IMG/VR virus record: IMGVR_UViG_3300047457_000623
Span: 1 to 48,089 of that record
Reading direction: 5' to 3' (one strand)
DNA length: 48,089 nucleotides
DNA from: a virus
The notes under the pieces were generated by a model that did not search any database, was not told where the DNA came from, and saw only the letters and a program-made list of their open reading frames with translations. Below are positions 1 through 48,089 of this stretch, piece by piece. The number at the start of each line of letters is the position of its first letter. The first letter of the stretch is position 1. The position numbers were made by a program, and so were the translations under genes.

Positions 1-309
1 GCCATTAATAATTGCCTTATATATATTTATGTAGTCTATTACTGACTTATCTATTGTTTGCTCAATTGGTTGTTGGGCATCCTCATGCAAATAGATCATT
101 GTTCTTGATACTAAAGATGAGAATGGCTCCCTGATTGTTGATATAATTTCAAACCCTTCCTGTTTGGACAAAGCCTCTATATACCTAGATAATCTAAAAA
201 CCATTATTTTTTTTCCTGTTTTTTGTTGCCATGCCTTTTCAAAATAGTTTGTTCCAGATCTCGGAAAAGAACCCAAAACATATGCATGACCACCAACTAA
301 TTTTGACAC
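1..309 (-). CDS. Sulfotransferase-like protein, truncated by the window edge
   Basis: The reading frame runs off the left edge; about 103 residues are visible. Near the N-terminus lies LGSFPRSGTNYF, which matches the 5'-phosphosulfate-binding loop of PAPS-dependent sulfotransferases (family form YPKSGTTW). About 40 residues later TIREPFSSLVS resembles the 3'-phosphate-binding segment (family form RDPRDVAVS). I chose the GTG at 309 because it overlaps the stop codon of the upstream zinc-ribbon gene (TAGTG) and has GGTGG about 9 nt upstream; an ATG at 357 in the same frame is possible. Expected role: transfer of sulfate to a carbohydrate or other hydroxyl group. The substrate cannot be read from the sequence. 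Neighbouring oxygenase and methyltransferase genes suggest a small-molecule or glycan modification set. Confidence 0.62.
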   Translation of the reverse strand, partial: MSKLVGGHAYVLGSFPRSGTNYFEKAWQQKTGKKIMVFRLSRYIEALSKQEGFEIISTIREPFSSLVSRTMIYLHEDAQQPIEQTIDKSVIDYINIYKAIING

Positions 310-470
310 TAAATAGACCACCAGCCCTCGAATTTGGCCTTGCCTGATGATATCCATTCTTTATGTAATTCTGCCTGATATGCCCAATCAGTTTTATGTG
401 TGTCTTTACCACAATGCTCACAGATGTCAGAATTAGGTTCTTCGTATACATGTCTGCAATATTGTGTCAT
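309..470 (-). CDS. Small zinc-ribbon protein (53 aa)
   Basis: Short leftward gene encoding a 53-residue protein with a CRHVYEEPNSDICEHCG segment: one Cys and His near the N-terminus followed by CxxC, a likely zinc-binding knuckle. The C-terminal part (AELHKEWISSGKAKFEGWWS) is a conserved-looking Trp-rich end that I recall from small phage zinc-finger proteins, but I cannot name the family. The start ATG has GAGG about 9 nt upstream. The stop overlaps the GTG of the sulfotransferase-like gene, which suggests translational coupling. Confidence 0.6.
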   Translation of the reverse strand: MTQYCRHVYEEPNSDICEHCGKDTHKTDWAYQAELHKEWISSGKAKFEGWWSI

Positions 471-480
471 ATAAGTACCT

Positions 481-1095
481 CTATTCAAATCTTAACACAG
501 ATTTTTCTTTATTCTTTGTTGCCCATACTGGCAAGGCATATCTATATCCAGATACAACCTCTTTTATTTCATGCACGTAATTTGACGGGAATATAATCAA
601 ACTTCCTGCTTTAGGAATATGAGTATGATTTAATACTGTGAAGTGTAATTCTCCACCCCTATAGTTATCATTTAAGTATATAACTCCACTAAGATTTATA
701 TATTCGGCATCCTTGTGGTTATCCTGATGTGGAACTAGTGAACATGTTGGTCCTAATACTGCCATCCAGATCGCATACGGATATATATCTTCTTCTATTT
801 TATAAAAATCTTTAGATGTAGACACAAACTTTTCATATAACTTTTTTAATATATCTTTGATTTCTAAATGCTGGCTAATCTGAAACATTTCTGGAACTTC
901 AGAATCCCATCTGTCTTTTCGTAATGCTTTTCTGAATTTTGTCCTATCATCCTTGTTGGCATTGATATAATCTACTAAACGCTTTATATCATCTGGGGCT
1001 ATAAAGTTTTCAAATTCTTTTACATAGTCGAGCGGATTTGACACAATATCTATAGTACCATATAAGTTTAAGCGTTTTTTAAAGTTCGGCGCCAA
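481..1095 (-). CDS. 2-oxoglutarate/Fe(II)-dependent oxygenase (prolyl-4-hydroxylase-like)
   Basis: The 204-residue protein carries the iron-binding facial triad of the 2OG-Fe(II) dioxygenase superfamily: H123 and D125 in VPHQDNH and the distal H175 in NYVHEI, followed ten residues later by R185 in GYRYALPVW, the usual 2-oxoglutarate ligand. The strand between them (GGELHF, then PKAGSLIIFPS) matches the double-stranded beta-helix core. It should hydroxylate an amino-acid side chain or small molecule using O2 and 2-oxoglutarate; the substrate is unknown. The start is uncertain: the frame opens with TTG at 1095 without a clear ribosome site, and no in-frame ATG occurs until residue 70, so TTG is the best choice. 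It lies upstream of the zinc-ribbon and sulfotransferase-like genes in the same direction. Confidence 0.8.
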   Translation of the reverse strand: MAPNFKKRLNLYGTIDIVSNPLDYVKEFENFIAPDDIKRLVDYINANKDDRTKFRKALRKDRWDSEVPEMFQISQHLEIKDILKKLYEKFVSTSKDFYKIEEDIYPYAIWMAVLGPTCSLVPHQDNHKDAEYINLSGVIYLNDNYRGGELHFTVLNHTHIPKAGSLIIFPSNYVHEIKEVVSGYRYALPVWATKNKEKSVLRFE

Positions 1096-1115
1096 ACAGG
1101 ATGTAAACCCCCCTA

Positions 1116-1131
1116 TGCACCTAACGGTGCA
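1116..1131. other. Stem-loop between two leftward genes
   Basis: TGCACC-TAAC-GGTGCA is a perfect 6-bp stem with a 4-nt loop. It sits after the 31-residue membrane peptide gene and before the oxygenase gene on the leftward strand. No U-tract follows, so a terminator call would be weak; it may be a processing or attenuation hairpin. Confidence 0.4.
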
Positions 1132-1141
1132 CTATGGGTTA

Positions 1142-1237
1142 TTAGCCTAGTATGCCTGCAACAATAACAACTAGTACCAAACTAAGGCATATCCATTTTA
1201 GGACTTTGATACTAACTTCTATCTTTTTTTCGTTCAT
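1142..1237 (-). CDS. Small membrane peptide (31 aa)
   Basis: Leftward gene for a 31-residue peptide: a charged start (MNEKKIEVSIKVLKW) followed by one hydrophobic stretch (ICLSLVLVVIVAGILG) long enough to cross a membrane. No family is recognised. There is no ribosome site; a TATAAT box ends 6 nt before the ATG, so the mRNA may begin at the start codon. Similar one-helix peptides occur at 2284-2388 and 13187-13288. Confidence 0.5.
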   Translation of the reverse strand: MNEKKIEVSIKVLKWICLSLVLVVIVAGILG

Positions 1238-1243
1238 ATGTCA

Positions 1244-1260
1244 ATTATACCCCATATAAT
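1244..1260. promoter_or_regulatory. Divergent pair of -10 boxes driving leaderless starts
   Basis: TATAAT on the minus strand (1249-1244) and TATAAT on the plus strand (1255-1260) lie back to back with 5 bp between them. Each is followed by exactly 6 nt and then ATG (1237 leftward, 1267 rightward). The symmetry and lack of ribosome sites suggest two leaderless transcripts leaving one shared control point. Neither has a clear -35 box. Confidence 0.6.
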
Positions 1261-1266
1261 ATTTGT

Positions 1267-1614
1267 ATGGATCAGGCCCTACTTTATATAATCTATCAAC
1301 CTGAACTTGAGGCTATCAAAATAGGTATATCGGATATCTCAGGAAAAAGGATTGCAAGCCATAGGACCAAAGGATGGAAACTTGTAGCCTATTGGCATTT
1401 TTTCGAGCGGGATAAGGCAAGAGCCATAGAATCCCTAGTAGTACAAACACTAACTAAGAAATACGGACATTTCCTAGATAAGTCAGATATGCCTCAAAAT
1501 GGATATACGGAGACATTTAGTGCTAAGAAGGTCAAGAAGAGTGGTTTGATACGTATGGTCGATAAGGCTATAGAAAGTGTTTATGCCTCACATATACCGT
1601 CCCAAAATTACTAG
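1267..1614 (+). CDS. GIY-YIG-fold nuclease-like protein (T5orf172/Mug113 type)
   Basis: 115 residues. The N-terminus LYIIYQPELEAIKIGISD followed by GKRIASHRTKGWKLVAYWHF resembles the small GIY-YIG-like domains of the T5orf172/Mug113 group (pattern YII...KIGIS...R...H...), where a Tyr-rich first strand and the KIG strand form the core. The later conserved Arg and Glu (RAIESLV) could complete the site. Function could be DNA cleavage or nicking, but many members have no tested activity. The only rightward gene in this part of the window; it probably starts from a leaderless transcript (TATAAT 6 nt before ATG). Its last 4 bp overlap the end of the convergent methyltransferase gene. Confidence 0.55.
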   Translation: MDQALLYIIYQPELEAIKIGISDISGKRIASHRTKGWKLVAYWHFFERDKARAIESLVVQTLTKKYGHFLDKSDMPQNGYTETFSAKKVKKSGLIRMVDKAIESVYASHIPSQNY

Positions 1615-2234
1615 TCTCTTGTAAATACTAGGTTTGACTGGTTATGGCTATATTGATAAGATTTTTTAAGAACAAACCCCATATCAGATAAAAATCTAAC
1701 TACATCATCTATGAGCCATGCATCTTGCCATAATTGTTCTTGTTCTACCTCTATGTAGATAGATGAGCACATGGATAATATTCTGGTTGCTCCAGTCAAT
1801 ACCTCACGATTTGCACCTTCGCAGTCTATCCACAGAGCAATATTCTCATCCTTTAAATCTCTAAAGTATAGATCGAGAGTTGTGCATTCTGTGACTTCTG
1901 ACTGTTTGATATCAAACCTACCTGTCTTGATACCATTATGTCCTACAAAAATATCACTATTAGAATCATATAGGAATTCAGCAGTTCCTTCGTAATCTGT
2001 TATTATTTTGTTTATATAGGTAACATTTTGTTGTTCTAGTATGTCTTTATACCGTTCGAATATTGGCTTTGATCCTTCAAATGCATATGCCTTACAGATA
2101 AATCCTCTGCGTTCAGCATTAGCCATTTCAATAGAAAAGTCTGCATCAAATGCACCAACCTCAATTGAGATGGTTGGTTTTAATTCTGTTTGAAGTTCTA
2201 AAAAATATGCTAGAGATAGTGCATCAGTGAACAT
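1611..2234 (-). CDS. FkbM-family methyltransferase
   Basis: 207 residues with the Rossmann-type SAM-dependent methyltransferase layout of the FkbM family: motif I SIEVGAFDADFSIEMA near residues 23-38, an acidic residue after the second strand (YAFEGSKP), TTLDLYF followed by IALWIDCEGANREVLTGA (the strand IDxEGAExxVLxGA typical of FkbM), and IYIEVEQEQLW. FkbM enzymes methylate hydroxyl groups of sugars or other small molecules, so a surface-glycan or virion-decoration role is plausible. ATG at 2234 follows a TATACT box by 6 nt with no ribosome site, another leaderless-type start. Downstream of a 34-residue membrane peptide gene in the same direction. Confidence 0.85.
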   Translation of the reverse strand: MFTDALSLAYFLELQTELKPTISIEVGAFDADFSIEMANAERRGFICKAYAFEGSKPIFERYKDILEQQNVTYINKIITDYEGTAEFLYDSNSDIFVGHNGIKTGRFDIKQSEVTECTTLDLYFRDLKDENIALWIDCEGANREVLTGATRILSMCSSIYIEVEQEQLWQDAWLIDDVVRFLSDMGFVLKKSYQYSHNQSNLVFTRD

Positions 2235-2283
2235 AGTTCTAGTATATCGTAAAGTTATCCACAGGCTTGTTAAAAGATTTTTA

Positions 2284-2388
2284 TTAATCTCCGTGTGGAT
2301 AGTTGATCATATCTTTTATCCACAATACTGTAAAGGCTATTATTGAAATAATGTATGTGGCAATTATTATTTTTCCTGCTGTGTTCAT
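2284..2388 (-). CDS. Small membrane peptide (34 aa)
   Basis: A 34-residue peptide with one predicted transmembrane helix (KIIIATYIISIIAFTVLWI) and a short polar tail. No family recognised. Support comes mainly from its promoter: a full-consensus TTGACA-17-TATAAT ends 6 nt before its ATG, giving a leaderless start. DnaA boxes lie inside and on both sides of the gene. Confidence 0.55.
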   Translation of the reverse strand: MNTAGKIIIATYIISIIAFTVLWIKDMINYPHGD

Positions 2389-2394
2389 ATGATA

Positions 2395-2423
2395 ATTATA
2401 TAGACCTTGTCTATGTTTGTCAA
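2395..2423 (-). promoter_or_regulatory. Consensus sigma70-type promoter, leftward
   Basis: TTGACA (2423-2418), 17-bp spacer, TATAAT (2400-2395): both hexamers match the consensus exactly. The ATG of the 34-residue peptide gene follows after 6 nt. It probably also serves the FkbM gene. Confidence 0.8.
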
Positions 2424-2601
2424 GCATAGTTATCCACAGGTTTATCCACAGATAAATCTTACTGATGATATTTTTAGATAGGGTTAAAGTGGAGTAAAGT
2501 GGAGGATAGTGGGTAATGGAGCACTTTTAAGAGGGGGCTTCGTAATGTTGTTGCCAAACCACCTATCCCCAAACCTTCATATCCCCATATCAGGGCTTTG
2601 G

Positions 2602-2630
2602 ATTATATACCAAACCACCATATCTGTCAA
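2602..2630 (-). promoter_or_regulatory. Consensus promoter, leftward (first of two)
   Basis: TTGACA (2630-2625), 17-bp spacer, TATAAT (2607-2602), both hexamers exact. The spacer contains GGTGGTTTGG. The -35 abuts a second TTGACA facing right at 2632, forming a TGTCAA-A-TTGACA palindrome. No gene follows for more than 200 bp, so the product could be an untranslated RNA reading toward 2388. Confidence 0.7.
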
Positions 2631-2653
2631 ATTGACATAGCCACAAAGTGGGT

Positions 2654-2682
2654 ATTATATACCCAAACATGTGGTTTGTCAA
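2654..2682 (-). promoter_or_regulatory. Consensus promoter, leftward (second of two)
   Basis: TTGACA (2682-2677), 17-bp spacer, TATAAT (2659-2654), exact in both hexamers. The spacer starts with AACCACATGTTTGG, and CAAAC-atgtg-GTTTG makes an inverted repeat there. It lies 52 bp from the first promoter, so the two form a tandem pair. Confidence 0.7.
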
Positions 2683-2888
2683 GTATGACCATAGGGATTT
2701 TTGCTCAAAAATGCAGAAAATCAGGAAATAATGTTTGTTATCGTAATCTTTTATTTAAAAATCTTTTAAAAAGTTTTAAAATCAGGGAATATGGTTTGTT
2801 ATGGTTATATAGGGGATGATCGTAATGTTTTTCTCTACCGCCCCAGATTTCCCCAATGATCCCTGGATCCAGATCGTCCCGCCTGGAG

Positions 2889-3119
2889 TTAATCTTTGTC
2901 ACTTGTCTTTTGAGCGGGGTGCAAGGCAGCGTTCGTAATCCCCCGCTTAAAAATGCGGCGGGTATAGAAGAGTTCCAAACCACTATACTTATATACAAAC
3001 CTTCTAATACGAGATACACCATTACCAAATGCTATTGCTAATTCATTTTGACCATTATGATATGAATGAGTTGAGTGAATGTTTGATCCATTAAATCTTG
3101 CATGGTTATGAGGACTCAT
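2889..3119 (-). CDS. Doubtful small ORF rich in His and Asn
   Basis: The frame from ATG 3119 gives MSPHNHARFNGSNIHSTHSY and further polar sequence, with phage-like codon choice in its first half and GC-rich, less typical codons in the last third. A longer start at 3149 exists. There is no ribosome site, and TCGTAAT and repeat words overlap the 3' part. It may be a real small gene, a decayed one or chance. Confidence 0.25.
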   Translation of the reverse strand: MSPHNHARFNGSNIHSTHSYHNGQNELAIAFGNGVSRIRRFVYKYSGLELFYTRRIFKRGITNAALHPAQKTSDKD

Positions 3120-3158
3120 AAAACAATTATAACATGGTTTGAACCACATGTTTCATGT

Positions 3159-3188
3159 TTGACAAACCATATAGAGGTTTGGTATAAT
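3159..3188 (+). promoter_or_regulatory. Strong rightward promoter without a downstream gene
   Basis: TTGACA (3159-3164), 18-bp spacer, TATAAT (3183-3188) with an extended -10 TGG. The next rightward gene is far away, while a GC-rich hairpin lies about 90 bp downstream (3276-3291). This suggests a short untranslated RNA of about 90-110 nt, antisense to nothing recognised. Confidence 0.6.
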
Positions 3189-3275
3189 CTGGGATTTTTT
3201 ATCAAACCTTCGTAATCCCAAAATCTGGGAAAAATATCATCGGATCGTAATATGGTGGTTTGATAACAAAATGCT

Positions 3276-3291
3276 TCGGCCCCGCAGGGCC
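3276..3291. terminator. GC-rich hairpin at the end of the leftward block
   Basis: GGCCC-CGCA-GGGCC (within 3276-3291) forms a 5-bp GC stem with a 4-nt loop. It stands just past the stop of the 3297-3563 gene and about 90 nt after the rightward promoter, so it could stop either transcript. It lacks a long U-tract. Confidence 0.4.
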
Positions 3292-3296
3292 CTATA

Positions 3297-3563
3297 TCAC
3301 AAACCTAAAATTTCGTCAAGTGATTTGTATCCCGTGTCTTGAATATTCAAACCCTCTAAAAACAATTTCCAAGTTTCCCTGATATACTGTTCTGCCATTG
3401 GTGCATTAGGAATAATACCTTCTGAGATAGAAAATGCTAGTGGCAATCCAATATCATTATATTCTATGAAGTCTGCAAACTCTTCATCTTGTTTATAGTT
3501 TAGCCATAGGTCCCCTAGAATATTGCAAATATCAGAATAGGGTGTATTGGTTTGTTCCGTCAT
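3297..3563 (-). CDS. Hypothetical phage protein (88 aa)
   Basis: Acidic 88-residue protein beginning MTEQTNTPYSDICNILGDLW. I chose ATG 3563 over the upstream in-frame start at 3599 because AGGAG lies 9 nt before it. No known domain; the sequence looks helical and soluble. Its 5' end overlaps the 3' end of the preceding gene by 32 bp, and it is the last gene of the leftward early block before the gene-poor region. Confidence 0.75.
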   Translation of the reverse strand: MTEQTNTPYSDICNILGDLWLNYKQDEEFADFIEYNDIGLPLAFSISEGIIPNAPMAEQYIRETWKLFLEGLNIQDTGYKSLDEILGL

Positions 3564-3750
3564 ATACGTTCTCCTTCTGTGCCTTCGCACTTTCAGCAAT
3601 TACTTGTAGACGATTATAGGCAACCAAAGGAGCAAGTTGGGCATAGTACACGCCAACCTGTTCTAAGTCAGTTCTCAAATCACATACAAGGGTAGCAATT
3701 TTCATTGCGACTTTTTCCTCTTCTGTAAGTCTGTGTCGTCGTCTCATCAT
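3532..3750 (-). CDS. Hypothetical phage protein (72 aa), basic N-terminus
   Basis: 72-residue protein starting MMRRRHRLTEEEKVAMKIAT, a short Arg-rich start followed by helices. No family recognised. The ATG at 3750 (or 3747) follows AAAGG; the upstream GTG at 3753 is less likely. A promoter with a long 5' hairpin lies upstream (3779-3863), so this gene probably starts its own transcript together with the overlapping 88-residue gene. Confidence 0.7.
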   Translation of the reverse strand: MMRRRHRLTEEEKVAMKIATLVCDLRTDLEQVGVYYAQLAPLVAYNRLQVIAESAKAQKENVYDGTNQYTLF

Positions 3751-3778
3751 CACCTTTCATTGTACCAAAAAAAATAAA

Positions 3779-3863
3779 GAAGCGCAAGTATTAGACCATA
3801 CCATAGGCATTAGAATTACTTACGCTTCAAGCCTATTATATCAAAAATTTGACGGGGACGCAA
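3779..3863 (-). promoter_or_regulatory. Leftward promoter with long structured 5' leader
   Basis: TTGCGT (3863-3858), 17-bp spacer, TATAAT (3840-3835) with extended -10 TGA. The first part of the transcript would fold: GAAGCG and CGCTTC at the two ends of 3780-3829, plus AAGTA/TACTT inside, give an imperfect stem of about 11 bp. A separate inverted repeat (GGGGACGCA ... TGCGTCCCC, 9 bp) overlaps the -35 region at about 3853-3889. Confidence 0.55.
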
Positions 3864-3882
3864 GTAACTAAGAAAAACCCTG

Positions 3883-3916
3883 CGTCCCCAGTAGGAGGGG
3901 AACCCATACCCTCCCT
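3883..3916 (-). terminator. Hairpin after the 3917-4279 gene
   Basis: GGAGGGG and CCCTCC flank an 8-nt loop directly downstream of the stop of the leftward gene at 3917. It resembles a terminator stem but has no clear U-tract in the leftward direction. Confidence 0.35.
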
Positions 3917-4279
3917 TTATTGAGTGACCGTCGTCACAAAGCCTTTATGATAAGTAATAAAACTTTCAAAGTCATGAATGCCAGTCTCATCTTCTACAGT
4001 CTTATTAATTAAATCAATAGTGATATCTGGATGGTCTCCTCCATAGGCACCGTCGCTATTACTTGCCCATAGACCAAAGCCAGTCTCCTCAGCCCACTGG
4101 TCCCCAATCAACTGGGACACAATAATACGTGTTGCATAGGACGTGTCATTCCACCTTGGCATTGCTGCATGTAGTGCATTCGCCAGGGACTCAAACCTAT
4201 CATAGCCACCCCAGTGGCTGTACAGGTTAACTGATAAGTTCTTATCTTGTTTAATTGTATATACGATTCTGTCTCCCAT
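3917..4279 (-). CDS. Conserved-looking phage protein (120 aa)
   Basis: 120 residues, starting MGDRIVYTIKQDKNLSVNLYSHWGG and containing GFGLWASNSDGAYGGDHPDI. The aromatic, glycine-rich pattern looks like a compact folded domain I have seen among actinophage early proteins, but I cannot name it. The start overlaps the stop of a 24-residue peptide gene (TAATG) and has AAAGGA 10 nt upstream inside that gene, indicating coupled translation. Confidence 0.8.
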   Translation of the reverse strand: MGDRIVYTIKQDKNLSVNLYSHWGGYDRFESLANALHAAMPRWNDTSYATRIIVSQLIGDQWAEETGFGLWASNSDGAYGGDHPDITIDLINKTVEDETGIHDFESFITYHKGFVTTVTQ

Positions 4280-4353
4280 TATAGGGTCCTTTCAGTAGTA
4301 GGGTTTTCTTCTAGTGTATCAAATTCTAGGTCTAATGTCAACTGCTCGTACAT
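4279..4353 (-). CDS. Very small coupled peptide (24 aa)
   Basis: 24 residues, acidic (MYEQLTLDLEFDTLEENPTT). Evidence is positional: its ATG overlaps the previous stop (TGATG) with AGGAGG upstream, and its stop overlaps the next ATG (TAATG). It may be a real microprotein or a spacer that couples the genes on either side. Confidence 0.5.
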   Translation of the reverse strand: MYEQLTLDLEFDTLEENPTTERTL

Positions 4354-4493
4354 CATACCTCCTCAAAAGCAACTACGGATAGATCTGAAAGAACTTCATT
4401 CCAAACCTCATCCTCAGCAGCCTCTGAATCTACAACAAAATTCATGTAACTGCCAGAGGGCTCGTGTATTACTTCGATATTATATTGTGGCAT
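4353..4493 (-). CDS. Small acidic protein (46 aa)
   Basis: 46 residues (MPQYNIEVIHEPSGSYMNFV...), acidic, beta-strand start then helix. No family recognised. Overlaps the end of the upstream gene by 14 bp and hands over to the 24-residue peptide by a TGATG overlap, so it belongs to the same polycistronic unit. Confidence 0.65.
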   Translation of the reverse strand: MPQYNIEVIHEPSGSYMNFVVDSEAAEDEVWNEVLSDLSVVAFEEV

Positions 4494-4761
4494 TGTCATC
4501 CCTTTCTGCTATAGCAAATGATAGTTGATATGTTAATCCATATATATGTGAGAGAGCGTCCAACTGTCCCTCCCAATATTTGCGGTCCATGGAATCCATG
4601 GCTTCGCCAGTCTTGTTCTCTGCTTCTTGTGCCAACTCTAGTTGCTCTTCAGCCTCTAGCATTAGCCATTTGAGTTCACCGTGAATGACATCAAGTCCAG
4701 AAGAGCCAGCGTCGATTGCTTTCTGTAGGTTATCAGGCAACTCAGTTGTTATTGGCTGCAT
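4480..4761 (-). CDS. Hypothetical helical protein (93 aa)
   Basis: 93 residues starting MQPITTELPDNLQKAIDAGS, with a long Glu/Leu-rich helix (ELKWLMLEAEEQLELAQEAE) likely to form a coiled coil. ATG 4761 is chosen because GGAG lies 7-10 nt upstream; the in-frame TTG at 4773 lacks one. Overlaps neighbours on both sides (20 bp upstream, 14 bp downstream). Confidence 0.75.
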   Translation of the reverse strand: MQPITTELPDNLQKAIDAGSSGLDVIHGELKWLMLEAEEQLELAQEAENKTGEAMDSMDRKYWEGQLDALSHIYGLTYQLSFAIAERDDNATI

Positions 4762-4951
4762 GCTCTTCTCCAATCTTTATAAAGTGACGGGTAGCAATAG
4801 CCTGCCCACCTAACCAATTAAATTCAAAATCTAACTCTAAGAACTCTTTAGAATTCATATCTAAATCTTCCATTTGTTTAGATATCTCTTCTTGGTCTTG
4901 TTCTAAACTAATTAGATGTGCCTTCATATATTCAATTAAGTAATTAGACAT
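4742..4951 (-). CDS. Hypothetical helical protein (69 aa)
   Basis: 69 residues, starting MSNYLIEYMKAHLISLEQDQ, with heptad-like Leu/Ile spacing that suggests a coiled coil. ATG 4951 has AGGAG 7-11 nt upstream; an earlier in-frame start at 4966 is less likely. No known domain. Member of the overlapping early set. Confidence 0.75.
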   Translation of the reverse strand: MSNYLIEYMKAHLISLEQDQEEISKQMEDLDMNSKEFLELDFEFNWLGGQAIATRHFIKIGEEHAANNN

Positions 4952-5192
4952 TAAAATACTCCTCATCTTCAGGTGTTAATTCATAGAATAAATTAAACTT
5001 AGACTGAAGATATGGGTCCTCAGACTTTTCTGCAATTTGATAATCTGCATAGAATGTGCCTTCATCTAGATTAGAACTATTCCAATCTTCAAATAGTTGT
5101 TCACTAATCTCAGTAACGGTAGCGTCAATTAGCATTTGATTCTCATCATCTAGAAATGAGCCACGGTCATTTAAATCTAATCTATTAGCCAT
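4944..5192 (-). CDS. Hypothetical acidic protein (82 aa)
   Basis: 82 residues, starting MANRLDLNDRGSFLDDENQM; strongly acidic and rich in Tyr/Phe near the C-terminus. ATG 5192 is preceded by AGAAAGGAAG, a strong ribosome site, and overlaps the end of the DUF1281-like gene by 8 bp. No function can be assigned. Confidence 0.78.
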   Translation of the reverse strand: MANRLDLNDRGSFLDDENQMLIDATVTEISEQLFEDWNSSNLDEGTFYADYQIAEKSEDPYLQSKFNLFYELTPEDEEYFNV

Positions 5193-5916
5193 TTATTTCT
5201 TCCTTTCTATAATCAGGTACATGCTCGTCGTCTAAGTATACTTTATGGATGTCACAATCTGCAACTATGTCTAGGTCTGCCTCTCCTAGCCAATTACATT
5301 CTCCACAGATTTCTCCACAGTCGTTATCGCAGTACTCCATAGTGTCGTATGAATCACAATCACGACATTGGCTTTCATAGTTTTGGTCAGATGTAATTAC
5401 TCCAGCACGAAGTGTTGTTTCTCCACCCCAACCTGTCTCTTCTTGATAGGATAATGTAATATCTAGTGTTGGATAATCAAAAGAAAGTTTGTGAATAATG
5501 GGCAATGGTGGGGACCATGCTGTATTGAAACGGTATGCAAGAGATGTAGCACTTTCCTCCATTAGTTCTGTTTCAGGATATTTATCATTATCATGAACAG
5601 CAACGTCCCACTTGGTTCCCCAGTTTGTTACGTTCCAATCATACCAGTTACTACCTGAAAAATCTAATGGAGACTTACTGTAGTCAGGTTGCTTTATATA
5701 ATCTTCGTCAGATATACCTGCTTGTCTATGATTATAGATATTATGAAATGCAAACACAGGATTGCTATATGTAAAATCCTTTACTTCCATTTCACGTGTT
5801 TCAGAATTCCAGTTGTCATGCTTCTGAACAAATGGTCTATTTAATAGTCGCTTTACATCTGCAATAAGTGCAGAATCACCCTCTATAGTAAGAGAGTTAT
5901 ATACCCAGTTGGGCAT
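5185..5916 (-). CDS. DUF1281 / Api92-like protein with a C-terminal Cys cluster
   Basis: 243 residues. The start MPNWVYNSLTIEGD, the central NWGTKWDV and FNTAWSPPLPIIHKLS are hallmarks of the DUF1281/Api92-like (YubB) family, a ferredoxin-fold domain common on phages and plasmids with no proven activity. A C-terminal extension (about residues 183-206) has CxxC and further Cys pairs (CRDCDS, CDNDCGEICGEC), likely a zinc site. AAAGGA precedes the ATG. Upstream lies a TTGACA -35 with a weak -10 and a perfect Crp/GlxR-type palindrome, so activator control is plausible. Confidence 0.85.
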   Translation of the reverse strand: MPNWVYNSLTIEGDSALIADVKRLLNRPFVQKHDNWNSETREMEVKDFTYSNPVFAFHNIYNHRQAGISDEDYIKQPDYSKSPLDFSGSNWYDWNVTNWGTKWDVAVHDNDKYPETELMEESATSLAYRFNTAWSPPLPIIHKLSFDYPTLDITLSYQEETGWGGETTLRAGVITSDQNYESQCRDCDSYDTMEYCDNDCGEICGECNWLGEADLDIVADCDIHKVYLDDEHVPDYRKEEING

Positions 5917-5947
5917 TTGGGGTCCTTTCTGTTGAGTTCGTAATTCA

Positions 5948-6002
5948 ATTTTCCCAGATTTGGGGAATTATGTCAAGTCATCTTAATGTGATGTACGTCA
6001 CA
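5948..6002 (-). promoter_or_regulatory. Weak promoter with Crp/GlxR-type operator
   Basis: TTGACA (5976-5971) is followed at 17 bp by a poor -10 (GAAAAT, 5953-5948). TGTGATGTACGTCACA at 5987-6002 is a perfect TGTGA-N6-TCACA palindrome with central TA and lies just upstream of the -35; it overlaps the stop codon of the upstream gene. A CCCAGATTTGGG inverted repeat and a TCGTAAT (5938-5944) lie in the leader. Confidence 0.6.
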
Positions 6003-6186
6003 GAATCTCTACGCTTGCTGCTTCTGCAACCTCATTATATTTAACAAGATAATCAATATCTTCTGCAAACATGCTAATAGCGTATTTAATCTCAGTCTCA
6101 GGATCTAGATCTGACGGGTAGAAAGAATCCTCATCCTTCCACTCATCAGTATCAAACTCTCTAGATATATGTACTCTTATCTTCAT
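5998..6186 (-). CDS. Hypothetical protein (62 aa)
   Basis: 62 residues, starting MKIRVHISREFDTDEWKDED, acidic, with an alternating strand-helix look. ATG 6186 is preceded by AGAAGGA and overlaps the previous stop (ATGA). An upstream in-frame start (6213) would lie inside the neighbouring gene and lacks a ribosome site. No family recognised. Confidence 0.75.
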   Translation of the reverse strand: MKIRVHISREFDTDEWKDEDSFYPSDLDPETEIKYAISMFAEDIDYLVKYNEVAEAASVEIL

Positions 6187-6344
6187 ACACGTCCTTCTGC
6201 CAGTAGGCCCCATAGTAGGTCCTCTAATTGTCTTAGTATTTGTTTATCCTCATCAGCAAACATGGTATCTTTAATATGATGATGAAGAGAATAGTTTAGT
6301 GTAGTAGCCATCTTCTCTACTTGTTCTGCTGTATATCCTAGCAT
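6183..6344 (-). CDS. Small protein (53 aa)
   Basis: 53 residues: MLGYTAEQVEKMATTLNYSL, a His-rich turn (HHHIKD), then a Leu-rich helix. It resembles small helical phage early proteins but I cannot name it. It fits exactly between its neighbours, with TAATG at its start and ATGA at its end, which strongly supports it as a gene. Confidence 0.7.
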   Translation of the reverse strand: MLGYTAEQVEKMATTLNYSLHHHIKDTMFADEDKQILRQLEDLLWGLLAEGRV

Positions 6345-6574
6345 TATGCGTTTTCCCTTTCCATAAGAATATTATAGGCGGCAAGACTGGTTATGTCAAG
6401 ATTCATTTCTCTGCCAGGATATTTATCAAGCAGAAAGTTTACTGCGTCCCCTGCTGTTTTAAATTCACTATAGTTTTCACTAGCACCATAGTGTTGTATA
6501 GTTATCTCCCAACAATCAGTACCGCCAGGAGAGACAGAATATTCCATTTCATATATTTGTGCATTTAGGGTCAT
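6344..6574 (-). CDS. Hypothetical protein (76 aa)
   Basis: 76 residues, starting MTLNAQIYEMEYSVSPGGTD with WEITIQHYGASENY, a probable small alpha/beta domain. First gene of a three-gene unit (76, 53 and 62 residues). No ribosome site precedes the ATG; a TATGAT -10 box ends 6 nt upstream, so the transcript is probably leaderless. Confidence 0.75.
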   Translation of the reverse strand: MTLNAQIYEMEYSVSPGGTDCWEITIQHYGASENYSEFKTAGDAVNFLLDKYPGREMNLDITSLAAYNILMERENA

Positions 6575-6580
6575 GATTTA

Positions 6581-6609
6581 ATCATAGCAAAAAACTGGGA
6601 AAAAATCAA
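6581..6609 (-). promoter_or_regulatory. Leftward promoter, leaderless type
   Basis: TTGATT (6609-6604), 17-bp spacer, TATGAT (6586-6581) with extended -10 TGC. The start codon at 6574 follows after 6 nt. Confidence 0.7.
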
Positions 6610-6701
6610 GTCTTCTTAATAAAACTAATTCATGATATTTTTAGTGAGTTCGGCCCCTTTTTGCAAAATTTTTTATGATCTGCAAATTGCAAAATAAAAA
6701 T

Positions 6702-6727
6702 TGAGCAGTTTATACTCTTGCTCAGGA
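6702..6727. repeat. TGAGCA/TGCTCA stem-loop, copy 1
   Basis: TGAGCA (6702-6707) pairs with TGCTCA (6719-6724), followed by GGA. It lies 11 nt past the stop of the DUF932 gene in the leftward direction, with a T-rich stretch after it, so this copy could also act as a terminator. First of six related elements between 6.7 and 9.8 kb. Confidence 0.65.
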
Positions 6728-6738
6728 GTTGAAATTAC

Positions 6739-7755
6739 TTACGCAATTTCTAAAGTGTTGCGAACAACATTTAGCAAACGATTTTTTTCTGCGTTGATAG
6801 CAGGGTCAAAACCAGAAGCAGCAGCAAGAATACTTTCGTTATTCCCACCACGAGATGAGCGATACCAATCAAGGCGTTCAGTTAGCGCATTGAAAGCACC
6901 CCAAGCGTTACCAGCAATCATGCCATTGAATTCGCCTGTGTAGATGTCATTGATAAGGTCAATCTTGTTAGTCCACTTTGTTGTGGCAAGTTTCTTATCA
7001 GCATCAGGCTTAGGATAAGCAGCAAGAACAATGTCATTGAATTGTTGCGCTGTGATTTCCTTAGCAATCATTGCGTGTGCCATCTTGTCGAATTCGTCCA
7101 TGTAAGCATTAGCAAGACCAAGTGCTGTACGAGCAATTTGGATTTTACCATCAGCAGATTGAGTATGACGAATTTTGAAAGATTGCTTGATACCATTCTT
7201 TTTGCTAGTGCGACCTAACGCAACAGCAAGAGTGTTAGCGCATACAACACGAACAGGTGTGATTGACGCTTGAATAGCAATAGAGCCATCGTGTGATGTA
7301 TTGATTAGAAGATAGGTTTTGACTTTATCTGCTACACCATTAGGGTCAAGAATAGTCTCACGCTCAAGAGCAAGAGAGCCAAATACAACACGACCACCAC
7401 GAATAGAGCCAGCAGTTTCCCAACGACCACCACCATCTAGGATATTGTCACCAAAAGCGAATAGTTCCTCATTTTGAACAGGAACATAACGCTGTCCAAC
7501 AACACCAAGAACATCTGTCTGAGTATTATCAGTAGGGTTAGTTCTTACAACATATTGATAAGATTTATCTGATGTAAGATGATTTGGAATTTCTAAATCT
7601 TCTAATCTAACATTCCAATTATTTAGATTAGCAGCAACAAGCATTTCTGCTGTATTTTTTTCTTCTGTGAAAACTGTGCCTAGACCATGCCAAGCAGGTT
7701 CACGGAAAGATGCGAATGAAGCAACGCCATTTTGCGTTTCTAGTTCATGAGCCAT
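6739..7755 (-). CDS. DUF932 / TIGR03299 phage-plasmid-like protein
   Basis: 338 residues, full length for the family. The N-terminus (GVASFASFREPAWHGLGTVF) and later GGGRWETAGSIRGGRVVFGSL, LLINTSHDGS and PVRVVCANTLAVAL match the DUF932 family found on phages and plasmids. Its biochemical role is unknown; links with replication or recombination have been suggested for relatives. Strong ribosome site AAAGGAAAT. It has its own promoter with upstream operator elements and its own 3' stem-loop, so it is probably a single-gene unit and well expressed. Confidence 0.9.
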   Translation of the reverse strand: MAHELETQNGVASFASFREPAWHGLGTVFTEEKNTAEMLVAANLNNWNVRLEDLEIPNHLTSDKSYQYVVRTNPTDNTQTDVLGVVGQRYVPVQNEELFAFGDNILDGGGRWETAGSIRGGRVVFGSLALERETILDPNGVADKVKTYLLINTSHDGSIAIQASITPVRVVCANTLAVALGRTSKKNGIKQSFKIRHTQSADGKIQIARTALGLANAYMDEFDKMAHAMIAKEITAQQFNDIVLAAYPKPDADKKLATTKWTNKIDLINDIYTGEFNGMIAGNAWGAFNALTERLDWYRSSRGGNNESILAAASGFDPAINAEKNRLLNVVRNTLEIA

Positions 7756-7785
7756 TTTTTTTATTTCCTTTCTGTAGTTGTAACA

Positions 7786-7869
7786 ATCTTAGCAGATGGG
7801 GCTGACAAAGTCAAATAAGACTATTAGATTAGTACAATTCGGACATTTTGCGGAGTGTCGTAAATCACA
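7786..7869 (-). promoter_or_regulatory. Promoter of the DUF932 gene with upstream elements
   Basis: TTGACT (7814-7809), 17-bp spacer, TAAGAT (7791-7786), extended -10 TGC. Upstream lie a GTCC-type element at 7832-7854 (GTAC...CGGACATTTTGCGGA) and a partly degenerate Crp-like site at 7854-7869 with an intact TCACA half. Confidence 0.7.
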
Positions 7870-7914
7870 CCGTAAAGACTTGACAAAATAGGTTTTGGGG
7901 GGCGGGGGCTTGAT

Positions 7915-7942
7915 TGAGCAGTTTACGTGGACATGCTCAGGT
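7915..7942. repeat. TGAGCA/TGCTCA stem-loop, copy 2
   Basis: TGAGCA (7915-7920) and TGCTCA (7934-7939), loop 13 nt, followed by GG. It lies about 80 nt past the stop of the 8023 gene. Confidence 0.6.
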
Positions 7943-7991
7943 CCCTTGCAGATCCCTGAAAGAAAGGATGAAAGAGGGATGCTGCGTACAT

Positions 7992-8016
7992 TGCGGGGCC
8001 TTTCATGAACCCCGCA
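7992..8016 (-). terminator. Hairpin after the 8023-8475 gene
   Basis: TGCGGGG (7992-7998) and CCCCGCA (8010-8016) form a 7-bp GC-rich stem with an 11-nt loop, 6 nt past the stop codon. It has no U-tract leftward, so it may act as a 3'-end protecting hairpin rather than a classical terminator. Confidence 0.5.
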
Positions 8017-8022
8017 AATTTA

Positions 8023-8475
8023 CTACAACGTTGTGATATTGTCGACTTCTACATCAACATCAATATCATGCGTATGTGAATCTGCATAAACAGTCAAGTC
8101 GATATCTTCAACGTCAAATGTTGATAGGTCCGCCAATGGAACGCTAACCCTTCCTGTAATTGTTGCAGTTGCTTCAAATTCAATTTCCTTGGTTGGGTTG
8201 AATCCAAAGATATTACAGATATCAGAGACAATCTCTTCTGCATCCATTTCTAAATATTCAGCCAGTCTATTTTCTAGGTGCCCAACTTTAGAAACATATT
8301 CATTCAGCCTTTTATTTTTACGACGACCTTGTTCGAGTTCCCATTCAAGGTCAACGACTTTGATAGTTGGGTACTGAATGGTTTGGTCCGTTGCATCCAA
8401 ATCAATAACCTTGTAGGTTACCAATTGATTTGGGTTGTAGTGAACTGGAGCGTCCACGGTATTAGTTGTCTCCAT
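8023..8475 (-). CDS. Hypothetical phage protein (150 aa)
   Basis: 150 residues. An N-terminal polar segment, a central Arg/Lys/Leu helix (about residues 46-75) and a C-terminal beta-rich acidic part (ATATITGRVSVPLADLS, then DIDVDVEVDNI). The layout suggests a helical oligomerisation segment followed by a small beta domain. No family named. The ATG overlaps the end of the upstream gene by 14 bp. Confidence 0.78.
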   Translation of the reverse strand: METTNTVDAPVHYNPNQLVTYKVIDLDATDQTIQYPTIKVVDLEWELEQGRRKNKRLNEYVSKVGHLENRLAEYLEMDAEEIVSDICNIFGFNPTKEIEFEATATITGRVSVPLADLSTFDVEDIDLTVYADSHTHDIDVDVEVDNITTL

Positions 8476-8737
8476 TTGTGATATCCTTTCCTAATTCATC
8501 AAATTCTTTGATAAGACCTATCATCTCATCTAATTGTGTTTCTGTCAATAGGACATGGGTAACAAGGGTAGTAGTCATAGATGAGAGTGCTGCTGAGTAA
8601 TGAAACATAGCAGTAGCAAATTCGTCGCTTGACATATTATCTTTGTTGTGATAAATTGCACGAGCCATATCCATTATCATTTCATCATGAACGGCTTCTT
8701 GTGTTGCGTTCTGTAGTTCTAGCATTGTTGCTATCAT
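8462..8737 (-). CDS. Hypothetical helical protein (91 aa)
   Basis: 91 residues, almost all helical (MIATMLELQNATQEAVHDEM, then Thr/Leu-rich), no known domain. ATG 8737 follows GAAAGGA with good spacing; a second ATG at 8725 is possible. First gene of a two-gene unit with the 150-residue protein. Confidence 0.75.
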   Translation of the reverse strand: MIATMLELQNATQEAVHDEMIMDMARAIYHNKDNMSSDEFATAMFHYSAALSSMTTTLVTHVLLTETQLDEMIGLIKEFDELGKDITNGDN

Positions 8738-8766
8738 TGGGGGTTTCCTTTCTTTTCAATAATATA

Positions 8767-8843
8767 ATCTTAGCATTTTTTTGGGGAAAATACAAATCAG
8801 GACCTTAATTAATCTCACATAATGGACTGTGATTTACATCACA
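8767..8843 (-). promoter_or_regulatory. Promoter with perfect Crp/GlxR-type operator
   Basis: TTGTAT (8795-8790), 17-bp spacer, TAAGAT (8772-8767) with extended -10 TGC. TGTGATTTACATCACA at 8828-8843 is a perfect palindrome with central TA, centred 68.5 bp from the end of the -10. Confidence 0.7.
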
Positions 8844-8868
8844 CCCCTCGGCCCCCTAAAGTTGAGGT

Positions 8869-8895
8869 TGAGCCTTTTAGCGTCATGCTCAGGAC
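8869..8895. repeat. TGAGC/GCTCA stem-loop, copy 3
   Basis: TGAGCC (8869-8874) and TGCTCA (8886-8891), with GGA after; one stem position differs from the other copies. Confidence 0.5.
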
Positions 8896-8896
8896 G

Positions 8897-8964
8897 ATCT
8901 CTCTAGGAATAACTGCAAGGATTGTTTAGATCACTTCATTTGTTAGCAGTGCTTATCAAGAGAG
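8897..8964. ncRNA. Possible structured RNA between two stem-loops
   Basis: CTCTCT near 8897 and AGAGAG near 8964 are complementary, and the inner arms (TAACTGC with GCAGTGCTTA) continue the pairing with small bulges, so about 68 nt can fold into one long imperfect hairpin. It has no open frame and is bounded by TGAGCA elements 3 and 4. Only structural evidence. Confidence 0.3.
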
Positions 8965-8973
8965 AAAAACTTT

Positions 8974-8999
8974 GGAGCAGTTTTTTATCATGCTCAGGA
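8974..8999. repeat. GGAGCA/TGCTCA stem-loop, copy 4
   Basis: GAGCA (8975-8979) pairs with TGCTC (8991-8995); AGGA follows. It lies 21 nt past the stop of the 55-residue gene at 9021. Confidence 0.55.
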
Positions 9000-9020
9000 T
9001 ATTGCGTTGACGCCGCAATT

Positions 9021-9188
9021 TTAGTAAGTCTTTACCATAGCAAAACGCTGTTGTCCGTTTGCCAAGCGTAGCATTACCTTAGTTACATTACGAGTTTGTG
9101 GAACAAACTTTTCAATGCGACCTGTAACGCCTGTTTTAGATGTAGTGAATAAATCACCAATCTGATAAGTGTATCCGCCTAATGTCAT
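9021..9188 (-). CDS. Small beta-rich protein (55 aa), paralogue of 9788-9955
   Basis: 55 residues: YTYQIGDLFTTSKTGVTGRI and a C-terminal strand (KVMLRLANGQQRFAMVKT). Same length and clear similarity in the [LV]YxxGDxxTxxKxxVTGxI start to the product of 9788-9955. The compact strand pattern resembles an SH3/KOW-like barrel, which is an inference. GAAAGGCAATAAC precedes the ATG. Its stop is followed by a small ATTGCG/CGCAAT hairpin and stem-loop copy 4. Confidence 0.75.
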   Translation of the reverse strand: MTLGGYTYQIGDLFTTSKTGVTGRIEKFVPQTRNVTKVMLRLANGQQRFAMVKTY

Positions 9189-9221
9189 TTTGTTATTGCC
9201 TTTCTATTTTGGGTTTTTGTG

Positions 9222-9247
9222 TGAGCAGTTTTATCTCATGCTCAGGA
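9222..9247. repeat. TGAGCA/TGCTCA stem-loop, copy 5
   Basis: TGAGCA (9222-9227) and TGCTCA (9239-9244), 11-nt loop, AGGA-type end. It lies 7 nt past the stop of the 140-residue gene at 9255. Confidence 0.65.
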
Positions 9248-9254
9248 GAGTGAA

Positions 9255-9677
9255 TTACAAGTATCTTGCGATAGCGTTGTAGGTAGAAGTGGAAACGAGT
9301 TCCTCATCTGTCATCTTGAGAATACGGATAGCGTTCTCAATTTCCTCTTTATTCTCACGATACTGCCACTCATGAATAGACACATAGTCTTTCTTAGGTT
9401 CAGCAGGTAGGTCAATAGAGTTTTTAGGTAGTGAGAAAGATACTTGGATTTCGCCATTGTATCTTGTATGAGCAGATAAATCCTCTGCCTTTGAGATTTG
9501 AGCAAGTGCTAACTTGCCTATTTCTTTATTCCACGCCTTTACTGCCTTATCGTGTTTTGCTTCGTTTGCTTCTTGTGTAGAGAAGTCTTTTTCTAATTTA
9601 GCCAACGCACCCTCTAGTGCCTTGATTACCTTAGTTGTAGCGATTTTTACATTTATCGCTTTGCTACTTCTAGCCAT
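9255..9677 (-). CDS. Hypothetical phage protein (140 aa)
   Basis: 140 residues with a Lys/Ala-rich helical N-terminal half (KALEGALAKLEKDFSTQEAN) likely to form a coiled coil, then a beta segment (GEIQVSFSLPKNSIDLP) and a C-terminal helix (EEIENAIRILKMTDEELVS). I recognise the general pattern from actinophage early genes but cannot name it. It has its own promoter and 3' stem-loop. Confidence 0.8.
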   Translation of the reverse strand: MARSSKAINVKIATTKVIKALEGALAKLEKDFSTQEANEAKHDKAVKAWNKEIGKLALAQISKAEDLSAHTRYNGEIQVSFSLPKNSIDLPAEPKKDYVSIHEWQYRENKEEIENAIRILKMTDEELVSTSTYNAIARYL

Positions 9678-9710
9678 TTGTTTATCCTTTCTTAGTGGGT
9701 TGTTATTTAT

Positions 9711-9739
9711 AGTCTAGCATTTTTACTGCTAGAAATCAA
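9711..9739 (-). promoter_or_regulatory. Leftward promoter
   Basis: TTGATT (9739-9734), 17-bp spacer, TAGACT (9716-9711) with extended -10 TGC. It begins only 1 bp from stem-loop copy 6, so the upstream gene's 3' element and this promoter adjoin. Confidence 0.65.
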
Positions 9740-9740
9740 G

Positions 9741-9769
9741 TGAGCAGTTTATCGTTCTCATGCTCAGGA
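9741..9769. repeat. TGAGCA/TGCTCA stem-loop, copy 6
   Basis: TGAGCA (9741-9746) and TGCTCA (9761-9766), 14-nt loop, GGA end; 18 nt past the stop of the gene at 9788. Confidence 0.65.
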
Positions 9770-9787
9770 GAGTTCTCGTTTTGAGAT

Positions 9788-9955
9788 TTACTTTGCTGTC
9801 CAAGTAGTCCAGCGAGGTGTGCCATTGACATCAAGTTTGACACGAACGCTTGTTCCGTCTGTGTTTGGCTTGATTTCTGTGATAACACCTGTGACCTTAG
9901 ACTTCTGTGAAGTGTAGGTGTCGCCTACCTTGTATAGTGCGTTCTTTACTGCCAT
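9788..9955 (-). CDS. Small beta-rich protein (55 aa), paralogue of 9021-9188
   Basis: 55 residues: LYKVGDTYTSQKSKVTGVIT, then TSVRVKLDVNGTPRWTTW. Same length as and similar to the product of 9021-9188; probably a small SH3/KOW-like barrel, which could bind nucleic acid or protein. Strong ribosome site GAAAGGAAAC. Its promoter carries both a perfect Crp/GlxR-type site and a GTCC-type element. Confidence 0.75.
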   Translation of the reverse strand: MAVKNALYKVGDTYTSQKSKVTGVITEIKPNTDGTSVRVKLDVNGTPRWTTWTAK

Positions 9956-9993
9956 TTTTGTTTCCTTTCGTAGTTGTTTGACCTTACTATCTA

Positions 9994-10081
9994 ATTATGA
10001 CATTTTTTGAGATTTTTGTCAAATCTAAAATCCCATAAATCTTTGTGACTTATCTCACAGGACAAATCGGACATTTCGGAC
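9994..10081 (-). promoter_or_regulatory. Promoter with Crp/GlxR-type operator and GTCC element
   Basis: TTGACA (10022-10017), 17-bp spacer, CATAAT (9999-9994) with extended -10 TGT. TGTGACTTATCTCACA at 10044-10059 is a perfect palindrome with central TA, centred 57.5 bp from the end of the -10. The next base starts the 22-bp GTCC element (10060-10081), read on the minus strand as GTCC-N5-GTCC-N5-GTCC. Confidence 0.75.
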
Positions 10082-10145
10082 TATTGCCAGATTAGAAATA
10101 AGATAATCCATAAAACTAGCCATATTTTCCAATCCATTATTCCCC

Positions 10146-10865
10146 CTATTTTTTACTAGAGGAAAACACTATATCAGATTTATTGCTTACGCACAAGTCA
10201 CACCTTACACAAGCAGAGCCTTCTTTAGATATTAGTGGTATCTGCTTTCTATTCTCAGGACACTTTGCGCCTACCTTGCCAATCATTGCTTTTAGATCTG
10301 CCTGCCCAATTGCGAAGGTATCTGCAAGGTATGCCAATCTAATACCCTTTTCTTTATTTAGACTAATAGCAACTTCTTTATTCTCGCTATCTGTAGAGAA
10401 ATATAAACTAAGATTATCAATATCTTTTAGTATATTGGCTGCAGAGGCAACTCTAGTGTATACCCAAAACTTTACGTCAGGATTATTTAGAATAACGTGC
10501 TTCCATGCGAATGTGTAGTCATCACTAAAGAAATCTCCGTCCCAGTGGATACGGAATAACTTTTCTGCATTGCGTTTATCACAATCTTTCTTGAAATCAT
10601 CAATCATATCTTGCAGCAGATTTTCCATAGTATCATGGTCTGCGTCTTTTAGTAAATTCCAGTTATGAAGTAGGTTTTCCCTTACTCCTTTATATACTCT
10701 TTCGAGTTTTCCTGCGTAGCATACTTTAGAGCATACAGAGGTTTCACCAGGACACGAGAAAGTTTTTCCAGCAGGTAATCCAAAAGTGTTGGCAATTGTT
10801 GGGGTTTTTCCATTTGGGGAGACTGCATTAGCCACCTTCCTATCATTAGAGCGTTTTAGTTTCAT
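10146..10865 (-). CDS. gp88-family protein (Gene product 88)
   Basis: 239 residues. The N-terminal GKTPTIANTFGLPAGKTFSC and CPGETSVCSKVCYAGKLERV, the central RIHWDGDFFSDDY and FWVYTRVA, and the C-terminal CPENRKQIPLISKEGSACVR followed by CDLC match the gp88 family of actinophages. The family has conserved Cys residues in both terminal parts, consistent with a metal or Fe-S site, but no proven reaction. Expressed with the upstream 47-residue basic protein from the promoter at 11017. Confidence 0.82.
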   Translation of the reverse strand: MKLKRSNDRKVANAVSPNGKTPTIANTFGLPAGKTFSCPGETSVCSKVCYAGKLERVYKGVRENLLHNWNLLKDADHDTMENLLQDMIDDFKKDCDKRNAEKLFRIHWDGDFFSDDYTFAWKHVILNNPDVKFWVYTRVASAANILKDIDNLSLYFSTDSENKEVAISLNKEKGIRLAYLADTFAIGQADLKAMIGKVGAKCPENRKQIPLISKEGSACVRCDLCVSNKSDIVFSSSKK

Positions 10866-10866
10866 G

Positions 10867-11010
10867 CTATTCCTTTTCTTTCTTAGCCAATTCTATCATT
10901 TTTTTATTGCTTTGTCTAGTATATTTTTTTCTGCTAGAAATTGGGGTCGCTGCATTGCTACGACGTAATTCTTGAACACGACGTAATTCTGCTTGCGATT
11001 TTTTATACAT
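10867..11010 (-). CDS. Small basic protein (47 aa)
   Basis: 47 residues, rich in Lys/Arg (MYKKSQAELRRVQELRRSNA, then SSRKKYTRQSNKKM), helical, likely nucleic-acid binding or a partner of the gp88-like protein whose gene starts 2 nt after its stop. No ribosome site; a TATTAT -10 box ends 6 nt before the ATG, a leaderless-type start. Confidence 0.62.
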   Translation of the reverse strand: MYKKSQAELRRVQELRRSNAATPISSRKKYTRQSNKKMIELAKKEKE

Positions 11011-11016
11011 AACTTT

Positions 11017-11091
11017 ATAATAGCATAATGATTAGATTTTTACAAGTTTAGGGAGTTTCTACGTAAAGTACGTAAAACGGACATTTGGTAC
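11017..11091 (-). promoter_or_regulatory. Promoter with GTCC-type element
   Basis: TTGTAA (11045-11040), 17-bp spacer, TATTAT (11022-11017) with extended -10 TGC. A GTCC-type element (GTAAAACGGACATTTGGTAC, 11072-11091) and a TACGTAA direct repeat lie upstream. No Crp-type palindrome is present here. Confidence 0.65.
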
Positions 11092-11110
11092 AAAAACCCC
11101 TCGGGCCGTT

Positions 11111-11338
11111 TTATTCAAGAATTACATACAAATCAAATTGTGCATAGTCATCAACTTCAACTAAATCAACTTCACCAAAGTCATTTGAATATGAAATTGC
11201 ATATCCATTTTTCATTCCAACAATATTTATGACTTGCACGATTTCGCCATCAATCATTATATAATCGCTTGGCTCTAACTGATCCACATTTAGAATATCA
11301 ACTTTGACGAAATCCATGCTTATCATTGTATCAGACAT
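11111..11338 (-). CDS. Hypothetical protein (75 aa)
   Basis: 75 residues, acidic and beta-rich: VDQLEPSDYIMIDGEIVQVI, then a Gly/Tyr turn and a last strand. The LxxxDYIxxxGExxxV layout resembles small SH3/KOW-like domains; not a firm assignment. It follows the 69-residue gene directly (adjacent stop and ATG). Last gene of the unit starting at 12204; a CCC-GA-GGGG hairpin with a T-run follows its stop at about 11095-11110. Confidence 0.72.
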   Translation of the reverse strand: MSDTMISMDFVKVDILNVDQLEPSDYIMIDGEIVQVINIVGMKNGYAISYSNDFGEVDLVEVDDYAQFDLYVILE

Positions 11339-11548
11339 TTAGCGAATGCTCACTTCACCATTGCGATAAAAAGTTTTTGTATACATTTTACCTGTTGGGT
11401 CAGATAGATTATAGGTTGCGTATTCTTTAGCATCTCCAAAGTCCACGCATTTTTCCCACGCATCAACAGCAGTTAGCATATCTGATACTCGCAGGGTATT
11501 TACCAATTCTCCGTCATACGAAGTAGTAAGCGCATAGGTGTATTCCAT
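11339..11548 (-). CDS. Hypothetical protein (69 aa)
   Basis: 69 residues: MEYTYALTTSYDGELVNTLR, a helix (AVDAWEKCVDFG), then TYNLSDPTGKMYTKTFYRNG. Looks like a small alpha/beta domain with a terminal strand pair. No family recognised. Sits 2 nt after the preceding gene in the same unit. Confidence 0.72.
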   Translation of the reverse strand: MEYTYALTTSYDGELVNTLRVSDMLTAVDAWEKCVDFGDAKEYATYNLSDPTGKMYTKTFYRNGEVSIR

Positions 11549-11550
11549 TT

Positions 11551-11703
11551 TTAGTTCTCCTCATCTAGGTCAAATTCAATATAGTTGTCATTTCCGTCAT
11601 CTTTTAGATTAGTATAGATAATTATCTGTCCGTCATTATCCTCATCTATCTGATAATCAGGTGCGATTTTAGCAAGCGCAGTTCTGAATTTATATCCATT
11701 CAT
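11551..11703 (-). CDS. Small acidic protein (50 aa)
   Basis: 50 residues: MNGYKFRTALAKIAPDYQID, then an acidic stretch with DDNDNYIEFDLDEEN-like composition. I use ATG 11703, which has GAGAGGA about 9 nt upstream; a longer frame to 11736 would run into the previous gene. No function assigned. Confidence 0.68.
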   Translation of the reverse strand: MNGYKFRTALAKIAPDYQIDEDNDGQIIIYTNLKDDGNDNYIEFDLDEEN

Positions 11704-11704
11704 T

Positions 11705-11986
11705 TTAGTATTCCTCTCTTTCAATAAGCCACGCATCTAGGTGGTGTTGTTCAATAATAGCCCACGCAGGAGCAGTAGTCAAACCCTTATAGGTCACGCC
11801 TTCAGGCATAGGTATTTCTAAATCCCAAAGTCCAGCATCATTCACAGCATCTATGGCTTCAATACAGGGTTGAACCATGAACGCAGGAACAGGCGGGTAG
11901 TGATTAGACTTCAGGTGTATTTCAACCTGAGCCTCAATAGTTAGATTATCAGCAAGAGCCAAATCATTAGCAAAGATACTTCCCAT
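11705..11986 (-). CDS. Hypothetical phage protein (93 aa)
   Basis: 93 residues starting MGSIFANDLALADNLTIEAQ and ending with a Trp/His-rich part (APAWAIIEQHHLDAWLIERE). The pattern is compact and looks conserved but is not one I can name. GGAGG lies about 10 nt before the ATG inside the upstream gene's end. Confidence 0.74.
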   Translation of the reverse strand: MGSIFANDLALADNLTIEAQVEIHLKSNHYPPVPAFMVQPCIEAIDAVNDAGLWDLEIPMPEGVTYKGLTTAPAWAIIEQHHLDAWLIEREEY

Positions 11987-11988
11987 TA

Positions 11989-12204
11989 TTATCGTGCCTC
12001 CATAGTAGCAAATAGTTCAGGCTCACTTAGCAAGCCATTATCCCAAATTACATCTCCGTCATCATCAAGAATAATATCATAGATATTACACTCGCAACTT
12101 TCAATTTCATATTCATCATCACTAGACCCCCAATATGAGTAGCCTTTACCATTACACAAATCGCAGTTAGCAATTAGTTTTAGAGCAATTTCCAATTTAT
12201 CCAT
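11989..12204 (-). CDS. DnaJ-type half zinc-finger protein (71 aa)
   Basis: 71 residues. CDLCNGKGYSYWG followed later by CEC gives CxxCxGxG plus CxC, which is half of the DnaJ central zinc finger. In DnaJ this binds Zn and contacts unfolded protein; in a 71-residue phage protein the role is unknown. The remainder is acidic. A second gene with the same motif lies at 15831-15941. First gene of a four- to five-gene leftward unit from the promoter at 12233. Confidence 0.75.
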   Translation of the reverse strand: MDKLEIALKLIANCDLCNGKGYSYWGSSDDEYEIESCECNIYDIILDDDGDVIWDNGLLSEPELFATMEAR

Positions 12205-12232
12205 TTTTCATTTCCTTTCTTTCAATACTCTG

Positions 12233-12297
12233 AGCCTATCAGATAGGGCTGACAAAATCAAATCTGACACGCCCTGTCCAATATGTCCGTTTTGTCC
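12233..12297 (-). promoter_or_regulatory. Promoter with GACACGCC box and GTCC element
   Basis: TTGATT (12261-12256), 17-bp spacer, TAGGCT (12238-12233). GACACGCC (12266-12273) lies 4 bp upstream of the -35. The GTCC element at 12276-12297 has three exact GTCC words 9 bp apart and overlaps the stop of the upstream gene. No Crp-type palindrome. Confidence 0.65.
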
Positions 12298-12794
12298 TAC
12301 CATGAGGACTGATAATAGAATGATAGATTTTCAAAGTCAGGTCTATCAATAAGAGGCTGCAATTGATTTATAGTATCCATTAGGTCACGCCAATACCATT
12401 CATCAATATCAGTATTACCAAAGAAAAATCCTTCTCTAGGTGGCAAGATATTAGGGTCTTTATTGGTAATCGCTAGAGTACAGTCATTTACTAATTGTTT
12501 TATTAGTTTATGAGGTACATAGTATTCACCACAGTCATCTTCTCCACGCTGTACAGTCTCAACAAACCAATTGTGTATCTGATTACACTTACGCCAATAG
12601 GCTACATTTACGGATACATCTACACCATAGATACTTTCTTTATCTACAAGAGTATCAACACCAGCAGCCTCAACTACATCATTCCATTGTGGAATAGTAG
12701 CCTGAGAGTATTTAGTATCGCTATCACGATCTAACTTATTCCAGTCTATTTTATTTATGTGCTTTCTAGCACTTAGATACATATCTAATCCCAT
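12297..12794 (-). CDS. Conserved phage protein of the MGLDMYL family (165 aa)
   Basis: 165 residues. MGLDMYLSARKHI at the start, VAYWRKCNQIHNWFVETVQR with DDCGEYYV in the middle, and GFFFGNTDIDEWYWRDLMDT and the terminal FYYQSSW are strongly conserved signatures of a protein found in many phages and some bacteria. Its function is unknown. Strong ribosome site GAAAGGAAA. Follows the 66-residue gene in the unit from the promoter at 13043. Confidence 0.82.
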   Translation of the reverse strand: MGLDMYLSARKHINKIDWNKLDRDSDTKYSQATIPQWNDVVEAAGVDTLVDKESIYGVDVSVNVAYWRKCNQIHNWFVETVQRGEDDCGEYYVPHKLIKQLVNDCTLAITNKDPNILPPREGFFFGNTDIDEWYWRDLMDTINQLQPLIDRPDFENLSFYYQSSW

Positions 12795-12811
12795 TTATTT
12801 ATTTTCCTTTC

Positions 12812-13012
12812 TTATAGGTCTGATACTTTTACAGCAATAGTAGCCCAACGATTTCCATTGAACCTAATTGAATAAGCCTGATAATCAGTACCTACCCATA
12901 CATCATCACGCTTTTCAGCAAAGTTTATTTCTCCACCCTGATATTTACGGGCAAAAGAAGTAGGTCTATAATACTGACCTACAAGTAAATCTTCAATTGA
13001 ATAACTTCTCAT
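12812..13012 (-). CDS. Small protein (66 aa), paralogue of 13864-14061
   Basis: 66 residues: YSIEDLLVGQYYRP, then AEKRDDVWVGTDYQAYSIRF. The same pattern (Y[ST]IExLLVGxxYR...AEK...VW...AY) occurs in the product of 13864-14061, so the two are paralogues. Likely a small beta domain; no name. AAGAAAGGAAATTC precedes the ATG. Confidence 0.74.
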   Translation of the reverse strand: MRSYSIEDLLVGQYYRPTSFARKYQGGEINFAEKRDDVWVGTDYQAYSIRFNGNRWATIAVKVSDL

Positions 13013-13042
13013 TGAATTTCCTTTCTTTATTTTCAGGCTTCT

Positions 13043-13134
13043 AGCCTACCATTTTCTACTGACAATTTCAAATCAGACACGCCGAAAATTTGTGAGAAAT
13101 TTCACAACGCCCGTAAAGTGTGACGTAATTCACA
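13043..13134 (-). promoter_or_regulatory. Promoter with two perfect Crp/GlxR-type operators
   Basis: TTGAAA (13071-13066), 17-bp spacer, TAGGCT (13048-13043). GACACGCC at 13076-13083 lies 4 bp upstream of the -35. TGTGAGAAATTTCACA (13091-13106) and TGTGACGTAATTCACA (13119-13134) are both perfect TGTGA-N6-TCACA palindromes, 28 bp apart, centred 55.5 and 83.5 bp from the end of the -10. Confidence 0.72.
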
Positions 13135-13135
13135 T

Positions 13136-13156
13136 TGTGGATAAACCTGTGGATAA
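13136..13156. other. Pair of DnaA boxes 12 bp apart
   Basis: TGTGGATAA at 13136-13144 and 13148-13156: two perfect DnaA boxes on the minus strand, head to tail with a 12-bp repeat. They begin 1 bp after the second Crp-type site. Confidence 0.65.
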
Positions 13157-13187
13157 CCCCTCGGGGCCCCATTGTTGAAATTTCAAC
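13157..13187. other. Hairpins after the 33-residue membrane peptide gene
   Basis: CCCC-T-CGGGG and the perfect 14-bp palindrome GTTGAAATTTCAAC (13174-13187) lie at the 3' end of the leftward unit that starts at 13849. They may mark its termination. Confidence 0.4.
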
Positions 13188-13288
13188 TAATTATTTTTTT
13201 GCTTACGATCCTTTAGCGAAAAATAAATTATCGCAATTATTGGAGAAAGCAAAAATAATTGAACAAGAGTTGTTAGAAATCTAATCAT
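13187..13288 (-). CDS. Small membrane peptide (33 aa)
   Basis: 33 residues: MIRFLTTLVQLFLLSPIIAI followed by IYF and a basic tail (SLKDRKQKNN). One transmembrane helix with a positively charged C-terminal tail, which would sit in the cytoplasm. The ATG overlaps the previous stop (ATGA), which supports it as a gene. Function unknown. Confidence 0.62.
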   Translation of the reverse strand: MIRFLTTLVQLFLLSPIIAIIYFSLKDRKQKNN

Positions 13289-13476
13289 ACAACAATTAGT
13301 CCTAACTCATCAATGCCACACGCTTTTTCAAATTTTGCTTTGTCAAATCTTTCGTTGTCACTTTGAAAGTATTGAGCGAATTCTTCTACTAAATCCTCAA
13401 AGACTTGTGGATGAATTTCATCCGCAAATCCTTTTAGAATATTAGAAGTTTTTACATAGTCTTTTCGTGTCATCAT
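13285..13476 (-). CDS. Hypothetical phage protein (63 aa)
   Basis: 63 residues: MTRKDYVKTSNILKGFADEI, then FEDLVEEFAQYFQSDNERFD and KAKFEKACG. I recall a family of small helical phage proteins with the same MTRKDY...DNxRFDxxxFxxACG pattern, but no function is known. Start at 13476 or 13473 (two ATG codons in a row). Confidence 0.74.
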   Translation of the reverse strand: MMTRKDYVKTSNILKGFADEIHPQVFEDLVEEFAQYFQSDNERFDKAKFEKACGIDELGLIVV

Positions 13477-13730
13477 TATTCATTCGCTCCTAACAAAATC
13501 CATGAATGAGTTGCGCCTTCATTGACACGCTCTAACTCAGAAAGAATTTCTGCTTTTGTCATTAGCGAAGGTCTGCCAAGTAATTCAGTAATAGCAGAGA
13601 TATTTAGAGCAATAAAATCCTCAGCAGGCAGGTTTTTGATAGCGCCTAAGAATGGCGAATGGTCAGCGATACGAGAGACGAAATTTATTCCGTCTGCTGT
13701 AAATTGATAATCTGTGTAATTTGTATTCAT
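13476..13730 (-). CDS. Hypothetical protein (84 aa)
   Basis: 84 residues starting MNTNYTDYQFTADGINFVSR, mixed alpha/beta. Its ATG overlaps the stop of the 39-residue gene (TAATG). A consensus-like promoter lies inside that upstream gene (13767-13795), so this gene can also be expressed separately. No domain recognised. Confidence 0.72.
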   Translation of the reverse strand: MNTNYTDYQFTADGINFVSRIADHSPFLGAIKNLPAEDFIALNISAITELLGRPSLMTKAEILSELERVNEGATHSWILLGANE

Positions 13731-13849
13731 TAGTTTTTACCTTTCTTTGGGTTTGTTGTTGATACAATTTTAGCGATTTTCTCTAAGTTTGTCAAGCGTT
13801 GCGCTTCTTGTTGCGCTTTGATTATTTCTTGAAATTCATGAAGTTTCAT
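13730..13849 (-). CDS. Small basic protein (39 aa)
   Basis: 39 residues: MKLHEFQEIIKAQQEAQRLT and a Lys-rich end (NPKKGKN). Helical, basic. GAAAGGAAATAAA precedes the ATG and the stop overlaps the next ATG. The coding DNA also holds a promoter. Confidence 0.62.
   Translation of the reverse strand: MKLHEFQEIIKAQQEAQRLTNLEKIAKIVSTTNPKKGKN
13767..13795 (-). promoter_or_regulatory. Promoter inside the 39-residue gene
   Basis: TTGACA (13795-13790), 17-bp spacer, TAAAAT (13772-13767). It would start a transcript about 30 bp before the 84-residue gene. Confidence 0.55.
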
Positions 13850-13863
13850 TTTTATTTCCTTTC

Positions 13864-14061
13864 TTAGTTATTCGCTACTGCTAAAGTGCGGTAGGTATAA
13901 CCACCATTCTGATTTCTAATTTCTACAAGATACGCCTCAGCGTTTTCATACCATACACAAGCAGGGTGTTTTTCTGCTGAGATGATTTCACCTGTTAGAG
14001 TTTTTGAGCGATAGATTTTTCCTACAAGTAGGTTTTCGATAGTGTAGATATTTGCTGACAT
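13864..14061 (-). CDS. Small protein (65 aa), paralogue of 12812-13012
   Basis: 65 residues: YTIENLLVGKIYRSKTLTGE, then AEKHPACVWYENAEAYLVEI and a terminal YRTLAV strand. Paralogous with the product of 12812-13012. AAAGGTGACAACTC precedes the ATG. Its promoter (14096-14124) also carries the GACACGCC box and a Crp-type site, as the paralogue's does, so the duplication seems to include the control region. Confidence 0.74.
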   Translation of the reverse strand: MSANIYTIENLLVGKIYRSKTLTGEIISAEKHPACVWYENAEAYLVEIRNQNGGYTYRTLAVANN

Positions 14062-14095
14062 GAGTTGTCACCTTTCTTTAGTTTCTAATAATTCT

Positions 14096-14161
14096 ATTAT
14101 TTCATATTTAGTTGTAAAAGTCAATTCGACACGCCATTGTGTCTGTGTGATTTATATCACT
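14096..14161 (-). promoter_or_regulatory. Promoter with GACACGCC box and Crp/GlxR-type operator
   Basis: TTGACT (14124-14119), 17-bp spacer, AATAAT (14101-14096). GACACGCC (14128-14135) lies 3 bp upstream of the -35. TGTGATTTATATCACT (14146-14161) has one mismatch, central TA, and is centred 57.5 bp from the end of the -10. It overlaps the stop of the upstream 30-residue gene. Confidence 0.68.
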
Positions 14162-14249
14162 CATGAACACATTTTGATTCAATTTCGTGTCCAAATTCTG
14201 AGACAAGTTCCTCATAGATTTCATCCATATAGTCTAAAAAGTCTGACAT
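14157..14249 (-). CDS. Small acidic peptide (30 aa)
   Basis: 30 residues: MSDFLDYMDEIYEELVSEFG, then a short Cys/His end. Very acidic helix. Clear ribosome site GAAAGG 8 nt before the ATG and a dedicated promoter upstream (14282-14310). Function unknown; the size and charge would suit a small protein inhibitor or DNA-mimic, which is speculation. Confidence 0.58.
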   Translation of the reverse strand: MSDFLDYMDEIYEELVSEFGHEIESKCVHE

Positions 14250-14281
14250 AGTTTTACCTTTCTTTAGTTTCTTACTCCGTA

Positions 14282-14369
14282 AGTCTAGCATATAAATCTC
14301 AAAAAAGCAAATCGACACGCCGTGTTTTGGAGAAATATTTTTGTGATCTTAAGCACACTGCGACACGCC
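14282..14369 (-). promoter_or_regulatory. Promoter with two GACACGCC boxes and a Crp/GlxR-type operator
   Basis: TTGCTT (14310-14305), 17-bp spacer, TAGACT (14287-14282) with extended -10 TGC. GACACGCC at 14314-14321 (part of palindrome ACACGCCGTGT) and again at 14362-14369. Between them TGTGATCTTAAGCACA (14342-14357), one mismatch, centred 67.5 bp from the end of the -10. Confidence 0.66.
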
Positions 14370-14418
14370 CGAGTGCGTCGGGGATTTTTTGCAGCATTTT
14401 TATTTACTGCAAAAAACT
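14368..14418. terminator. Hairpins between 14249 and 14422 genes
   Basis: CCCGA-GTGCG-TCGGG (14368-14382) followed by GATTTTTT would be a rho-independent terminator rightward. Next to it TTTTTTGCAG and CTGCAAAAAA form a 10-bp inverted repeat around a 12-nt loop (about 14385-14416), just past the stop of the leftward 49-residue gene. Confidence 0.5.
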
Positions 14419-14421
14419 TTT

Positions 14422-14571
14422 TTATTCTACAACATCTAGAACATCAAATACATCAAACTTTTTCAAATCGTTTTCTGATAACGAAAGAAAAATTTTGTTT
14501 AGATCAAATACAGCACCTAAGTCTGTATCAGATTCAGTTACAAAACTGATAAGAACATTTTTCTTAGTCAA
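14422..14571 (-). CDS. Small protein with TTG start (49 aa)
   Basis: 49 residues: TKKNVLISFVTESDTDLGAV, then LSLSENDLKKFDVFDVLDVV. Acidic with a hydrophobic C-terminal repeat-like end. I use TTG 14571 because GGAGG stands 8 nt upstream; there is no in-frame ATG. It overlaps the end of the upstream gene by 8 bp. Confidence 0.62.
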   Translation of the reverse strand: MTKKNVLISFVTESDTDLGAVFDLNKIFLSLSENDLKKFDVFDVLDVVE

Positions 14572-14773
14572 AGTAAATACCTCCTTTTACATCTTTATGA
14601 TTTACACAAACATTACCACGAGAAATTTCTACATGGCATTTGAAACAAAGCATTTTTACTTGATTAGTCATCAAGCCTAATTCAATGTTTATTTTTTCAT
14701 CAGTGGTGGCAGAATTGAAATCAACCCAACCAGCACCATTTTCATTTATACGAAAAATTTCTAATTTACTCAT
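14564..14773 (-). CDS. Small protein with a CxxC zinc-like motif (69 aa)
   Basis: 69 residues: MSKLEIFRINENGAGWVDFN, then MLCFKCHVEISRGNVCVNHK. CFKCH plus C and H ten or more residues later could bind one zinc ion. AAAGGATAACTAA precedes the ATG. No named family. A 19-bp direct repeat lies upstream. Confidence 0.7.
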   Translation of the reverse strand: MSKLEIFRINENGAGWVDFNSATTDEKINIELGLMTNQVKMLCFKCHVEISRGNVCVNHKDVKGGIYFD

Positions 14774-14821
14774 TTAGTTATCCTTTCTAAGATACTTACT
14801 TTTTATTTTGTTTTGCTGGGC

Positions 14822-14865
14822 GATTATTTGCTAGGCTCACCTTTCGGATTATTTGCTAGGCTCAC
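14822..14865. repeat. Two direct repeats of 19 bp
   Basis: GATTATTTGCTAGGCTCAC at 14822-14840 and 14847-14865, a 25-bp period, in the gap between the genes at 14564 and 14882. On the minus strand each copy ends with AAATAAT, -10-like. May be a doubled regulator site. Confidence 0.55.
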
Positions 14866-14881
14866 GCCATTTTATTTAGTT

Positions 14882-15154
14882 TTAGAGATTACAGGCAACC
14901 CCTCTACTATGAACACCTAATTCATAGTGATTTTTTGCTATGCAATTTTTTGATAATTCTTGAAATGATTTGCATTTCATTTCGTGATAGTTTATCCAAT
15001 TCTTATGAACAACTCTATCACAGATTTGGCAGAAGTGCCATTTCTGACCATGCTTTAGAACAACTTTATTTTCTACGATTTCGTAGCGTTCAACAAATTT
15101 AGCACTATGAGTGCAATTTATTTCTTTACATTTATTTTTTTGTAGTGTAGTCAT
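14882..15154 (-). CDS. Cys/His-rich zinc-finger-like protein (90 aa)
   Basis: 90 residues: MTTLQKNKCKEINCTHSAKF, then HFCQICDRVVHKNWINYHEM and KC. The CxxC with two following His and further Cys suggests one or two zinc sites; FCQICDRVVHKNWxxYH resembles treble-clef or HNH-like fingers but lacks a clear nuclease signature. ATG 15154 has AGAAAGGTAGG upstream; a much longer frame reaching 15355 would run through promoter elements and is not used. Driven from the divergent control region. Confidence 0.68.
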   Translation of the reverse strand: MTTLQKNKCKEINCTHSAKFVERYEIVENKVVLKHGQKWHFCQICDRVVHKNWINYHEMKCKSFQELSKNCIAKNHYELGVHSRGVACNL

Positions 15155-15188
15155 TTTCTGACCTACCTTTCTTTTATCTAATACAAGT

Positions 15189-15402
15189 ATTCTAGCAGGG
15201 GGGTCTGACATTTTCGAGGGTATAAAACGGACATTTAGGACTTTGTGAGGTAAGTCACATGTGACGTATGCCACATAAGTTATCCACATAGTTATCCACA
15301 GGGGGCGGTCCAATGTCCGATTTGTACTATTTAGAATGTGACCTAATTCACACACGACACGCCGTGTTAGAACTTGACTTTGTCGCCTATCTATGTTATT
15401 AT
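15189..15402. promoter_or_regulatory. Divergent control region: two promoters, three Crp/GlxR-type sites, two DnaA boxes, two GTCC elements
   Basis: Leftward -10 TAGAAT (15194-15189, extended TGC). Then a GTCC element (15220-15241), TGTGAGGTAAGTCACA (15244-15259, perfect), TGTGACGTATGCCACA (15260-15275, one mismatch, directly abutting), DnaA boxes TTATCCACA at 15280-15288 and 15292-15300 (12 bp apart), a second GTCC element (15308-15327), TGTGACCTAATTCACA (15337-15352, perfect), GACACGCC within ACACGCCGTGT (15356-15363), and the rightward promoter TTGACT (15374-15379), 17 bp, TATTAT (15397-15402). The rightward Crp-type site is centred 57.5 bp from the end of its -10. Confidence 0.75.
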
Positions 15403-15437
15403 TCTCCTATTAGAAAATAAAGAAAGGAAGTCTAAAA

Positions 15438-15551
15438 ATGGATAAAGTTAGACAAGATGAAATTCTCGCTCAGACACCTGAGCAGACCCTAGCAGATTAC
15501 GCTAGAATTGATGCGATTATCGCAAAAGGTACTTACTCACAAAGTAAGTGA
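15438..15551 (+). CDS. Small protein (37 aa), first gene of the rightward early set
   Basis: 37 residues: MDKVRQDEILAQTPEQTLAD and a helix ending AKGTYSQSK. Ribosome site AAAGGAAG 8 nt upstream of ATG and a strong promoter from the divergent region. Helical, no known family. Its stop overlaps the start of the next Crp-type site. Confidence 0.65.
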   Translation: MDKVRQDEILAQTPEQTLADYARIDAIIAKGTYSQSK

Positions 15552-15612
15552 CCTAAATCACAGGGGACACACCCCACAGACACCCCAAAATGTCAGTGGC
15601 AGGGTATAGAAT
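15547..15612 (+). promoter_or_regulatory. Rightward promoter with Crp/GlxR-type operator, weak -35
   Basis: AGTGACCTAAATCACA (15547-15562), one mismatch, central TA; TAGAAT -10 at 15607-15612. The centre-to-(-10 end) distance is again 57.5 bp. No -35 is visible at 17 bp, which would fit an activator-dependent promoter. Confidence 0.5.
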
Positions 15613-15637
15613 AAGATTACTAAAGAAAGGTAGCAAA

Positions 15638-15829
15638 ATGCTAACACTAAATTACACAATAGAAAAAGACGGAATTGAACTTTCCGAAATAAATAAACTT
15701 ATGCTCTCAGAGAGCCAAATAAATAACCTTATGGATAGCCTAGTATCACATGGCTACACAGTATTGGAAATGTCAGTAGAGAGTGATACCATTACTCCTA
15801 CAATACATTGGACAGAAAGGAATAACTAA
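15638..15829 (+). CDS. Hypothetical protein (63 aa)
   Basis: 63 residues: MLTLNYTIEKDGIELSEINK, then a helix and a C-terminal TPTIHW strand. ATG 15638 has AAAGAAAGG about 8 nt upstream; a longer frame from 15590 would start inside the promoter. No domain recognised. Confidence 0.7.
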   Translation: MLTLNYTIEKDGIELSEINKLMLSESQINNLMDSLVSHGYTVLEMSVESDTITPTIHWTERNN

Positions 15830-15830
15830 G

Positions 15831-15941
15831 ATGATAAACTCACTAACTAGAATAAATTGCGATGAATGTCATGGACATGGCGTTATCTTTTGGGGTAACG
15901 CAGAGGATTATGATGTTGAGCCTTGTGAGTGCGTGTTATGA
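15831..15941 (+). CDS. DnaJ-type half zinc-finger peptide (36 aa)
   Basis: 36 residues with CDECHGHG and a terminal CEC: the same CxxCxGxG plus CxC pattern as the product of 11989-12204, here in a minimal peptide. GAAAGGAATAACTAAG precedes the ATG. The last bases overlap the next gene (ATGA). Confidence 0.65.
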   Translation: MINSLTRINCDECHGHGVIFWGNAEDYDVEPCECVL

Positions 15942-16063
15942 CATACTCACATGAGCAACAATTACGATTAGCATGGATAACTAAATACGGAAGCCCAGCA
16001 GGGTATCACAAAGCAACACAACAAGAGAAAGAGAGAATACTAAATGAAAGTAACAATAACTAG
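15938..16063 (+). CDS. Small protein (41 aa)
   Basis: 41 residues: MTYSHEQQLRLAWITKYGSP, then AGYHKATQQEKERIL, a helix-turn-helix-like length but too short to call. Start overlaps the previous stop (ATGA), end overlaps the next gene by 20 bp. Confidence 0.6.
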   Translation: MTYSHEQQLRLAWITKYGSPAGYHKATQQEKERILNESNNN

Positions 16064-16229
16064 CATGAATGGAAAAGAAATGAGTATGGAAATTTCTCAC
16101 AAAGAAAATGTCTATTACTTTATTGAATTATATCGCAAATCACTAAAGAAAAATCAACGAGTAAAAATCACTTGCGACTTACTTGGCATTGACGGATATT
16201 TACAAGGCACAGCACCCATTAGAAATTAG
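16044..16229 (+). CDS. Hypothetical protein (61 aa)
   Basis: 61 residues: MKVTITSMNGKEMSMEISHK, then a basic helix (YRKSLKKNQRVKITC) and a last strand. Basic, possibly nucleic-acid binding. Last gene of the rightward early set, followed by a terminator. Confidence 0.7.
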   Translation: MKVTITSMNGKEMSMEISHKENVYYFIELYRKSLKKNQRVKITCDLLGIDGYLQGTAPIRN

Positions 16230-16268
16230 GTGGGTGGTAGTGCTATACGATCTACAATAAGAAAAGTG

Positions 16269-16295
16269 CTCACTATTTTTTGTGAGTATTTTTTT
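16269..16295 (+). terminator. Rho-independent terminator of the rightward early set
   Basis: CTCAC (16269-16273) and GTGAG (16282-16286) with an 8-nt loop, extended by weaker pairs, followed directly by TATTTTTTTT. The clearest intrinsic terminator in the window. Confidence 0.75.
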
Positions 16296-16372
16296 TATAT
16301 CACGTATCATTCATTTCTAAAAAATATTCAGATTTTTGTAAAATCGATTTTTAAAAATTTTTTCAGATTTGC

Positions 16373-16378
16373 TATAAT
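16373..16378 (+). promoter_or_regulatory. Extended -10 for the 46-residue gene
   Basis: TGC-TATAAT, 6 nt before ATG 16385. The -35 position is poor. Leaderless-type start. Confidence 0.55.
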
Positions 16379-16384
16379 AGATCT

Positions 16385-16525
16385 ATGACGGAAAAACCAC
16401 GGGATCTAGAATCAACACCTATACCTGAAATAGACAATGCAGGTAGAGAAAAGACTTGGCTACAGATAAACTCTGAAAACAAGTGTTCTTGCAATGGGTG
16501 TGTTTGTCAAACAACTAATCCTTGA
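16385..16525 (+). CDS. Small Cys-rich protein (46 aa)
   Basis: 46 residues: MTEKPRDLESTPIPEIDNAG, then CSCNGCVC near the C-terminus. The CxCxxCxC cluster suggests metal binding. No ribosome site; TATAAT ends 6 nt before ATG. Its last 11 bp overlap the end of the convergent HTH gene. Confidence 0.6.
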   Translation: MTEKPRDLESTPIPEIDNAGREKTWLQINSENKCSCNGCVCQTTNP

Positions 16526-16667
16526 AAATGCCATAAATTTCAAGATAGAATTCGACTTCATAAGCATTGTTTGCCTCATCGCACATTTCTGCGATTTCTT
16601 GAGTTGTTTTATTCATAACAACATACTGCTCTCTGAGCCAATCAGCATCTTTATATTTCGCTGACAC
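16515..16667 (-). CDS. Small HTH-like protein (50 aa)
   Basis: 50 residues from a GTG start: KYKDADWLREQYVVMNKTTQ, then EIAEMCD. The pattern K[DY]xxWLxxxYVxxxxTTxEIAxxC matches homeodomain-like helix-turn-helix modules found in phage nucleases and regulators. It could be a small DNA-binding protein or a remnant of a homing endonuclease. The GTG lies in the end of the HIT gene (17-bp overlap), with GAGG upstream. Confidence 0.6.
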   Translation of the reverse strand: MSAKYKDADWLREQYVVMNKTTQEIAEMCDEANNAYEVEFYLEIYGIFKD

Positions 16668-17190
16668 GATAAAAGTACCTCTTCTCTAAAAGTGCCTTAA
16701 CACTTTCCTCATCTATTTTACCATCACAATTAATATGAAAGTGCACATGCGGTATAGGTGGTTTGGTAGATTTTAAAGATATACTCAAACTGGATTCTGG
16801 CAAACCAGATACACGCATAATAGCCCATGCTGCCTTAATAATATAATCCAAAACCATATAGTCTTCATTTGTCTCAAATGTCTCTATATGTCGGACGGGA
16901 GATAAAAGAAGATGCGTATTCTTAGTTGGCCTAGCAGCATATGCAACTTCTATATAATCATCTACATATAGTTGAAGGTTTGGCTGATCTGCCACTAACT
17001 CTTTTATGTGGTTTGGTATATCTTCTTCTGACTTAGCATATTGTATTTCGCCAAGGATCCTAGTATATTCTTCCTTACTGTCCTGATATTTTCGTATTAT
17101 TTTATTTCCATATGCACGACGAATATCGTTTGGACAAAACATACATGATCCATCAATATAACCATATCTAATGGCTATTGGTGATACCAT
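16651..17190 (-). CDS. HIT-family nucleotide hydrolase/transferase-like protein
   Basis: 179 residues. PHVHFHIN at about 147-154 is the HIT signature (His-x-His-x-His), the third-His region being the catalytic site of dinucleoside polyphosphate hydrolases and GalT-type transferases. An N-terminal CMFC pair (residues 16-19) can bind zinc, as in many HIT proteins. HLLLSPVRHIETFE matches the family's substrate strand. Likely acts on nucleotide derivatives in the cytoplasm. No ribosome site before ATG 17190. Confidence 0.8.
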   Translation of the reverse strand: MVSPIAIRYGYIDGSCMFCPNDIRRAYGNKIIRKYQDSKEEYTRILGEIQYAKSEEDIPNHIKELVADQPNLQLYVDDYIEVAYAARPTKNTHLLLSPVRHIETFETNEDYMVLDYIIKAAWAIMRVSGLPESSLSISLKSTKPPIPHVHFHINCDGKIDEESVKALLEKRYFYRVSEI

Positions 17191-17199
17191 GGTTTTATA

Positions 17200-17373
17200 T
17201 TAAAAACCTAGTCTATCAGCGATCATTCCAGCAACAGAGACCAATCCAGGTCTATTCTGAACTAATGCTTCTTGCTTCTGTTCTTCTGTCATGTCTTTTG
17301 GGAGAGAGTTCTTAATACCTTCCTCTACCGTGTCGACTACTGCTGCTACGATCTTTTCTCTTGTTAGTTCCAC
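17200..17373 (-). CDS. Hypothetical protein (57 aa)
   Basis: 57 residues from a GTG: ELTREKIVAAVVDTVEEGIK, then SLPKDMTEEQKQEALVQNRP. Helical and acidic. The GTG follows the previous stop by 5 nt. No family recognised. Confidence 0.62.
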   Translation of the reverse strand: MELTREKIVAAVVDTVEEGIKNSLPKDMTEEQKQEALVQNRPGLVSVAGMIADRLGF

Positions 17374-17377
17374 TTTT

Positions 17378-17578
17378 TCACCATTTTCCTATCGGGCACT
17401 TAGCCCCTTTTAATGTTGTCTTAAGTTTCATAAAACAACCACACTTTTTACATTTTACCATACGTCTGTTAAACCATTCGCATGTATTGCATATCTCAAG
17501 ACGGGATTCAATTAGATCTTTATCGCTTCTAGGTTGCGATGGATCAAATAAGTCAGTGAACTTAACATCATCCGCCAT
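17378..17578 (-). CDS. Zinc-ribbon protein (66 aa), paralogue of 25374-25610
   Basis: 66 residues ending CKKCGCFMKLKTTLKGAKCP and IGKW, preceded by a CNTC pair. Two CxxC knuckles and the terminal CPxGKW are shared with the product of 25374-25610. The two genes lie on opposite strands 8 kb apart. The family is common in environmental phages; function unknown. Confidence 0.78.
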   Translation of the reverse strand: MADDVKFTDLFDPSQPRSDKDLIESRLEICNTCEWFNRRMVKCKKCGCFMKLKTTLKGAKCPIGKW

Positions 17579-17678
17579 ACTTTTTAATTATTGTTAGAAT
17601 ACCATAGGTGATTATTCCAGCCAATATCATTCCCGCCAAAATTTCAAACATGGTATCCATATTACCATATCTATCCAT
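17568..17678 (-). CDS. Small membrane peptide (about 27-36 aa)
   Basis: Frame encoding FEILAGMILAGIITYGILTI and a short basic end. One transmembrane helix with glycine spacing (GxxxAG). Starts possible at 17678, 17660 or 17651; none has a ribosome site. Overlaps the start of the zinc-ribbon gene by 11 bp. Lysis-related or a regulator are both possible. Confidence 0.5.
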   Translation of the reverse strand: MDRYGNMDTMFEILAGMILAGIITYGILTIIKKYGG

Positions 17679-17787
17679 ATATTGCAAGTATCTTGCATAT
17701 TTTATGGGTAGGGGTAGTTTGGATGTTTGGAGATCTATTTTCGCCGACGAAAAGATGCCAGAGTTTTTATTTTTTAAAAACGTCGCT

Positions 17788-17793
17788 TATAAT
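17788..17793 (+). promoter_or_regulatory. -10 box before the holin-like gene
   Basis: TATAAT at 17788-17793, 9 nt before ATG 17803, no -35 and no ribosome site. Confidence 0.5.
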
Positions 17794-17802
17794 ATATTCG
17801 TT

Positions 17803-18081
17803 ATGTTTGCCACAGAAGGAACCGCTCTCGTAATTGAAATAGTTATCGGAATTATTACTATTTTGGCTTTCGCTGCTGGTTCAATCCGTTGGCTTACAAA
17901 ACATTACTTCGACGAAATTAAAGCAGAACTAAAACCAAATTCTGGATCATCTATGAAAGACCAAGTTACTCGTTTAGAAGAAAAACAAAAAGATGCAGAA
18001 CTTGATAGAAAAGAAATACATCGTAAATTAGACCGTATGTACGACATTCTTTTGGAACACGTTTCTAATCATAATAAGTAA
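17803..18081 (+). CDS. Membrane protein with coiled coil, holin-like
   Basis: 92 residues. One transmembrane helix (ALVIEIVIGIITILAFAAGS, residues about 8-27), then a basic/acidic coiled coil (DQVTRLEEKQKDAELDRKEI and on). This one-helix plus coiled-coil layout occurs in DUF2746-like actinophage proteins near lysis genes; a holin or holin regulator is a fair guess. The endolysin gene is 8.7 kb downstream on the other strand. First gene of the long rightward block. Confidence 0.6.
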   Translation: MFATEGTALVIEIVIGIITILAFAAGSIRWLTKHYFDEIKAELKPNSGSSMKDQVTRLEEKQKDAELDRKEIHRKLDRMYDILLEHVSNHNK

Positions 18082-18249
18082 TATATATAATATATAAATA
18101 AATTTTATCTCTGAGGGAAAGTCCCCCCCTCCCCCCATAGATTTTTTATTACATCTAATGGTGGAGAGGGATTTTACATCTCTAGTGCAAAGTCCCCACA
18201 AACCCTATAAACACTATACCACAAAACTTTTTATCGTGCAAACAATACA
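18082..18249. other. Intergenic stretch, no gene seen
   Basis: AT-rich start with alternating TA, then a C-rich run near 18120-18137 and two AGTCCCC words (in the 18120s and 18190s). No open frame or clear hairpin with U-tract is seen. Confidence 0.5.
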
Positions 18250-18285
18250 GTCCAATATGTCCGTTTTATACGCTTATGATATACT
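18250..18285 (+). promoter_or_regulatory. GTCC element next to an extended -10
   Basis: The 22-bp element at 18250-18271 (GTCC-AATAT-GTCC, then GTTTTATAC) is the only copy outside the early block. It abuts TGA-TATACT (18277-18285). Here the element replaces the -35 region, unlike the early copies where it lies upstream. Confidence 0.6.
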
Positions 18286-18293
18286 TTAAATTC

Positions 18294-18342
18294 GACCAAT
18301 ACTTAGGGCTGTCTCTCATACCCACCGCTTTAAGTATTGGTC
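18294..18342 (+). terminator. Strong 12-bp stem-loop after a promoter
   Basis: GACCAATACTTA (18294-18305) and TAAGTATTGGTC (18331-18342) are perfectly complementary with a 25-nt loop, followed by TTATTTTA. It begins about 9 nt after the -10 at 18280, so a transcript from there would consist almost only of this hairpin. It may be a small RNA, an early terminator or an attenuator ahead of the tail genes. Confidence 0.6.
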
Positions 18343-18353
18343 TTATTTTATGG

Positions 18354-18359
18354 TATAAT
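18354..18359 (+). promoter_or_regulatory. Extended -10 before the first tail gene
   Basis: TGG-TATAAT, exactly 8 nt before ATG 18368. The same TGG-TATAAT-N8-ATG arrangement recurs before 27173 and 27724. Confidence 0.6.
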
Positions 18360-18367
18360 CATTGATT

Positions 18368-18751
18368 ATGGCACAATGCGGACCTGAAATCTTTGGAGCA
18401 GACCCAGTCAATATCAAATGGAATATTGTAAGAGGAGATACATCTCCGTTGCGTGTAGAATTTTACGAAAACGACGAAACAACATATTTTGATACAACAG
18501 GATGGGAGTATGCTTCAACTACATACGATGCTCAAGGAGATGTTCTAGACGAACTAGAAGTAAATCCAGGAGACGGTTATGTTGAAATTCTTGCATCACC
18601 AGAAATAACGGAAAACTGGGGTATTGGATATAAACCAGTTGTTTCAGAACTTTTATTTGATCTTCAAGTAACTATTGATGGAGAAACTGTATGGACTCCT
18701 GTCATTGGTACCATAACGGTCCTTGGAGACGTTACAGGAGGTAGTTTGTAA
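18368..18751 (+). CDS. BppU-N-like baseplate/fibre protein (127 aa)
   Basis: 127 residues. NIVRGDTSPLRVEFYEND near the start, a mid-region beta pattern and a final GTITVLGDVTGG match the small beta-sandwich N-domain of baseplate upper proteins (family pattern xRGDTxxFxVxxxD...GxIxVxxD). Paralogous with 27724-28128 and more distantly with 20402-20815. Likely a tail-tip structural unit holding a fibre. ATG 18368 is preferred over an in-frame TTG 6 nt upstream. The stop overlaps the next ATG (TAATG). Confidence 0.7.
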   Translation: MAQCGPEIFGADPVNIKWNIVRGDTSPLRVEFYENDETTYFDTTGWEYASTTYDAQGDVLDELEVNPGDGYVEILASPEITENWGIGYKPVVSELLFDLQVTIDGETVWTPVIGTITVLGDVTGGSL

Positions 18752-19656
18752 TGCCAGTAATAAAGATAGTACCATTCCCTGGTGTACCTGGCGCAAAAGG
18801 CGACACAGGGGCTACAGGAGCACAAGGACCAATCGGGCCAACAGGTTTAACTGGGCCTATGGGGCCACAAGGAGAAATTGGTCCACAGGGTGAACCAGGT
18901 ATTAACGGTCTTGAAGGAGAGCAAGGTCCACAAGGAGAGCCAGGTCCTGCAGGAGCAGATGCACTTTGGAATTTTTTAGGTGAATATGATAATGGAGCAG
19001 ATTATAATATTGGAGATATAGTTACATTTGCTGGTGGAACATATTACAGAATAGGTGAGCCAAATCCAGGGTATTTTCCAACCGATCCAACATATTGGAC
19101 ACCAATTGCAACACCAGGTGCAACAGGTCCGCAAGGAGAACAGGGAATTCAGGGTGAACAGGGTCCACAAGGTTTACCTGGACAAGATGGATCAATTACA
19201 AACCTTAAGTTCGGATCATTTTTTGATACAACAACACAAACTGGTGGATCAATTAGACCATTTGAATTAAATTCAACAGATGTAAGTAATGGAGTTTCTA
19301 TTGTAGATGGTTCACATATTACAATGACAACACTTGGAATTTATAATATTGCATTTTCTGCACAATTACAAAAAACAGGCGGAGCATCTGCAGATATTTA
19401 TATTTGGTTAAGACATAATGGAGTAGATGTTCCAGATACTGCGACAGTAATAAATATGGCAAACAATAATACATATCATGTTGCTGCATGGAACTTCTTT
19501 GTTGATTGCAATACATTGCCACAAGATTTTCAGTTAATGTGGTATACAGCATCTACAAACGTTTCTATTGGAGCAATTAGTGATGCTGTTACTCCAGTTG
19601 GAGTTCCTTCTATACCGTCGATTATTTTGACAGTAAATAAAGTCGGAGACCTGTAA
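18751..19656 (+). CDS. Collagen-like tail fibre with carbohydrate-binding and C1q-like domains
   Basis: 301 residues. Gly-X-Y triplets at about residues 9-70 and 125-147 (GPQGEIGPQGEPG and similar) form collagen-like trimer segments. Between them WNFLGEYDNGADYNIGDIVT, TYYRIG and a YW pair resemble a chitin-binding type (CBM5/12-like) module. The C-terminal about 140 residues (SIVDGSHITMTTLGIYNIAF and on) look like a C1q/TNF-type jelly roll, common as trimeric fibre tips. Probably a receptor-binding fibre. Confidence 0.8.
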   Translation: MPVIKIVPFPGVPGAKGDTGATGAQGPIGPTGLTGPMGPQGEIGPQGEPGINGLEGEQGPQGEPGPAGADALWNFLGEYDNGADYNIGDIVTFAGGTYYRIGEPNPGYFPTDPTYWTPIATPGATGPQGEQGIQGEQGPQGLPGQDGSITNLKFGSFFDTTTQTGGSIRPFELNSTDVSNGVSIVDGSHITMTTLGIYNIAFSAQLQKTGGASADIYIWLRHNGVDVPDTATVINMANNNTYHVAAWNFFVDCNTLPQDFQLMWYTASTNVSIGAISDAVTPVGVPSIPSIILTVNKVGDL

Positions 19657-19668
19657 GAGTAAGTTACC

Positions 19669-20385
19669 ATGGCAGTCTCCAAATCCATGGATTTCCCAAA
19701 TAGCAAAAGCAATTATGCTTCTCAGGTTGTCCAGTCTCAAAATACAATGTCTGATAGTTTAGTTAACTATATTCCTGTTGCTGGTCCACAAGGCCCACAA
19801 GGTCCAATGGGGCTACCAGGTCCAAAAGGTGATCGTGGGGAAAAGGGAGAGCGTGGGGAAAAAGGAGAACGTGGAGCATCTGGAAAAGATGGGGTAAGTT
19901 CGTTATCTTCTGCAGGACAGCAGGCTGGTTGGGGATCTTATTATAATCAAAATAAAAAAGATATACGAACTGGTGTAGACAAGGGGGAAGATGGCTGGGT
20001 AAGTTTATATGTAGATGGAAAAGGCAATAAAACAAATGAATTATATCTGCCATCCGACTCTGCCAGTTTTTGGAATTCAGAATCTAGATGTTTAAATTTT
20101 AGGGGCATAAAAGAGGGCAGTCAGATATTTGTAACATACAACTTTGATATAACCACTTTTAATAATAATACAGAAGTTTGGATTAGAACCTTCTTTTCCC
20201 AGGCAGAAAGAGATATATCGCAGTTTGTGTCATTTTTGAAGTATCAATATGACTATAGCATAAATGTTACACAAAATTTCTTTATAGAAAATGAAAAGAT
20301 GAGGTTTGGTCCAGGCATACCACAAATAAGAACAGATTACGACAGTATAGTAAAAATGAATTCTATACATGTGTCTGTGATATAA
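19669..20385 (+). CDS. Collagen-like tail fibre (238 aa)
   Basis: 238 residues. A polar N-terminus, collagen triplets at about 39-75 (GPQGPQGPMGLPGPKGDRGE), then an unnamed C-terminal domain with QQAGWGSYYN, DGWVSLYVDGKG and TEVWIRTFFSQ. Gly-X-Y repeats rich in Lys/Glu/Arg resemble stable collagen. It starts 12 nt after the previous fibre gene. Function: structural trimeric fibre. Confidence 0.78.
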   Translation: MAVSKSMDFPNSKSNYASQVVQSQNTMSDSLVNYIPVAGPQGPQGPMGLPGPKGDRGEKGERGEKGERGASGKDGVSSLSSAGQQAGWGSYYNQNKKDIRTGVDKGEDGWVSLYVDGKGNKTNELYLPSDSASFWNSESRCLNFRGIKEGSQIFVTYNFDITTFNNNTEVWIRTFFSQAERDISQFVSFLKYQYDYSINVTQNFFIENEKMRFGPGIPQIRTDYDSIVKMNSIHVSVI

Positions 20386-20386
20386 T
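20381..20386 (+). promoter_or_regulatory. Extended -10 before 20402
   Basis: TGA-TATAAT at the end of the preceding gene, followed by AGGAGG and ATG 20402, so this start has a normal ribosome site. Confidence 0.5.
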
Positions 20387-20401
20387 TGAGCAGGAGGAAC
20401 T

Positions 20402-20815
20402 ATGGCATTTCCAGGAACATTCAATATTCAGTATTACAAAGGTGACACCTATCAGTTTAGGATTTATCCAAAAGACACTGCTGGTAATGCTTTTGACCTT
20501 TCAGATTATAAATATGATGACGATGCAGACCCTCTTACTAATAAATGGGATACAGCAATCTTTGCATTTGCAGAAGTTCGTGGAGGAAACTCTGCTATTG
20601 GATATCATAAGTGTCTAGCACAAATTTCAGATAATGGACAATATGTAACTTGTACTATTAGACCAGGAGATGCAGACTATTTAGATCCAGCCAAAACCTA
20701 TGTCTACGATGTTCAAGTAACAAAGCCAGGTGTAGAATACAACACTGTATTAACTTTACTTACTGGAACAATTACAGTTACTGATCAGGTAACAAGTACA
20801 TCAGGATTGGCTTAA
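20402..20815 (+). CDS. BppU-N-like baseplate/fibre protein (137 aa)
   Basis: 137 residues. NIQYYKGDTYQFRIYPKDTA followed by AFDLSDYK and a final TLLTGTITVTDQVT has the same order as the baseplate-upper-protein domain (GDTxxFxI...DLS...GTITV). Longer loops than the other two copies. A strong AGGAGG ribosome site. Probably a repeated adaptor of the tail tip. Confidence 0.68.
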   Translation: MAFPGTFNIQYYKGDTYQFRIYPKDTAGNAFDLSDYKYDDDADPLTNKWDTAIFAFAEVRGGNSAIGYHKCLAQISDNGQYVTCTIRPGDADYLDPAKTYVYDVQVTKPGVEYNTVLTLLTGTITVTDQVTSTSGLA

Positions 20816-20816
20816 A

Positions 20817-21398
20817 ATGGCAGATGTATTAATATCTACAGATGATCTTTTAGTTTTGGGTGGACCAGAAACAGTAAATGTTGAAGTTGATTATGGTCCA
20901 AAGGGTGATCGTGGAAGTTTGTTCTTTGCTGGTAATGGAGAACCAAGTTCTTTAACTTTACCGTCTTCAGTAGAGGCACAAGTCTTTGATTTTTATCTTA
21001 ATACACAACAATCACATAGTAATTTTGCAAGTATCTATCAACTATTAACTATTCCTGGTTCTGGGGCACAATGGCAAAAAATAATGTCATTGCTTCCAAA
21101 TGTATATGCATTAAATACAAGCAAGACATTTGTTAATGGTTCTGTTCAAATAGTTGTTCCATTATTAAATTTGGTGCCATCAGATATGATTGGATCAGTT
21201 ACAGCCGAAAATTTTAATATTCAACATTCAATAAGTGGAACAGCGCCAATAGCGTCATCAATTTCTGTAGGTGCAATAGGTGGTGGAGTAGGCACAGAGT
21301 CTCTACCAATCACCATTTATGCAAAAGAACTTGTGGGAGGGGAATGGATAAATCCTGCAAATGCTAGAACCATACATTTATTCATTTCTATGGTATAA
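20817..21398 (+). CDS. Tail fibre-associated protein (193 aa)
   Basis: 193 residues: MADVLISTDDLLVLGGPETV, a single GPKGDRGS collagen-like triplet run, then a beta-rich C-terminal domain ending NARTIHLFISMV. Follows the BppU-like gene directly and precedes a large fibre gene, so a connecting role in the tail tip is likely. No named family. Confidence 0.68.
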   Translation: MADVLISTDDLLVLGGPETVNVEVDYGPKGDRGSLFFAGNGEPSSLTLPSSVEAQVFDFYLNTQQSHSNFASIYQLLTIPGSGAQWQKIMSLLPNVYALNTSKTFVNGSVQIVVPLLNLVPSDMIGSVTAENFNIQHSISGTAPIASSISVGAIGGGVGTESLPITIYAKELVGGEWINPANARTIHLFISMV

Positions 21399-21399
21399 T
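21391..21399 (+). promoter_or_regulatory. Extended -10 TGG-TATAAT before 21418
   Basis: It lies over the last codons of the preceding gene; AAGGATGG and ATG 21418 follow, so the transcript would have an 11-nt or so leader with a ribosome site. Confidence 0.5.
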
Positions 21400-21417
21400 C
21401 AAGGATGGTGAACTATA

Positions 21418-22827
21418 ATGGCTGAAGATATTGGTAATATTTATAAGACTAAGATTCCATCCTATGCTGAGGCAGCAGATATTCAGGCAGCCCTAAAATT
21501 ATTTCATTATGGAACAACCACAGTACCAACAACAGAGGGCGAAATCTTAGCAGATTCTCTTGCTGGCCACTTAAAGTCATTAGACACAAGATTAGATTCC
21601 ATTGAATTAGATCCAGCCAAGTCAGACTTTTTGACTCAAACTGAAATGATAAATAAATTTCCTACAGTTCCTTCAAGAATAGATGGATATATTGGAATGG
21701 ATCCAGACTCAAATGGTGGAACGGTAGAAACATTATATTCAACTGCTATATATTCTAATGAAGCACCTACAACAAATTTGGTAGATGGCATTCTTTGGAT
21801 AGATAAAGACTCTGATTCAAAAGATGTTTATATTTATGATTCAACAGTACCTGGAACAGATAAGTGGGTATTATTTAATAATCCAAAAATTATTATTGAC
21901 GCAAAGGGAGATTTGCTTGTTGGAACATCGGCAGATAATTTAGATAATCTTTCTGTTGGTGCAAATAAAACAGTTTTAACAGCCGATGATTCAACCGCAA
22001 CTGGATTAAAATGGTCTGCTCCAGATCCTCTTACAACTAAGGGAGATATTTTTACTTATTCAACAACTCAAACTAGATTGCCAGTTGGTACAGACAAGCA
22101 AGTTCTTTCTGCCAATGCTTCAGAAGTAACTGGTTTAAAATGGGTTGATGCAGATCCCCTAACAACAAAAGGAGATCTATTTACATATTCAACAACCGAG
22201 ACCAGACTTCCTGTTGGAACCAATAATCAAATTTTAACAGTAGACAACACAACCGCAACTGGATTAAAGTGGGCTACACCTGCTGCAAGCAGCAGTGGTT
22301 TAACATTAATTACATCTCAAAGTTTTACTAACAGTACGTCAGTGCAAATTAATAACTGTTTTTCATCAACCTATAGAAATTATAGAGTTATGCTATCAAT
22401 AACAGGAATTTCTGCTCAATCAACAAACGTATACTTTAGATATAGTTCTGGTGGAACTCCAAATAGCAGTGCTATTTATTCATTTACAGCATTAGACGGT
22501 GGACCAACATCATCTCCAACAGCATCTGCTGGAAGAAATCTTACTGCAACACAATTCGAGTGTGGATATTATGATCCAGGATATAGCCCAAACAATTTAA
22601 TGCCTTATTATGCAACAATGGATATATTTGCTCCATATATCGGAGAATATCAAAAAGGTATGCTTGGATTTAGTTGTTCTACATATGCTACTGCCCCAAT
22701 AAATACATACGTTAAATTCTGGTCAGGATGGTGCTTGTCAAATGCCTCATTTGATGGATTCCAAATTAGACCTCAAGGTGCGGATGGAATCACTGGAATT
22801 ATTAGGGTTTACGGGTACCAAGACTAG
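21418..22827 (+). CDS. Tail fibre protein with KGD repeats (469 aa)
   Basis: 469 residues. N-terminal helix and shaft (residues 1-165), then three to four repeats of about 40 residues (LTTKGDLFTYSTTETRLPVG with TGLKWA), a shaft repeat common in environmental phage fibres, and a 170-residue C-terminal beta domain with the tip (SQSFTNSTSVQINNCFSSTY and on). Likely receptor-binding. Confidence 0.78.
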   Translation: MAEDIGNIYKTKIPSYAEAADIQAALKLFHYGTTTVPTTEGEILADSLAGHLKSLDTRLDSIELDPAKSDFLTQTEMINKFPTVPSRIDGYIGMDPDSNGGTVETLYSTAIYSNEAPTTNLVDGILWIDKDSDSKDVYIYDSTVPGTDKWVLFNNPKIIIDAKGDLLVGTSADNLDNLSVGANKTVLTADDSTATGLKWSAPDPLTTKGDIFTYSTTQTRLPVGTDKQVLSANASEVTGLKWVDADPLTTKGDLFTYSTTETRLPVGTNNQILTVDNTTATGLKWATPAASSSGLTLITSQSFTNSTSVQINNCFSSTYRNYRVMLSITGISAQSTNVYFRYSSGGTPNSSAIYSFTALDGGPTSSPTASAGRNLTATQFECGYYDPGYSPNNLMPYYATMDIFAPYIGEYQKGMLGFSCSTYATAPINTYVKFWSGWCLSNASFDGFQIRPQGADGITGIIRVYGYQD

Positions 22828-22835
22828 GAGATATG

Positions 22836-23054
22836 ATGACAAATCCAAACGAAGTTATTATTGATGCCACAACAAACGAAGTTATTGTTAATCAAATAAC
22901 TCCTCAAAAAGTTGCACAACTTGCTGCTGAAGGTTTAAGAATAGAAGAAGAAAGACTTGCAGACATAGAGGCTAGAAAAAATACCAAGGCAGCATTAATT
23001 ACTAAACTAGGCATTACTGAAGAAGAAGCACAACTTTTATGGGGTGATAATTAG
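22836..23054 (+). CDS. Small helical protein after a fibre gene (72 aa)
   Basis: 72 residues: MTNPNEVIIDATTNEVIVNQ, then a charged helix (RIEEERLADIEARKNTKAAL) and LGITEEEAQLLW. This short N-strand plus helix pattern is common just downstream of fibre genes and may be a fibre assembly factor. ATG 22836 is 5 nt from AGGAG and preferred over 22833. The stop overlaps the next start (TAGTG). Confidence 0.7.
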   Translation: MTNPNEVIIDATTNEVIVNQITPQKVAQLAAEGLRIEEERLADIEARKNTKAALITKLGITEEEAQLLWGDN

Positions 23055-25129
23055 TGTCAACAGTTAGTTCAACTAGCAGAGTAGCATACATGTATGACGC
23101 AGCGTCAGATACTTGGTATGCTGTTGCTGGTGTGGCTAACACAAATGTTCCATATACATGGAACTATGCTCATACATTTGGATCCGTTGTAACTGTAAAT
23201 GATGCATTTCGTGCAAAGGCTGGTGTTAATAGATTCCAAAATCCTGCTGCTAGAGATGCAACAATCACGTCTCCGCAAGAAGGAACTGTGTGCTATATTG
23301 AACAAACAAACGGCGGAATAGATGTTAAAGAGTTACAGGTTTATGTAAATGGAAGTTGGAGAGGATTATTAAATACCGCTTTATTTTCTGAAAAGTTGGC
23401 AAACCATACTTTAACATTATCTGATCCTGGAAAAACAATTTTAATGAATTCATCTTCTTCGCTTAACGTTACTGTACCATCAAACTCTGATGTTTCATTT
23501 GCAATTGGACATACAATTCATATTGTAAGAATGGGAACAGGCTCAGTCACCCTTGTTGAGGGTAGCGGAGTAACAATTAATAGTAAAGAATCAAGTAAAA
23601 ATATTTCTTATAGATATGGTGAAGTTAAATTAGTAAAAACTGGAACAAACACATGGTTACTAACTGGTGACTTACTAACTACTGGTGCATTATCAACATT
23701 TAGTGTTACTTATGATTGTGCTGGTGGATCTGGATGTCCAGATAACTCAAGCCATTCAAGTCCTTACACAATTCCTTCATCAATTCCAGCAAAAGTTGGA
23801 TATACATTTGCTGGATATAAGGTAACTGCCCCTGGCTCAGACTGTGCTTTGATGGCAACTACTCCAAACGCACAACCAGGAGACACAATAAGCAACTGTG
23901 AAGCAAATCTTGTAATTACTGCTGTTTGGTCTTTAGTTGCATCAACAACAACTACTACAACAGTAACTCCAGTAACTGATCCTACTGATCCTCCTCCATC
24001 AACAACAACTAGCACAACTGGAACAACTGGAACAACTGGAACAACTGGAACAACTGGAACAACTGGTGGTACACCAGCAACTACTGGCGGTGGATCTGTA
24101 ACATGTGGAGATTGCGTCTCATATACAGTTGAGCAACCTACATGTAATGGAGAAGACGTTTATGTTGGTATCTATACAGGAACAAGAAAACTATGCTCTG
24201 ATGGAAGTTATCAGATTTGTACAAACCCAGTACTTACATCTTGGGGTGCTTGCGTTGCAACTAACGTAAGTTCTTGTGGTGGATCTGGTGGATCTGGTGT
24301 ATCACCTTGTGATAGTGGAAGTACAACTACAACAAGTGGCCCATATAATCCACCAACAGAGGCTACCACAACTACAACAAGTGGTTATAGTGGACCAACA
24401 GAGGCTACCACAACTACAACAAGTGGACCATATAATCCACCAACAGAGGCTACTACAACTACAACGGGTGGATATTCATCTCCAACCTCAGCAACAACTA
24501 CAACAACATCAGGCGGATATAGTGCACCTACATCAGCAACAACTACAACAACATCAGGCGGATATAGTGCACCTACATCAGCAACAACTACTACAACTGC
24601 TGAACAGACAACTACGACCACATATGCTGCACCTACATCAGCAACAACAACAACCACATATGCTGCACCTACATCAGCAACAACAACAACCACATATGCT
24701 GCACCTACATCGGCAACTACAACCACAACCACATCATCAGGCGGTTCTAACTCAACAACCACAACAACTGCAGGCTGCGTAAGTTATGCTGATTTTGCAT
24801 GTGGATGGGACTTCAGTGGTCAATATGACTGTGCTGGAAATTGCGTTGGAGTAAATCCACAACCTACTACAGCAGGAACTCAGGCAACAACTGCAACAAC
24901 TTCTGGAACTCAGGCAACAACTGCAACAACCTCCGCAACTGAAGCAACTACTGGAACTACTGCTTCTAGCGGTGGCGGTGGCGGTGGAGGAGGATATTCA
25001 TCCCCTACTGAGGCAACTCAGGCAACACAAGCAACTCAGGCAACCACACAGGGCTCTGATCCATGCTCACAGTGCTCATCTTGTGAAACCTGTTGGCAAG
25101 GTGCCTGCTATAATTGGGACGGATGCTAA
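23054..25129 (+). CDS. Thr-rich fibre protein with InlB-like repeat (691 aa)
   Basis: 691 residues from a GTG. Residues about 1-215 are beta-rich fibre shaft. SVTYDCAGGSGCPDNSSHSS, then VGYTFAGYKV and NLVITAVW (about 218-300) fit an InlB B-repeat-type domain. From about 300 there is a long mucin-like part: TTGTTG repeats, TTTTTSGGYSAPTSA and TTTTTYAAPTSA repeats, then Cys-rich segments (SYADFACGWDFSGQYDCAGN) and a final CSQCSSCETCWQGAC. The Thr-rich part could be O-glycosylated or form a flexible stalk; the Cys-rich ends suggest disulphides. Confidence 0.7.
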   Translation: MSTVSSTSRVAYMYDAASDTWYAVAGVANTNVPYTWNYAHTFGSVVTVNDAFRAKAGVNRFQNPAARDATITSPQEGTVCYIEQTNGGIDVKELQVYVNGSWRGLLNTALFSEKLANHTLTLSDPGKTILMNSSSSLNVTVPSNSDVSFAIGHTIHIVRMGTGSVTLVEGSGVTINSKESSKNISYRYGEVKLVKTGTNTWLLTGDLLTTGALSTFSVTYDCAGGSGCPDNSSHSSPYTIPSSIPAKVGYTFAGYKVTAPGSDCALMATTPNAQPGDTISNCEANLVITAVWSLVASTTTTTTVTPVTDPTDPPPSTTTSTTGTTGTTGTTGTTGTTGGTPATTGGGSVTCGDCVSYTVEQPTCNGEDVYVGIYTGTRKLCSDGSYQICTNPVLTSWGACVATNVSSCGGSGGSGVSPCDSGSTTTTSGPYNPPTEATTTTTSGYSGPTEATTTTTSGPYNPPTEATTTTTGGYSSPTSATTTTTSGGYSAPTSATTTTTSGGYSAPTSATTTTTAEQTTTTTYAAPTSATTTTTYAAPTSATTTTTYAAPTSATTTTTTSSGGSNSTTTTTAGCVSYADFACGWDFSGQYDCAGNCVGVNPQPTTAGTQATTATTSGTQATTATTSATEATTGTTASSGGGGGGGGYSSPTEATQATQATQATTQGSDPCSQCSSCETCWQGACYNWDGC
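24310..24750 (+). repeat. Tandem repeats encoding Thr-rich stalk
   Basis: Repeats of about 36-51 bp encoding variants of SGGYSAPTSATTTTT and YAAPTSATTTTT. Several copies are nearly identical at the DNA level (around 24505-24590 and 24625-24720), so copy number is likely to vary by recombination. Confidence 0.7.
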
Positions 25130-25163
25130 TCTTTTATGATATACTTTATAAAAAGGAGAAAAA

Positions 25164-25370
25164 ATGTCTAGATTTAAATTTGCTATTGTTGTAGGAAATG
25201 ATGTTGCTGGAACCGTTGCTCTTGAGCAAGGTATTAATGATACTCTGGATGCTATTATTGCTGCGTATCAGTCAGATCCAAAGATTATTCCAACATCAGA
25301 TGAAAACATCCAATTTGGATGGACCTATGATGGAACAAACTTTTTCCCACCACTACCACCAAAGGCATAA
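25164..25370 (+). CDS. Small tail-region protein (68 aa)
   Basis: 68 residues: MSRFKFAIVVGNDVAGTVAL and a final FGWTYDGTNFFPPLPPKA. AAAGGAG 8 nt upstream; TGA-TATACT just before. The start strand and aromatic/proline end recur in small phage tail proteins, sometimes fused to fibres. Role unknown. Confidence 0.7.
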   Translation: MSRFKFAIVVGNDVAGTVALEQGINDTLDAIIAAYQSDPKIIPTSDENIQFGWTYDGTNFFPPLPPKA

Positions 25371-25373
25371 CAA

Positions 25374-25610
25374 GTGGCAGAATTATCCGCTTGGCAAAAA
25401 TACAAGCAGAATTTAGGTGAAACTAGGCCATGGGATATACTAAATCCAAACACTGAATATGTTTCAGAATATGAAAGTGATAAAAGATTTAGCATTTGTC
25501 AACAATGTCCAGAACTTATCGCATTAACAACGCAATGTAAAAAGTGCGGATGCATTATGAAATTAAAAACTAAACTAGAAAAGGCTGTATGTCCATTAGG
25601 AAAATGGTAG
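25374..25610 (+). CDS. Zinc-ribbon protein (78 aa), paralogue of 17378-17578
   Basis: 78 residues from a GTG: CQQCPEL, then CKKCGCIMKLKTKLEKAVCP and LGKW. Two CxxC knuckles, same C-terminal half as the protein of 17378-17578, with a different N-terminal part (RPWDILNPNTEYV). Position between tail and glycosyltransferase genes. Function unknown. Confidence 0.76.
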   Translation: MAELSAWQKYKQNLGETRPWDILNPNTEYVSEYESDKRFSICQQCPELIALTTQCKKCGCIMKLKTKLEKAVCPLGKW

Positions 25611-25611
25611 A

Positions 25612-25617
25612 TATAAT
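25612..25617 (+). promoter_or_regulatory. -10 box before the glycosyltransferase gene
   Basis: TATAAT ends 8 nt before ATG 25626; no ribosome site, so leaderless-type. Confidence 0.5.
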
Positions 25618-25625
25618 AAATTATT

Positions 25626-26507
25626 ATGGACAAAATATTTGTATCTATCGCTTCATATAGAGACCAAGAACTATTAGATACAGTTTTTTCTATTTTAAAA
25701 CATGCAAAAAATCCCAAAAGACTATTTCTTTCTATTTTTTCACAAGATGAAAATCATCCAAATTTAGAACATCTATTTTCTTTGTTTGATATAAAAGAGT
25801 ATTCGTATAAAAAAATACATTACAGTGATGCACGAGGTGTTGGATATGCCAGGGCAGAAACACAAAAGCCACTTAATTCTACTTATAAATATTATTTGCA
25901 GGTAGATAGTCATACTCAATTTATACAGGATTGGGATGATAGGATAGTCGATCATTATGAAAAGGCTACTGGATATTGGGGAAACCTTATATTTACAGCC
26001 TACCCTGGCACATATGAGTACACAGAAACTGGCAACCTAAAGTTTGCTACATCTCTTGTTCCAACATGCCTTAGAATCCAACCTGCGGAGTCCAACAGCC
26101 CAATAAGATTTGAGCCAAAATATAAAGAATATGTTGGTGGAGACATAGGAGAATTTCATGGATATTTTTGTGCTGGTTTAGCATTTGGATACTCACAATA
26201 TTTTATAGACGTCCCCTATGACGATCAAATATATTTTAACGGGGAAGAACAGACTTTGGCAATTAGATTTTATTGTAAAGACATAAAACTAGTAGCCCCA
26301 CCATACAACTATTGTTTTCATCACTATACTGGACTAAAGCGTTTAAGGCATTGGCAAAATAACGAAACTTGGAAAAAATATGACGACATAGGAATTCAAA
26401 GGCTTAATGATTTTTTTGATTATAAACTAGATGCCACATACGGTATTTCCAATAAAGAAAAGTACCATATGTGGCAATCTTGTTTTGTAACCCCTAGGGC
26501 TACTTAG
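25626..26507 (+). CDS. GlcNAc-transferase-like glycosyltransferase (PF11397 type)
   Basis: 293 residues. KIFVSIASYRDQELLDTVFS at the start, SDARGVGYARAE, YYLQVDSHTQFIQDWDDRIV (the DxD-like acidic site in VDSH) and EFHGYFCAGLAFGY match the glycosyltransferase family of Skp1 GlcNAc transferases. It would move a sugar from a nucleotide sugar to an acceptor. In a tail-gene cluster it may glycosylate virion proteins, such as the Thr-rich stalk, or host surface; not shown by sequence. Its 3' end overlaps the convergent endolysin gene by 8 bp. Confidence 0.78.
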   Translation: MDKIFVSIASYRDQELLDTVFSILKHAKNPKRLFLSIFSQDENHPNLEHLFSLFDIKEYSYKKIHYSDARGVGYARAETQKPLNSTYKYYLQVDSHTQFIQDWDDRIVDHYEKATGYWGNLIFTAYPGTYEYTETGNLKFATSLVPTCLRIQPAESNSPIRFEPKYKEYVGGDIGEFHGYFCAGLAFGYSQYFIDVPYDDQIYFNGEEQTLAIRFYCKDIKLVAPPYNYCFHHYTGLKRLRHWQNNETWKKYDDIGIQRLNDFFDYKLDATYGISNKEKYHMWQSCFVTPRAT

Positions 26508-27060
26508 GAAATTTTTCCATCCACTGTTTTGTTCTTTGGGTTAAACCCTTCCAAGAACTCCAGTCATTTCCCCCATCAGACATGTGGTATGCGATTTGTG
26601 CATTAACAACTGGATTAAATAAGTCTGCATTGTGGTCTAACTCAAATTTGTCACGACGATCTAGACCAAGAACACCAAGCATGTTTATTTGAAAAATACC
26701 ATAAGAACTGTCCCCAGTTGAAGTATTTCCATTAAATGCAAGTGGTCGACCATTACTTTCTTTTTTAGCAACAGCCCAAGCCTCCTTAAGATTTTGACCT
26801 TCAAAGCCTACTAACTGCAGTAGATTTTTAAGATCTTTATCAGATAGAGATGTAGCGTTTTCATATTTTTCTAACTGATCTTCTTTAGCCTTAGAAACGA
26901 CTTTGGCCACTTCCGTGGCCTCTATTGTTTCTGTCAGCACGACATTGCTGCCGTCTAATCGGTTTTCAGAAGCATTAGCCACGTTTGACCAAACGGAAAA
27001 CATAGCCAATATGCTGAGTGTACCAATGATGTTCCTATTATTATTCATAAAGTTGATCAT
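26500..27060 (-). CDS. Endolysin-like lysozyme/transglycosylase with signal peptide
   Basis: 186 residues. Residues 1-30 look like a signal peptide (MINFMNNNRNIIGTLSILAM, cleavage after VANA). Residues about 70-186 have the lysozyme-like fold of lytic transglycosylases: AVAKKESNGRPLAFN with likely catalytic E101, then DSSYGIFQINMLGVLG. It should cleave peptidoglycan. ATG 27060 has AAGGAGG 6 nt upstream; an upstream start at 27087 would lie in the leader hairpin. The only leftward gene inside the rightward late block. Confidence 0.8.
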   Translation of the reverse strand: MINFMNNNRNIIGTLSILAMFSVWSNVANASENRLDGSNVVLTETIEATEVAKVVSKAKEDQLEKYENATSLSDKDLKNLLQLVGFEGQNLKEAWAVAKKESNGRPLAFNGNTSTGDSSYGIFQINMLGVLGLDRRDKFELDHNADLFNPVVNAQIAYHMSDGGNDWSSWKGLTQRTKQWMEKFPK

Positions 27061-27080
27061 AGTTTCCTCCTTAGAAACGA

Positions 27081-27104
27081 ATAACACCTTTTTAGGGGTG
27101 TTAT
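27081..27104 (-). other. Hairpin in the endolysin leader
   Basis: ATAACACC (27081-27088) and GGTGTTAT (27097-27104) form an 8-bp stem with an 8-nt loop between the endolysin promoter and its ribosome site. It could tune translation or stability, or block readthrough from the rightward genes. Confidence 0.55.
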
Positions 27105-27114
27105 ATTACTACCT

Positions 27115-27144
27115 AGTATAACATAAGTTTATTTATCATGTCAA
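27115..27144 (-). promoter_or_regulatory. Endolysin promoter
   Basis: TTGACA (27144-27139), 18-bp spacer, TATACT (27120-27115) with extended -10 TGT. Diverges from the 27159 promoter. Confidence 0.7.
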
Positions 27145-27155
27145 ATTCTTAAAAG

Positions 27156-27164
27156 TGGTATAAT
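27156..27164 (+). promoter_or_regulatory. Extended -10 TGG-TATAAT before 27173
   Basis: 8 nt before ATG 27173, no ribosome site; same geometry as at 18354 and 27710. Confidence 0.55.
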
Positions 27165-27172
27165 AAACTAAT

Positions 27173-27703
27173 ATGGCAACAGGAAATACAAACGACGGGG
27201 TATTTAATTTACCCTTTCCAATAGCAGAAGATCCAGTAAATGTACATGGTGATATAGAGCAATTAGCGGATAGACTTCGTGTTGTTTTACCACCACTTGG
27301 CATTTCTGCTTTCCAAATGAATGTTAAAAATGTAAGCGGTATAACACTGACAGCAAGAACACCAGTTTATGTTACAACATCTTTAAATGGTGTTACTCAT
27401 GTTAATAAAGCAACATCTTCCACTACTCAGCCAATACTAGGTTTATTAAAAGAAACACTATATAATAATGAAGAAGGTTTGGTTATTGTTGCTGGAGTTT
27501 TAGATGCAATAAATACAAGTGATCTTTCTCCTGCTGGATCTGTTGTTTATGTAGGAGAAACTGGTGGACTTACAACAACCCGCCCAGAAGGCGGAGCAGG
27601 TGCAGTAGGAATTGTAGCCAATGTTTCTCCAACCGCAGGAATAATTATTGTTGAGGCTAAAGGAAACGGTACTTGGGGAGCACTCAAGAACGGTTTAGCC
27701 TAA
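27173..27703 (+). CDS. Virion structural protein (176 aa)
   Basis: 176 residues: MATGNTNDGVFNLPFPIAED, then VNVHGDIEQLADRL and a beta-rich C-terminal domain (NVSGITLTARTPVYVTTSLN, LGLLKETLYNNEEGLVIVAG, GSVVYVGETGG). The C-terminal pattern resembles a fibre/baseplate beta domain repeatedly found in environmental phages. Position in the tail cluster supports a structural role. Confidence 0.7.
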   Translation: MATGNTNDGVFNLPFPIAEDPVNVHGDIEQLADRLRVVLPPLGISAFQMNVKNVSGITLTARTPVYVTTSLNGVTHVNKATSSTTQPILGLLKETLYNNEEGLVIVAGVLDAINTSDLSPAGSVVYVGETGGLTTTRPEGGAGAVGIVANVSPTAGIIIVEAKGNGTWGALKNGLA

Positions 27704-27706
27704 TTG

Positions 27707-27715
27707 TGGTATAAT
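27707..27715 (+). promoter_or_regulatory. Extended -10 TGG-TATAAT before 27724
   Basis: 8 nt before ATG 27724, no ribosome site. Confidence 0.55.
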
Positions 27716-27723
27716 CTAATATT

Positions 27724-28128
27724 ATGGCAACACTACGTGGATCTGCTTCTTCTTATGATGTAGGAAATAAACCCCCAACAGTTACTTGGACAGTGGTTCG
27801 TGGTGATACAGCATCTTTTAGAGTTTATGTTACAGACGATGAAAAACAACCACTAAATATTCCAGACTGGACAATAGATATGAAGATTAAGCGTCCAAAC
27901 AATTCATCCAAACTTGGAGTTATTACAGATAATGCAACATTAGTTCTTTCTTTAAATCCAGCAGCAGATGCAGACGATCAGCCAGGAGAATTTACAGTAT
28001 CTTTACTATCATCAGAATCGCAAATACTTGAAACAGGAGATATCTTCGATATACAGTTATCCAACGCAGCATATGTTTGGACAGTTGCTCAAGGAAAAAT
28101 GACGATTCTTGAAGATGTAACAGACTGA
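27724..28128 (+). CDS. BppU-N-like baseplate/fibre protein (134 aa)
   Basis: 134 residues. TWTVVRGDTASFRVYVTDDE, PLNIPDWTIDMKIKRP and a final WTVAQGKMTILEDVTD: the best match of the three copies to the BppU N-domain pattern (RGDTxxFxV...GKMTIxxDVT). Clear paralogue of 18368-18751. Stop overlaps the next ATG (TGATG). Confidence 0.72.
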   Translation: MATLRGSASSYDVGNKPPTVTWTVVRGDTASFRVYVTDDEKQPLNIPDWTIDMKIKRPNNSSKLGVITDNATLVLSLNPAADADDQPGEFTVSLLSSESQILETGDIFDIQLSNAAYVWTVAQGKMTILEDVTD

Positions 28129-28352
28129 TGGCATCAGCAAAAATATTAGACAAAAATAGAAATAAACTAAAAGCAATAAACGCAGTTTCTTACGCAATAA
28201 TTAATGTAGCAAATGATACTAGAACGGTTAAGATAAATGAAGTCTTACCTTTTAGGATCAGATTTACAAATATAGGAATTGAAGGATATAATAAGTCAAA
28301 TCCTGCTGGTGTTGGAATAGCAGTAATTGGGTTTAACAACTATATTCTTTAA
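28128..28352 (+). CDS. Small tail-cluster protein (74 aa)
   Basis: 74 residues: MASAKILDKNRNKLKAINAV, ending NPAGVGIAVIGFNNYIL. Basic start and hydrophobic end; beta-rich. No family. Coupled to the BppU-like gene by TGATG. Confidence 0.65.
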   Translation: MASAKILDKNRNKLKAINAVSYAIINVANDTRTVKINEVLPFRIRFTNIGIEGYNKSNPAGVGIAVIGFNNYIL

Positions 28353-28370
28353 TAATATAAAAATGGAGGT

Positions 28371-28376
28371 TATAAT
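28371..28376 (+). promoter_or_regulatory. -10 box before 28383
   Basis: TATAAT ends 6 nt before ATG 28383. TGGAGG lies 14 nt upstream of the start, too far for a typical ribosome site. Confidence 0.45.
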
Positions 28377-28382
28377 ATAGCC

Positions 28383-28829
28383 ATGGCAAAAATATCAATT
28401 CCCGCCGTTAAATCGAAGTTTAGAACAGGTGATCGTCCTACACAGGAAGATTATGAGGATTTAATTGACACGCTTGCTGGTGCTGGTAACGATCTTGGTT
28501 CAGCAGGTAATAATGAAAATACAATTAGTGGTATAGAAAATATCACAGTAATAGATAACTTTGACGCTACAGAATGGCGCATGGTTAAGTACTTAGTCTC
28601 CATTGCTAAGACAACAGCAGGAGATAATAAGTTTTACGCAACAGAATTGACCATACTTGTCGACGGTACAAATGTAAACGTCTCTGAGTATGGAACAATA
28701 GACAATGATGGGAATATTGGCACCATTAGCGTCTCACGGACTGGAAATACCGTGGCTTTAACAGTCACTCCAGATCCTGCAATTAAGCCAGTCACAGTTC
28801 GTTATGCACGAATTGGACTTAAGGCGTAA
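28383..28829 (+). CDS. Tail fibre segment protein (148 aa)
   Basis: 148 residues. The N-terminus (MAKISIPAVKSKFRTGDRPT) carries a short helical attachment-like part. The C-terminal about 90 residues (ATEWRMVKYLVSIAKTTAGD and on) share a beta domain with the C-terminus of the next gene's fibre (NYRSAEFLVKIANGSHTDVS): conserved order WxxxxYxxxxxLVxIA...V.EYxxxxxxGxxGxxS. Probably a fibre tip or adaptor. Confidence 0.7.
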   Translation: MAKISIPAVKSKFRTGDRPTQEDYEDLIDTLAGAGNDLGSAGNNENTISGIENITVIDNFDATEWRMVKYLVSIAKTTAGDNKFYATELTILVDGTNVNVSEYGTIDNDGNIGTISVSRTGNTVALTVTPDPAIKPVTVRYARIGLKA

Positions 28830-28845
28830 ATAAGGAGATAAAAAT

Positions 28846-30735
28846 ATGGCAACAGTAACAAAAGACTTCAAGGTAAAGAATGGTCTTATTGTTGAAGGCA
28901 CAACAGGTACCATCAATAATCACGATATTCTTACTAAGAAAACAGACGATCAAACTTATATCGTCAACTTAATTGGTGGAACAGCCACTTCAGCAAATGA
29001 AGCAAACAAGGTTGTAAAGCGTGATGCTAATGGCAACTTTGCTGCTGGTACAGTAACAGCAAACCTTACAGGTGATGTAACTGGTAATGCAGATACAGCA
29101 ACAACACTTGAAACTGCTCGTACAATTTCTTTAACTGGAGATGTAACAGGCTCTGTTTCATTTGACGGTTCACAAAATGTAAGCATTACAGCAACAATTG
29201 ATGGAGATTTTGCAACAGATGCAGAAGTTGCTACCGCAAAAGGCGAAGCAATTTCAGATGCAGCAACAAGCGTAGATTCTAAGATTGGTGACAATACTGT
29301 AGATGGAACAGCAGGAAACACTGTTACTGCTCGTATTGCTACAGCAAAATCAGCAGCAGAAGCAACTGCCTCAGCAGATGCAACATCAAAGGCTAATGCA
29401 GCACAGGCAGCAGCAGAAGAATATGCAGGCGATGCTGTAGATGCACACAGTGCTTTAACAACTGGTATACATGGTGTTACAGGCAACATTGTTGGTACAA
29501 CTGACACACAAACACTTTCAAACAAGACTCTTGGCAGCGATCTTGCTGCTGGTGGATATAAGGTTTCTGGCCTTGCAACTCCAACAGCAAACGCAGATGC
29601 TGCAACAAAATCTTATGTTGATACAGCAATAGCAGATCTTATTGATTCTGCCCCAGCAGCATTAGATACTTTGAATGAGTTAGCAGCAGCAATAAATGAT
29701 GACTCTTCATTTGTAACAACTGTAACAACATCTATTGGAACTAAGGTAGCCAAGGCTGGAGACAGCATGACTGGCAACCTTGATTTTGGTGGTACAAACA
29801 AGGTAACAAGCCTTGCAGCACCAACATCTAGTGGAGATGCAGCAAACAAACTTTATGTTGATACTGCAGAATCTGACGCTGTAACAGCAGCAGGAAGTTA
29901 CACAGATGGACAAATCACAACAGTTTCTGGAAACCTTACAGCACACGAGAATGCTACAACTGGCGTTCATGGTGTAACAGGAACAATCGTTGGAACATCT
30001 GATGCTCAGACACTAACCAATAAGACAATTGATGGCTCAAGCAATACAATTTCAAACATTGCTAATGCATCACTTGTAAATGACTCAATTACCATTAACG
30101 GTTTTGATACAGGCCTTGGTTCAAGTGTAACCCTTGATACTGACGATGTAGCAGAAGGCTCAAGCAATCTTTATCACACATCTGCTCGTGCTAAGACTGC
30201 AGCAGCAGAACTTCTAACTGGTGCAACTCTTCAAAATATTCAGATTACTGGAAACGGATCTGGCCTTACAATTACCGCAGAAAACGGTGTAGCAGATTCA
30301 ACTACTAACGATCTTGTTGAAGGAACTGGACCAGGATCAAATCTGTACTTTACAAATGCTCGTGCAGTATCTGCTCTTGAGGCAGTCACACCTGACTTCC
30401 CTGCAGTAGAACTTGCTTCTGTTGCAAAGCAGGTAGCAGCATCTGCAGAAGTTGCAACTGCAAGCACAAGTACTGCAGTTTCATGGGACAAAGCAAACTA
30501 TCGTTCTGCCGAATTCCTTGTAAAGATTGCAAATGGCTCACATACAGATGTTTCAAAAGTTATTTTAACTCTAGATTCTTCTGATAATGTAGCAGTAACA
30601 GAATATGCGATGGTAGGAACAAACGGTTCACTTGGATCTGTTTCAGCAGATGTAAGTGGTTCAGATGTACGCCTTCGTGTAACAACTGGCAACAATAACT
30701 CAACAGTTTCTGTTGTTGGAACACTTTTAGTATAA
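28846..30735 (+). CDS. Large tail fibre protein (629 aa)
   Basis: 629 residues. MATVTKDFKVKNGLIVEGTT start; repeats of LTGDVTGNADTATTLETART type; several ATKSYVDTAIADLIDSAPAA and TGIHGVTGNIVGT shaft repeats typical of long phage fibres; and a C-terminal beta domain shared with the previous gene. Long Ala-rich region with coiled coil around residues 120-200. AAGGAG ribosome site. Likely a main receptor-binding fibre. Confidence 0.82.
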   Translation: MATVTKDFKVKNGLIVEGTTGTINNHDILTKKTDDQTYIVNLIGGTATSANEANKVVKRDANGNFAAGTVTANLTGDVTGNADTATTLETARTISLTGDVTGSVSFDGSQNVSITATIDGDFATDAEVATAKGEAISDAATSVDSKIGDNTVDGTAGNTVTARIATAKSAAEATASADATSKANAAQAAAEEYAGDAVDAHSALTTGIHGVTGNIVGTTDTQTLSNKTLGSDLAAGGYKVSGLATPTANADAATKSYVDTAIADLIDSAPAALDTLNELAAAINDDSSFVTTVTTSIGTKVAKAGDSMTGNLDFGGTNKVTSLAAPTSSGDAANKLYVDTAESDAVTAAGSYTDGQITTVSGNLTAHENATTGVHGVTGTIVGTSDAQTLTNKTIDGSSNTISNIANASLVNDSITINGFDTGLGSSVTLDTDDVAEGSSNLYHTSARAKTAAAELLTGATLQNIQITGNGSGLTITAENGVADSTTNDLVEGTGPGSNLYFTNARAVSALEAVTPDFPAVELASVAKQVAASAEVATASTSTAVSWDKANYRSAEFLVKIANGSHTDVSKVILTLDSSDNVAVTEYAMVGTNGSLGSVSADVSGSDVRLRVTTGNNNSTVSVVGTLLV

Positions 30736-30764
30736 AAAATAAATAAAAAGAGGGAGTGGTAATC

Positions 30765-31220
30765 TTGGCAACAGTCAACAAAGACTTCAAGGTTAAAAAT
30801 GGACTTATCGTCGCTGGTGGCGGTTCGTTCGGAGGAACGGTAGTTGTAGGAACTCCTACAGATTCTAGCCACGCTGCTACTAAGGCATACGTTGACTCAG
30901 TAATTGGCGGTATGGAAGTTGGGGCTACCGCTCCCTCTACACCAGATAATGGAGATTTATGGTTTGACACAGTAACAGAAAGAGTAAATGTATACTACAG
31001 TGGTTCCTGGTTAACAGTAGCAAATGTAGAGGATACACTAAATCTTCCAGATCATATCCACGATACATCAATTGATGGCAATGGTTTAATAGTTACTAAC
31101 TTTGTTGATGCTGGTACATCATATGATCCTCAAGCACCTGGACAGGATGCTGGGGATCCAAATAGTTCCTCTTGGAGCGTATTATATGATGGTGGAGTAG
31201 CAACAGATAACTTCAATTAA
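30765..31220 (+). CDS. Short fibre protein with TTG start (151 aa)
   Basis: 151 residues from TTG 30765, which has GGGAG about 9 nt upstream. The start ATVNKDFKVKNGLIVAGGGS repeats the first residues of the 629-residue fibre, then AATKAYVDSVIGG and a domain with PSTPDNGDLWFDTVTERVNV, a fibre repeat for displaying a value/step. It seems to be a shortened relative of the large fibre. Confidence 0.68.
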   Translation: MATVNKDFKVKNGLIVAGGGSFGGTVVVGTPTDSSHAATKAYVDSVIGGMEVGATAPSTPDNGDLWFDTVTERVNVYYSGSWLTVANVEDTLNLPDHIHDTSIDGNGLIVTNFVDAGTSYDPQAPGQDAGDPNSSSWSVLYDGGVATDNFN

Positions 31221-31280
31221 AAATTGATGTTATAATAGGAAAAGAAATACATGGTAGAAATACCACAAGGAGAGATATAA

Positions 31281-31721
31281 ATGGCAACAAGAATGCAACA
31301 GCGCAGAGGAACTGCCTCAACATGGACATCTGCTAACCCAATACTTGCAGCAGGTGAAATTGGCTTTGAAATAGACACAAATAAATTTAAAATAGGTGAT
31401 GGCAGCAATCGTTGGGCAAACCTTACATATTTTTCTGATAGTGCTGCAATAACAAATCTAATTGATGGCGCTCCCGCTCTTCTTGACACATTAAATGAGT
31501 TAGCAGCAGCAGTTGGAGATGATCCAGCATTCTTTACAACAGTTACAAATAATCTTGCTCTTAAGGCCCCTTTGGCTTCTCCAGCATTGACTGGAACTCC
31601 TACTGCACCTACCGCAGCATTAGGAACAAACACAACACAGGTAGCAACAACAGCGTTCGTTGATGCTGCTATCGAAGCACTAGCAAGTAGAAACTTAGTA
31701 CTTGATGGTGGCGGAGTATAA
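31281..31721 (+). CDS. Mtd-N-like fibre protein (146 aa)
   Basis: 146 residues. MATRMQQRRGTASTWTSANP, AAGEIGFEIDTNKFKIGDGS match the N-terminal domain of major tropism determinant (Mtd) type fibres, followed by a shaft (DTLNELAAAVGDDPAFFTTV) and ATTAFVDAAIEALASRN. GGAGAG before the ATG. Short version of the next gene. Confidence 0.75.
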   Translation: MATRMQQRRGTASTWTSANPILAAGEIGFEIDTNKFKIGDGSNRWANLTYFSDSAAITNLIDGAPALLDTLNELAAAVGDDPAFFTTVTNNLALKAPLASPALTGTPTAPTAALGTNTTQVATTAFVDAAIEALASRNLVLDGGGV

Positions 31722-31767
31722 AAAAAATGAAATATAATGTACTTAAATGTACTAAGGAGAGATAAAT

Positions 31768-33708
31768 ATGGCAATTAGAATGCAACAGAGAAGAGGAACC
31801 GCAGCACAATGGACTGCAGCGAATCCAACTTTAGCAGCAGGAGAAATCGGATTTGAAACCGATACCAACCAGTTCAAAATTGGAAACGGGTCTTCAACAT
31901 GGTCTGCTCTCTCCTATTTTAAAAATTTAGATGGTCTTGACGGAGTAGGTGGAATTGTAACACTAGACTCTGCTGGTTTAATTCCAAGTGATAAACTTCC
32001 AGATCAATATTTAACAGATAAAATTAATACAAGAATTGGAGAGGTTGTAGGCGCTGCTCCAACAACACTAGATACACTTAATGAAATTGCAGCAGCCTTC
32101 AACAATAATCCAAACTATGCCGACTCTGTAACTGCAGCATTGGCAGATAAGGCATCATTAACACAATTAGCATCAAAGGCACCACTAGAATCTCCTACTT
32201 TTACAGGAACTGCAGTATTTGATGCAGCAACATTTGCTGGAGAGGTTAATGTTCCAACACCACAGTCATCAGATGACTCTACAAAACCTGCAACAACAGC
32301 ATTTGTTCAAGACAAGGTCGAAGTGTTATCTGCAGGAATATTAGCGCTTGAAACATCAACAGATGGAAGTCTTGACACAATTACTACAAATGTTCAAGGT
32401 ATTGCAGAAGATGTAGCAGATTTGCAAACAAGCGTTACATCAATAAATACATCAATTACAAGTATTAATGGAGATGTTGCAACTCTTCAGGCAAATGATA
32501 TTTCACAAACAAATAGCCTAACAGAACTTGATACACGCTTAGACGCAGCAGAATCAACTATAACTGGAAATTCTGCATCAATTTCAACAATAAATACAAC
32601 TTTATCAAATATTGCAACAGATATATCTTCATTAGATGGAAGAGTCGATTCCACTGAATCTGATATTTCATCAATTGATACTACAATTCTTGGAGTCCAG
32701 GGAGATATTTCATCAATTAATACCACAATTTCTGGTATTCAGTCTGATGTTTCTGATTTAGATTCTAGTCTAACTTCTGCACAGTCTAATATAAGCACTC
32801 TACAAAGCGATTTGTCAGATGCTAACTCAGATATTACAACATTACAAACAAATTTATCAACTCTAGATACAAATGTTGATGCAATTGATACAAGAGTAAC
32901 AGCAGCAGAGTCTGATATTACATCTTTACAGACAAGTGCAACATCTGCTTCAGGACATGCGAATGCAACAACAAATGTTCATGGTATCGCTAATACTGCA
33001 GATCTTGCAACAAAGTCTTATGCAGATAATGCAAAAACAGACGCAATTACAACATCTGCAACTGCAATTGCTCTAAAAGCAGATATTGCGTCCCCAGCAT
33101 TGACTGGAACACCAACTGCTCCAACAGCAACAGCAGGTACCAATACAACTCAAATTGCTACAACAGAGTTCGTTGGAACAGCAGTAGCAAATCTTGTTGC
33201 ATCAGCACCAGCAGCACTAAATACTCTTGATGAACTTGCTGCAGCCCTTGGCGATGATGCTAACTTTGCATCAACAGTAACTACATCACTTGCAGCAAAA
33301 GCACCAACTGCAAGCCCAACATTTACTGGAACGGTTGCTTTACCAGCAGCATCATCGGTAACTCTTGGTGGAACTGCTCTTTCAACAACTTTGGCAACAA
33401 AGGCTGATAATGCAGCAACAATTAATACAATGAGTGGATCACACACAATTGTTTCTGCAGATGTCAGTAACATTCGTGAAATGAGCGCTGGAGGAACAAT
33501 AACAATTCCTGCAGATAACTCTTTCTGGCCAGTTGGAGCATCTATGGATGTTATTCAAACTGGATCTTCACAGGTTACAGTTGCTGGAGGTGCTGGAGTA
33601 ACCGTAAATGCAACTCCAGGGTTGAAGTTACGTGCTCAATGGTCCTCTGCAACAATTCTTAAGAGAGCAGCCAATACCTTCGTGGTAATGGGTGACCTCT
33701 CAGCATAA
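31768..33708 (+). CDS. Mtd-N-like fibre protein with coiled coil (646 aa)
   Basis: 646 residues. Mtd-type N-domain (MAIRMQQRRGTAAQWTAANP, IGFETDTNQFKIGNGSSTWS), then a long Ser/Asp/Thr/Ile heptad region (about 195-390; units like SSINTTISGIQSDVSDLDSS) that should form a trimeric coiled coil, then ATKSYADNAKTD and ATTEFVGTAVANLVASAPAA shaft repeats, and a C-terminal beta domain. Shares its first 50 residues with the previous gene. Confidence 0.78.
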   Translation: MAIRMQQRRGTAAQWTAANPTLAAGEIGFETDTNQFKIGNGSSTWSALSYFKNLDGLDGVGGIVTLDSAGLIPSDKLPDQYLTDKINTRIGEVVGAAPTTLDTLNEIAAAFNNNPNYADSVTAALADKASLTQLASKAPLESPTFTGTAVFDAATFAGEVNVPTPQSSDDSTKPATTAFVQDKVEVLSAGILALETSTDGSLDTITTNVQGIAEDVADLQTSVTSINTSITSINGDVATLQANDISQTNSLTELDTRLDAAESTITGNSASISTINTTLSNIATDISSLDGRVDSTESDISSIDTTILGVQGDISSINTTISGIQSDVSDLDSSLTSAQSNISTLQSDLSDANSDITTLQTNLSTLDTNVDAIDTRVTAAESDITSLQTSATSASGHANATTNVHGIANTADLATKSYADNAKTDAITTSATAIALKADIASPALTGTPTAPTATAGTNTTQIATTEFVGTAVANLVASAPAALNTLDELAAALGDDANFASTVTTSLAAKAPTASPTFTGTVALPAASSVTLGGTALSTTLATKADNAATINTMSGSHTIVSADVSNIREMSAGGTITIPADNSFWPVGASMDVIQTGSSQVTVAGGAGVTVNATPGLKLRAQWSSATILKRAANTFVVMGDLSA

Positions 33709-33714
33709 ATAGTA

Positions 33715-33720
33715 GTATAA
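33715..33720 (+). promoter_or_regulatory. -10-like box before the His/Tyr/Gly-rich gene
   Basis: TATAAT, followed by AAGGAG and ATG 33746, so a leader with a ribosome site. Confidence 0.4.
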
Positions 33721-33745
33721 TTTAAAAATAAGGAGATTGATTTAA

Positions 33746-34888
33746 ATGGCACTATCAAGAAGCAGAGGTAGAACAGTAAGAAAGTCGGCAGTACCTGCAT
33801 TTGACACATCTTACTCAAGATCTTCATACCAATCATATTTATCTAATATTGGTTTGTTCTATTCAGAAAGTTCTACAAATACTTCTGATAGTGGTTTAGA
33901 TCAAAGATGGGGTTCACAAAATATAACACCTGGTACTATTGTTCCTTTTGGAACTACAATTGGTATCAATTATTATATTTATGTATACCCTGGCTTTAGC
34001 CATTATGCTGGTTTCTATCATGGTTTCTACCATGGTTTTGGTCACTATGCTGGATTTACCCACTATGCTGGATTTACCCACTATGCTGGATTTACCCACT
34101 ATGCTGGCTTCACCCACTATGCTGGATTTACCCACTATGCTGGCTTTGGTCACTATGCTGGATTCTATCATGGCTTCTACCACAGTTTTACTCACTATGC
34201 ATCGTTTTATCATGGCTTTAGTCACTATGCAGCATATTACGGTGGATTCTATCATTCATTCGGACACTATGCCGCATTCGGACACTATGGCGGATTCTAT
34301 CATTCATTCGGACACTATGGCGGATTCGGACACGGTTACGGTGGATTCTATCATGGATTCGGACACGGATATAGCGGATTCGGACACAGTTACGGTGGAT
34401 TCTATCATTCATTCGGACATCGTGGATACTCAATTGGTGGACAAACAGGTATCCTAACGCCAACAGGAACTATAGTTGCAGAAAATGTAAAAGTTGGAGA
34501 CATCCTTCTATCGCTAGATGTATCTGAAATAAATATGGAAAACTTTGATCCTGCAACATGGTATTCAGAGGCACTTTCTGGAAACGGTATTGTAGAAACA
34601 ACAGTTGTATCAGTATCAAGCAGGGTTTCTGCAGAAGCAGTGTCTATCAATGGAGACATATTTTCTACAAGCCACTGGATTTTAACTAAAAAAGACGGTA
34701 TCGTAAAGTTTATGAACTCTACGGATATAGATACAACATATGAGGTGTATAACTCTGCAACTATGGACTGGTCTCCAGTAAGTTCTGCATCAGTTATTGC
34801 TTATATTGATAGAGTCTATACTATCAACTGTGAGCCATACGACATGTTCTTCACTAATACAGCATTAGTGTATGACTCAGTAGAATAG
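33746..34888 (+). CDS. His/Tyr/Phe/Gly-repeat protein with degenerate Hint-like domain
   Basis: 380 residues. Residues 1-82 are a Ser-rich start and a beta segment. Residues 83-225 are about 30 hexapeptide-like units GFxH(Y/G)(A/G), for example GFTHYAGFTHYAGFTHYAGF, an extreme His/Tyr/Phe/Gly composition. Residues 231-380 resemble a Hint (hedgehog/intein) fold: LTPTGTIVAENVKVGDILLS, FSTSHWILTKKDGI (the TxxH block) and VYTINCEPYDMFFTNTALVY at the end. The expected first-residue Cys/Ser is not seen (GILTPTG) and the terminal HN is YD, so splicing or autocleavage is probably lost or altered. Located after the large fibres. Confidence 0.65.
   Translation: MALSRSRGRTVRKSAVPAFDTSYSRSSYQSYLSNIGLFYSESSTNTSDSGLDQRWGSQNITPGTIVPFGTTIGINYYIYVYPGFSHYAGFYHGFYHGFGHYAGFTHYAGFTHYAGFTHYAGFTHYAGFTHYAGFGHYAGFYHGFYHSFTHYASFYHGFSHYAAYYGGFYHSFGHYAAFGHYGGFYHSFGHYGGFGHGYGGFYHGFGHGYSGFGHSYGGFYHSFGHRGYSIGGQTGILTPTGTIVAENVKVGDILLSLDVSEINMENFDPATWYSEALSGNGIVETTVVSVSSRVSAEAVSINGDIFSTSHWILTKKDGIVKFMNSTDIDTTYEVYNSATMDWSPVSSASVIAYIDRVYTINCEPYDMFFTNTALVYDSVE
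33990..34425 (+). repeat. 18-bp tandem repeat array coding HYAGFT units
   Basis: Unit about GGATTTACCCACTATGCT; at least five near-identical copies at 34051-34155 and more diverged ones on both sides. Should expand and contract easily. Confidence 0.75.
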
Positions 34889-34896
34889 TCATAGAA

Positions 34897-35646
34897 GTGA
34901 CTAGACTTCCAAATCATAATTATTATTCTGATGAATGGTCAAATGAACCATTTGTAATTCCAGATAGCATAATAGCGCTTAATGAAAAAAGAATAGGCAG
35001 TGCCACTCCCTATAGCATAAGTCCTCAAATTGCTGCATTTACTAGAAAGTATAGTGAAAAAGTACAAAGTGAGGAAAATTATGAGGCATCGCAGTTTGCA
35101 CAATATGAGGTAGATTGGCAAGAAGAATATCGTGAAGAAAAACACCTATTTGTTCCTCAGAATAGATGGACCCATGAAGTTGTAGAGCCTCCAATTAATA
35201 TTAAAGACAATCTTTATAAAATAAACATTTCTGCTGATGCTTATCCACACCTTAAGCCATTTGAACATAAGTATGAAAATTCGGGAACTATTATTCGTGG
35301 CAATGAATATAAATTTATTACAAGAACACTATATAGATATGTTGATATAACTAAAAATTTTGTAAATGAAAAAGATCTAGATGATGAATGGTGTCCAAGA
35401 ATATATGTATGGAAAATAAGGTGGTTGCCTCAAAAACCAGCCAAACTAACATTTTTCACTAATGAGGATATGGTATACTGGAAGTCACCAGAAACAGTTA
35501 TTGATACTAATGATATTCCAGAAACTGAAGAGGGAGTGGTTGATGTGCCAGTAATATTTAAGCGAGGTATAAAGAGTGCTATGCATTATATAAAGCATGA
35601 CACAACTATTCTATATATGAAAGTAGATTTTTATGAAGAGCAATAA
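34897..35646 (+). CDS. Unknown virion-region protein (249 aa)
   Basis: 249 residues from a GTG: MTRLPNHNYYSDEWSNEPFV, rich in Tyr/Glu/Lys, with RNEYKFITRTLYRYVDITKN and an acidic C-terminus (VPVIFKRGIKSAMHYIKH). No family recognised. It overlaps the next gene by 14 bp and is followed by two paralogous genes, so these form one unit. Confidence 0.68.
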   Translation: MTRLPNHNYYSDEWSNEPFVIPDSIIALNEKRIGSATPYSISPQIAAFTRKYSEKVQSEENYEASQFAQYEVDWQEEYREEKHLFVPQNRWTHEVVEPPINIKDNLYKINISADAYPHLKPFEHKYENSGTIIRGNEYKFITRTLYRYVDITKNFVNEKDLDDEWCPRIYVWKIRWLPQKPAKLTFFTNEDMVYWKSPETVIDTNDIPETEEGVVDVPVIFKRGIKSAMHYIKHDTTILYMKVDFYEEQ

Positions 35647-36349
35647 AAAGAAAATAACCTTTATTCCTAAAAATGAATTTGTTATTGAATATACACATAA
35701 ACCAGAACCAATGGTTAAAAATTTACCAGCCTGGTGGAGAAAAGTTCATCCATATGTTAATGGAGAAAAAAAGGTTATACGGGGACAGTATAACGAAACT
35801 GTAAAAAAGTGTCCTGGAATACTGGATCTTTTGTCAACAGGATATTTATTAAAAACTCCTTGTGATATTTATGTAGATGCAACAGGACCAAAATTAACTT
35901 GGCAAGTTCATGACGCACATAAAGAGTCTGTTGCAGTTCATTCACAAGAGCAGGTAGAGGGTTGGGATTTTGATAAAGAAGAGTGGATGGAGGATATATT
36001 TAGAATTCATCCTATGTGGGTAGTTGCTACATCAAAGGGTTACAGTACATTATTTATACAACCATCATTTCATACAAGTCTACCATTTGAAATTGTTCCA
36101 GCAATTGTAGATACAGATTTATATCCCTCAGATGGGCCATTCTCAATGCGTATTAAAAGAGGATTTAAGGGAATACTTGAGGCAGGCACACCACTAGTTC
36201 AGTGTATACCATATAAAAGAGAAGAGTGGGAATCAAATATTCTAGAAAAACCAGATTTAAAAGTTCTTGGCTCTATTCCGTGGAAATTAAGACACAAGTT
36301 TGGTGGAGCATATAAAAGATTGATGTGGGAAAAGAAGGTATTTAATTAA
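35633..36349 (+). CDS. Unknown protein (238 aa), paralogue of the next gene
   Basis: 238 residues. KPEPMVKNLPAWWRKV near the start, KCPGILDLLSTGYLLKTPCD, then FRIHPMWVVATSKGYSTLFI and PFSMRIKRGFKGILEAGTPL with VQCIPYKREEW at the end. The next gene has the same order (PEPAINNLPDWWKDR, MPFFDAITCGYHYLLPTDV, VVTFFLRKDFEGTIKKGTPI, MSIIPIKRANW). I recall similar proteins in environmental phages (DUF6065-like, uncertain). Stop and next ATG share one base (TAATG). Confidence 0.7.
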   Translation: MKSNKKKITFIPKNEFVIEYTHKPEPMVKNLPAWWRKVHPYVNGEKKVIRGQYNETVKKCPGILDLLSTGYLLKTPCDIYVDATGPKLTWQVHDAHKESVAVHSQEQVEGWDFDKEEWMEDIFRIHPMWVVATSKGYSTLFIQPSFHTSLPFEIVPAIVDTDLYPSDGPFSMRIKRGFKGILEAGTPLVQCIPYKREEWESNILEKPDLKVLGSIPWKLRHKFGGAYKRLMWEKKVFN

Positions 36350-37110
36350 TGGATAAGTTTGAAGAAAAATATGCAAACCCAGCACCACTAGAGGACTTAA
36401 CTGTTCAGTTTTATACTTCTACTGCATATATAAATACTACACCTGGTCCAGAACCAGCAATTAATAATCTTCCAGATTGGTGGAAAGATAGACCTATTTA
36501 TCAGATGAATGATCAAATTGATAGACTATCAATAATGAATAATCGTGGAGCAGATTCAGCATCAATTAGCGTAAAGCATTGTATGCCATTCTTTGATGCT
36601 ATTACCTGCGGATATCACTATTTACTTCCTACAGATGTTCATGTTGCAAAAACAGATGATCCAGATAGACCAGATATTTGGTGGGATGAAGATGCACCAA
36701 GACCAATTGAGATGCGTGGACACTTAGAACTTCCAGTTCCTTCTGGGTGTTATCCAATACATTTTGTTTGGGATATGCGATGGGGTACTAAAATGCCAGA
36801 AGGCTGGTCGGCAATGATTACACATCCAATAGATAGATACGATTTGCCATTTTTTACAATGACTGCGATCCAAGATTCAGATAGATGGTTTACTGGAAAT
36901 GTTGTTACGTTCTTTTTGAGAAAAGATTTTGAAGGAACAATTAAAAAGGGTACTCCAATTATGTCTATTATTCCAATAAAGAGAGCAAACTGGACAATGG
37001 AGGTAGACCACAAATTACAGGCAGAAGGTCTATGGGATCTTGAAAGAAAAAGAAATTATATTTATGGATTCTATAAAAAACATAGATGGATAAGAAAGAA
37101 ATATAGATAG
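36349..37110 (+). CDS. Unknown protein (253 aa), paralogue of the previous gene
   Basis: 253 residues, same domain as the previous gene with an N-terminal extension and a basic C-terminus (RKRNYIYGFYKKHRWIRKKY). The conserved LPxWWxx, [GC]Yxxxxx[TP]xD and IIPIKRxxW elements suggest a common fold; function is unknown. Placed between fibre genes and the ribonucleotide reductase group. Confidence 0.7.
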   Translation: MDKFEEKYANPAPLEDLTVQFYTSTAYINTTPGPEPAINNLPDWWKDRPIYQMNDQIDRLSIMNNRGADSASISVKHCMPFFDAITCGYHYLLPTDVHVAKTDDPDRPDIWWDEDAPRPIEMRGHLELPVPSGCYPIHFVWDMRWGTKMPEGWSAMITHPIDRYDLPFFTMTAIQDSDRWFTGNVVTFFLRKDFEGTIKKGTPIMSIIPIKRANWTMEVDHKLQAEGLWDLERKRNYIYGFYKKHRWIRKKYR

Positions 37111-37118
37111 GGGAAAAA

Positions 37119-37781
37119 ATGGAAAAGCAGTATGAGTATGGCGATGCCAATCAACCAAGTAATAGCAAATCAACAAAAGAGCATAAATTCTTTGAAAGAC
37201 AGATAGAGATGAATGATCTAGAACAACTAGAGAAACTTTTAGTTCATCAATATGAAAGAATTAATCGTGGAGAACTTATTAAAGGAGATAAAAATGATAA
37301 AACTCCTTGGGACAATTCTGGTAGCGTAACCACAATGAACTGGAACAAATATAATGTATTCCAATTCTATGATGCAAATATTCACACGTTATTCAGAGCA
37401 GTAAGAGATATGACAATTGATGCATGTAACCATTACGAATTAGACTTTATTAAAGAGCAGTTTTATGTTCAGGGATGGTTTAATGTTAACTATAATCATA
37501 TTGGAAAGTTAGATTGGCACGAACATGGTGGAGAAGGATCTCCTCATTTTCATGGATATTATTGCGTTAAGGCAGAGCCTTCACAAACACACTATAGAGT
37601 TTTTGAAAAAGAAATTGCAGTAGATAATAAAAACAATCGTGCAATTCTATCAGAAACAGGACATCCTCATGCAATGGGTGACTGGTCTTGGGATGGACCA
37701 AGAATTACTATTGCTTATGATGTAATCCCACTAAGATTTATTCCAAAGGAGTGGGAACAACACTGGATCCCATTGATATAG
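37119..37781 (+). CDS. 2OG-Fe(II) oxygenase-superfamily-like protein (220 aa)
   Basis: 220 residues. FYVQGWFNVNYNHIGKLDWH with EHGG, then PHFHGYYCVKAEPSQTHYRV and RAILSETGHPHAMGDW and PRITIAYDVIPL follow the order of the phage 2OG-Fe(II) oxygenases in the PF13759 group (WHxH, GxYYV..., distal H, R(IT)xxFD). The acidic member of the HxD/E pair is E in WHEH. Likely hydroxylates an unknown substrate. GGGGAAA-type ribosome region upstream. Confidence 0.6.
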   Translation: MEKQYEYGDANQPSNSKSTKEHKFFERQIEMNDLEQLEKLLVHQYERINRGELIKGDKNDKTPWDNSGSVTTMNWNKYNVFQFYDANIHTLFRAVRDMTIDACNHYELDFIKEQFYVQGWFNVNYNHIGKLDWHEHGGEGSPHFHGYYCVKAEPSQTHYRVFEKEIAVDNKNNRAILSETGHPHAMGDWSWDGPRITIAYDVIPLRFIPKEWEQHWIPLI

Positions 37782-37790
37782 GAGGTTATA

Positions 37791-37904
37791 ATGGAAGAAG
37801 TAAAGATAAACGTTTCTGGCAAGTATGAGTTTACTGTCATTAAAGAGTTGGCAGATATTCTTGTTCAAGAATGCTCAGATAATATTAAAATCGTTGAAGG
37901 ATAA
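37791..37904 (+). CDS. Small protein (37 aa)
   Basis: 37 residues: MEEVKINVSGKYEFTVIKEL, then ADILVQECSDNIKIVEG, a strand-helix-strand peptide. Very strong AGGAGG ribosome site and snug fit between neighbours. No family. Confidence 0.62.
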   Translation: MEEVKINVSGKYEFTVIKELADILVQECSDNIKIVEG

Positions 37905-37906
37905 TT

Positions 37907-38248
37907 ATGCATGGAATCTCCATTGCTCTCTTACTCTCTATAGTATCCTTGATAGGGTTTTTAGTTATTTATAAATATACAATAGATACTAGACTCACTA
38001 TCAAGGAACTTAGGTTAGATCGTGATACCTATAGAAACAGTATTTGGAATTTTATGAAAGGTATGGATAAAGAAAGAAAGCGTATGGCAGAAAGAAATGC
38101 TCAACAAAACAATATGGCCTACCTTGAATTAAAGAAAAAAATTAAAAAATTGCACGATGATATTGCTGATACAGATTTTGATAGTTATGAAAATGTAAAG
38201 TCTGAAATACTTTCAGCATTAAAAGAAATAGACTCTTATGGCGATTAA
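37907..38248 (+). CDS. Membrane-anchored coiled-coil protein (113 aa)
   Basis: 113 residues. An N-terminal transmembrane helix (ISIALLLSIVSLIGFLVIYK) then a charged coiled coil (RLTIKELRLDRDTYRNSIWN, MAYLELKKKIKKLHDDIADT). Layout as in Rz/i-spanin-type or membrane tether proteins, but actinobacteria usually lack spanins, so the role is open. Overlaps the ferredoxin gene by 11 bp. Confidence 0.65.
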   Translation: MHGISIALLLSIVSLIGFLVIYKYTIDTRLTIKELRLDRDTYRNSIWNFMKGMDKERKRMAERNAQQNNMAYLELKKKIKKLHDDIADTDFDSYENVKSEILSALKEIDSYGD

Positions 38249-38441
38249 TATTAAAATAAATAAAGATTGTCAGGCTTGGGGGCAGTGCGTGTTTGATGCA
38301 CCAGAAGTTTTTGATCTTGTTGAAAGTGAAAGAAAAACCTGGAAGTATAGCGTTGAAGACTCTTTATTAGAAAAGGTTAAGACTGCACAATTACATTGTC
38401 CTAATAGAGCAATATCATTTGAGGTAATTGAAAATGAATAA
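38238..38441 (+). CDS. 3Fe-4S ferredoxin (67 aa)
   Basis: 67 residues. DCQAWGQCVFDAPEVFDL and HCPNRAI: C11 and C17 (C-x5-C) and C54-Pro are the three cluster ligands of actinobacterial 3Fe-4S ferredoxins of the P450 redox type. It would pass electrons to an oxygenase or reductase. Between an oxygenase-like gene (37119) and the ribonucleotide reductase (38640); either could be the partner. Confidence 0.8.
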   Translation: MAINIKINKDCQAWGQCVFDAPEVFDLVESERKTWKYSVEDSLLEKVKTAQLHCPNRAISFEVIENE

Positions 38442-38556
38442 GATTAAATGTTTGATTATTGGTCACAAGATAGAAGAATCATCTTGTCCATATACGATGA
38501 GAACTTATCAAACCTGTATCCGTTGTGGATCTAAAGGTATTAAGTCTGAACAATAA
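38434..38556 (+). CDS. DUF1660-like zinc-knuckle peptide (40 aa)
   Basis: 40 residues: MNKIKCLIIGHKIEESSCPY, then CIRCG. The CxxxGHK start and final YxxCxRCG match DUF1660-type small phage proteins. Probably one zinc site. Starts 8 bp before the end of the ferredoxin gene. Confidence 0.65.
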   Translation: MNKIKCLIIGHKIEESSCPYTMRTYQTCIRCGSKGIKSEQ

Positions 38557-38577
38557 GTATCAATAATAACTTGAGAG

Positions 38578-38606
38578 TTTACAAAAATTAAAAACTCTGC
38601 TATACT
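38578..38606 (+). promoter_or_regulatory. Ribonucleotide reductase promoter inside an inverted repeat
   Basis: TTTACA (38578-38583), 17-bp spacer, TATACT (38601-38606) with extended -10 TGC. AGAGTTT (38574-38580) and AAACTCT (38592-38598) form a 7-bp inverted repeat that covers the -35 and spacer, a possible operator. A long leader with AAAGGAG before ATG follows. Confidence 0.65.
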
Positions 38607-38639
38607 TACACAATCACAGTTTTTTAAAAGGAGAAACAC

Positions 38640-40670
38640 ATGTCAGATTTTTTTAGTTTTCGTTTACCAGATGAGTTCATAAATGAGTATAAGTCAAAGG
38701 AGTCGCCCTTTGGTTTTATAGACGCTGGTGGCAACTCATTAGGAGAGATTACGTTTATTCGTACCTACTCCCGTATGAAGGAAGATGGGACTAAAGAACG
38801 CTGGCACGAGGTTTGCCGTCGTGTAATTGAGGGCATGTATTCAGTCCAAAAGAATTGGGCTAAAGAAAATAGGCTTCCATGGAATGACTATAAAGCACAG
38901 AAATCTGCCCAAGAAGCATTTCAACGGATGTTTGAATTAAAATGGACTCCACCAGGTCGTGGTATGTGGGCATTTGGAACTCCAATGACTATGGAAAAAA
39001 GAAATTCTGCTGCACTTCAAAATTGTGCAATGGTATCTACAAAAGATTTAGATAAGAATGATCCAGGTGCATTATTTGCGTGGACAATGGATGCCTTGAT
39101 GCTTGGTGTTGGTGTTGGGTTTGATACTGTTGGACAGGATAAGAATTTTCAAATCTATGCCCCAACAGAACCAGTTGTAAAATATGAAATACCAGATACA
39201 CGTGAAGGCTGGGTCGAATCAGTTAGACTTCTCCTTAACTCATTTCTTAGACCAAACCAAAATATTCAAGAGTTTGATTACAGTCTAATACGACCTCTAG
39301 GAGCACCAATTAAGGGCTTTGGAGGGGTCGCCAGTGGCCCAGAACCACTGATTAAGTTACATAACAGCATTCGTAAGGTAATCGGTACTAGAACAGGCGA
39401 AATACTTGATTCTAGGGCTATAGTAGATATTGTTAATTTAATTGGAACATGCGTTGTTGCTGGAAATGTTAGAAGGTCTGCAACGCTTGCATTAGGTGCT
39501 TCTGGAGATGATTCTTTTATTAATTTAAAAAATCCAGATGTATTTCCAGAAAGAAATTCCTTCGATCCAGAAAATCCAGGATGGGCCTGGATGTCTAATA
39601 ATTCTATATCTGCAACAGTTGGAACGAATTACGAACAATATGTTGACAGAATTGTAGATAACGGAGAGCCAGGCTTCATATGGCTTGATGTTGCAAGAAA
39701 CTATGGCAGACTTAAGGATGCGCCAGACGGTAAGGATTATAGAGTAATGGGTTTTAATCCTTGTGCAGAGCAGCCACTAGAGTCATACGAACTCTGTACA
39801 CTTGTAGAAGTACATTTAAATCGTCATGAATCCAAGGAAGATTTTTTGCGTACCCTTAAGTTTGCCTATCTATATGGTAAAACTGTAACTCTTGTTCCTA
39901 CACATTGGCAACAAACAAATGGAATCATGCAGCGTAATCGTCGCATTGGAACATCGCTTACAGGTATTGCATCATTCTCAGATAAAAATGGTTTGCCAAC
40001 AGTCCGTGAATGGATGGATGAGGGATATAATACTATTCGTAAATATGATCATCAATATTCCGAATGGCTTTGTGTTCGTGAATCAATTCGTGTAACAACT
40101 GTAAAGCCTTCAGGATCAGTTTCTATTCTTTCTGGTGCGACTCCTGGAGTTCACTGGGGACCTGGAGGAAACTTTTTCCTTCGTGCAATTAGGTTTGGTG
40201 AGACAGATCCTATGATGCATTTATTTAAAGCAGCAGGATATAAGATTGAAAAAGATGTTGTATCACAAAATACATCTGTTGTTTATTTTCCAGTAAAATC
40301 TGGACATGCACGTTCCGAAAAAGATGTAACGCTATTTGAAAAGATTGCTCTTGCAGCAACTGCTCAAAAGTACTGGTCAGATAATGGAGTTTCTGTAACT
40401 CTTTCATTTGATAAAGAGTCAGAATCTAAACATGTTGCTCCAGCGCTGCATATGTACGAGGGGCAATTGAAGGCCGTATCATTTTTACCTATGGGCAATA
40501 CAGTATATCCACAACAGCCATACACTCAAATAACAGAGGATGAATATAACGAGTATATTGGAAAGATTAAAAAAATTGATTGGTCTGCTATTTATGACGG
40601 AGTGGATAACCTTGAAGCCCAGGGAGAGGCATATTGCACTACAGATTATTGTGAAATAAAAATATCGTAG
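38640..40670 (+). CDS. rtpR: Adenosylcobalamin-dependent ribonucleoside-triphosphate reductase (class II, monomeric)
   Basis: 676 residues. Converts ribonucleoside triphosphates to deoxy forms with coenzyme B12. The five cysteines of the Lactobacillus leichmannii enzyme are all visible in matching spacing: C129 (LQNCAMVS), the radical Cys C375 in NPCAEQPL, C386 (YELCTL) and the C-terminal pair C666/C671 (YCTTDYCEI). GTCVVAGNVRRSATLALG is the conserved middle strand. Somewhat shorter than the 739-residue reference, the loss lying between C386 and C666. Supplies dNTPs for phage replication in a B12-producing or B12-importing host. Confidence 0.93.
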   Translation: MSDFFSFRLPDEFINEYKSKESPFGFIDAGGNSLGEITFIRTYSRMKEDGTKERWHEVCRRVIEGMYSVQKNWAKENRLPWNDYKAQKSAQEAFQRMFELKWTPPGRGMWAFGTPMTMEKRNSAALQNCAMVSTKDLDKNDPGALFAWTMDALMLGVGVGFDTVGQDKNFQIYAPTEPVVKYEIPDTREGWVESVRLLLNSFLRPNQNIQEFDYSLIRPLGAPIKGFGGVASGPEPLIKLHNSIRKVIGTRTGEILDSRAIVDIVNLIGTCVVAGNVRRSATLALGASGDDSFINLKNPDVFPERNSFDPENPGWAWMSNNSISATVGTNYEQYVDRIVDNGEPGFIWLDVARNYGRLKDAPDGKDYRVMGFNPCAEQPLESYELCTLVEVHLNRHESKEDFLRTLKFAYLYGKTVTLVPTHWQQTNGIMQRNRRIGTSLTGIASFSDKNGLPTVREWMDEGYNTIRKYDHQYSEWLCVRESIRVTTVKPSGSVSILSGATPGVHWGPGGNFFLRAIRFGETDPMMHLFKAAGYKIEKDVVSQNTSVVYFPVKSGHARSEKDVTLFEKIALAATAQKYWSDNGVSVTLSFDKESESKHVAPALHMYEGQLKAVSFLPMGNTVYPQQPYTQITEDEYNEYIGKIKKIDWSAIYDGVDNLEAQGEAYCTTDYCEIKIS

Positions 40671-40675
40671 TATGA

Positions 40676-40681
40676 TAAAAT
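40676..40681 (+). promoter_or_regulatory. Extended -10 before 40691
   Basis: TGA-TAAAAT ends 9 nt before ATG 40691; no ribosome site. Confidence 0.45.
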
Positions 40682-40690
40682 AGACTTATT

Positions 40691-43600
40691 ATGTCTAGTC
40701 CATCGAACCTATACGCAGAAAAAATATTTTCGGAACACCCGACAGTTCTTTGGGCTTTGGACGATCAGGCAGACTATATTTCTTTAATTTCAGAAAATGA
40801 TCGCAAAGTATATAATTGGACGGTAACTGGTGGAACTGCAACTGTAGATTCTACAATGATAGACGAACCATTTCCTTCATCATCAGTTACCAAACTAGTC
40901 GGCAATGTAACATCTGAAGATTATTCAAAAATTATTTGTATTAGTGACGAGGTATTTAATTTAGAAGATTTAAATACTTATATGGCAACTTTTTCAATTG
41001 GAGCGTACATATATTCTAACAGTCCATATATTTCTGGTATAGAAATAGGGTATCAGTATTACGATGAAACCACAGCATCAACAGTTGAGAAATTAAAAAA
41101 CTATGGAACATCTGTTTATAATAGATGGATATTTGTTTCTGAAACATTTACAATACCATCTGAAGTTGCAGCAGTAAAATTAGTATTAAAGGTTAACTAT
41201 ATTGGTGGCGCAGAATCGACAGATGATTACATATTTTTTGTTAATGGTGTTACTGCAGGTCAATGGGCAGAAGAGTTTAATTCAAGTTCTTTAGGATCAA
41301 ACAAAATATCTTTGCCATCATCAATAGCACTTGATCCATCATTTGTAATAGAGGCAACATCTTATGGATTACAAAATACCCCTGGATATTATTTTGTAAC
41401 TGATAATGCGCTTGTTGCTAAAAACTCTGGTATACCAATTGTTTATGGTTCAGGAAATACAACCATACTTTCTCCAAATAACAATAAGCCATCACTAATA
41501 ATTCCTGGTTATGGATTTTTAAATGATTCTGGAAAATTTAAAGAGTATACATTAGAAATGTGGTTAAGAGTAAACTCAGACTCATCATCTAGAAAAAGAA
41601 TCTTTGGTCCAATATCATCAACAGATGGCCTTTATGTAGAAGGACCATTCATACTTTTGAAGGTAGGAGAAACATTTGGATCACATTACATTGGTGAGTG
41701 GACAAGACCAATGATCGTACATATTAAATATAGTAATAATTCAGCATCGCTTATGATTAATGGCGAAGAGGTTATATCCTTGAACATTTTAACATCGAGT
41801 CTATCATTTCCTAAACTTTTATCTGAATCTGGAAAGACTCAGGACTGGCTTGGATTTTATTCATATGAAGATGTTTCTCCAGTAGAAGTTGATTGTGTGT
41901 CTATATATTCTTATCCAGTTCCATCATTAGTTGCAAAAAGAAGATTTGTTTATGGTCAAGGAGTAGAAGTTCCAGAAAATATTAATGCATCATATAGCGG
42001 AACATCAATGTTTATAGATTATCCGTTTGCTGACTATTCAAACAACTATATGTATCCAGATCTTGGATCGTGGTCTCAGGCATCCATAGATAACCTATCT
42101 GTAACTAATAACTTTTTAACAACAAAAGACTACAAGTTGCCAGAAATATTTTTAAGTAATAAAACTGTAGATGAATTATATGACGCATGTAAGAATTTGC
42201 CAACAGAAGATAACTTATATCTTAAATTAAAGCCAACTGGATGGTCTGATACTAATGGATATCTTCTGTTTGATGACATATCTATGGTCACTTCATCTAA
42301 AGCATTATATGGTATTTTTAAGGTTTCAAATGTAGTAGGAACCAAGGTATTGTTTAGAATAGATAATGCGGTTACAAAAGAATACTTCAGCATTGAACTT
42401 GTTGGAAATAAAATTAAATATTTATTTAAATATGAAGAATTGTCTAATGGTCAATCTCAAACAAATATTGATGAAATATATGAGTCTAGTTCAATTCTGG
42501 TTGGAGATGACTTTGTTGCTGGAATCGACATACCAACATTTGTAACATATTATGGTGGCAGACTTACTTCGTTTTTTGGTAACTTATCATCAGCAAAATT
42601 ATATGTTGGTGGATGTAAAGAATTAATCAATACGTTCGATGGAAATATATATCATATTGGTTTTTCTAGTAACAAAAACTTTTTATCTATTTCTCACGTA
42701 TTCAATTCAACATTAGGAGTACCAGCAGACTTTGAAAATATATTCAATTTATACTCTTCTCAAATAGATTATGATGCAGGACAGTACTACGGAACAAGTC
42801 AGTATTTTTGGCTTTATATTTTAGATGGTGGATCGCCAACATCATTTGCAAGCAATACATTAGATATGCATACAGCGACATACACACTTTCTCCAGTTAT
42901 AGATTTTGACAAGTTTTCTTTAACAATAGATATTCAGGGAACATGGGAAGATCAAATACCTCTCTCATATTTTGCACAGTATGTTACTGATCCACGTGGT
43001 GACTCATATTATGATTTAGACTTTATACAATTTAATGTCAATTATCCAGCACCATCTATATTCCTGGAAGAAGAAACAGAGGGTGAATGGACGTATGGAG
43101 AATTGCATTCTCAATATTCAAACCCAGTTTTAAGAACCTACGAGTCGTTAGATAATCACCTTTTCACAGGATATCTTGACTACAATGATTTAAAAAATAA
43201 ATCAGAAAAAACCTATAAATATGATACGTCTAATTCTTTAGTAAAATCATACATAACATTTCAATATTTAGAAACAGGTGCAAATGCCCCAGACTCATTT
43301 TTTATTAATAAAGAGATGGCTCCAAAGATAGGGATTGTTGATCCACAAGACGACTGGATACAAACAAAGTATGAGATTGTGGATAACATGTTAATTTATC
43401 CACCAAAAGGCGCCAACTTCAATGATCTTGCAATAGTTGTAGAACTTAATTTTAAAATTAAAAATGTATTAAAAAATAAAGTACAAGTTAAAAAGTTACA
43501 GTTAGCATCTCAGGCCTTCAATGATGTGTCTCCTAACGAAATTGGAACTAGATTTGCAGTGCCAATTTATCCATATAGAAAAACTGGATACTATTATGAT

Positions 43601-44398
43601 TTTAAAAACCAAAATCCATTTACAATTTACAAAGGTAGTTCTCCATATCTTTACTTAACCAGATATTCTGGTATTCAGGTTCGTGGACAATATGATCCAC
43701 TTGTTAATCGTGGTATTTTTATTCCAATTAATCCAGCATCATCATCAGATTATAAGGTTATGGCAATGCAGGCAGCGATACGGTTTGACGAAGACTTTTT
43801 CCCATATGCTCCAACACAAATTTTTGAAATAGAAAGCAAGGACTATTTAATTAAATTCTTTATGGTTGCATCACACCCAGATGGCAAGAGAGCAAGAATT
43901 TATGCTATTAATGCAAAAACTGGTCAGGTAGAAGAGGGGATTGGCTTTTACTTAAATGGAAAGATTGTTAAAGATCCAACAATAACGATTAAAGAGTGGT
44001 CTTTCCTTGGAATATCATTTTCTAACTTATTAGATTTTACCAATTATGTTGGCTCTATTAAAATCAATGGCCCACTTTTAGTTAATCTAGTTTCTCATTA
44101 TAAATCTACTAACCTACAGGAAGTACAAAACGTCATTGAAAGACCATGGTTTAGGGTTAAAAGAGATGGCGGATTACAGTTTGATTGGCAATACTGGGAT
44201 TCTGCATATATTTGGCAGGGGGTACTAGTGCTATCTACAACCTCATATTATGGAGTAAAGCCATCAGACATCTACAAGAGTTATACTGGAACCAACAAAA
44301 TCATAGTTGACGATACACGAGAATTTAGGCTAAACGGATACCAATATAAGGTTTATGCAGATATTTCATGGCAATCTAAAATCCAAAATGCCGTATAG
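40691..44398 (+). CDS. Large LamG-type tail protein (1235 aa)
   Basis: 1235 residues, the largest gene here. Concanavalin-A/LamG-like parts are visible, for example EYTLEMWLRVNSDSSSRKRI with SASLMINGEEVISL (about 290-360), and others around 490-640 and 1010-1130, where ...IRFDEDFFPYAPTQIFEIE and a further GxIKINGP strand pair occur. Start MSSPSNLYAEKIFSEHPTVL. Such multi-lectin proteins are usual in tail tips of environmental actinophages and may bind surface glycans. Leaderless-type start. Confidence 0.7.
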   Translation: MSSPSNLYAEKIFSEHPTVLWALDDQADYISLISENDRKVYNWTVTGGTATVDSTMIDEPFPSSSVTKLVGNVTSEDYSKIICISDEVFNLEDLNTYMATFSIGAYIYSNSPYISGIEIGYQYYDETTASTVEKLKNYGTSVYNRWIFVSETFTIPSEVAAVKLVLKVNYIGGAESTDDYIFFVNGVTAGQWAEEFNSSSLGSNKISLPSSIALDPSFVIEATSYGLQNTPGYYFVTDNALVAKNSGIPIVYGSGNTTILSPNNNKPSLIIPGYGFLNDSGKFKEYTLEMWLRVNSDSSSRKRIFGPISSTDGLYVEGPFILLKVGETFGSHYIGEWTRPMIVHIKYSNNSASLMINGEEVISLNILTSSLSFPKLLSESGKTQDWLGFYSYEDVSPVEVDCVSIYSYPVPSLVAKRRFVYGQGVEVPENINASYSGTSMFIDYPFADYSNNYMYPDLGSWSQASIDNLSVTNNFLTTKDYKLPEIFLSNKTVDELYDACKNLPTEDNLYLKLKPTGWSDTNGYLLFDDISMVTSSKALYGIFKVSNVVGTKVLFRIDNAVTKEYFSIELVGNKIKYLFKYEELSNGQSQTNIDEIYESSSILVGDDFVAGIDIPTFVTYYGGRLTSFFGNLSSAKLYVGGCKELINTFDGNIYHIGFSSNKNFLSISHVFNSTLGVPADFENIFNLYSSQIDYDAGQYYGTSQYFWLYILDGGSPTSFASNTLDMHTATYTLSPVIDFDKFSLTIDIQGTWEDQIPLSYFAQYVTDPRGDSYYDLDFIQFNVNYPAPSIFLEEETEGEWTYGELHSQYSNPVLRTYESLDNHLFTGYLDYNDLKNKSEKTYKYDTSNSLVKSYITFQYLETGANAPDSFFINKEMAPKIGIVDPQDDWIQTKYEIVDNMLIYPPKGANFNDLAIVVELNFKIKNVLKNKVQVKKLQLASQAFNDVSPNEIGTRFAVPIYPYRKTGYYYDFKNQNPFTIYKGSSPYLYLTRYSGIQVRGQYDPLVNRGIFIPINPASSSDYKVMAMQAAIRFDEDFFPYAPTQIFEIESKDYLIKFFMVASHPDGKRARIYAINAKTGQVEEGIGFYLNGKIVKDPTITIKEWSFLGISFSNLLDFTNYVGSIKINGPLLVNLVSHYKSTNLQEVQNVIERPWFRVKRDGGLQFDWQYWDSAYIWQGVLVLSTTSYYGVKPSDIYKSYTGTNKIIVDDTREFRLNGYQYKVYADISWQSKIQNAV

Positions 44399-44400
44399 TA

Positions 44401-44409
44401 TGGTATACT
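44401..44409 (+). promoter_or_regulatory. Extended -10 TGG-TATACT before 44417
   Basis: Ends 7 nt before ATG 44417; no ribosome site. Confidence 0.5.
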
Positions 44410-44416
44410 TGTGGTT

Positions 44417-44785
44417 ATGAAAGACCAGAAAAAGCCAAATCTAGGTAAAACTAAAATAAAAGTCATAGACAAAAACTATGATTGGGGCGTTTATGTTTGG
44501 AAAAAATCTAATGGTAAGTGGTTTACTGATGGTCAGGGAAACGTACTAAATATCCCAGCAATGAAAGGTGATATTGCCAAGATTGCAGAATTAAAGTCGG
44601 CAGCAGCACATTATGGAGAGCCAGATGGTGAAGCAATATTTTTTGCAGGCCTTAATAGAATTTCAGATGAAGAGTATGCAGAGCAACAAGAAAGAATGCG
44701 TCAGGGGCTAATTCCAAACCTTAACGATCTTGGAGCAGTGCATGCAGCACAGCAAACAATTAAGCGTTATGGAGCACAAGACTAA
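44417..44785 (+). CDS. Head-region protein upstream of portal (122 aa)
   Basis: 122 residues: MKDQKKPNLGKTKIKVIDKN, then DWGVYVWKKSNGKWFTDGQG and a helical C-terminus. Pattern of a short beta N-part with DGxGNxLNI and helices, which I have seen upstream of portal genes in actinophages; role unproved, possibly a head assembly or packaging adaptor. Stop overlaps the portal ATG (TAATG). Confidence 0.7.
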   Translation: MKDQKKPNLGKTKIKVIDKNYDWGVYVWKKSNGKWFTDGQGNVLNIPAMKGDIAKIAELKSAAAHYGEPDGEAIFFAGLNRISDEEYAEQQERMRQGLIPNLNDLGAVHAAQQTIKRYGAQD

Positions 44786-46353
44786 TGTCAGAAGAAAATG
44801 AATATATTATAGGTGCAAGAATTGATAATGCTATTCAGCAAGATGATTCTTTTGCTAAGGCAGATCCATTTAATAAAAACTGGGAAGATCTAAAATCTTT
44901 ATCTGGACTGGATAACAATTTTAAGCGTAGAGCAGCAAGGCTTTCAAAGGCTAATGAGCCTGGTCAAGCATATATGGATAGTGCAAGAACTAACCAAGTT
45001 GGAATTAATGGTGCACAATCAAAAGAAATTAATCCAGGAACCGTATATCGTAACGGCTATGGTTTATTTGATGTTATAACTCCGCCATGGAATCTTTATG
45101 AACTTGCAAACTATTACGATACGTCTTTTGCTAATCATGCTGCAATTGATGCTAAGGTAGAAAATATTGTTGGACTTGGATACGACTTTGAAATTTCTCC
45201 AAGAACAATGCTTAAGTTAGAGTCTTCAAGCGATAAAGATGCAGTTGGTCGTGCACGTAACAGAATTGAAAGAGCAAAGATAGAATTACGTGATTGGCTA
45301 GAGTCATTAAATGACGATGACTCTTTTACCACAACAATGGAAAAAGTCTATACTGACGTACAGGCAGTGGGTAATGGATATTTAGAAATTGGTAGAACCG
45401 TAACTGGTGAGATCGGATATGTAGGACACATTCCAGCAACAACAATTCGTGTGAGAAGATTACGTGACGGATTTTTGCAAATAATTGGAAATAAGGTTGT
45501 GTATTTCCGTAACTTTGGTGCAACAAATCCAAATCCAGTAACATCAGATACAAGACCAAATGAAATTATTCACTTTAAGCAATACTCTCCACTAAACACG
45601 TTTTATGGTGTTCCAGATATTATGTCTGCTATTACATCATTACAGGGAGATCAATTAGCAGCACAATACAATATTGATTATTTTGGAAACAAGGCAGTTC
45701 CAAGATATGTTGTGTGGTTAAAGGGTGCAAAACTTTCTGCAGATGCAGAAGATAAAATGTTTAGATTTTTGCAGACTGGCCTAAAGGGACAAAATCACAG
45801 AACGCTATATATTCCATTACCAGGTGACACAGATACCAACAAGGTTGAGTTTAAAATGGAGCCTATTGAGAATGGGGTTCAAGAGGGCTCCTTTGAAAGA
45901 TATCGTAAACAAAACCGTGATGATATTTTGATAGCACACCAAGTGCCTTTGTCTAAGATTGGTGGTGGTGATTCTGGAGCAATTGCAGCAGCACTTGCAC
46001 AGGATCGTACCTTTAAAGAGCAGGTAGCCAGACCAGCCCAGAGACAAATTGAAAAAATGATTAATAAGGTTATTAGAGAAAAAACTGATATTTTAGAGTT
46101 AAAGTTTAACGAACTTACACTAACAGATGAAATTGCACAGTCTCAGATTTTGGAACGATATGTAAAAACCCAGGTTATGGTTCCAAATGAGGCAAGACAG
46201 ATTCTTGGTTTACCAATGATAACTGGAGGAGACGAACCAGCCCAGTTAAACCAGGGTAGACAAAGAGATGCAGAACGAGTTAATAACCAGTCTGATGGTA
46301 CAGCCACCGTTGATGGAAGAAATCCCAAAGGCGAGGGCAGGGCATCAGAGTAG
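44785..46353 (+). CDS. Portal protein (HK97 type)
   Basis: 522 residues. Central Phage_portal signatures: YDTSFANHAAIDAKVENIVG, FKQYSPLNTFYGVPDIMSAI, TSLQGDQLAAQYNIDYFGNK and a later IAHQVPLSKIGGGDSGAIAA. Forms the dodecameric ring at the head-tail vertex through which DNA enters. C-terminal tail acidic/basic with EPAQLNQGRQRD. Confidence 0.9.
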   Translation: MSEENEYIIGARIDNAIQQDDSFAKADPFNKNWEDLKSLSGLDNNFKRRAARLSKANEPGQAYMDSARTNQVGINGAQSKEINPGTVYRNGYGLFDVITPPWNLYELANYYDTSFANHAAIDAKVENIVGLGYDFEISPRTMLKLESSSDKDAVGRARNRIERAKIELRDWLESLNDDDSFTTTMEKVYTDVQAVGNGYLEIGRTVTGEIGYVGHIPATTIRVRRLRDGFLQIIGNKVVYFRNFGATNPNPVTSDTRPNEIIHFKQYSPLNTFYGVPDIMSAITSLQGDQLAAQYNIDYFGNKAVPRYVVWLKGAKLSADAEDKMFRFLQTGLKGQNHRTLYIPLPGDTDTNKVEFKMEPIENGVQEGSFERYRKQNRDDILIAHQVPLSKIGGGDSGAIAAALAQDRTFKEQVARPAQRQIEKMINKVIREKTDILELKFNELTLTDEIAQSQILERYVKTQVMVPNEARQILGLPMITGGDEPAQLNQGRQRDAERVNNQSDGTATVDGRNPKGEGRASE

Positions 46354-46383
46354 GTCATTTTAACACATTAGTAAAAAAGGTTA

Positions 46384-46389
46384 TATAAT
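46384..46389 (+). promoter_or_regulatory. -10 box before the protease gene
   Basis: TATAAT, 10 nt before ATG 46400; no ribosome site. Confidence 0.45.
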
Positions 46390-46399
46390 ATATTCTAGT

Positions 46400-47743
46400 A
46401 TGACTATATCTAAAGCCCATTGGGATACCAGTGGCGACTCAGTAAGACTTTCCCTTCCATTTGCGAAGGTTGATAAAGAGAGACGTATCGTCTCTGGTTT
46501 TGCATCCCTTGACAACATTGATAAGCAAGGCGATATAGTTACAGCAGAAGCATCAATGAAAGCATTCTCTGCATTCCGTGGAAACATTCGTGAAATGCAT
46601 CAGCCATCAGCAGTTGGAAAAATGGTTTCATTTAAACAAGATAAATACTTTGATCCAAATACAAAAAAGTTTTATAACGGTGTTTTTGTTTCTGCATATG
46701 TTTCTAAAGGTGCACAAGATGCATGGGAAAAAGTTTTGGACGGCACATATACAGGATTTTCAATCGGTGGCCGTATGAATAAGTGGGATGACGGATATGA
46801 TGAGAAGTCAGATTCCACAATTAGAATTATTAAAGATTATGATCTTGTTGAATTATCATTGGTAGATTCACCAGCAAACCAGTTTGCAAATATTATGCAA
46901 GTAGAAAAAGTAGATGGTGTTGCTGTTGTTAAGGGTGTAGATGTTGCACTTGAAAATGTTTTTTATGATGAAGAATCTGGAATAGTAATGGTATCTGAAG
47001 AAGAGTCAGTACTAAGTCCAACAAATGGAAGCCCAATGAAAAATATAGGTTTCGTTGAAAAAAACGACAACGAAAAGATAGATATGGTCAAATTCTTAGT
47101 TGATAGTGCTAAAGGCATTAATACTTCTAAGATCAACAAGGAGGTAAATCCTATGACAGAAGAAACAGCAGTTGTTGAAGAAACAACAGAAGTTACAAAG
47201 TCAGAAGAAATCGCTCCAGAGGCAGATGCCGTAGTAGAGGCTCCTGTTGCAGAAGTTGCTGAAAAGTCAGATGAGACTCCAGCAACAGAAGATGTTGCTA
47301 AGGCTGAAGAAGCCACAGTAGCAGAAGAAGTTGCAAAGTCTGAAGAGACAGTTGCAGCAGAAACAGTAGAAGAAACTTCAGAAGTATCTAAATCAGATGA
47401 TGTAGTTGCAGAGTCAATTGCAGAAATCAAGAATACTATTACATCAGCCTTTAGCGATTTAGTAGAAACTGTAAAGTCTTTGCAGGCAGAAGTAGAAATG
47501 CTTAAGTCCAGCAAGGTTGATACAGATGCAGTAAAAAATTCACTTGAAGCAGTCGCCAAAGACATTGCTGCAACAAATGAACGTTTTAATGAGTTTGGAA
47601 AGAGAGTCGACGCTGTAGAAGCAGATACCGCTTTCCGAAAGTCTGGCGATCTAGGCGAGATCGTGCAGGAACTTCAGATGGAAAAATCTGAAAAATCCCT
47701 ATGGGGCGGACGTTTCCTCAAAACAGCCGACTTATTTAAATAG
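46400..47743 (+). CDS. Prohead protease (XkdF/S78-2-like) fused to a scaffold-like domain
   Basis: 447 residues. The N-terminal about 165 residues (VRLSLPFAKVDKERRIVSGF, FRGNIREMHQPSAVGKMVSF, YTGFSIGGRMNKW, LVELSLVDSPANQ) match the XkdF-like serine protease group; H in MHQP and S in GFSIGG are the likely catalytic residues. The rest is a long Glu/Ala/Val acidic region (EETTEVTKSEEIAPEADAVV type) and a coiled coil (EIKNTITSAFSDLVETVKSL), typical of scaffolding. One polypeptide may thus serve as scaffold and maturation protease. Confidence 0.82.
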   Translation: MTISKAHWDTSGDSVRLSLPFAKVDKERRIVSGFASLDNIDKQGDIVTAEASMKAFSAFRGNIREMHQPSAVGKMVSFKQDKYFDPNTKKFYNGVFVSAYVSKGAQDAWEKVLDGTYTGFSIGGRMNKWDDGYDEKSDSTIRIIKDYDLVELSLVDSPANQFANIMQVEKVDGVAVVKGVDVALENVFYDEESGIVMVSEEESVLSPTNGSPMKNIGFVEKNDNEKIDMVKFLVDSAKGINTSKINKEVNPMTEETAVVEETTEVTKSEEIAPEADAVVEAPVAEVAEKSDETPATEDVAKAEEATVAEEVAKSEETVAAETVEETSEVSKSDDVVAESIAEIKNTITSAFSDLVETVKSLQAEVEMLKSSKVDTDAVKNSLEAVAKDIAATNERFNEFGKRVDAVEADTAFRKSGDLGEIVQELQMEKSEKSLWGGRFLKTADLFK

Positions 47744-47768
47744 GTTAAATCACTTAGGAGGTGACAAT

Positions 47769-48089
47769 ATGTCGGAAGAGATTAAGAAAAACCAGCCAGG
47801 ACAATCTGGCGAACTAGGCGGAACTAATCCAGGTCTTTATCAAGGTCAGGGTGCTTTCGCTTCAGGTGGTGTTGGTGGTGTAACAGATCCAGGTGCAAGT
47901 ACACTTGGCAACATTCCTAACGCTAACTTTGGTGTAACATCTGGTCCTAATGCCGTAAACCCTTCGGGTGATGCTGCAAGCGGAATTCTACGTCCTGAAC
48001 AAGCACAACGTTTTATTGACTATGTGTGGGATGCAACCGTTCTCGCCCAGGATGGTCGTCGTGTGACCATGAGAGCAAACACCATGGAA
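47769..48089 (+). CDS. Major capsid protein, start only
   Basis: 107 residues visible, open at the right edge. Glycine-rich, flexible N-terminus (GGTNPGLYQGQGAFASGGVG) then GILRPEQAQRFIDYVWDATV, which matches the N-terminal part of HK97-fold capsid proteins that follow a protease/scaffold gene. Strongest ribosome site in the window, AGGAGGTGACAAT, fits high expression. Confidence 0.75.
   Translation, partial: MSEEIKKNQPGQSGELGGTNPGLYQGQGAFASGGVGGVTDPGASTLGNIPNANFGVTSGPNAVNPSGDAASGILRPEQAQRFIDYVWDATVLAQDGRRVTMRANTME

What the first reader, a model, noticed from the sequence alone, without database searches (positions are those of the whole stretch)
5987..15562. Array of Crp/GlxR-type operators upstream of early phage promoters
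Seven perfect TGTGA-N6-TCACA palindromes (starting at 5987, 8828, 10044, 13091, 13119, 15244, 15337) and four with one mismatch (14146, 14342, 15260, 15547) lie in or at the edge of early intergenic regions. Nine of the eleven have central TA, the TGTGANNTANNTCACA form described for actinobacterial GlxR/Crp. A 10-position match is expected far less than once by chance in 48 kb (about 48,000 divided by 4 to the 10th, assuming equal bases). Several lie at the same distance from the -10 (57.5 bp at 10044, 14146, 15337, 15547; 67-69 bp at 8828, 14342), that is, upstream of the -35 and about one helix turn apart. I infer that host cAMP-receptor-type protein, or a phage homologue not in this window, activates or represses these promoters. 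I do not know of such an array described in a phage.
Basis: partly seen in the sequence, partly recalled or inferred. Interest (0 to 1): 0.88.

Follow-up and report, generated by a model that had tools for sequence, protein, structure and literature searches.

The report
Phage early promoters using Crp sites
A widespread group of uncultured freshwater phages places a textbook binding site for the bacterial regulator Crp upstream of many of its early promoters, spaced by whole turns of the DNA helix, which strongly suggests that these viruses borrow a host transcription activator to start infection.

Summary
The array is real and far beyond chance. Relatives share it: 265 exact sites in 80 related viral loci, against 0-6 for every other spacer length. 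In 15 relatives of 80-120 kb, all exact sites fall within one early region of about 11 kb or less.

The decisive result is geometry. Across 586 non-redundant promoters found without reference to the sites, the site centre lies 41, 52, 62-63 or 72 bp from the -10: helical phasing at 10.5 bp. Within orthologous genes the site moves by whole turns. The few half-turn exceptions carry a second, abutting, in-phase site. This is class I activator geometry, not a repressor overlapping the promoter.

Three near-complete relatives encode no detectable Crp homologue, and the nearest cultured relatives (Streptomyces Stanwilliamsviridae) lack the array. The likely host order, small-genome freshwater Actinobacteria (probably 'Ca. 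Nanopelagicales'), encodes a GlxR-type Crp with an identical recognition helix. However, those genomes show no excess of consensus sites, and the ten tested lack class III adenylate cyclase, so cAMP control is doubtful.

Binding and activation are inferred. The closest precedent is NtcA sites in cyanophages.

The parts
5987..6002 (-). Crp-type site TGTGACGTACATCACA, dyad 41 bp upstream of the -10 (first base 5953, - strand) of the gene at 5185-5916(-)
8828..8843 (-). Crp-type site TGTGATGTAAATCACA, dyad 63 bp upstream of the -10 (8772, -) of the gene at 8462-8737(-)
10044..10059 (-). Crp-type site TGTGAGATAAGTCACA, dyad 52 bp upstream of the -10 (9999, -; TTGACA-N17-CATAAT) of the gene at 9788-9955(-)
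13091..13106 (-). Crp-type site TGTGAAATTTCTCACA, dyad 50 bp upstream of the -10 (13048, -) of the gene at 12812-13012(-)
13119..13134 (.). second Crp-type site TGTGACGTAATTCACA, 28 bp upstream of 13091; dyad 78 bp from the 13048 -10, not clearly in phase; next to two DnaA boxes (13136, 13148)
14146..14161 (-). one-mismatch Crp-type site AGTGATATAAATCACA, dyad 52 bp upstream of the -10 (14101, -; TTGACT-N17-AATAAT) of the gene at 13864-14061(-)
14342..14357 (-). one-mismatch Crp-type site TGTGCTTAAGATCACA, dyad 62 bp upstream of the -10 (14287, -) of a short gene starting near 14249(-)
15244..15259 (-). promoter-proximal member of an abutting tandem pair, dyad 57 bp upstream of the -10 (15194, -), half a turn out of phase; gene 14882 to about 15154 (-)
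15260..15275 (-). distal member of the tandem pair (one mismatch), dyad 73 bp from the 15194 -10, i.e. in phase
15337..15352 (+). Crp-type site TGTGACCTAATTCACA, dyad 52 bp upstream of the -10 (15397, +) of the gene at 15438-15551(+)
15547..15562 (+). one-mismatch Crp-type site AGTGACCTAAATCACA, dyad 52 bp upstream of the -10 TAGAAT near 15607(+) of the gene starting near 15638(+)
3923..3938 (.). twelfth, one-mismatch site, overlapping the end of ORF 3917-4279(-); exact in relatives G009 and G013, but 90 bp from the nearest -10 and under coding constraint; doubtful member
7854..7869 (-). weak two-mismatch site TGTGATTTACGACACT, dyad about 70 bp upstream of the DUF932-gene promoter (-10 at 7791, -)

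Best explanation
The sites are Crp/GlxR operators that recruit a host Crp-family dimer to viral sigma-A-type early promoters and activate them as class I promoters. Crp bound upstream on the proper face of the helix would touch the RNA polymerase alpha C-terminal domain, whose flexible linker tolerates moving the site by whole helical turns. Shown here: the sites, their conservation, strict N6 spacer, confinement to one early region, promoter architecture (TTGA(A/C)(A/T)-N17-TGnTAnAAT then AGAAAGG), helical phasing, and absence of a recognisable Crp gene in near-complete relatives. Inferred: the protein is the host's single Crp/GlxR, it acts positively, and the hosts are small-genome freshwater Actinobacteria (probably 'Ca. 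Nanopelagicales'). Whether cAMP is needed is open.
For: The half-sites with N6 occur 265 times in 80 related loci (76 loci have at least one), against 0-6 for other spacers and 0 for direct or everted repeats. In 15 relatives of 80-120 kb there are 61 exact sites against 2 control matches, all within about 11 kb per genome. Promoter-anchored scan of 586 non-redundant promoters: 99 exact sites against 0 control, 241 with up to one mismatch against 1, with peaks at 41, 50-53, 61-64 and 71-73 bp; Rayleigh R=0.655 at 10.5 bp for exact sites. A generic promoter pattern gives the same peaks, R=0.73 against a null maximum of 0.31 in 20,000 draws. One promoter per orthologous gene family (35 families) still gives R about 0.63, and within families the site moves by whole turns, e.g. 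51/63, 52/63/72, 41/51. Six half-turn-off promoters have an abutting second site in phase. Half-site columns are 95% conserved where the central six and flanks are 42-58%. No Crp in relatives. Seven of eight tested candidate-host genomes encode a Crp about 52-54% identical to GlxR; the six read in full carry the helix GASRETVNKAL. In M. tuberculosis upstream CRP binding goes with activation (PMC4117774).
Against: No binding or transcription data exist. Candidate host genomes have no exact site and no excess with one mismatch (111 against 106 control); only 32 of 296 genomes of that order have any exact match, and TGTGA palindromes are not enriched between genes. Ten of ten tested genomes of the order lack class III adenylate cyclase. 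The host assignment rests on one tRNA search in one class, anti-SD and DnaA-box likeness. The phase, if the +1 lies 12 bases after the first -10 base, puts sites near -53.5, -64.5, -75 and -84.5, about 3 bp off the E. coli series (my knowledge). Rayleigh p-values assume independence, which shared ancestry violates; reduces but does not remove this.
Confidence: 0.72

Rival explanations
1. A phage-encoded DNA-binding protein of another family, not recognisable as Crp, binds TGTGA-N6-TCACA and activates the early (or delayed-early) promoters.
For: Candidate host genomes show no consensus regulon, so the sites might serve a phage factor; most phage proteins are unknown.
Against: The motif is the textbook Crp/GlxR consensus including central TA (logo); no Crp-like protein in three near-complete relatives.
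Confidence: 0.17
2. The sites are repressor operators: Crp or a phage immunity repressor shuts early promoters, as stoperators or operators do.
For: Operator arrays bound by a phage repressor are known in actinophages (L5 stoperators, from memory); cAMP-CRP represses T1 promoters (PMC6737242).
Against: Sites almost never overlap the -35/-10 or start; they lie 41-73 bp upstream of the -10 in helical register, as activators do. No integrase or repressor was noticed among the scanned genes, though this was not searched exhaustively.
Confidence: 0.07
3. The sites serve another DNA role (replication start, with DnaA boxes, or decoys that soak up host Crp), and the promoter spacing is secondary.
For: Paired DnaA boxes lie by sites at 13119 and 15244-15337 and are enriched at site-bearing promoters.
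Against: Most sites have no DnaA box nearby, yet keep helical phase with the promoter; decoys need no phase.
Confidence: 0.04

Closest known systems
NtcA-binding sites in T4-like marine cyanophages (PMC3037559, read)
   Same: Many predicted sites (1-16 per genome, mean 8.9) for a host global regulator of the same CRP/FNR superfamily, upstream of phage genes, thought to promote phage expression.
   Different: Different regulator and motif (GTA-N8-TAC), different host phylum, sites spread over diverse functions; here all exact sites sit in one early region of small genes and helical phasing is shown.
cAMP-CRP control of E. coli phage T1 (PMC6737242, read)
   Same: Host Crp acts on phage promoters.
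   Different: There Crp represses pir, dam and recE promoters in a lysogeny switch; here upstream, phased sites point to activation, with an array conserved across a large lineage.
Class I CRP-dependent promoters of E. coli (lac type)
   Same: Palindromic TGTGA-N6-TCACA, upstream of the -35, movable by whole helical turns (from established knowledge).
   Different: Positions are about 3 bp off the E. coli series if the +1 is placed as usual, plus a 41-bp (about -53.5) class; bacterial rather than viral promoters.
GlxR/Crp regulons of Corynebacterium and Mycobacterium (PMC3917453, PMC4117774)
   Same: Same motif with central TA; same protein family with identical recognition helix in candidate hosts.
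   Different: About 3-12 exact sites per 2.5-6.7 Mb in four such genomes against 7 in about 9.4 kb here.
Streptomyces Stanwilliamsviridae (cluster BE) phages
   Same: Closest cultured relatives by DUF932 protein, protease and portal (46-56% identity).
   Different: No exact site in six such genomes; one-mismatch sites equal control (27 against 25).

Membership tests
Crp/GlxR operator | TGTGA-N6-TCACA palindrome with strict spacer | tested here: met
   265 exact with N6, 0-6 with other spacers, in 80 loci
Crp/GlxR operator | preference for central TA (GlxR form) | tested here: met
   10 of 11 listed window sites; weaker in relatives (T 0.57, A 0.59 at the two central positions of exact sites)
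Crp/GlxR operator | bound by a Crp-family protein | not testable with these tools
   needs gel shift or ChIP
Crp/GlxR operator | likely host encodes a Crp with matching recognition helix | tested here: met
   7 of 8 tested genomes of the candidate order encode Crp; GASRETVNKAL in the six read in full
Crp/GlxR operator | likely host genome itself carries an excess of such sites | tested here: not met
Class I CRP-dependent promoter | site upstream of the -35, in helical phase with the promoter, movable by whole turns | tested here: met
Class I CRP-dependent promoter | positions near -61.5, -71.5, -82.5 from the start site | tested here: inconclusive
   start sites unknown; from the -10, about -53.5, -64.5, -75, -84.5
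Class I CRP-dependent promoter | transcription depends on the activator | not testable with these tools
   needs reporter or infection assay
cAMP-dependent regulation | host makes cAMP by a class III cyclase | tested here: not met
   PF00211 absent in 10 of 10 genomes of the candidate order, present in Corynebacterium and Mycolicibacterium controls
L5-type stoperator array | asymmetric repressor-binding repeats with a phage repressor | tested here: not met
   sites are symmetric and phased upstream of promoters
Stanwilliamsviridae | shared structural and early genes with cluster BE phages | tested here: inconclusive
   46-56% protein identity at three genes, no DNA-level match; no family-level phylogeny made

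The most novel reading that the evidence does not exclude
In streamlined freshwater Actinobacteria that kept Crp but appear to lack both adenylate cyclase and a consensus Crp regulon, the phages are the main users of high-affinity Crp sites: Crp has become a cAMP-independent, near-constitutive activator that a dominant phage lineage exploits for early transcription.
Probability: 0.25. Interest if true: 0.87.

Novelty: new variant of a known kind. Interest (0 to 1): 0.76.

Why it matters
Borrowing of a host global regulator by a phage is known in outline (NtcA in cyanophages, Crp at T1 promoters), but I found no description of a lineage-wide, helically phased array of Crp-type sites at phage early promoters. 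If right, early gene expression in abundant freshwater phages is tied to one host protein and may respond to host physiology, and the array is a sequence-level predictor of host and a ready set of promoters for Crp studies in a barely tractable bacterial order. It also poses a sharp question: what does Crp do in hosts that seem to lack both cAMP synthesis and consensus target sites?

Tried and rejected
Chance: rejected by shuffles, control patterns and spacer controls. Common ancestry alone as the cause of the spacing peaks: tested by one promoter per gene family and by turn-sized shifts within families; reduced, not eliminated. Promoters at 57 bp looked like counter-examples; six of seven have an abutting in-phase second site and the seventh is probably spurious. 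Phage-encoded Crp: not found. Feature of the whole Stanwilliamsviridae: rejected for six cultured members. A visible host Crp regulon as support: not found, nor a site upstream of the crp genes of the candidate order. Nucleotide search of 50,697 phage records with the first 25 kb of the window found nothing, and Rfam matched nothing. One genome fetch failed on region length and one search on handle format.
Full report
WHAT THE WINDOW IS. The window is a 48,089-base IMG/VR virus record, about 37% G+C, with no nucleotide match among 50,697 phage records for its first 25 kb. Genes at 18-48 kb run mostly on the + strand and include tail proteins, a ribonucleotide reductase, portal and protease; the left 17 kb holds many short genes, mostly on the - strand, which I call the early region by analogy. 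DUF932 protein, protease and portal hit Streptomyces cluster BE (Stanwilliamsviridae) phages best, at 46-56% identity. At least 80 related viral loci exist, many from contigs of 90-120 kb.

THE OBSERVATION. All eleven listed sites are present at the stated coordinates, plus one at 3923. Twelve matches with at most one mismatch compare with 2.69 expected and a maximum of 7 in 100 shuffles. Central TA is in ten of the eleven.

CONSERVATION. The 80 relatives hold 265 exact TGTGA-N6-TCACA sites; 76 have at least one and 64 at least two. The same half-sites with spacers of 2-5 or 7-12 bases occur 0-6 times, and direct or everted arrangements never. In 15 larger relatives (80-120 kb) there are 61 exact sites against 2 control matches, all within one stretch of about 11 kb or less per genome. 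At two well-sampled orthologous promoters the half-site columns are 95% identical, the central six 52-55% and the flanks 42-58%. Six cultured Streptomyces relatives lack the array: no exact site, and 27 one-mismatch sites against 25 control. It is therefore a feature of the environmental lineage.

PROMOTER GEOMETRY. Between site and ribosome-binding site lies a promoter, learned from 138 non-redundant cases as TTGA(A/C)(A/T)-N17-TGnTAnAAT, spacer 17 in 120 of 138. Looking from promoters alone, 586 non-redundant promoters carry sites whose dyads lie 41, 50-53, 61-64 and 71-73 bp before the first base of the -10, with few or none between. Exact sites number 99 against 0 control; with up to one mismatch, 241 against 1; with two, 295 against 22. 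The Rayleigh statistic for exact sites peaks at 10.5 bp. A simple extended -10 pattern without any learned matrix gives the same peaks. Shared ancestry inflates these p-values, so I grouped promoters into 35 gene families: one promoter per family still gives R about 0.63, and within families the site shifts by whole turns (51/63, 52/63/72, 41/51). The apparent exceptions at 57 bp, including 15244 in the window, are tandem pairs whose distal member, abutting at 16 bp, lies at 73 bp and is in phase.

MECHANISM. A factor bound upstream on one face of the helix, tolerant of whole-turn moves and not overlapping the polymerase site, is what class I CRP activators do (established knowledge). In M. 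tuberculosis, upstream CRP binding goes with activation and binding near the start with repression (PMC4117774). Activation is thus the best reading, but no binding or expression was measured.

WHICH PROTEIN. No cNMP-binding or Crp HTH domain was found in 15 large relatives, and an unfiltered profile search of 4,362 open frames in three near-complete relatives and the window gave nothing better than E=1. A host protein is therefore likely. A phage tRNA-Asn matched two genomes of 1.3-1.4 Mb at 93%, the next best at 81%, among 395 genomes of the class of Mycolicibacterium; the gene lies between ordinary host genes such as dnaG (my reading). Support: the 16S 3' end CCTCCTTTCT fits the phage AGAAAGG ribosome-binding site, and the same DnaA box occurs in pairs 11-12 bp apart at the start of genome G203 and in the phage. 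Seven of eight tested genomes of the order encode Crp, with the helix GASRETVNKAL in the six read in full.

WHAT DOES NOT FIT. Those genomes have no exact site, no one-mismatch excess (111 against 106) and no enrichment between genes; only 32 of 296 have any exact match. Ten of ten lack class III adenylate cyclase. Either the host is another lineage, or Crp there has few or degenerate targets and works without cAMP. The last is not absurd: M. tuberculosis CRP binds its promoter sites about equally well with and without cAMP (PMC8026907). Only about a third of the promoters found carry an in-phase site (181 of 586), so the early region is not uniformly under this control.

PRECEDENT AND NOVELTY. 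Marine T4-like cyanophages carry 1-16 predicted sites for NtcA, a host regulator of the same superfamily (PMC3037559), and cAMP-CRP represses promoters of phage T1 (PMC6737242). Literature searches found no Crp/GlxR array in actinophages, though only open-licence papers were searched. I file it as a new variant of a known kind: a phage exploiting a host CRP-family regulator, here with a lineage-wide, helically phased early-promoter array.

Noticed in passing
window 13136, 13148, 15280, 15292, 2430, 2442 (also 2255, 2316): Perfect DnaA boxes (TTATCCACA), often in pairs 12 bp apart, next to Crp-type sites at 13119 and 15244-15337; enriched at site-bearing promoters in relatives (33 of 181 against 6 of 405). 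Genome G203 of the candidate host order has like pairs at its start (137/149, 1627/1638).
   Followed up: partly
window near 13075, 14125, 14315, 15355 and relatives: A second element, GGCGTGTC or GACACGCC (half of an ACACGGCGTGT-like palindrome), sits at fixed positions 34 or 41 bases before the -10, just upstream of the -35; binder unknown.
   Followed up: partly
window near 15210 and 15590, and relatives: TGTCAG at exactly -16 from the -10, inside the -35/-10 spacer, in 62 of 181 site-bearing promoters; function unknown.
   Followed up: partly
window near 15220 and 15310, and relatives: ATGTCCGnTTTnTAC element directly downstream of tandem Crp-type sites, at several positions.
   Followed up: no
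G290, G238, G322, G203, G164, G044, G184, G154, G212, G330: Small actinobacterial genomes with no class III adenylate cyclase; Crp was found in all seven of these that were searched for it.
   Followed up: partly
L457 (IMG/VR 650627111, 126-kb contig): Seven exact TGTGA-N6-TCACA sites in 13 kb of a phage without detectable early-gene homologues; mostly TGTGAC-N4-GTCACA. Possibly an independent case.
   Followed up: no
L413, L502, L518: Repeated TGTGAA-N4-TTCACA palindromes upstream of TTGAC promoters in phages without detectable homology to this family.
   Followed up: no
L438, L481, L496, L587: Loci with no detected hit to the family's proteins but with the same composite elements (tandem sites, ATGTCC, GGCGTGTCG, DnaA boxes), hinting that the promoter code spreads among phages.
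   Followed up: no
L109:2600-4144, L110:11657-12865, L110:2063-3502: Relative G001 encodes two tryptophan-halogenase-like proteins and a carbamoyltransferase, unusual phage cargo.
   Followed up: no
window 3923-3938: Twelfth site inside the 3' end of an ORF; relatives G009 and G013 have the exact palindrome TGTGACGACGGTCACA, not in phase with a promoter.
   Followed up: partly

Follow-up and report, generated by a model that had tools for sequence, protein, structure and literature searches.

The gene at positions 33,746-34,888 (+ strand) of the window, that is, of the whole stretch of 48,089 bases analysed here (metagenomic virus record IMGVR_UViG_3300047457_000623), is real and complete and encodes a protein of 380 amino acids made of three parts: an N-terminal PASTA domain, a low-complexity repeat dominated by aromatic residues, His and Gly, and a C-terminal Hint domain. 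This architecture and the Hint fold are in our judgement very nearly certain. The reading that we favour for the protein as a whole, with a probability of about one half, is that of a self-processing adhesin of the tail-fibre region, in which a PASTA head would be borne by a flexible repeat chain and followed by a Hint domain that cleaves itself.

The window belongs to a tailed phage that infects bacteria, known from metagenomic data, whose portal protein is 46-47% identical to the portals of large Streptomyces phages. Its right half contains the genes of the portal, of a head protease and of a class II ribonucleotide reductase, one that resembles a baseplate connector, and tail-fibre genes of the Mtd_N and other types. 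The gene under study begins 37 bases past one of these fibre genes (31,768-33,708; 646 residues, Mtd_N), a relative of which is found in 122 of the 136 fetched loci, some of them fetched twice. Taken with the annotation of distant homologues, this neighbourhood suggests that the product is a virion or tail-fibre protein. The dN/dS ratio against the closest relative (L004) is 0.36 in the N-terminal part and 0.17 in the Hint part, and against other relatives, where dS is unsaturated, it lies between 0.08 and 0.24; by this measure, the gene is under purifying selection. The open reading frames that cross the repeat in other frames (33,939-34,457 on the + strand and 33,914-34,255 on the - strand) were taken as by-products of the repeat.

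Other genes of the window gave observations of their own. A GlcNAc-type glycosyltransferase (25,626-26,507, +; Pfam 1.3e-36) lies within the tail-fibre region and had no match among the fetched loci of the relatives. A tandem pair of paralogues (35,633-36,349 and 36,349-37,110, both +) belongs to phrog_7084, of unknown function, and is present in 88 of the 136 fetched loci. A small ferredoxin-like protein (38,238-38,441, +; Pfam Fer4_13 at 1.2e-5, above the cutoff) adjoins the B12-dependent ribonucleotide reductase (38,640-40,670), and the 1235-residue product of 40,691-44,398 (+), with no PHROG match and a weak lectin-like Pfam match, has matches in 42 loci, the best at approximately 50-55% identity.

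Relatives of the protein were gathered by two scans of viral contigs, one with its C-terminal part (57 loci) and one with an alignment (192 relatives, of which 80 were kept), and pooling both gave 86 distinct proteins from metagenomic loci that partly overlap between the scans. They were needed to recognise the N-terminal head, which was absent from the domain picture of an earlier sequence-only reading of this DNA: the N-terminus of the window protein alone has no PASTA match in Pfam, whereas four relatives (L011, L012, L047 and L056) pass the Pfam PASTA cutoff and a profile built from PASTA-type relatives matches the N-terminus of the window protein with an E-value of 1.7e-21 (79 bits). The domain spans residues ~12-80 (33,779-33,985, +) and is modelled by AlphaFold2 with a pLDDT of ~83-90. 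In cellular proteins, the PASTA fold binds cell-wall muropeptides. The heads of other relatives match FN3 in Pfam.

The same applies to the Hint domain (residues 229-377; 34,430-34,876, +), since the window protein alone finds no Hint family and no convincing match in Pfam or PHROGs, and looked unassigned for that reason; a Shufflon_N match (E 0.012) was set aside as chance. The Hint-like fold that had been proposed from the letters alone is nonetheless borne out by both predicted structure and sequence profile. The AlphaFold2 model from a 74-row alignment reaches a pLDDT of 94.5 and a pTM of 0.89, and when this predicted structure was compared with the PDB by Foldseek, all 46 matches listed at E≤0.001 were inteins, bacterial intein-like (BIL) domains or Hedgehog proteins, with the BIL domain 2lwy at the top (E 1.3e-7, TM 0.71/0.78) and Hedgehog structures at 1e-4 to 3e-4. 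At the sequence level, the profile detects 2lwy with an E-value of 1.6e-5 and the gp41-1 intein with one of 0.004, and at E≤0.1 Pfam Intein_splicing recognises 30 of the 74 members (best 6.7e-6). No second Hint domain was detected above chance in the window. Two viral contigs, 3300032326_001363 (L096/L106) and 3300043570_002078 (L098/L131), carry two Hint-repeat loci each, which suggests several copies per phage.

Beyond the predicted horseshoe-like beta fold, the domain has the features by which the Hint superfamily is recognised, namely an N-terminal Ser nucleophile and a [T/S]xxH motif in block B. The sequence-only reading had drawn the boundary two residues late and held the first Cys/Ser to be missing, but Ser229 (34,430-34,432, +) aligns with intein residue 1 and is the predicted nucleophile, the predicted scissile bond being Tyr228-Ser229. 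This Ser is invariant in the 86 distinct relatives, down to identities of ~33% (85 in the domain alignment, plus L018, which was left out of it and also carries Ser1). The entropy of its column is 0, while residues 227, 228, 230 and 231 have 3.04, 2.35, 1.47 and 1.86 bits. The block B motif, Ser307-x-x-His310 (34,664-34,675, +), is likewise kept as [S/T]xxH in 86 of 86. Both Ser1 and the block B His lie outside the listed search patterns of the two scans; INCEPYD was part of a search pattern, so that its own invariance is biased and provides no independent evidence. That motif belongs to block F/G (34,820-34,876, +), which reads Thr359-INCEPYDMFF...LVYD and in which Asp377 replaces the terminal Asn. 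The terminal residue is Asp in 82 of the 86 relatives, Asn in three and Glu in one; Tyr or Phe usually stands in place of the penultimate His, and the block F His has become Asp. The absence of the terminal His-Asn, noticed from the sequence, thus stands, the window protein having Tyr376-Asp377 there. Only three residues follow Asp377 (roughly 25 at most in relatives), and the +1 residue after the Hint domain is of 13 types among the relatives. Separately, an EPVII-repeat subfamily (L078, L080 and L089) has a Cys-Gly-Ser junction and a terminal Asn (LVYN), possibly an intermediate towards the canonical terminal Asn.

To which class of Hint domain does this pattern correspond? A splicing class 1 intein was rejected, given the lack of a C-extein in a protein whose Hint domain is C-terminal, with three residues after Asp377 and a variable +1 position. 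A class 3 intein was rejected as well: Ser1 is present and the block F:4 Cys is not; where gp41-1 was mutated to Cys (F:4), the aligned position here is Ser or Thr (residue 359), and an invariant Cys362 comes three residues later. An A-type BIL domain needs His-Asn, found in none of the 86, and a Hedgehog Hog domain would require a sterol-recognition region in a protein that stops three residues after Asp377. BIL domains are the best match in both sequence and fold (2lwy, from C. thermocellum) and, like the present family, occur in variable, non-housekeeping proteins; they differ in that residue 1 is usually Cys, where it is Ser here. The A-type terminal His-Asn being absent, the logic of the domain is nearest to the B-type BIL, in which every splicing motif is kept except the C-terminal one (PMC7765530); the motif pattern fits that description, so far as motifs go, and makes the domain a candidate B-type. 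The Hedgehog C-terminal autoprocessing domain (1at0, 6tyy) is similar in the placement of the Hint near the C-terminus, the retention of the acyl-shift residues and the lack of predicted splicing, although the phage domain is viral, starts with Ser1 instead of Cys1 and has no sterol-recognition region.

Homologues of jumbo phages are canonical where read. In the collection of named phages, the window Hint domain has a single match, to a protein from Erwinia phage pEa_SNUABM_33 (27.7% identity, E 4e-3; two records of one phage) labelled 'virion structural protein', a label that, as for the other homologues, comes from annotation; the papers on the Dickeya solani and Erwinia jumbo phages contain no virion proteomics that could be linked to the Hint homologue. 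This protein (MPK70_gp111) has collagen repeats and a C-terminal textbook Hint domain, with Cys1, THEH and ...DPFDCYFVGDVLAHN, the last of which occupies the block F/G position of Thr359-INCEPYDMFF...LVYD. It matches Pfam PT-HINT at 9.8e-6, just under the cutoff, and obtains 58.6 bits from the family profile, with an E-value of 1.8e-17 for a small set. The profile also finds Alcaligenes phage Afa-NA1 and Phage NCTB, whose BN7874_136 is annotated 'putative phage tail protein, contains intein domain'. Homologous Hint domains close the collagen-repeat tail proteins of Erwinia phages, Afa-NA1 and Phage NCTB, and also those of Dickeya and Yersinia phages. These proteins resemble the window protein in bearing repeats, in lying among tail-fibre genes and in ending with a homologous Hint domain that has an [E/D]P[YF]D motif. 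Their repeats, however, are of the collagen Gly-X-Y type and their Hint domains have Cys1, TxxH and His-Asn (in all three homologues read), in place of the HYGF repeats, Ser1, SxxH and Tyr-Asp. In Phage NCTB, a stand-alone Hint-like protein of ~153 residues (L140:4386-4847) directly follows the collagen-Hint tail protein; it scores 23.9 bits against the family profile, ends in LVHN and is possibly a trans-acting partner.

Between head and Hint domain, the repeat covers residues ~81-225 (33,986-34,420, +) in units such as GFxHYA, GFYH and GFGHGY. Residues ~81-228 (148 residues) include 37 Gly, 29 Tyr, 26 Phe, 26 His and 13 Ala, and just one of them is charged. The hexapeptide repeat of about 143 residues that had been described from the sequence is well founded: its motif matches 18 times, where 2000 shuffles that preserved the composition gave 1.0 match on average and never more than 5; 40 of the 54 steps from one aromatic residue to the next are of three residues, and the His-His spacing is mostly 4 and 6. 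The DNA contains an 18-bp tandem array (34,043-34,164; 6.8 copies, 91% match) and a 54-bp one (34,237-34,419), and among close relatives the repeat varies from 106 to 147 residues between constant flanks (78-79 residues before the first repeat and 152-156 in the Hint part), in agreement with the suggestion that 18-bp repeats permit changes of length. In the AlphaFold2 model of the full protein both ends are ordered and the pLDDT stays at ~25-32 all through the repeat, which is accordingly predicted to be disordered.

Other relatives carry different repeats in place of HYGF (FGA, NPGF/NEPAF, FFPP, FTPF and EPVII). On a maximum-likelihood tree of the Hint domain, the repeat classes, set by simple text patterns, change at least 13 times, FGA at least four times by well-supported branches, which implies that the Hint domain stayed constant while repeats were swapped or arose anew. 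Most of them have Phe or Tyr every few residues, with a mean of 32-41% aromatic residues and 0-3% charge in the richest 48 residues; a few are non-aromatic (EPVII, PVNP and that of L128). His-bearing repeats occur in 17 of the 86, the other 69 averaging no His in their most aromatic 48-residue stretch. Of the two roles envisaged for the dense His and Tyr, an adhesive glycine- and aromatic-rich chain is plausible, while metal binding as the main role is weakened: the confinement of His to one repeat class makes such a role unlikely across the family. A works-like analogy is provided by the histidine-rich beak proteins of squid, whose modular Gly/Tyr/His repeats drive phase separation as His is deprotonated, hydrogen bonds form between His and Tyr, and Tyr residues cluster (PMC6884462); there is no homology, and the phage repeat is also Phe-rich and joined to PASTA and Hint domains.

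According to the favoured reading, after folding Ser229 would attack the Tyr228-Ser229 peptide bond in an N-to-O acyl shift assisted by the block B His310, and the resulting ester would be resolved by water or an outside nucleophile, so that the PASTA head and the repeat would come away from the Hint domain and no splicing would take place. There would be no C-extein worth ligating, because the Hint domain lies at the C-terminal end and hardly anything follows it. What the conserved residues most economically predict is that this bond is cleaved, or its acyl group transferred, with no splicing, in the manner of Hedgehog or B-type BIL domains. The freed or ester-transferred chain would then serve as a cohesive, extensible linker that keeps the head, of a wall-binding type, close to the virion or to the wall of the host. 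The repeat, instead of adopting a fixed fold, would act through sticker-spacer contacts between aromatic residues, and this would account for the way in which very different Phe-rich repeats replace each other.

That the Hint domain actively carries out the N-terminal step seems to us slightly more probable than that it does not. Ser1 is a weaker nucleophile than Cys1, and the conversion of the block F His to Asp and of the penultimate His mostly to Tyr or Phe also speaks against self-cleavage; the conservation of Ser1 and His310 could be structural. A catalytically dead domain, kept for folding, oligomerisation or anchoring at the end of a fibre protein whose full-length form is the mature one, would agree with those altered C-terminal residues (HN to YD included) and with the strongly predicted fold. 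We nevertheless regard it as the less probable outcome, since a structural role predicts some relatives devoid of Ser1, none of which is seen among the 86, and both Ser1 and the block B His are invariant next to variable neighbours. From the two options left by the sequence-only reading, a fold kept for structure or a self-processing variant, the combination of an invariant Ser1 and [S/T]xxH with changed C-terminal splicing residues favours the latter.

If the domain is active, water need not be the acceptor. An amine or hydroxyl of a virion protein, a glycan or a cell-wall component might resolve the Ser229 ester and leave the C-terminus of the repeat covalently fixed, as the retained N-terminal-step residues, the altered C-terminal step and a C-terminal Hint domain without a real C-extein reproduce the arrangement of Hedgehog, which uses the initial acyl shift only (PMC7664689). 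The lack of an acceptor-recognition region after the Hint domain, and of any known acceptor, makes such an attachment improbable in our view. We give similarly long odds to its fullest form, a viral Hedgehog-like system in which a Ser-type Hint domain would activate an exchangeable, phase-separating aromatic repeat at its C-terminus and join it covalently to a virion or bacterial-wall partner as a self-installed adhesive tether. Most improbable of all is a metal-binding or metal-crosslinked fibre repeat with an incidental Hint domain: the 26 His in 148 residues and their spacing would suit it, but 69 of the 86 relatives keep the same Hint domain without a His-rich repeat.

The family is large and apparently unstudied. 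No confirmed relative was found by a pattern scan, of limited reach, of cellular genomes of 84,980 species (one per species), and searches of the literature for phage tail or virion proteins that carry a Hint, intein or PASTA domain did not yield a description of this arrangement; where Hint domains are reported in phages (relatives of phage CBB, phiCbK, staphylococcal and Salmonella phages), it is enzymes or terminases that carry them, as inteins or intein-associated domains. Biotechnology might find uses for such compact Ser-type processing domains and for the natural low-complexity repeats, and a simple test of Ser1-dependent cleavage would bear on why certain phage fibre proteins terminate in a Hint domain. 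The family adds to the Hint superfamily a viral branch with an invariant Ser1 and an Asp in place of the terminal Asn, borne by likely structural proteins instead of housekeeping enzymes, and offers an example of repeat types being exchanged against a fixed, predicted processing domain whose predicted cutting site stays constant.
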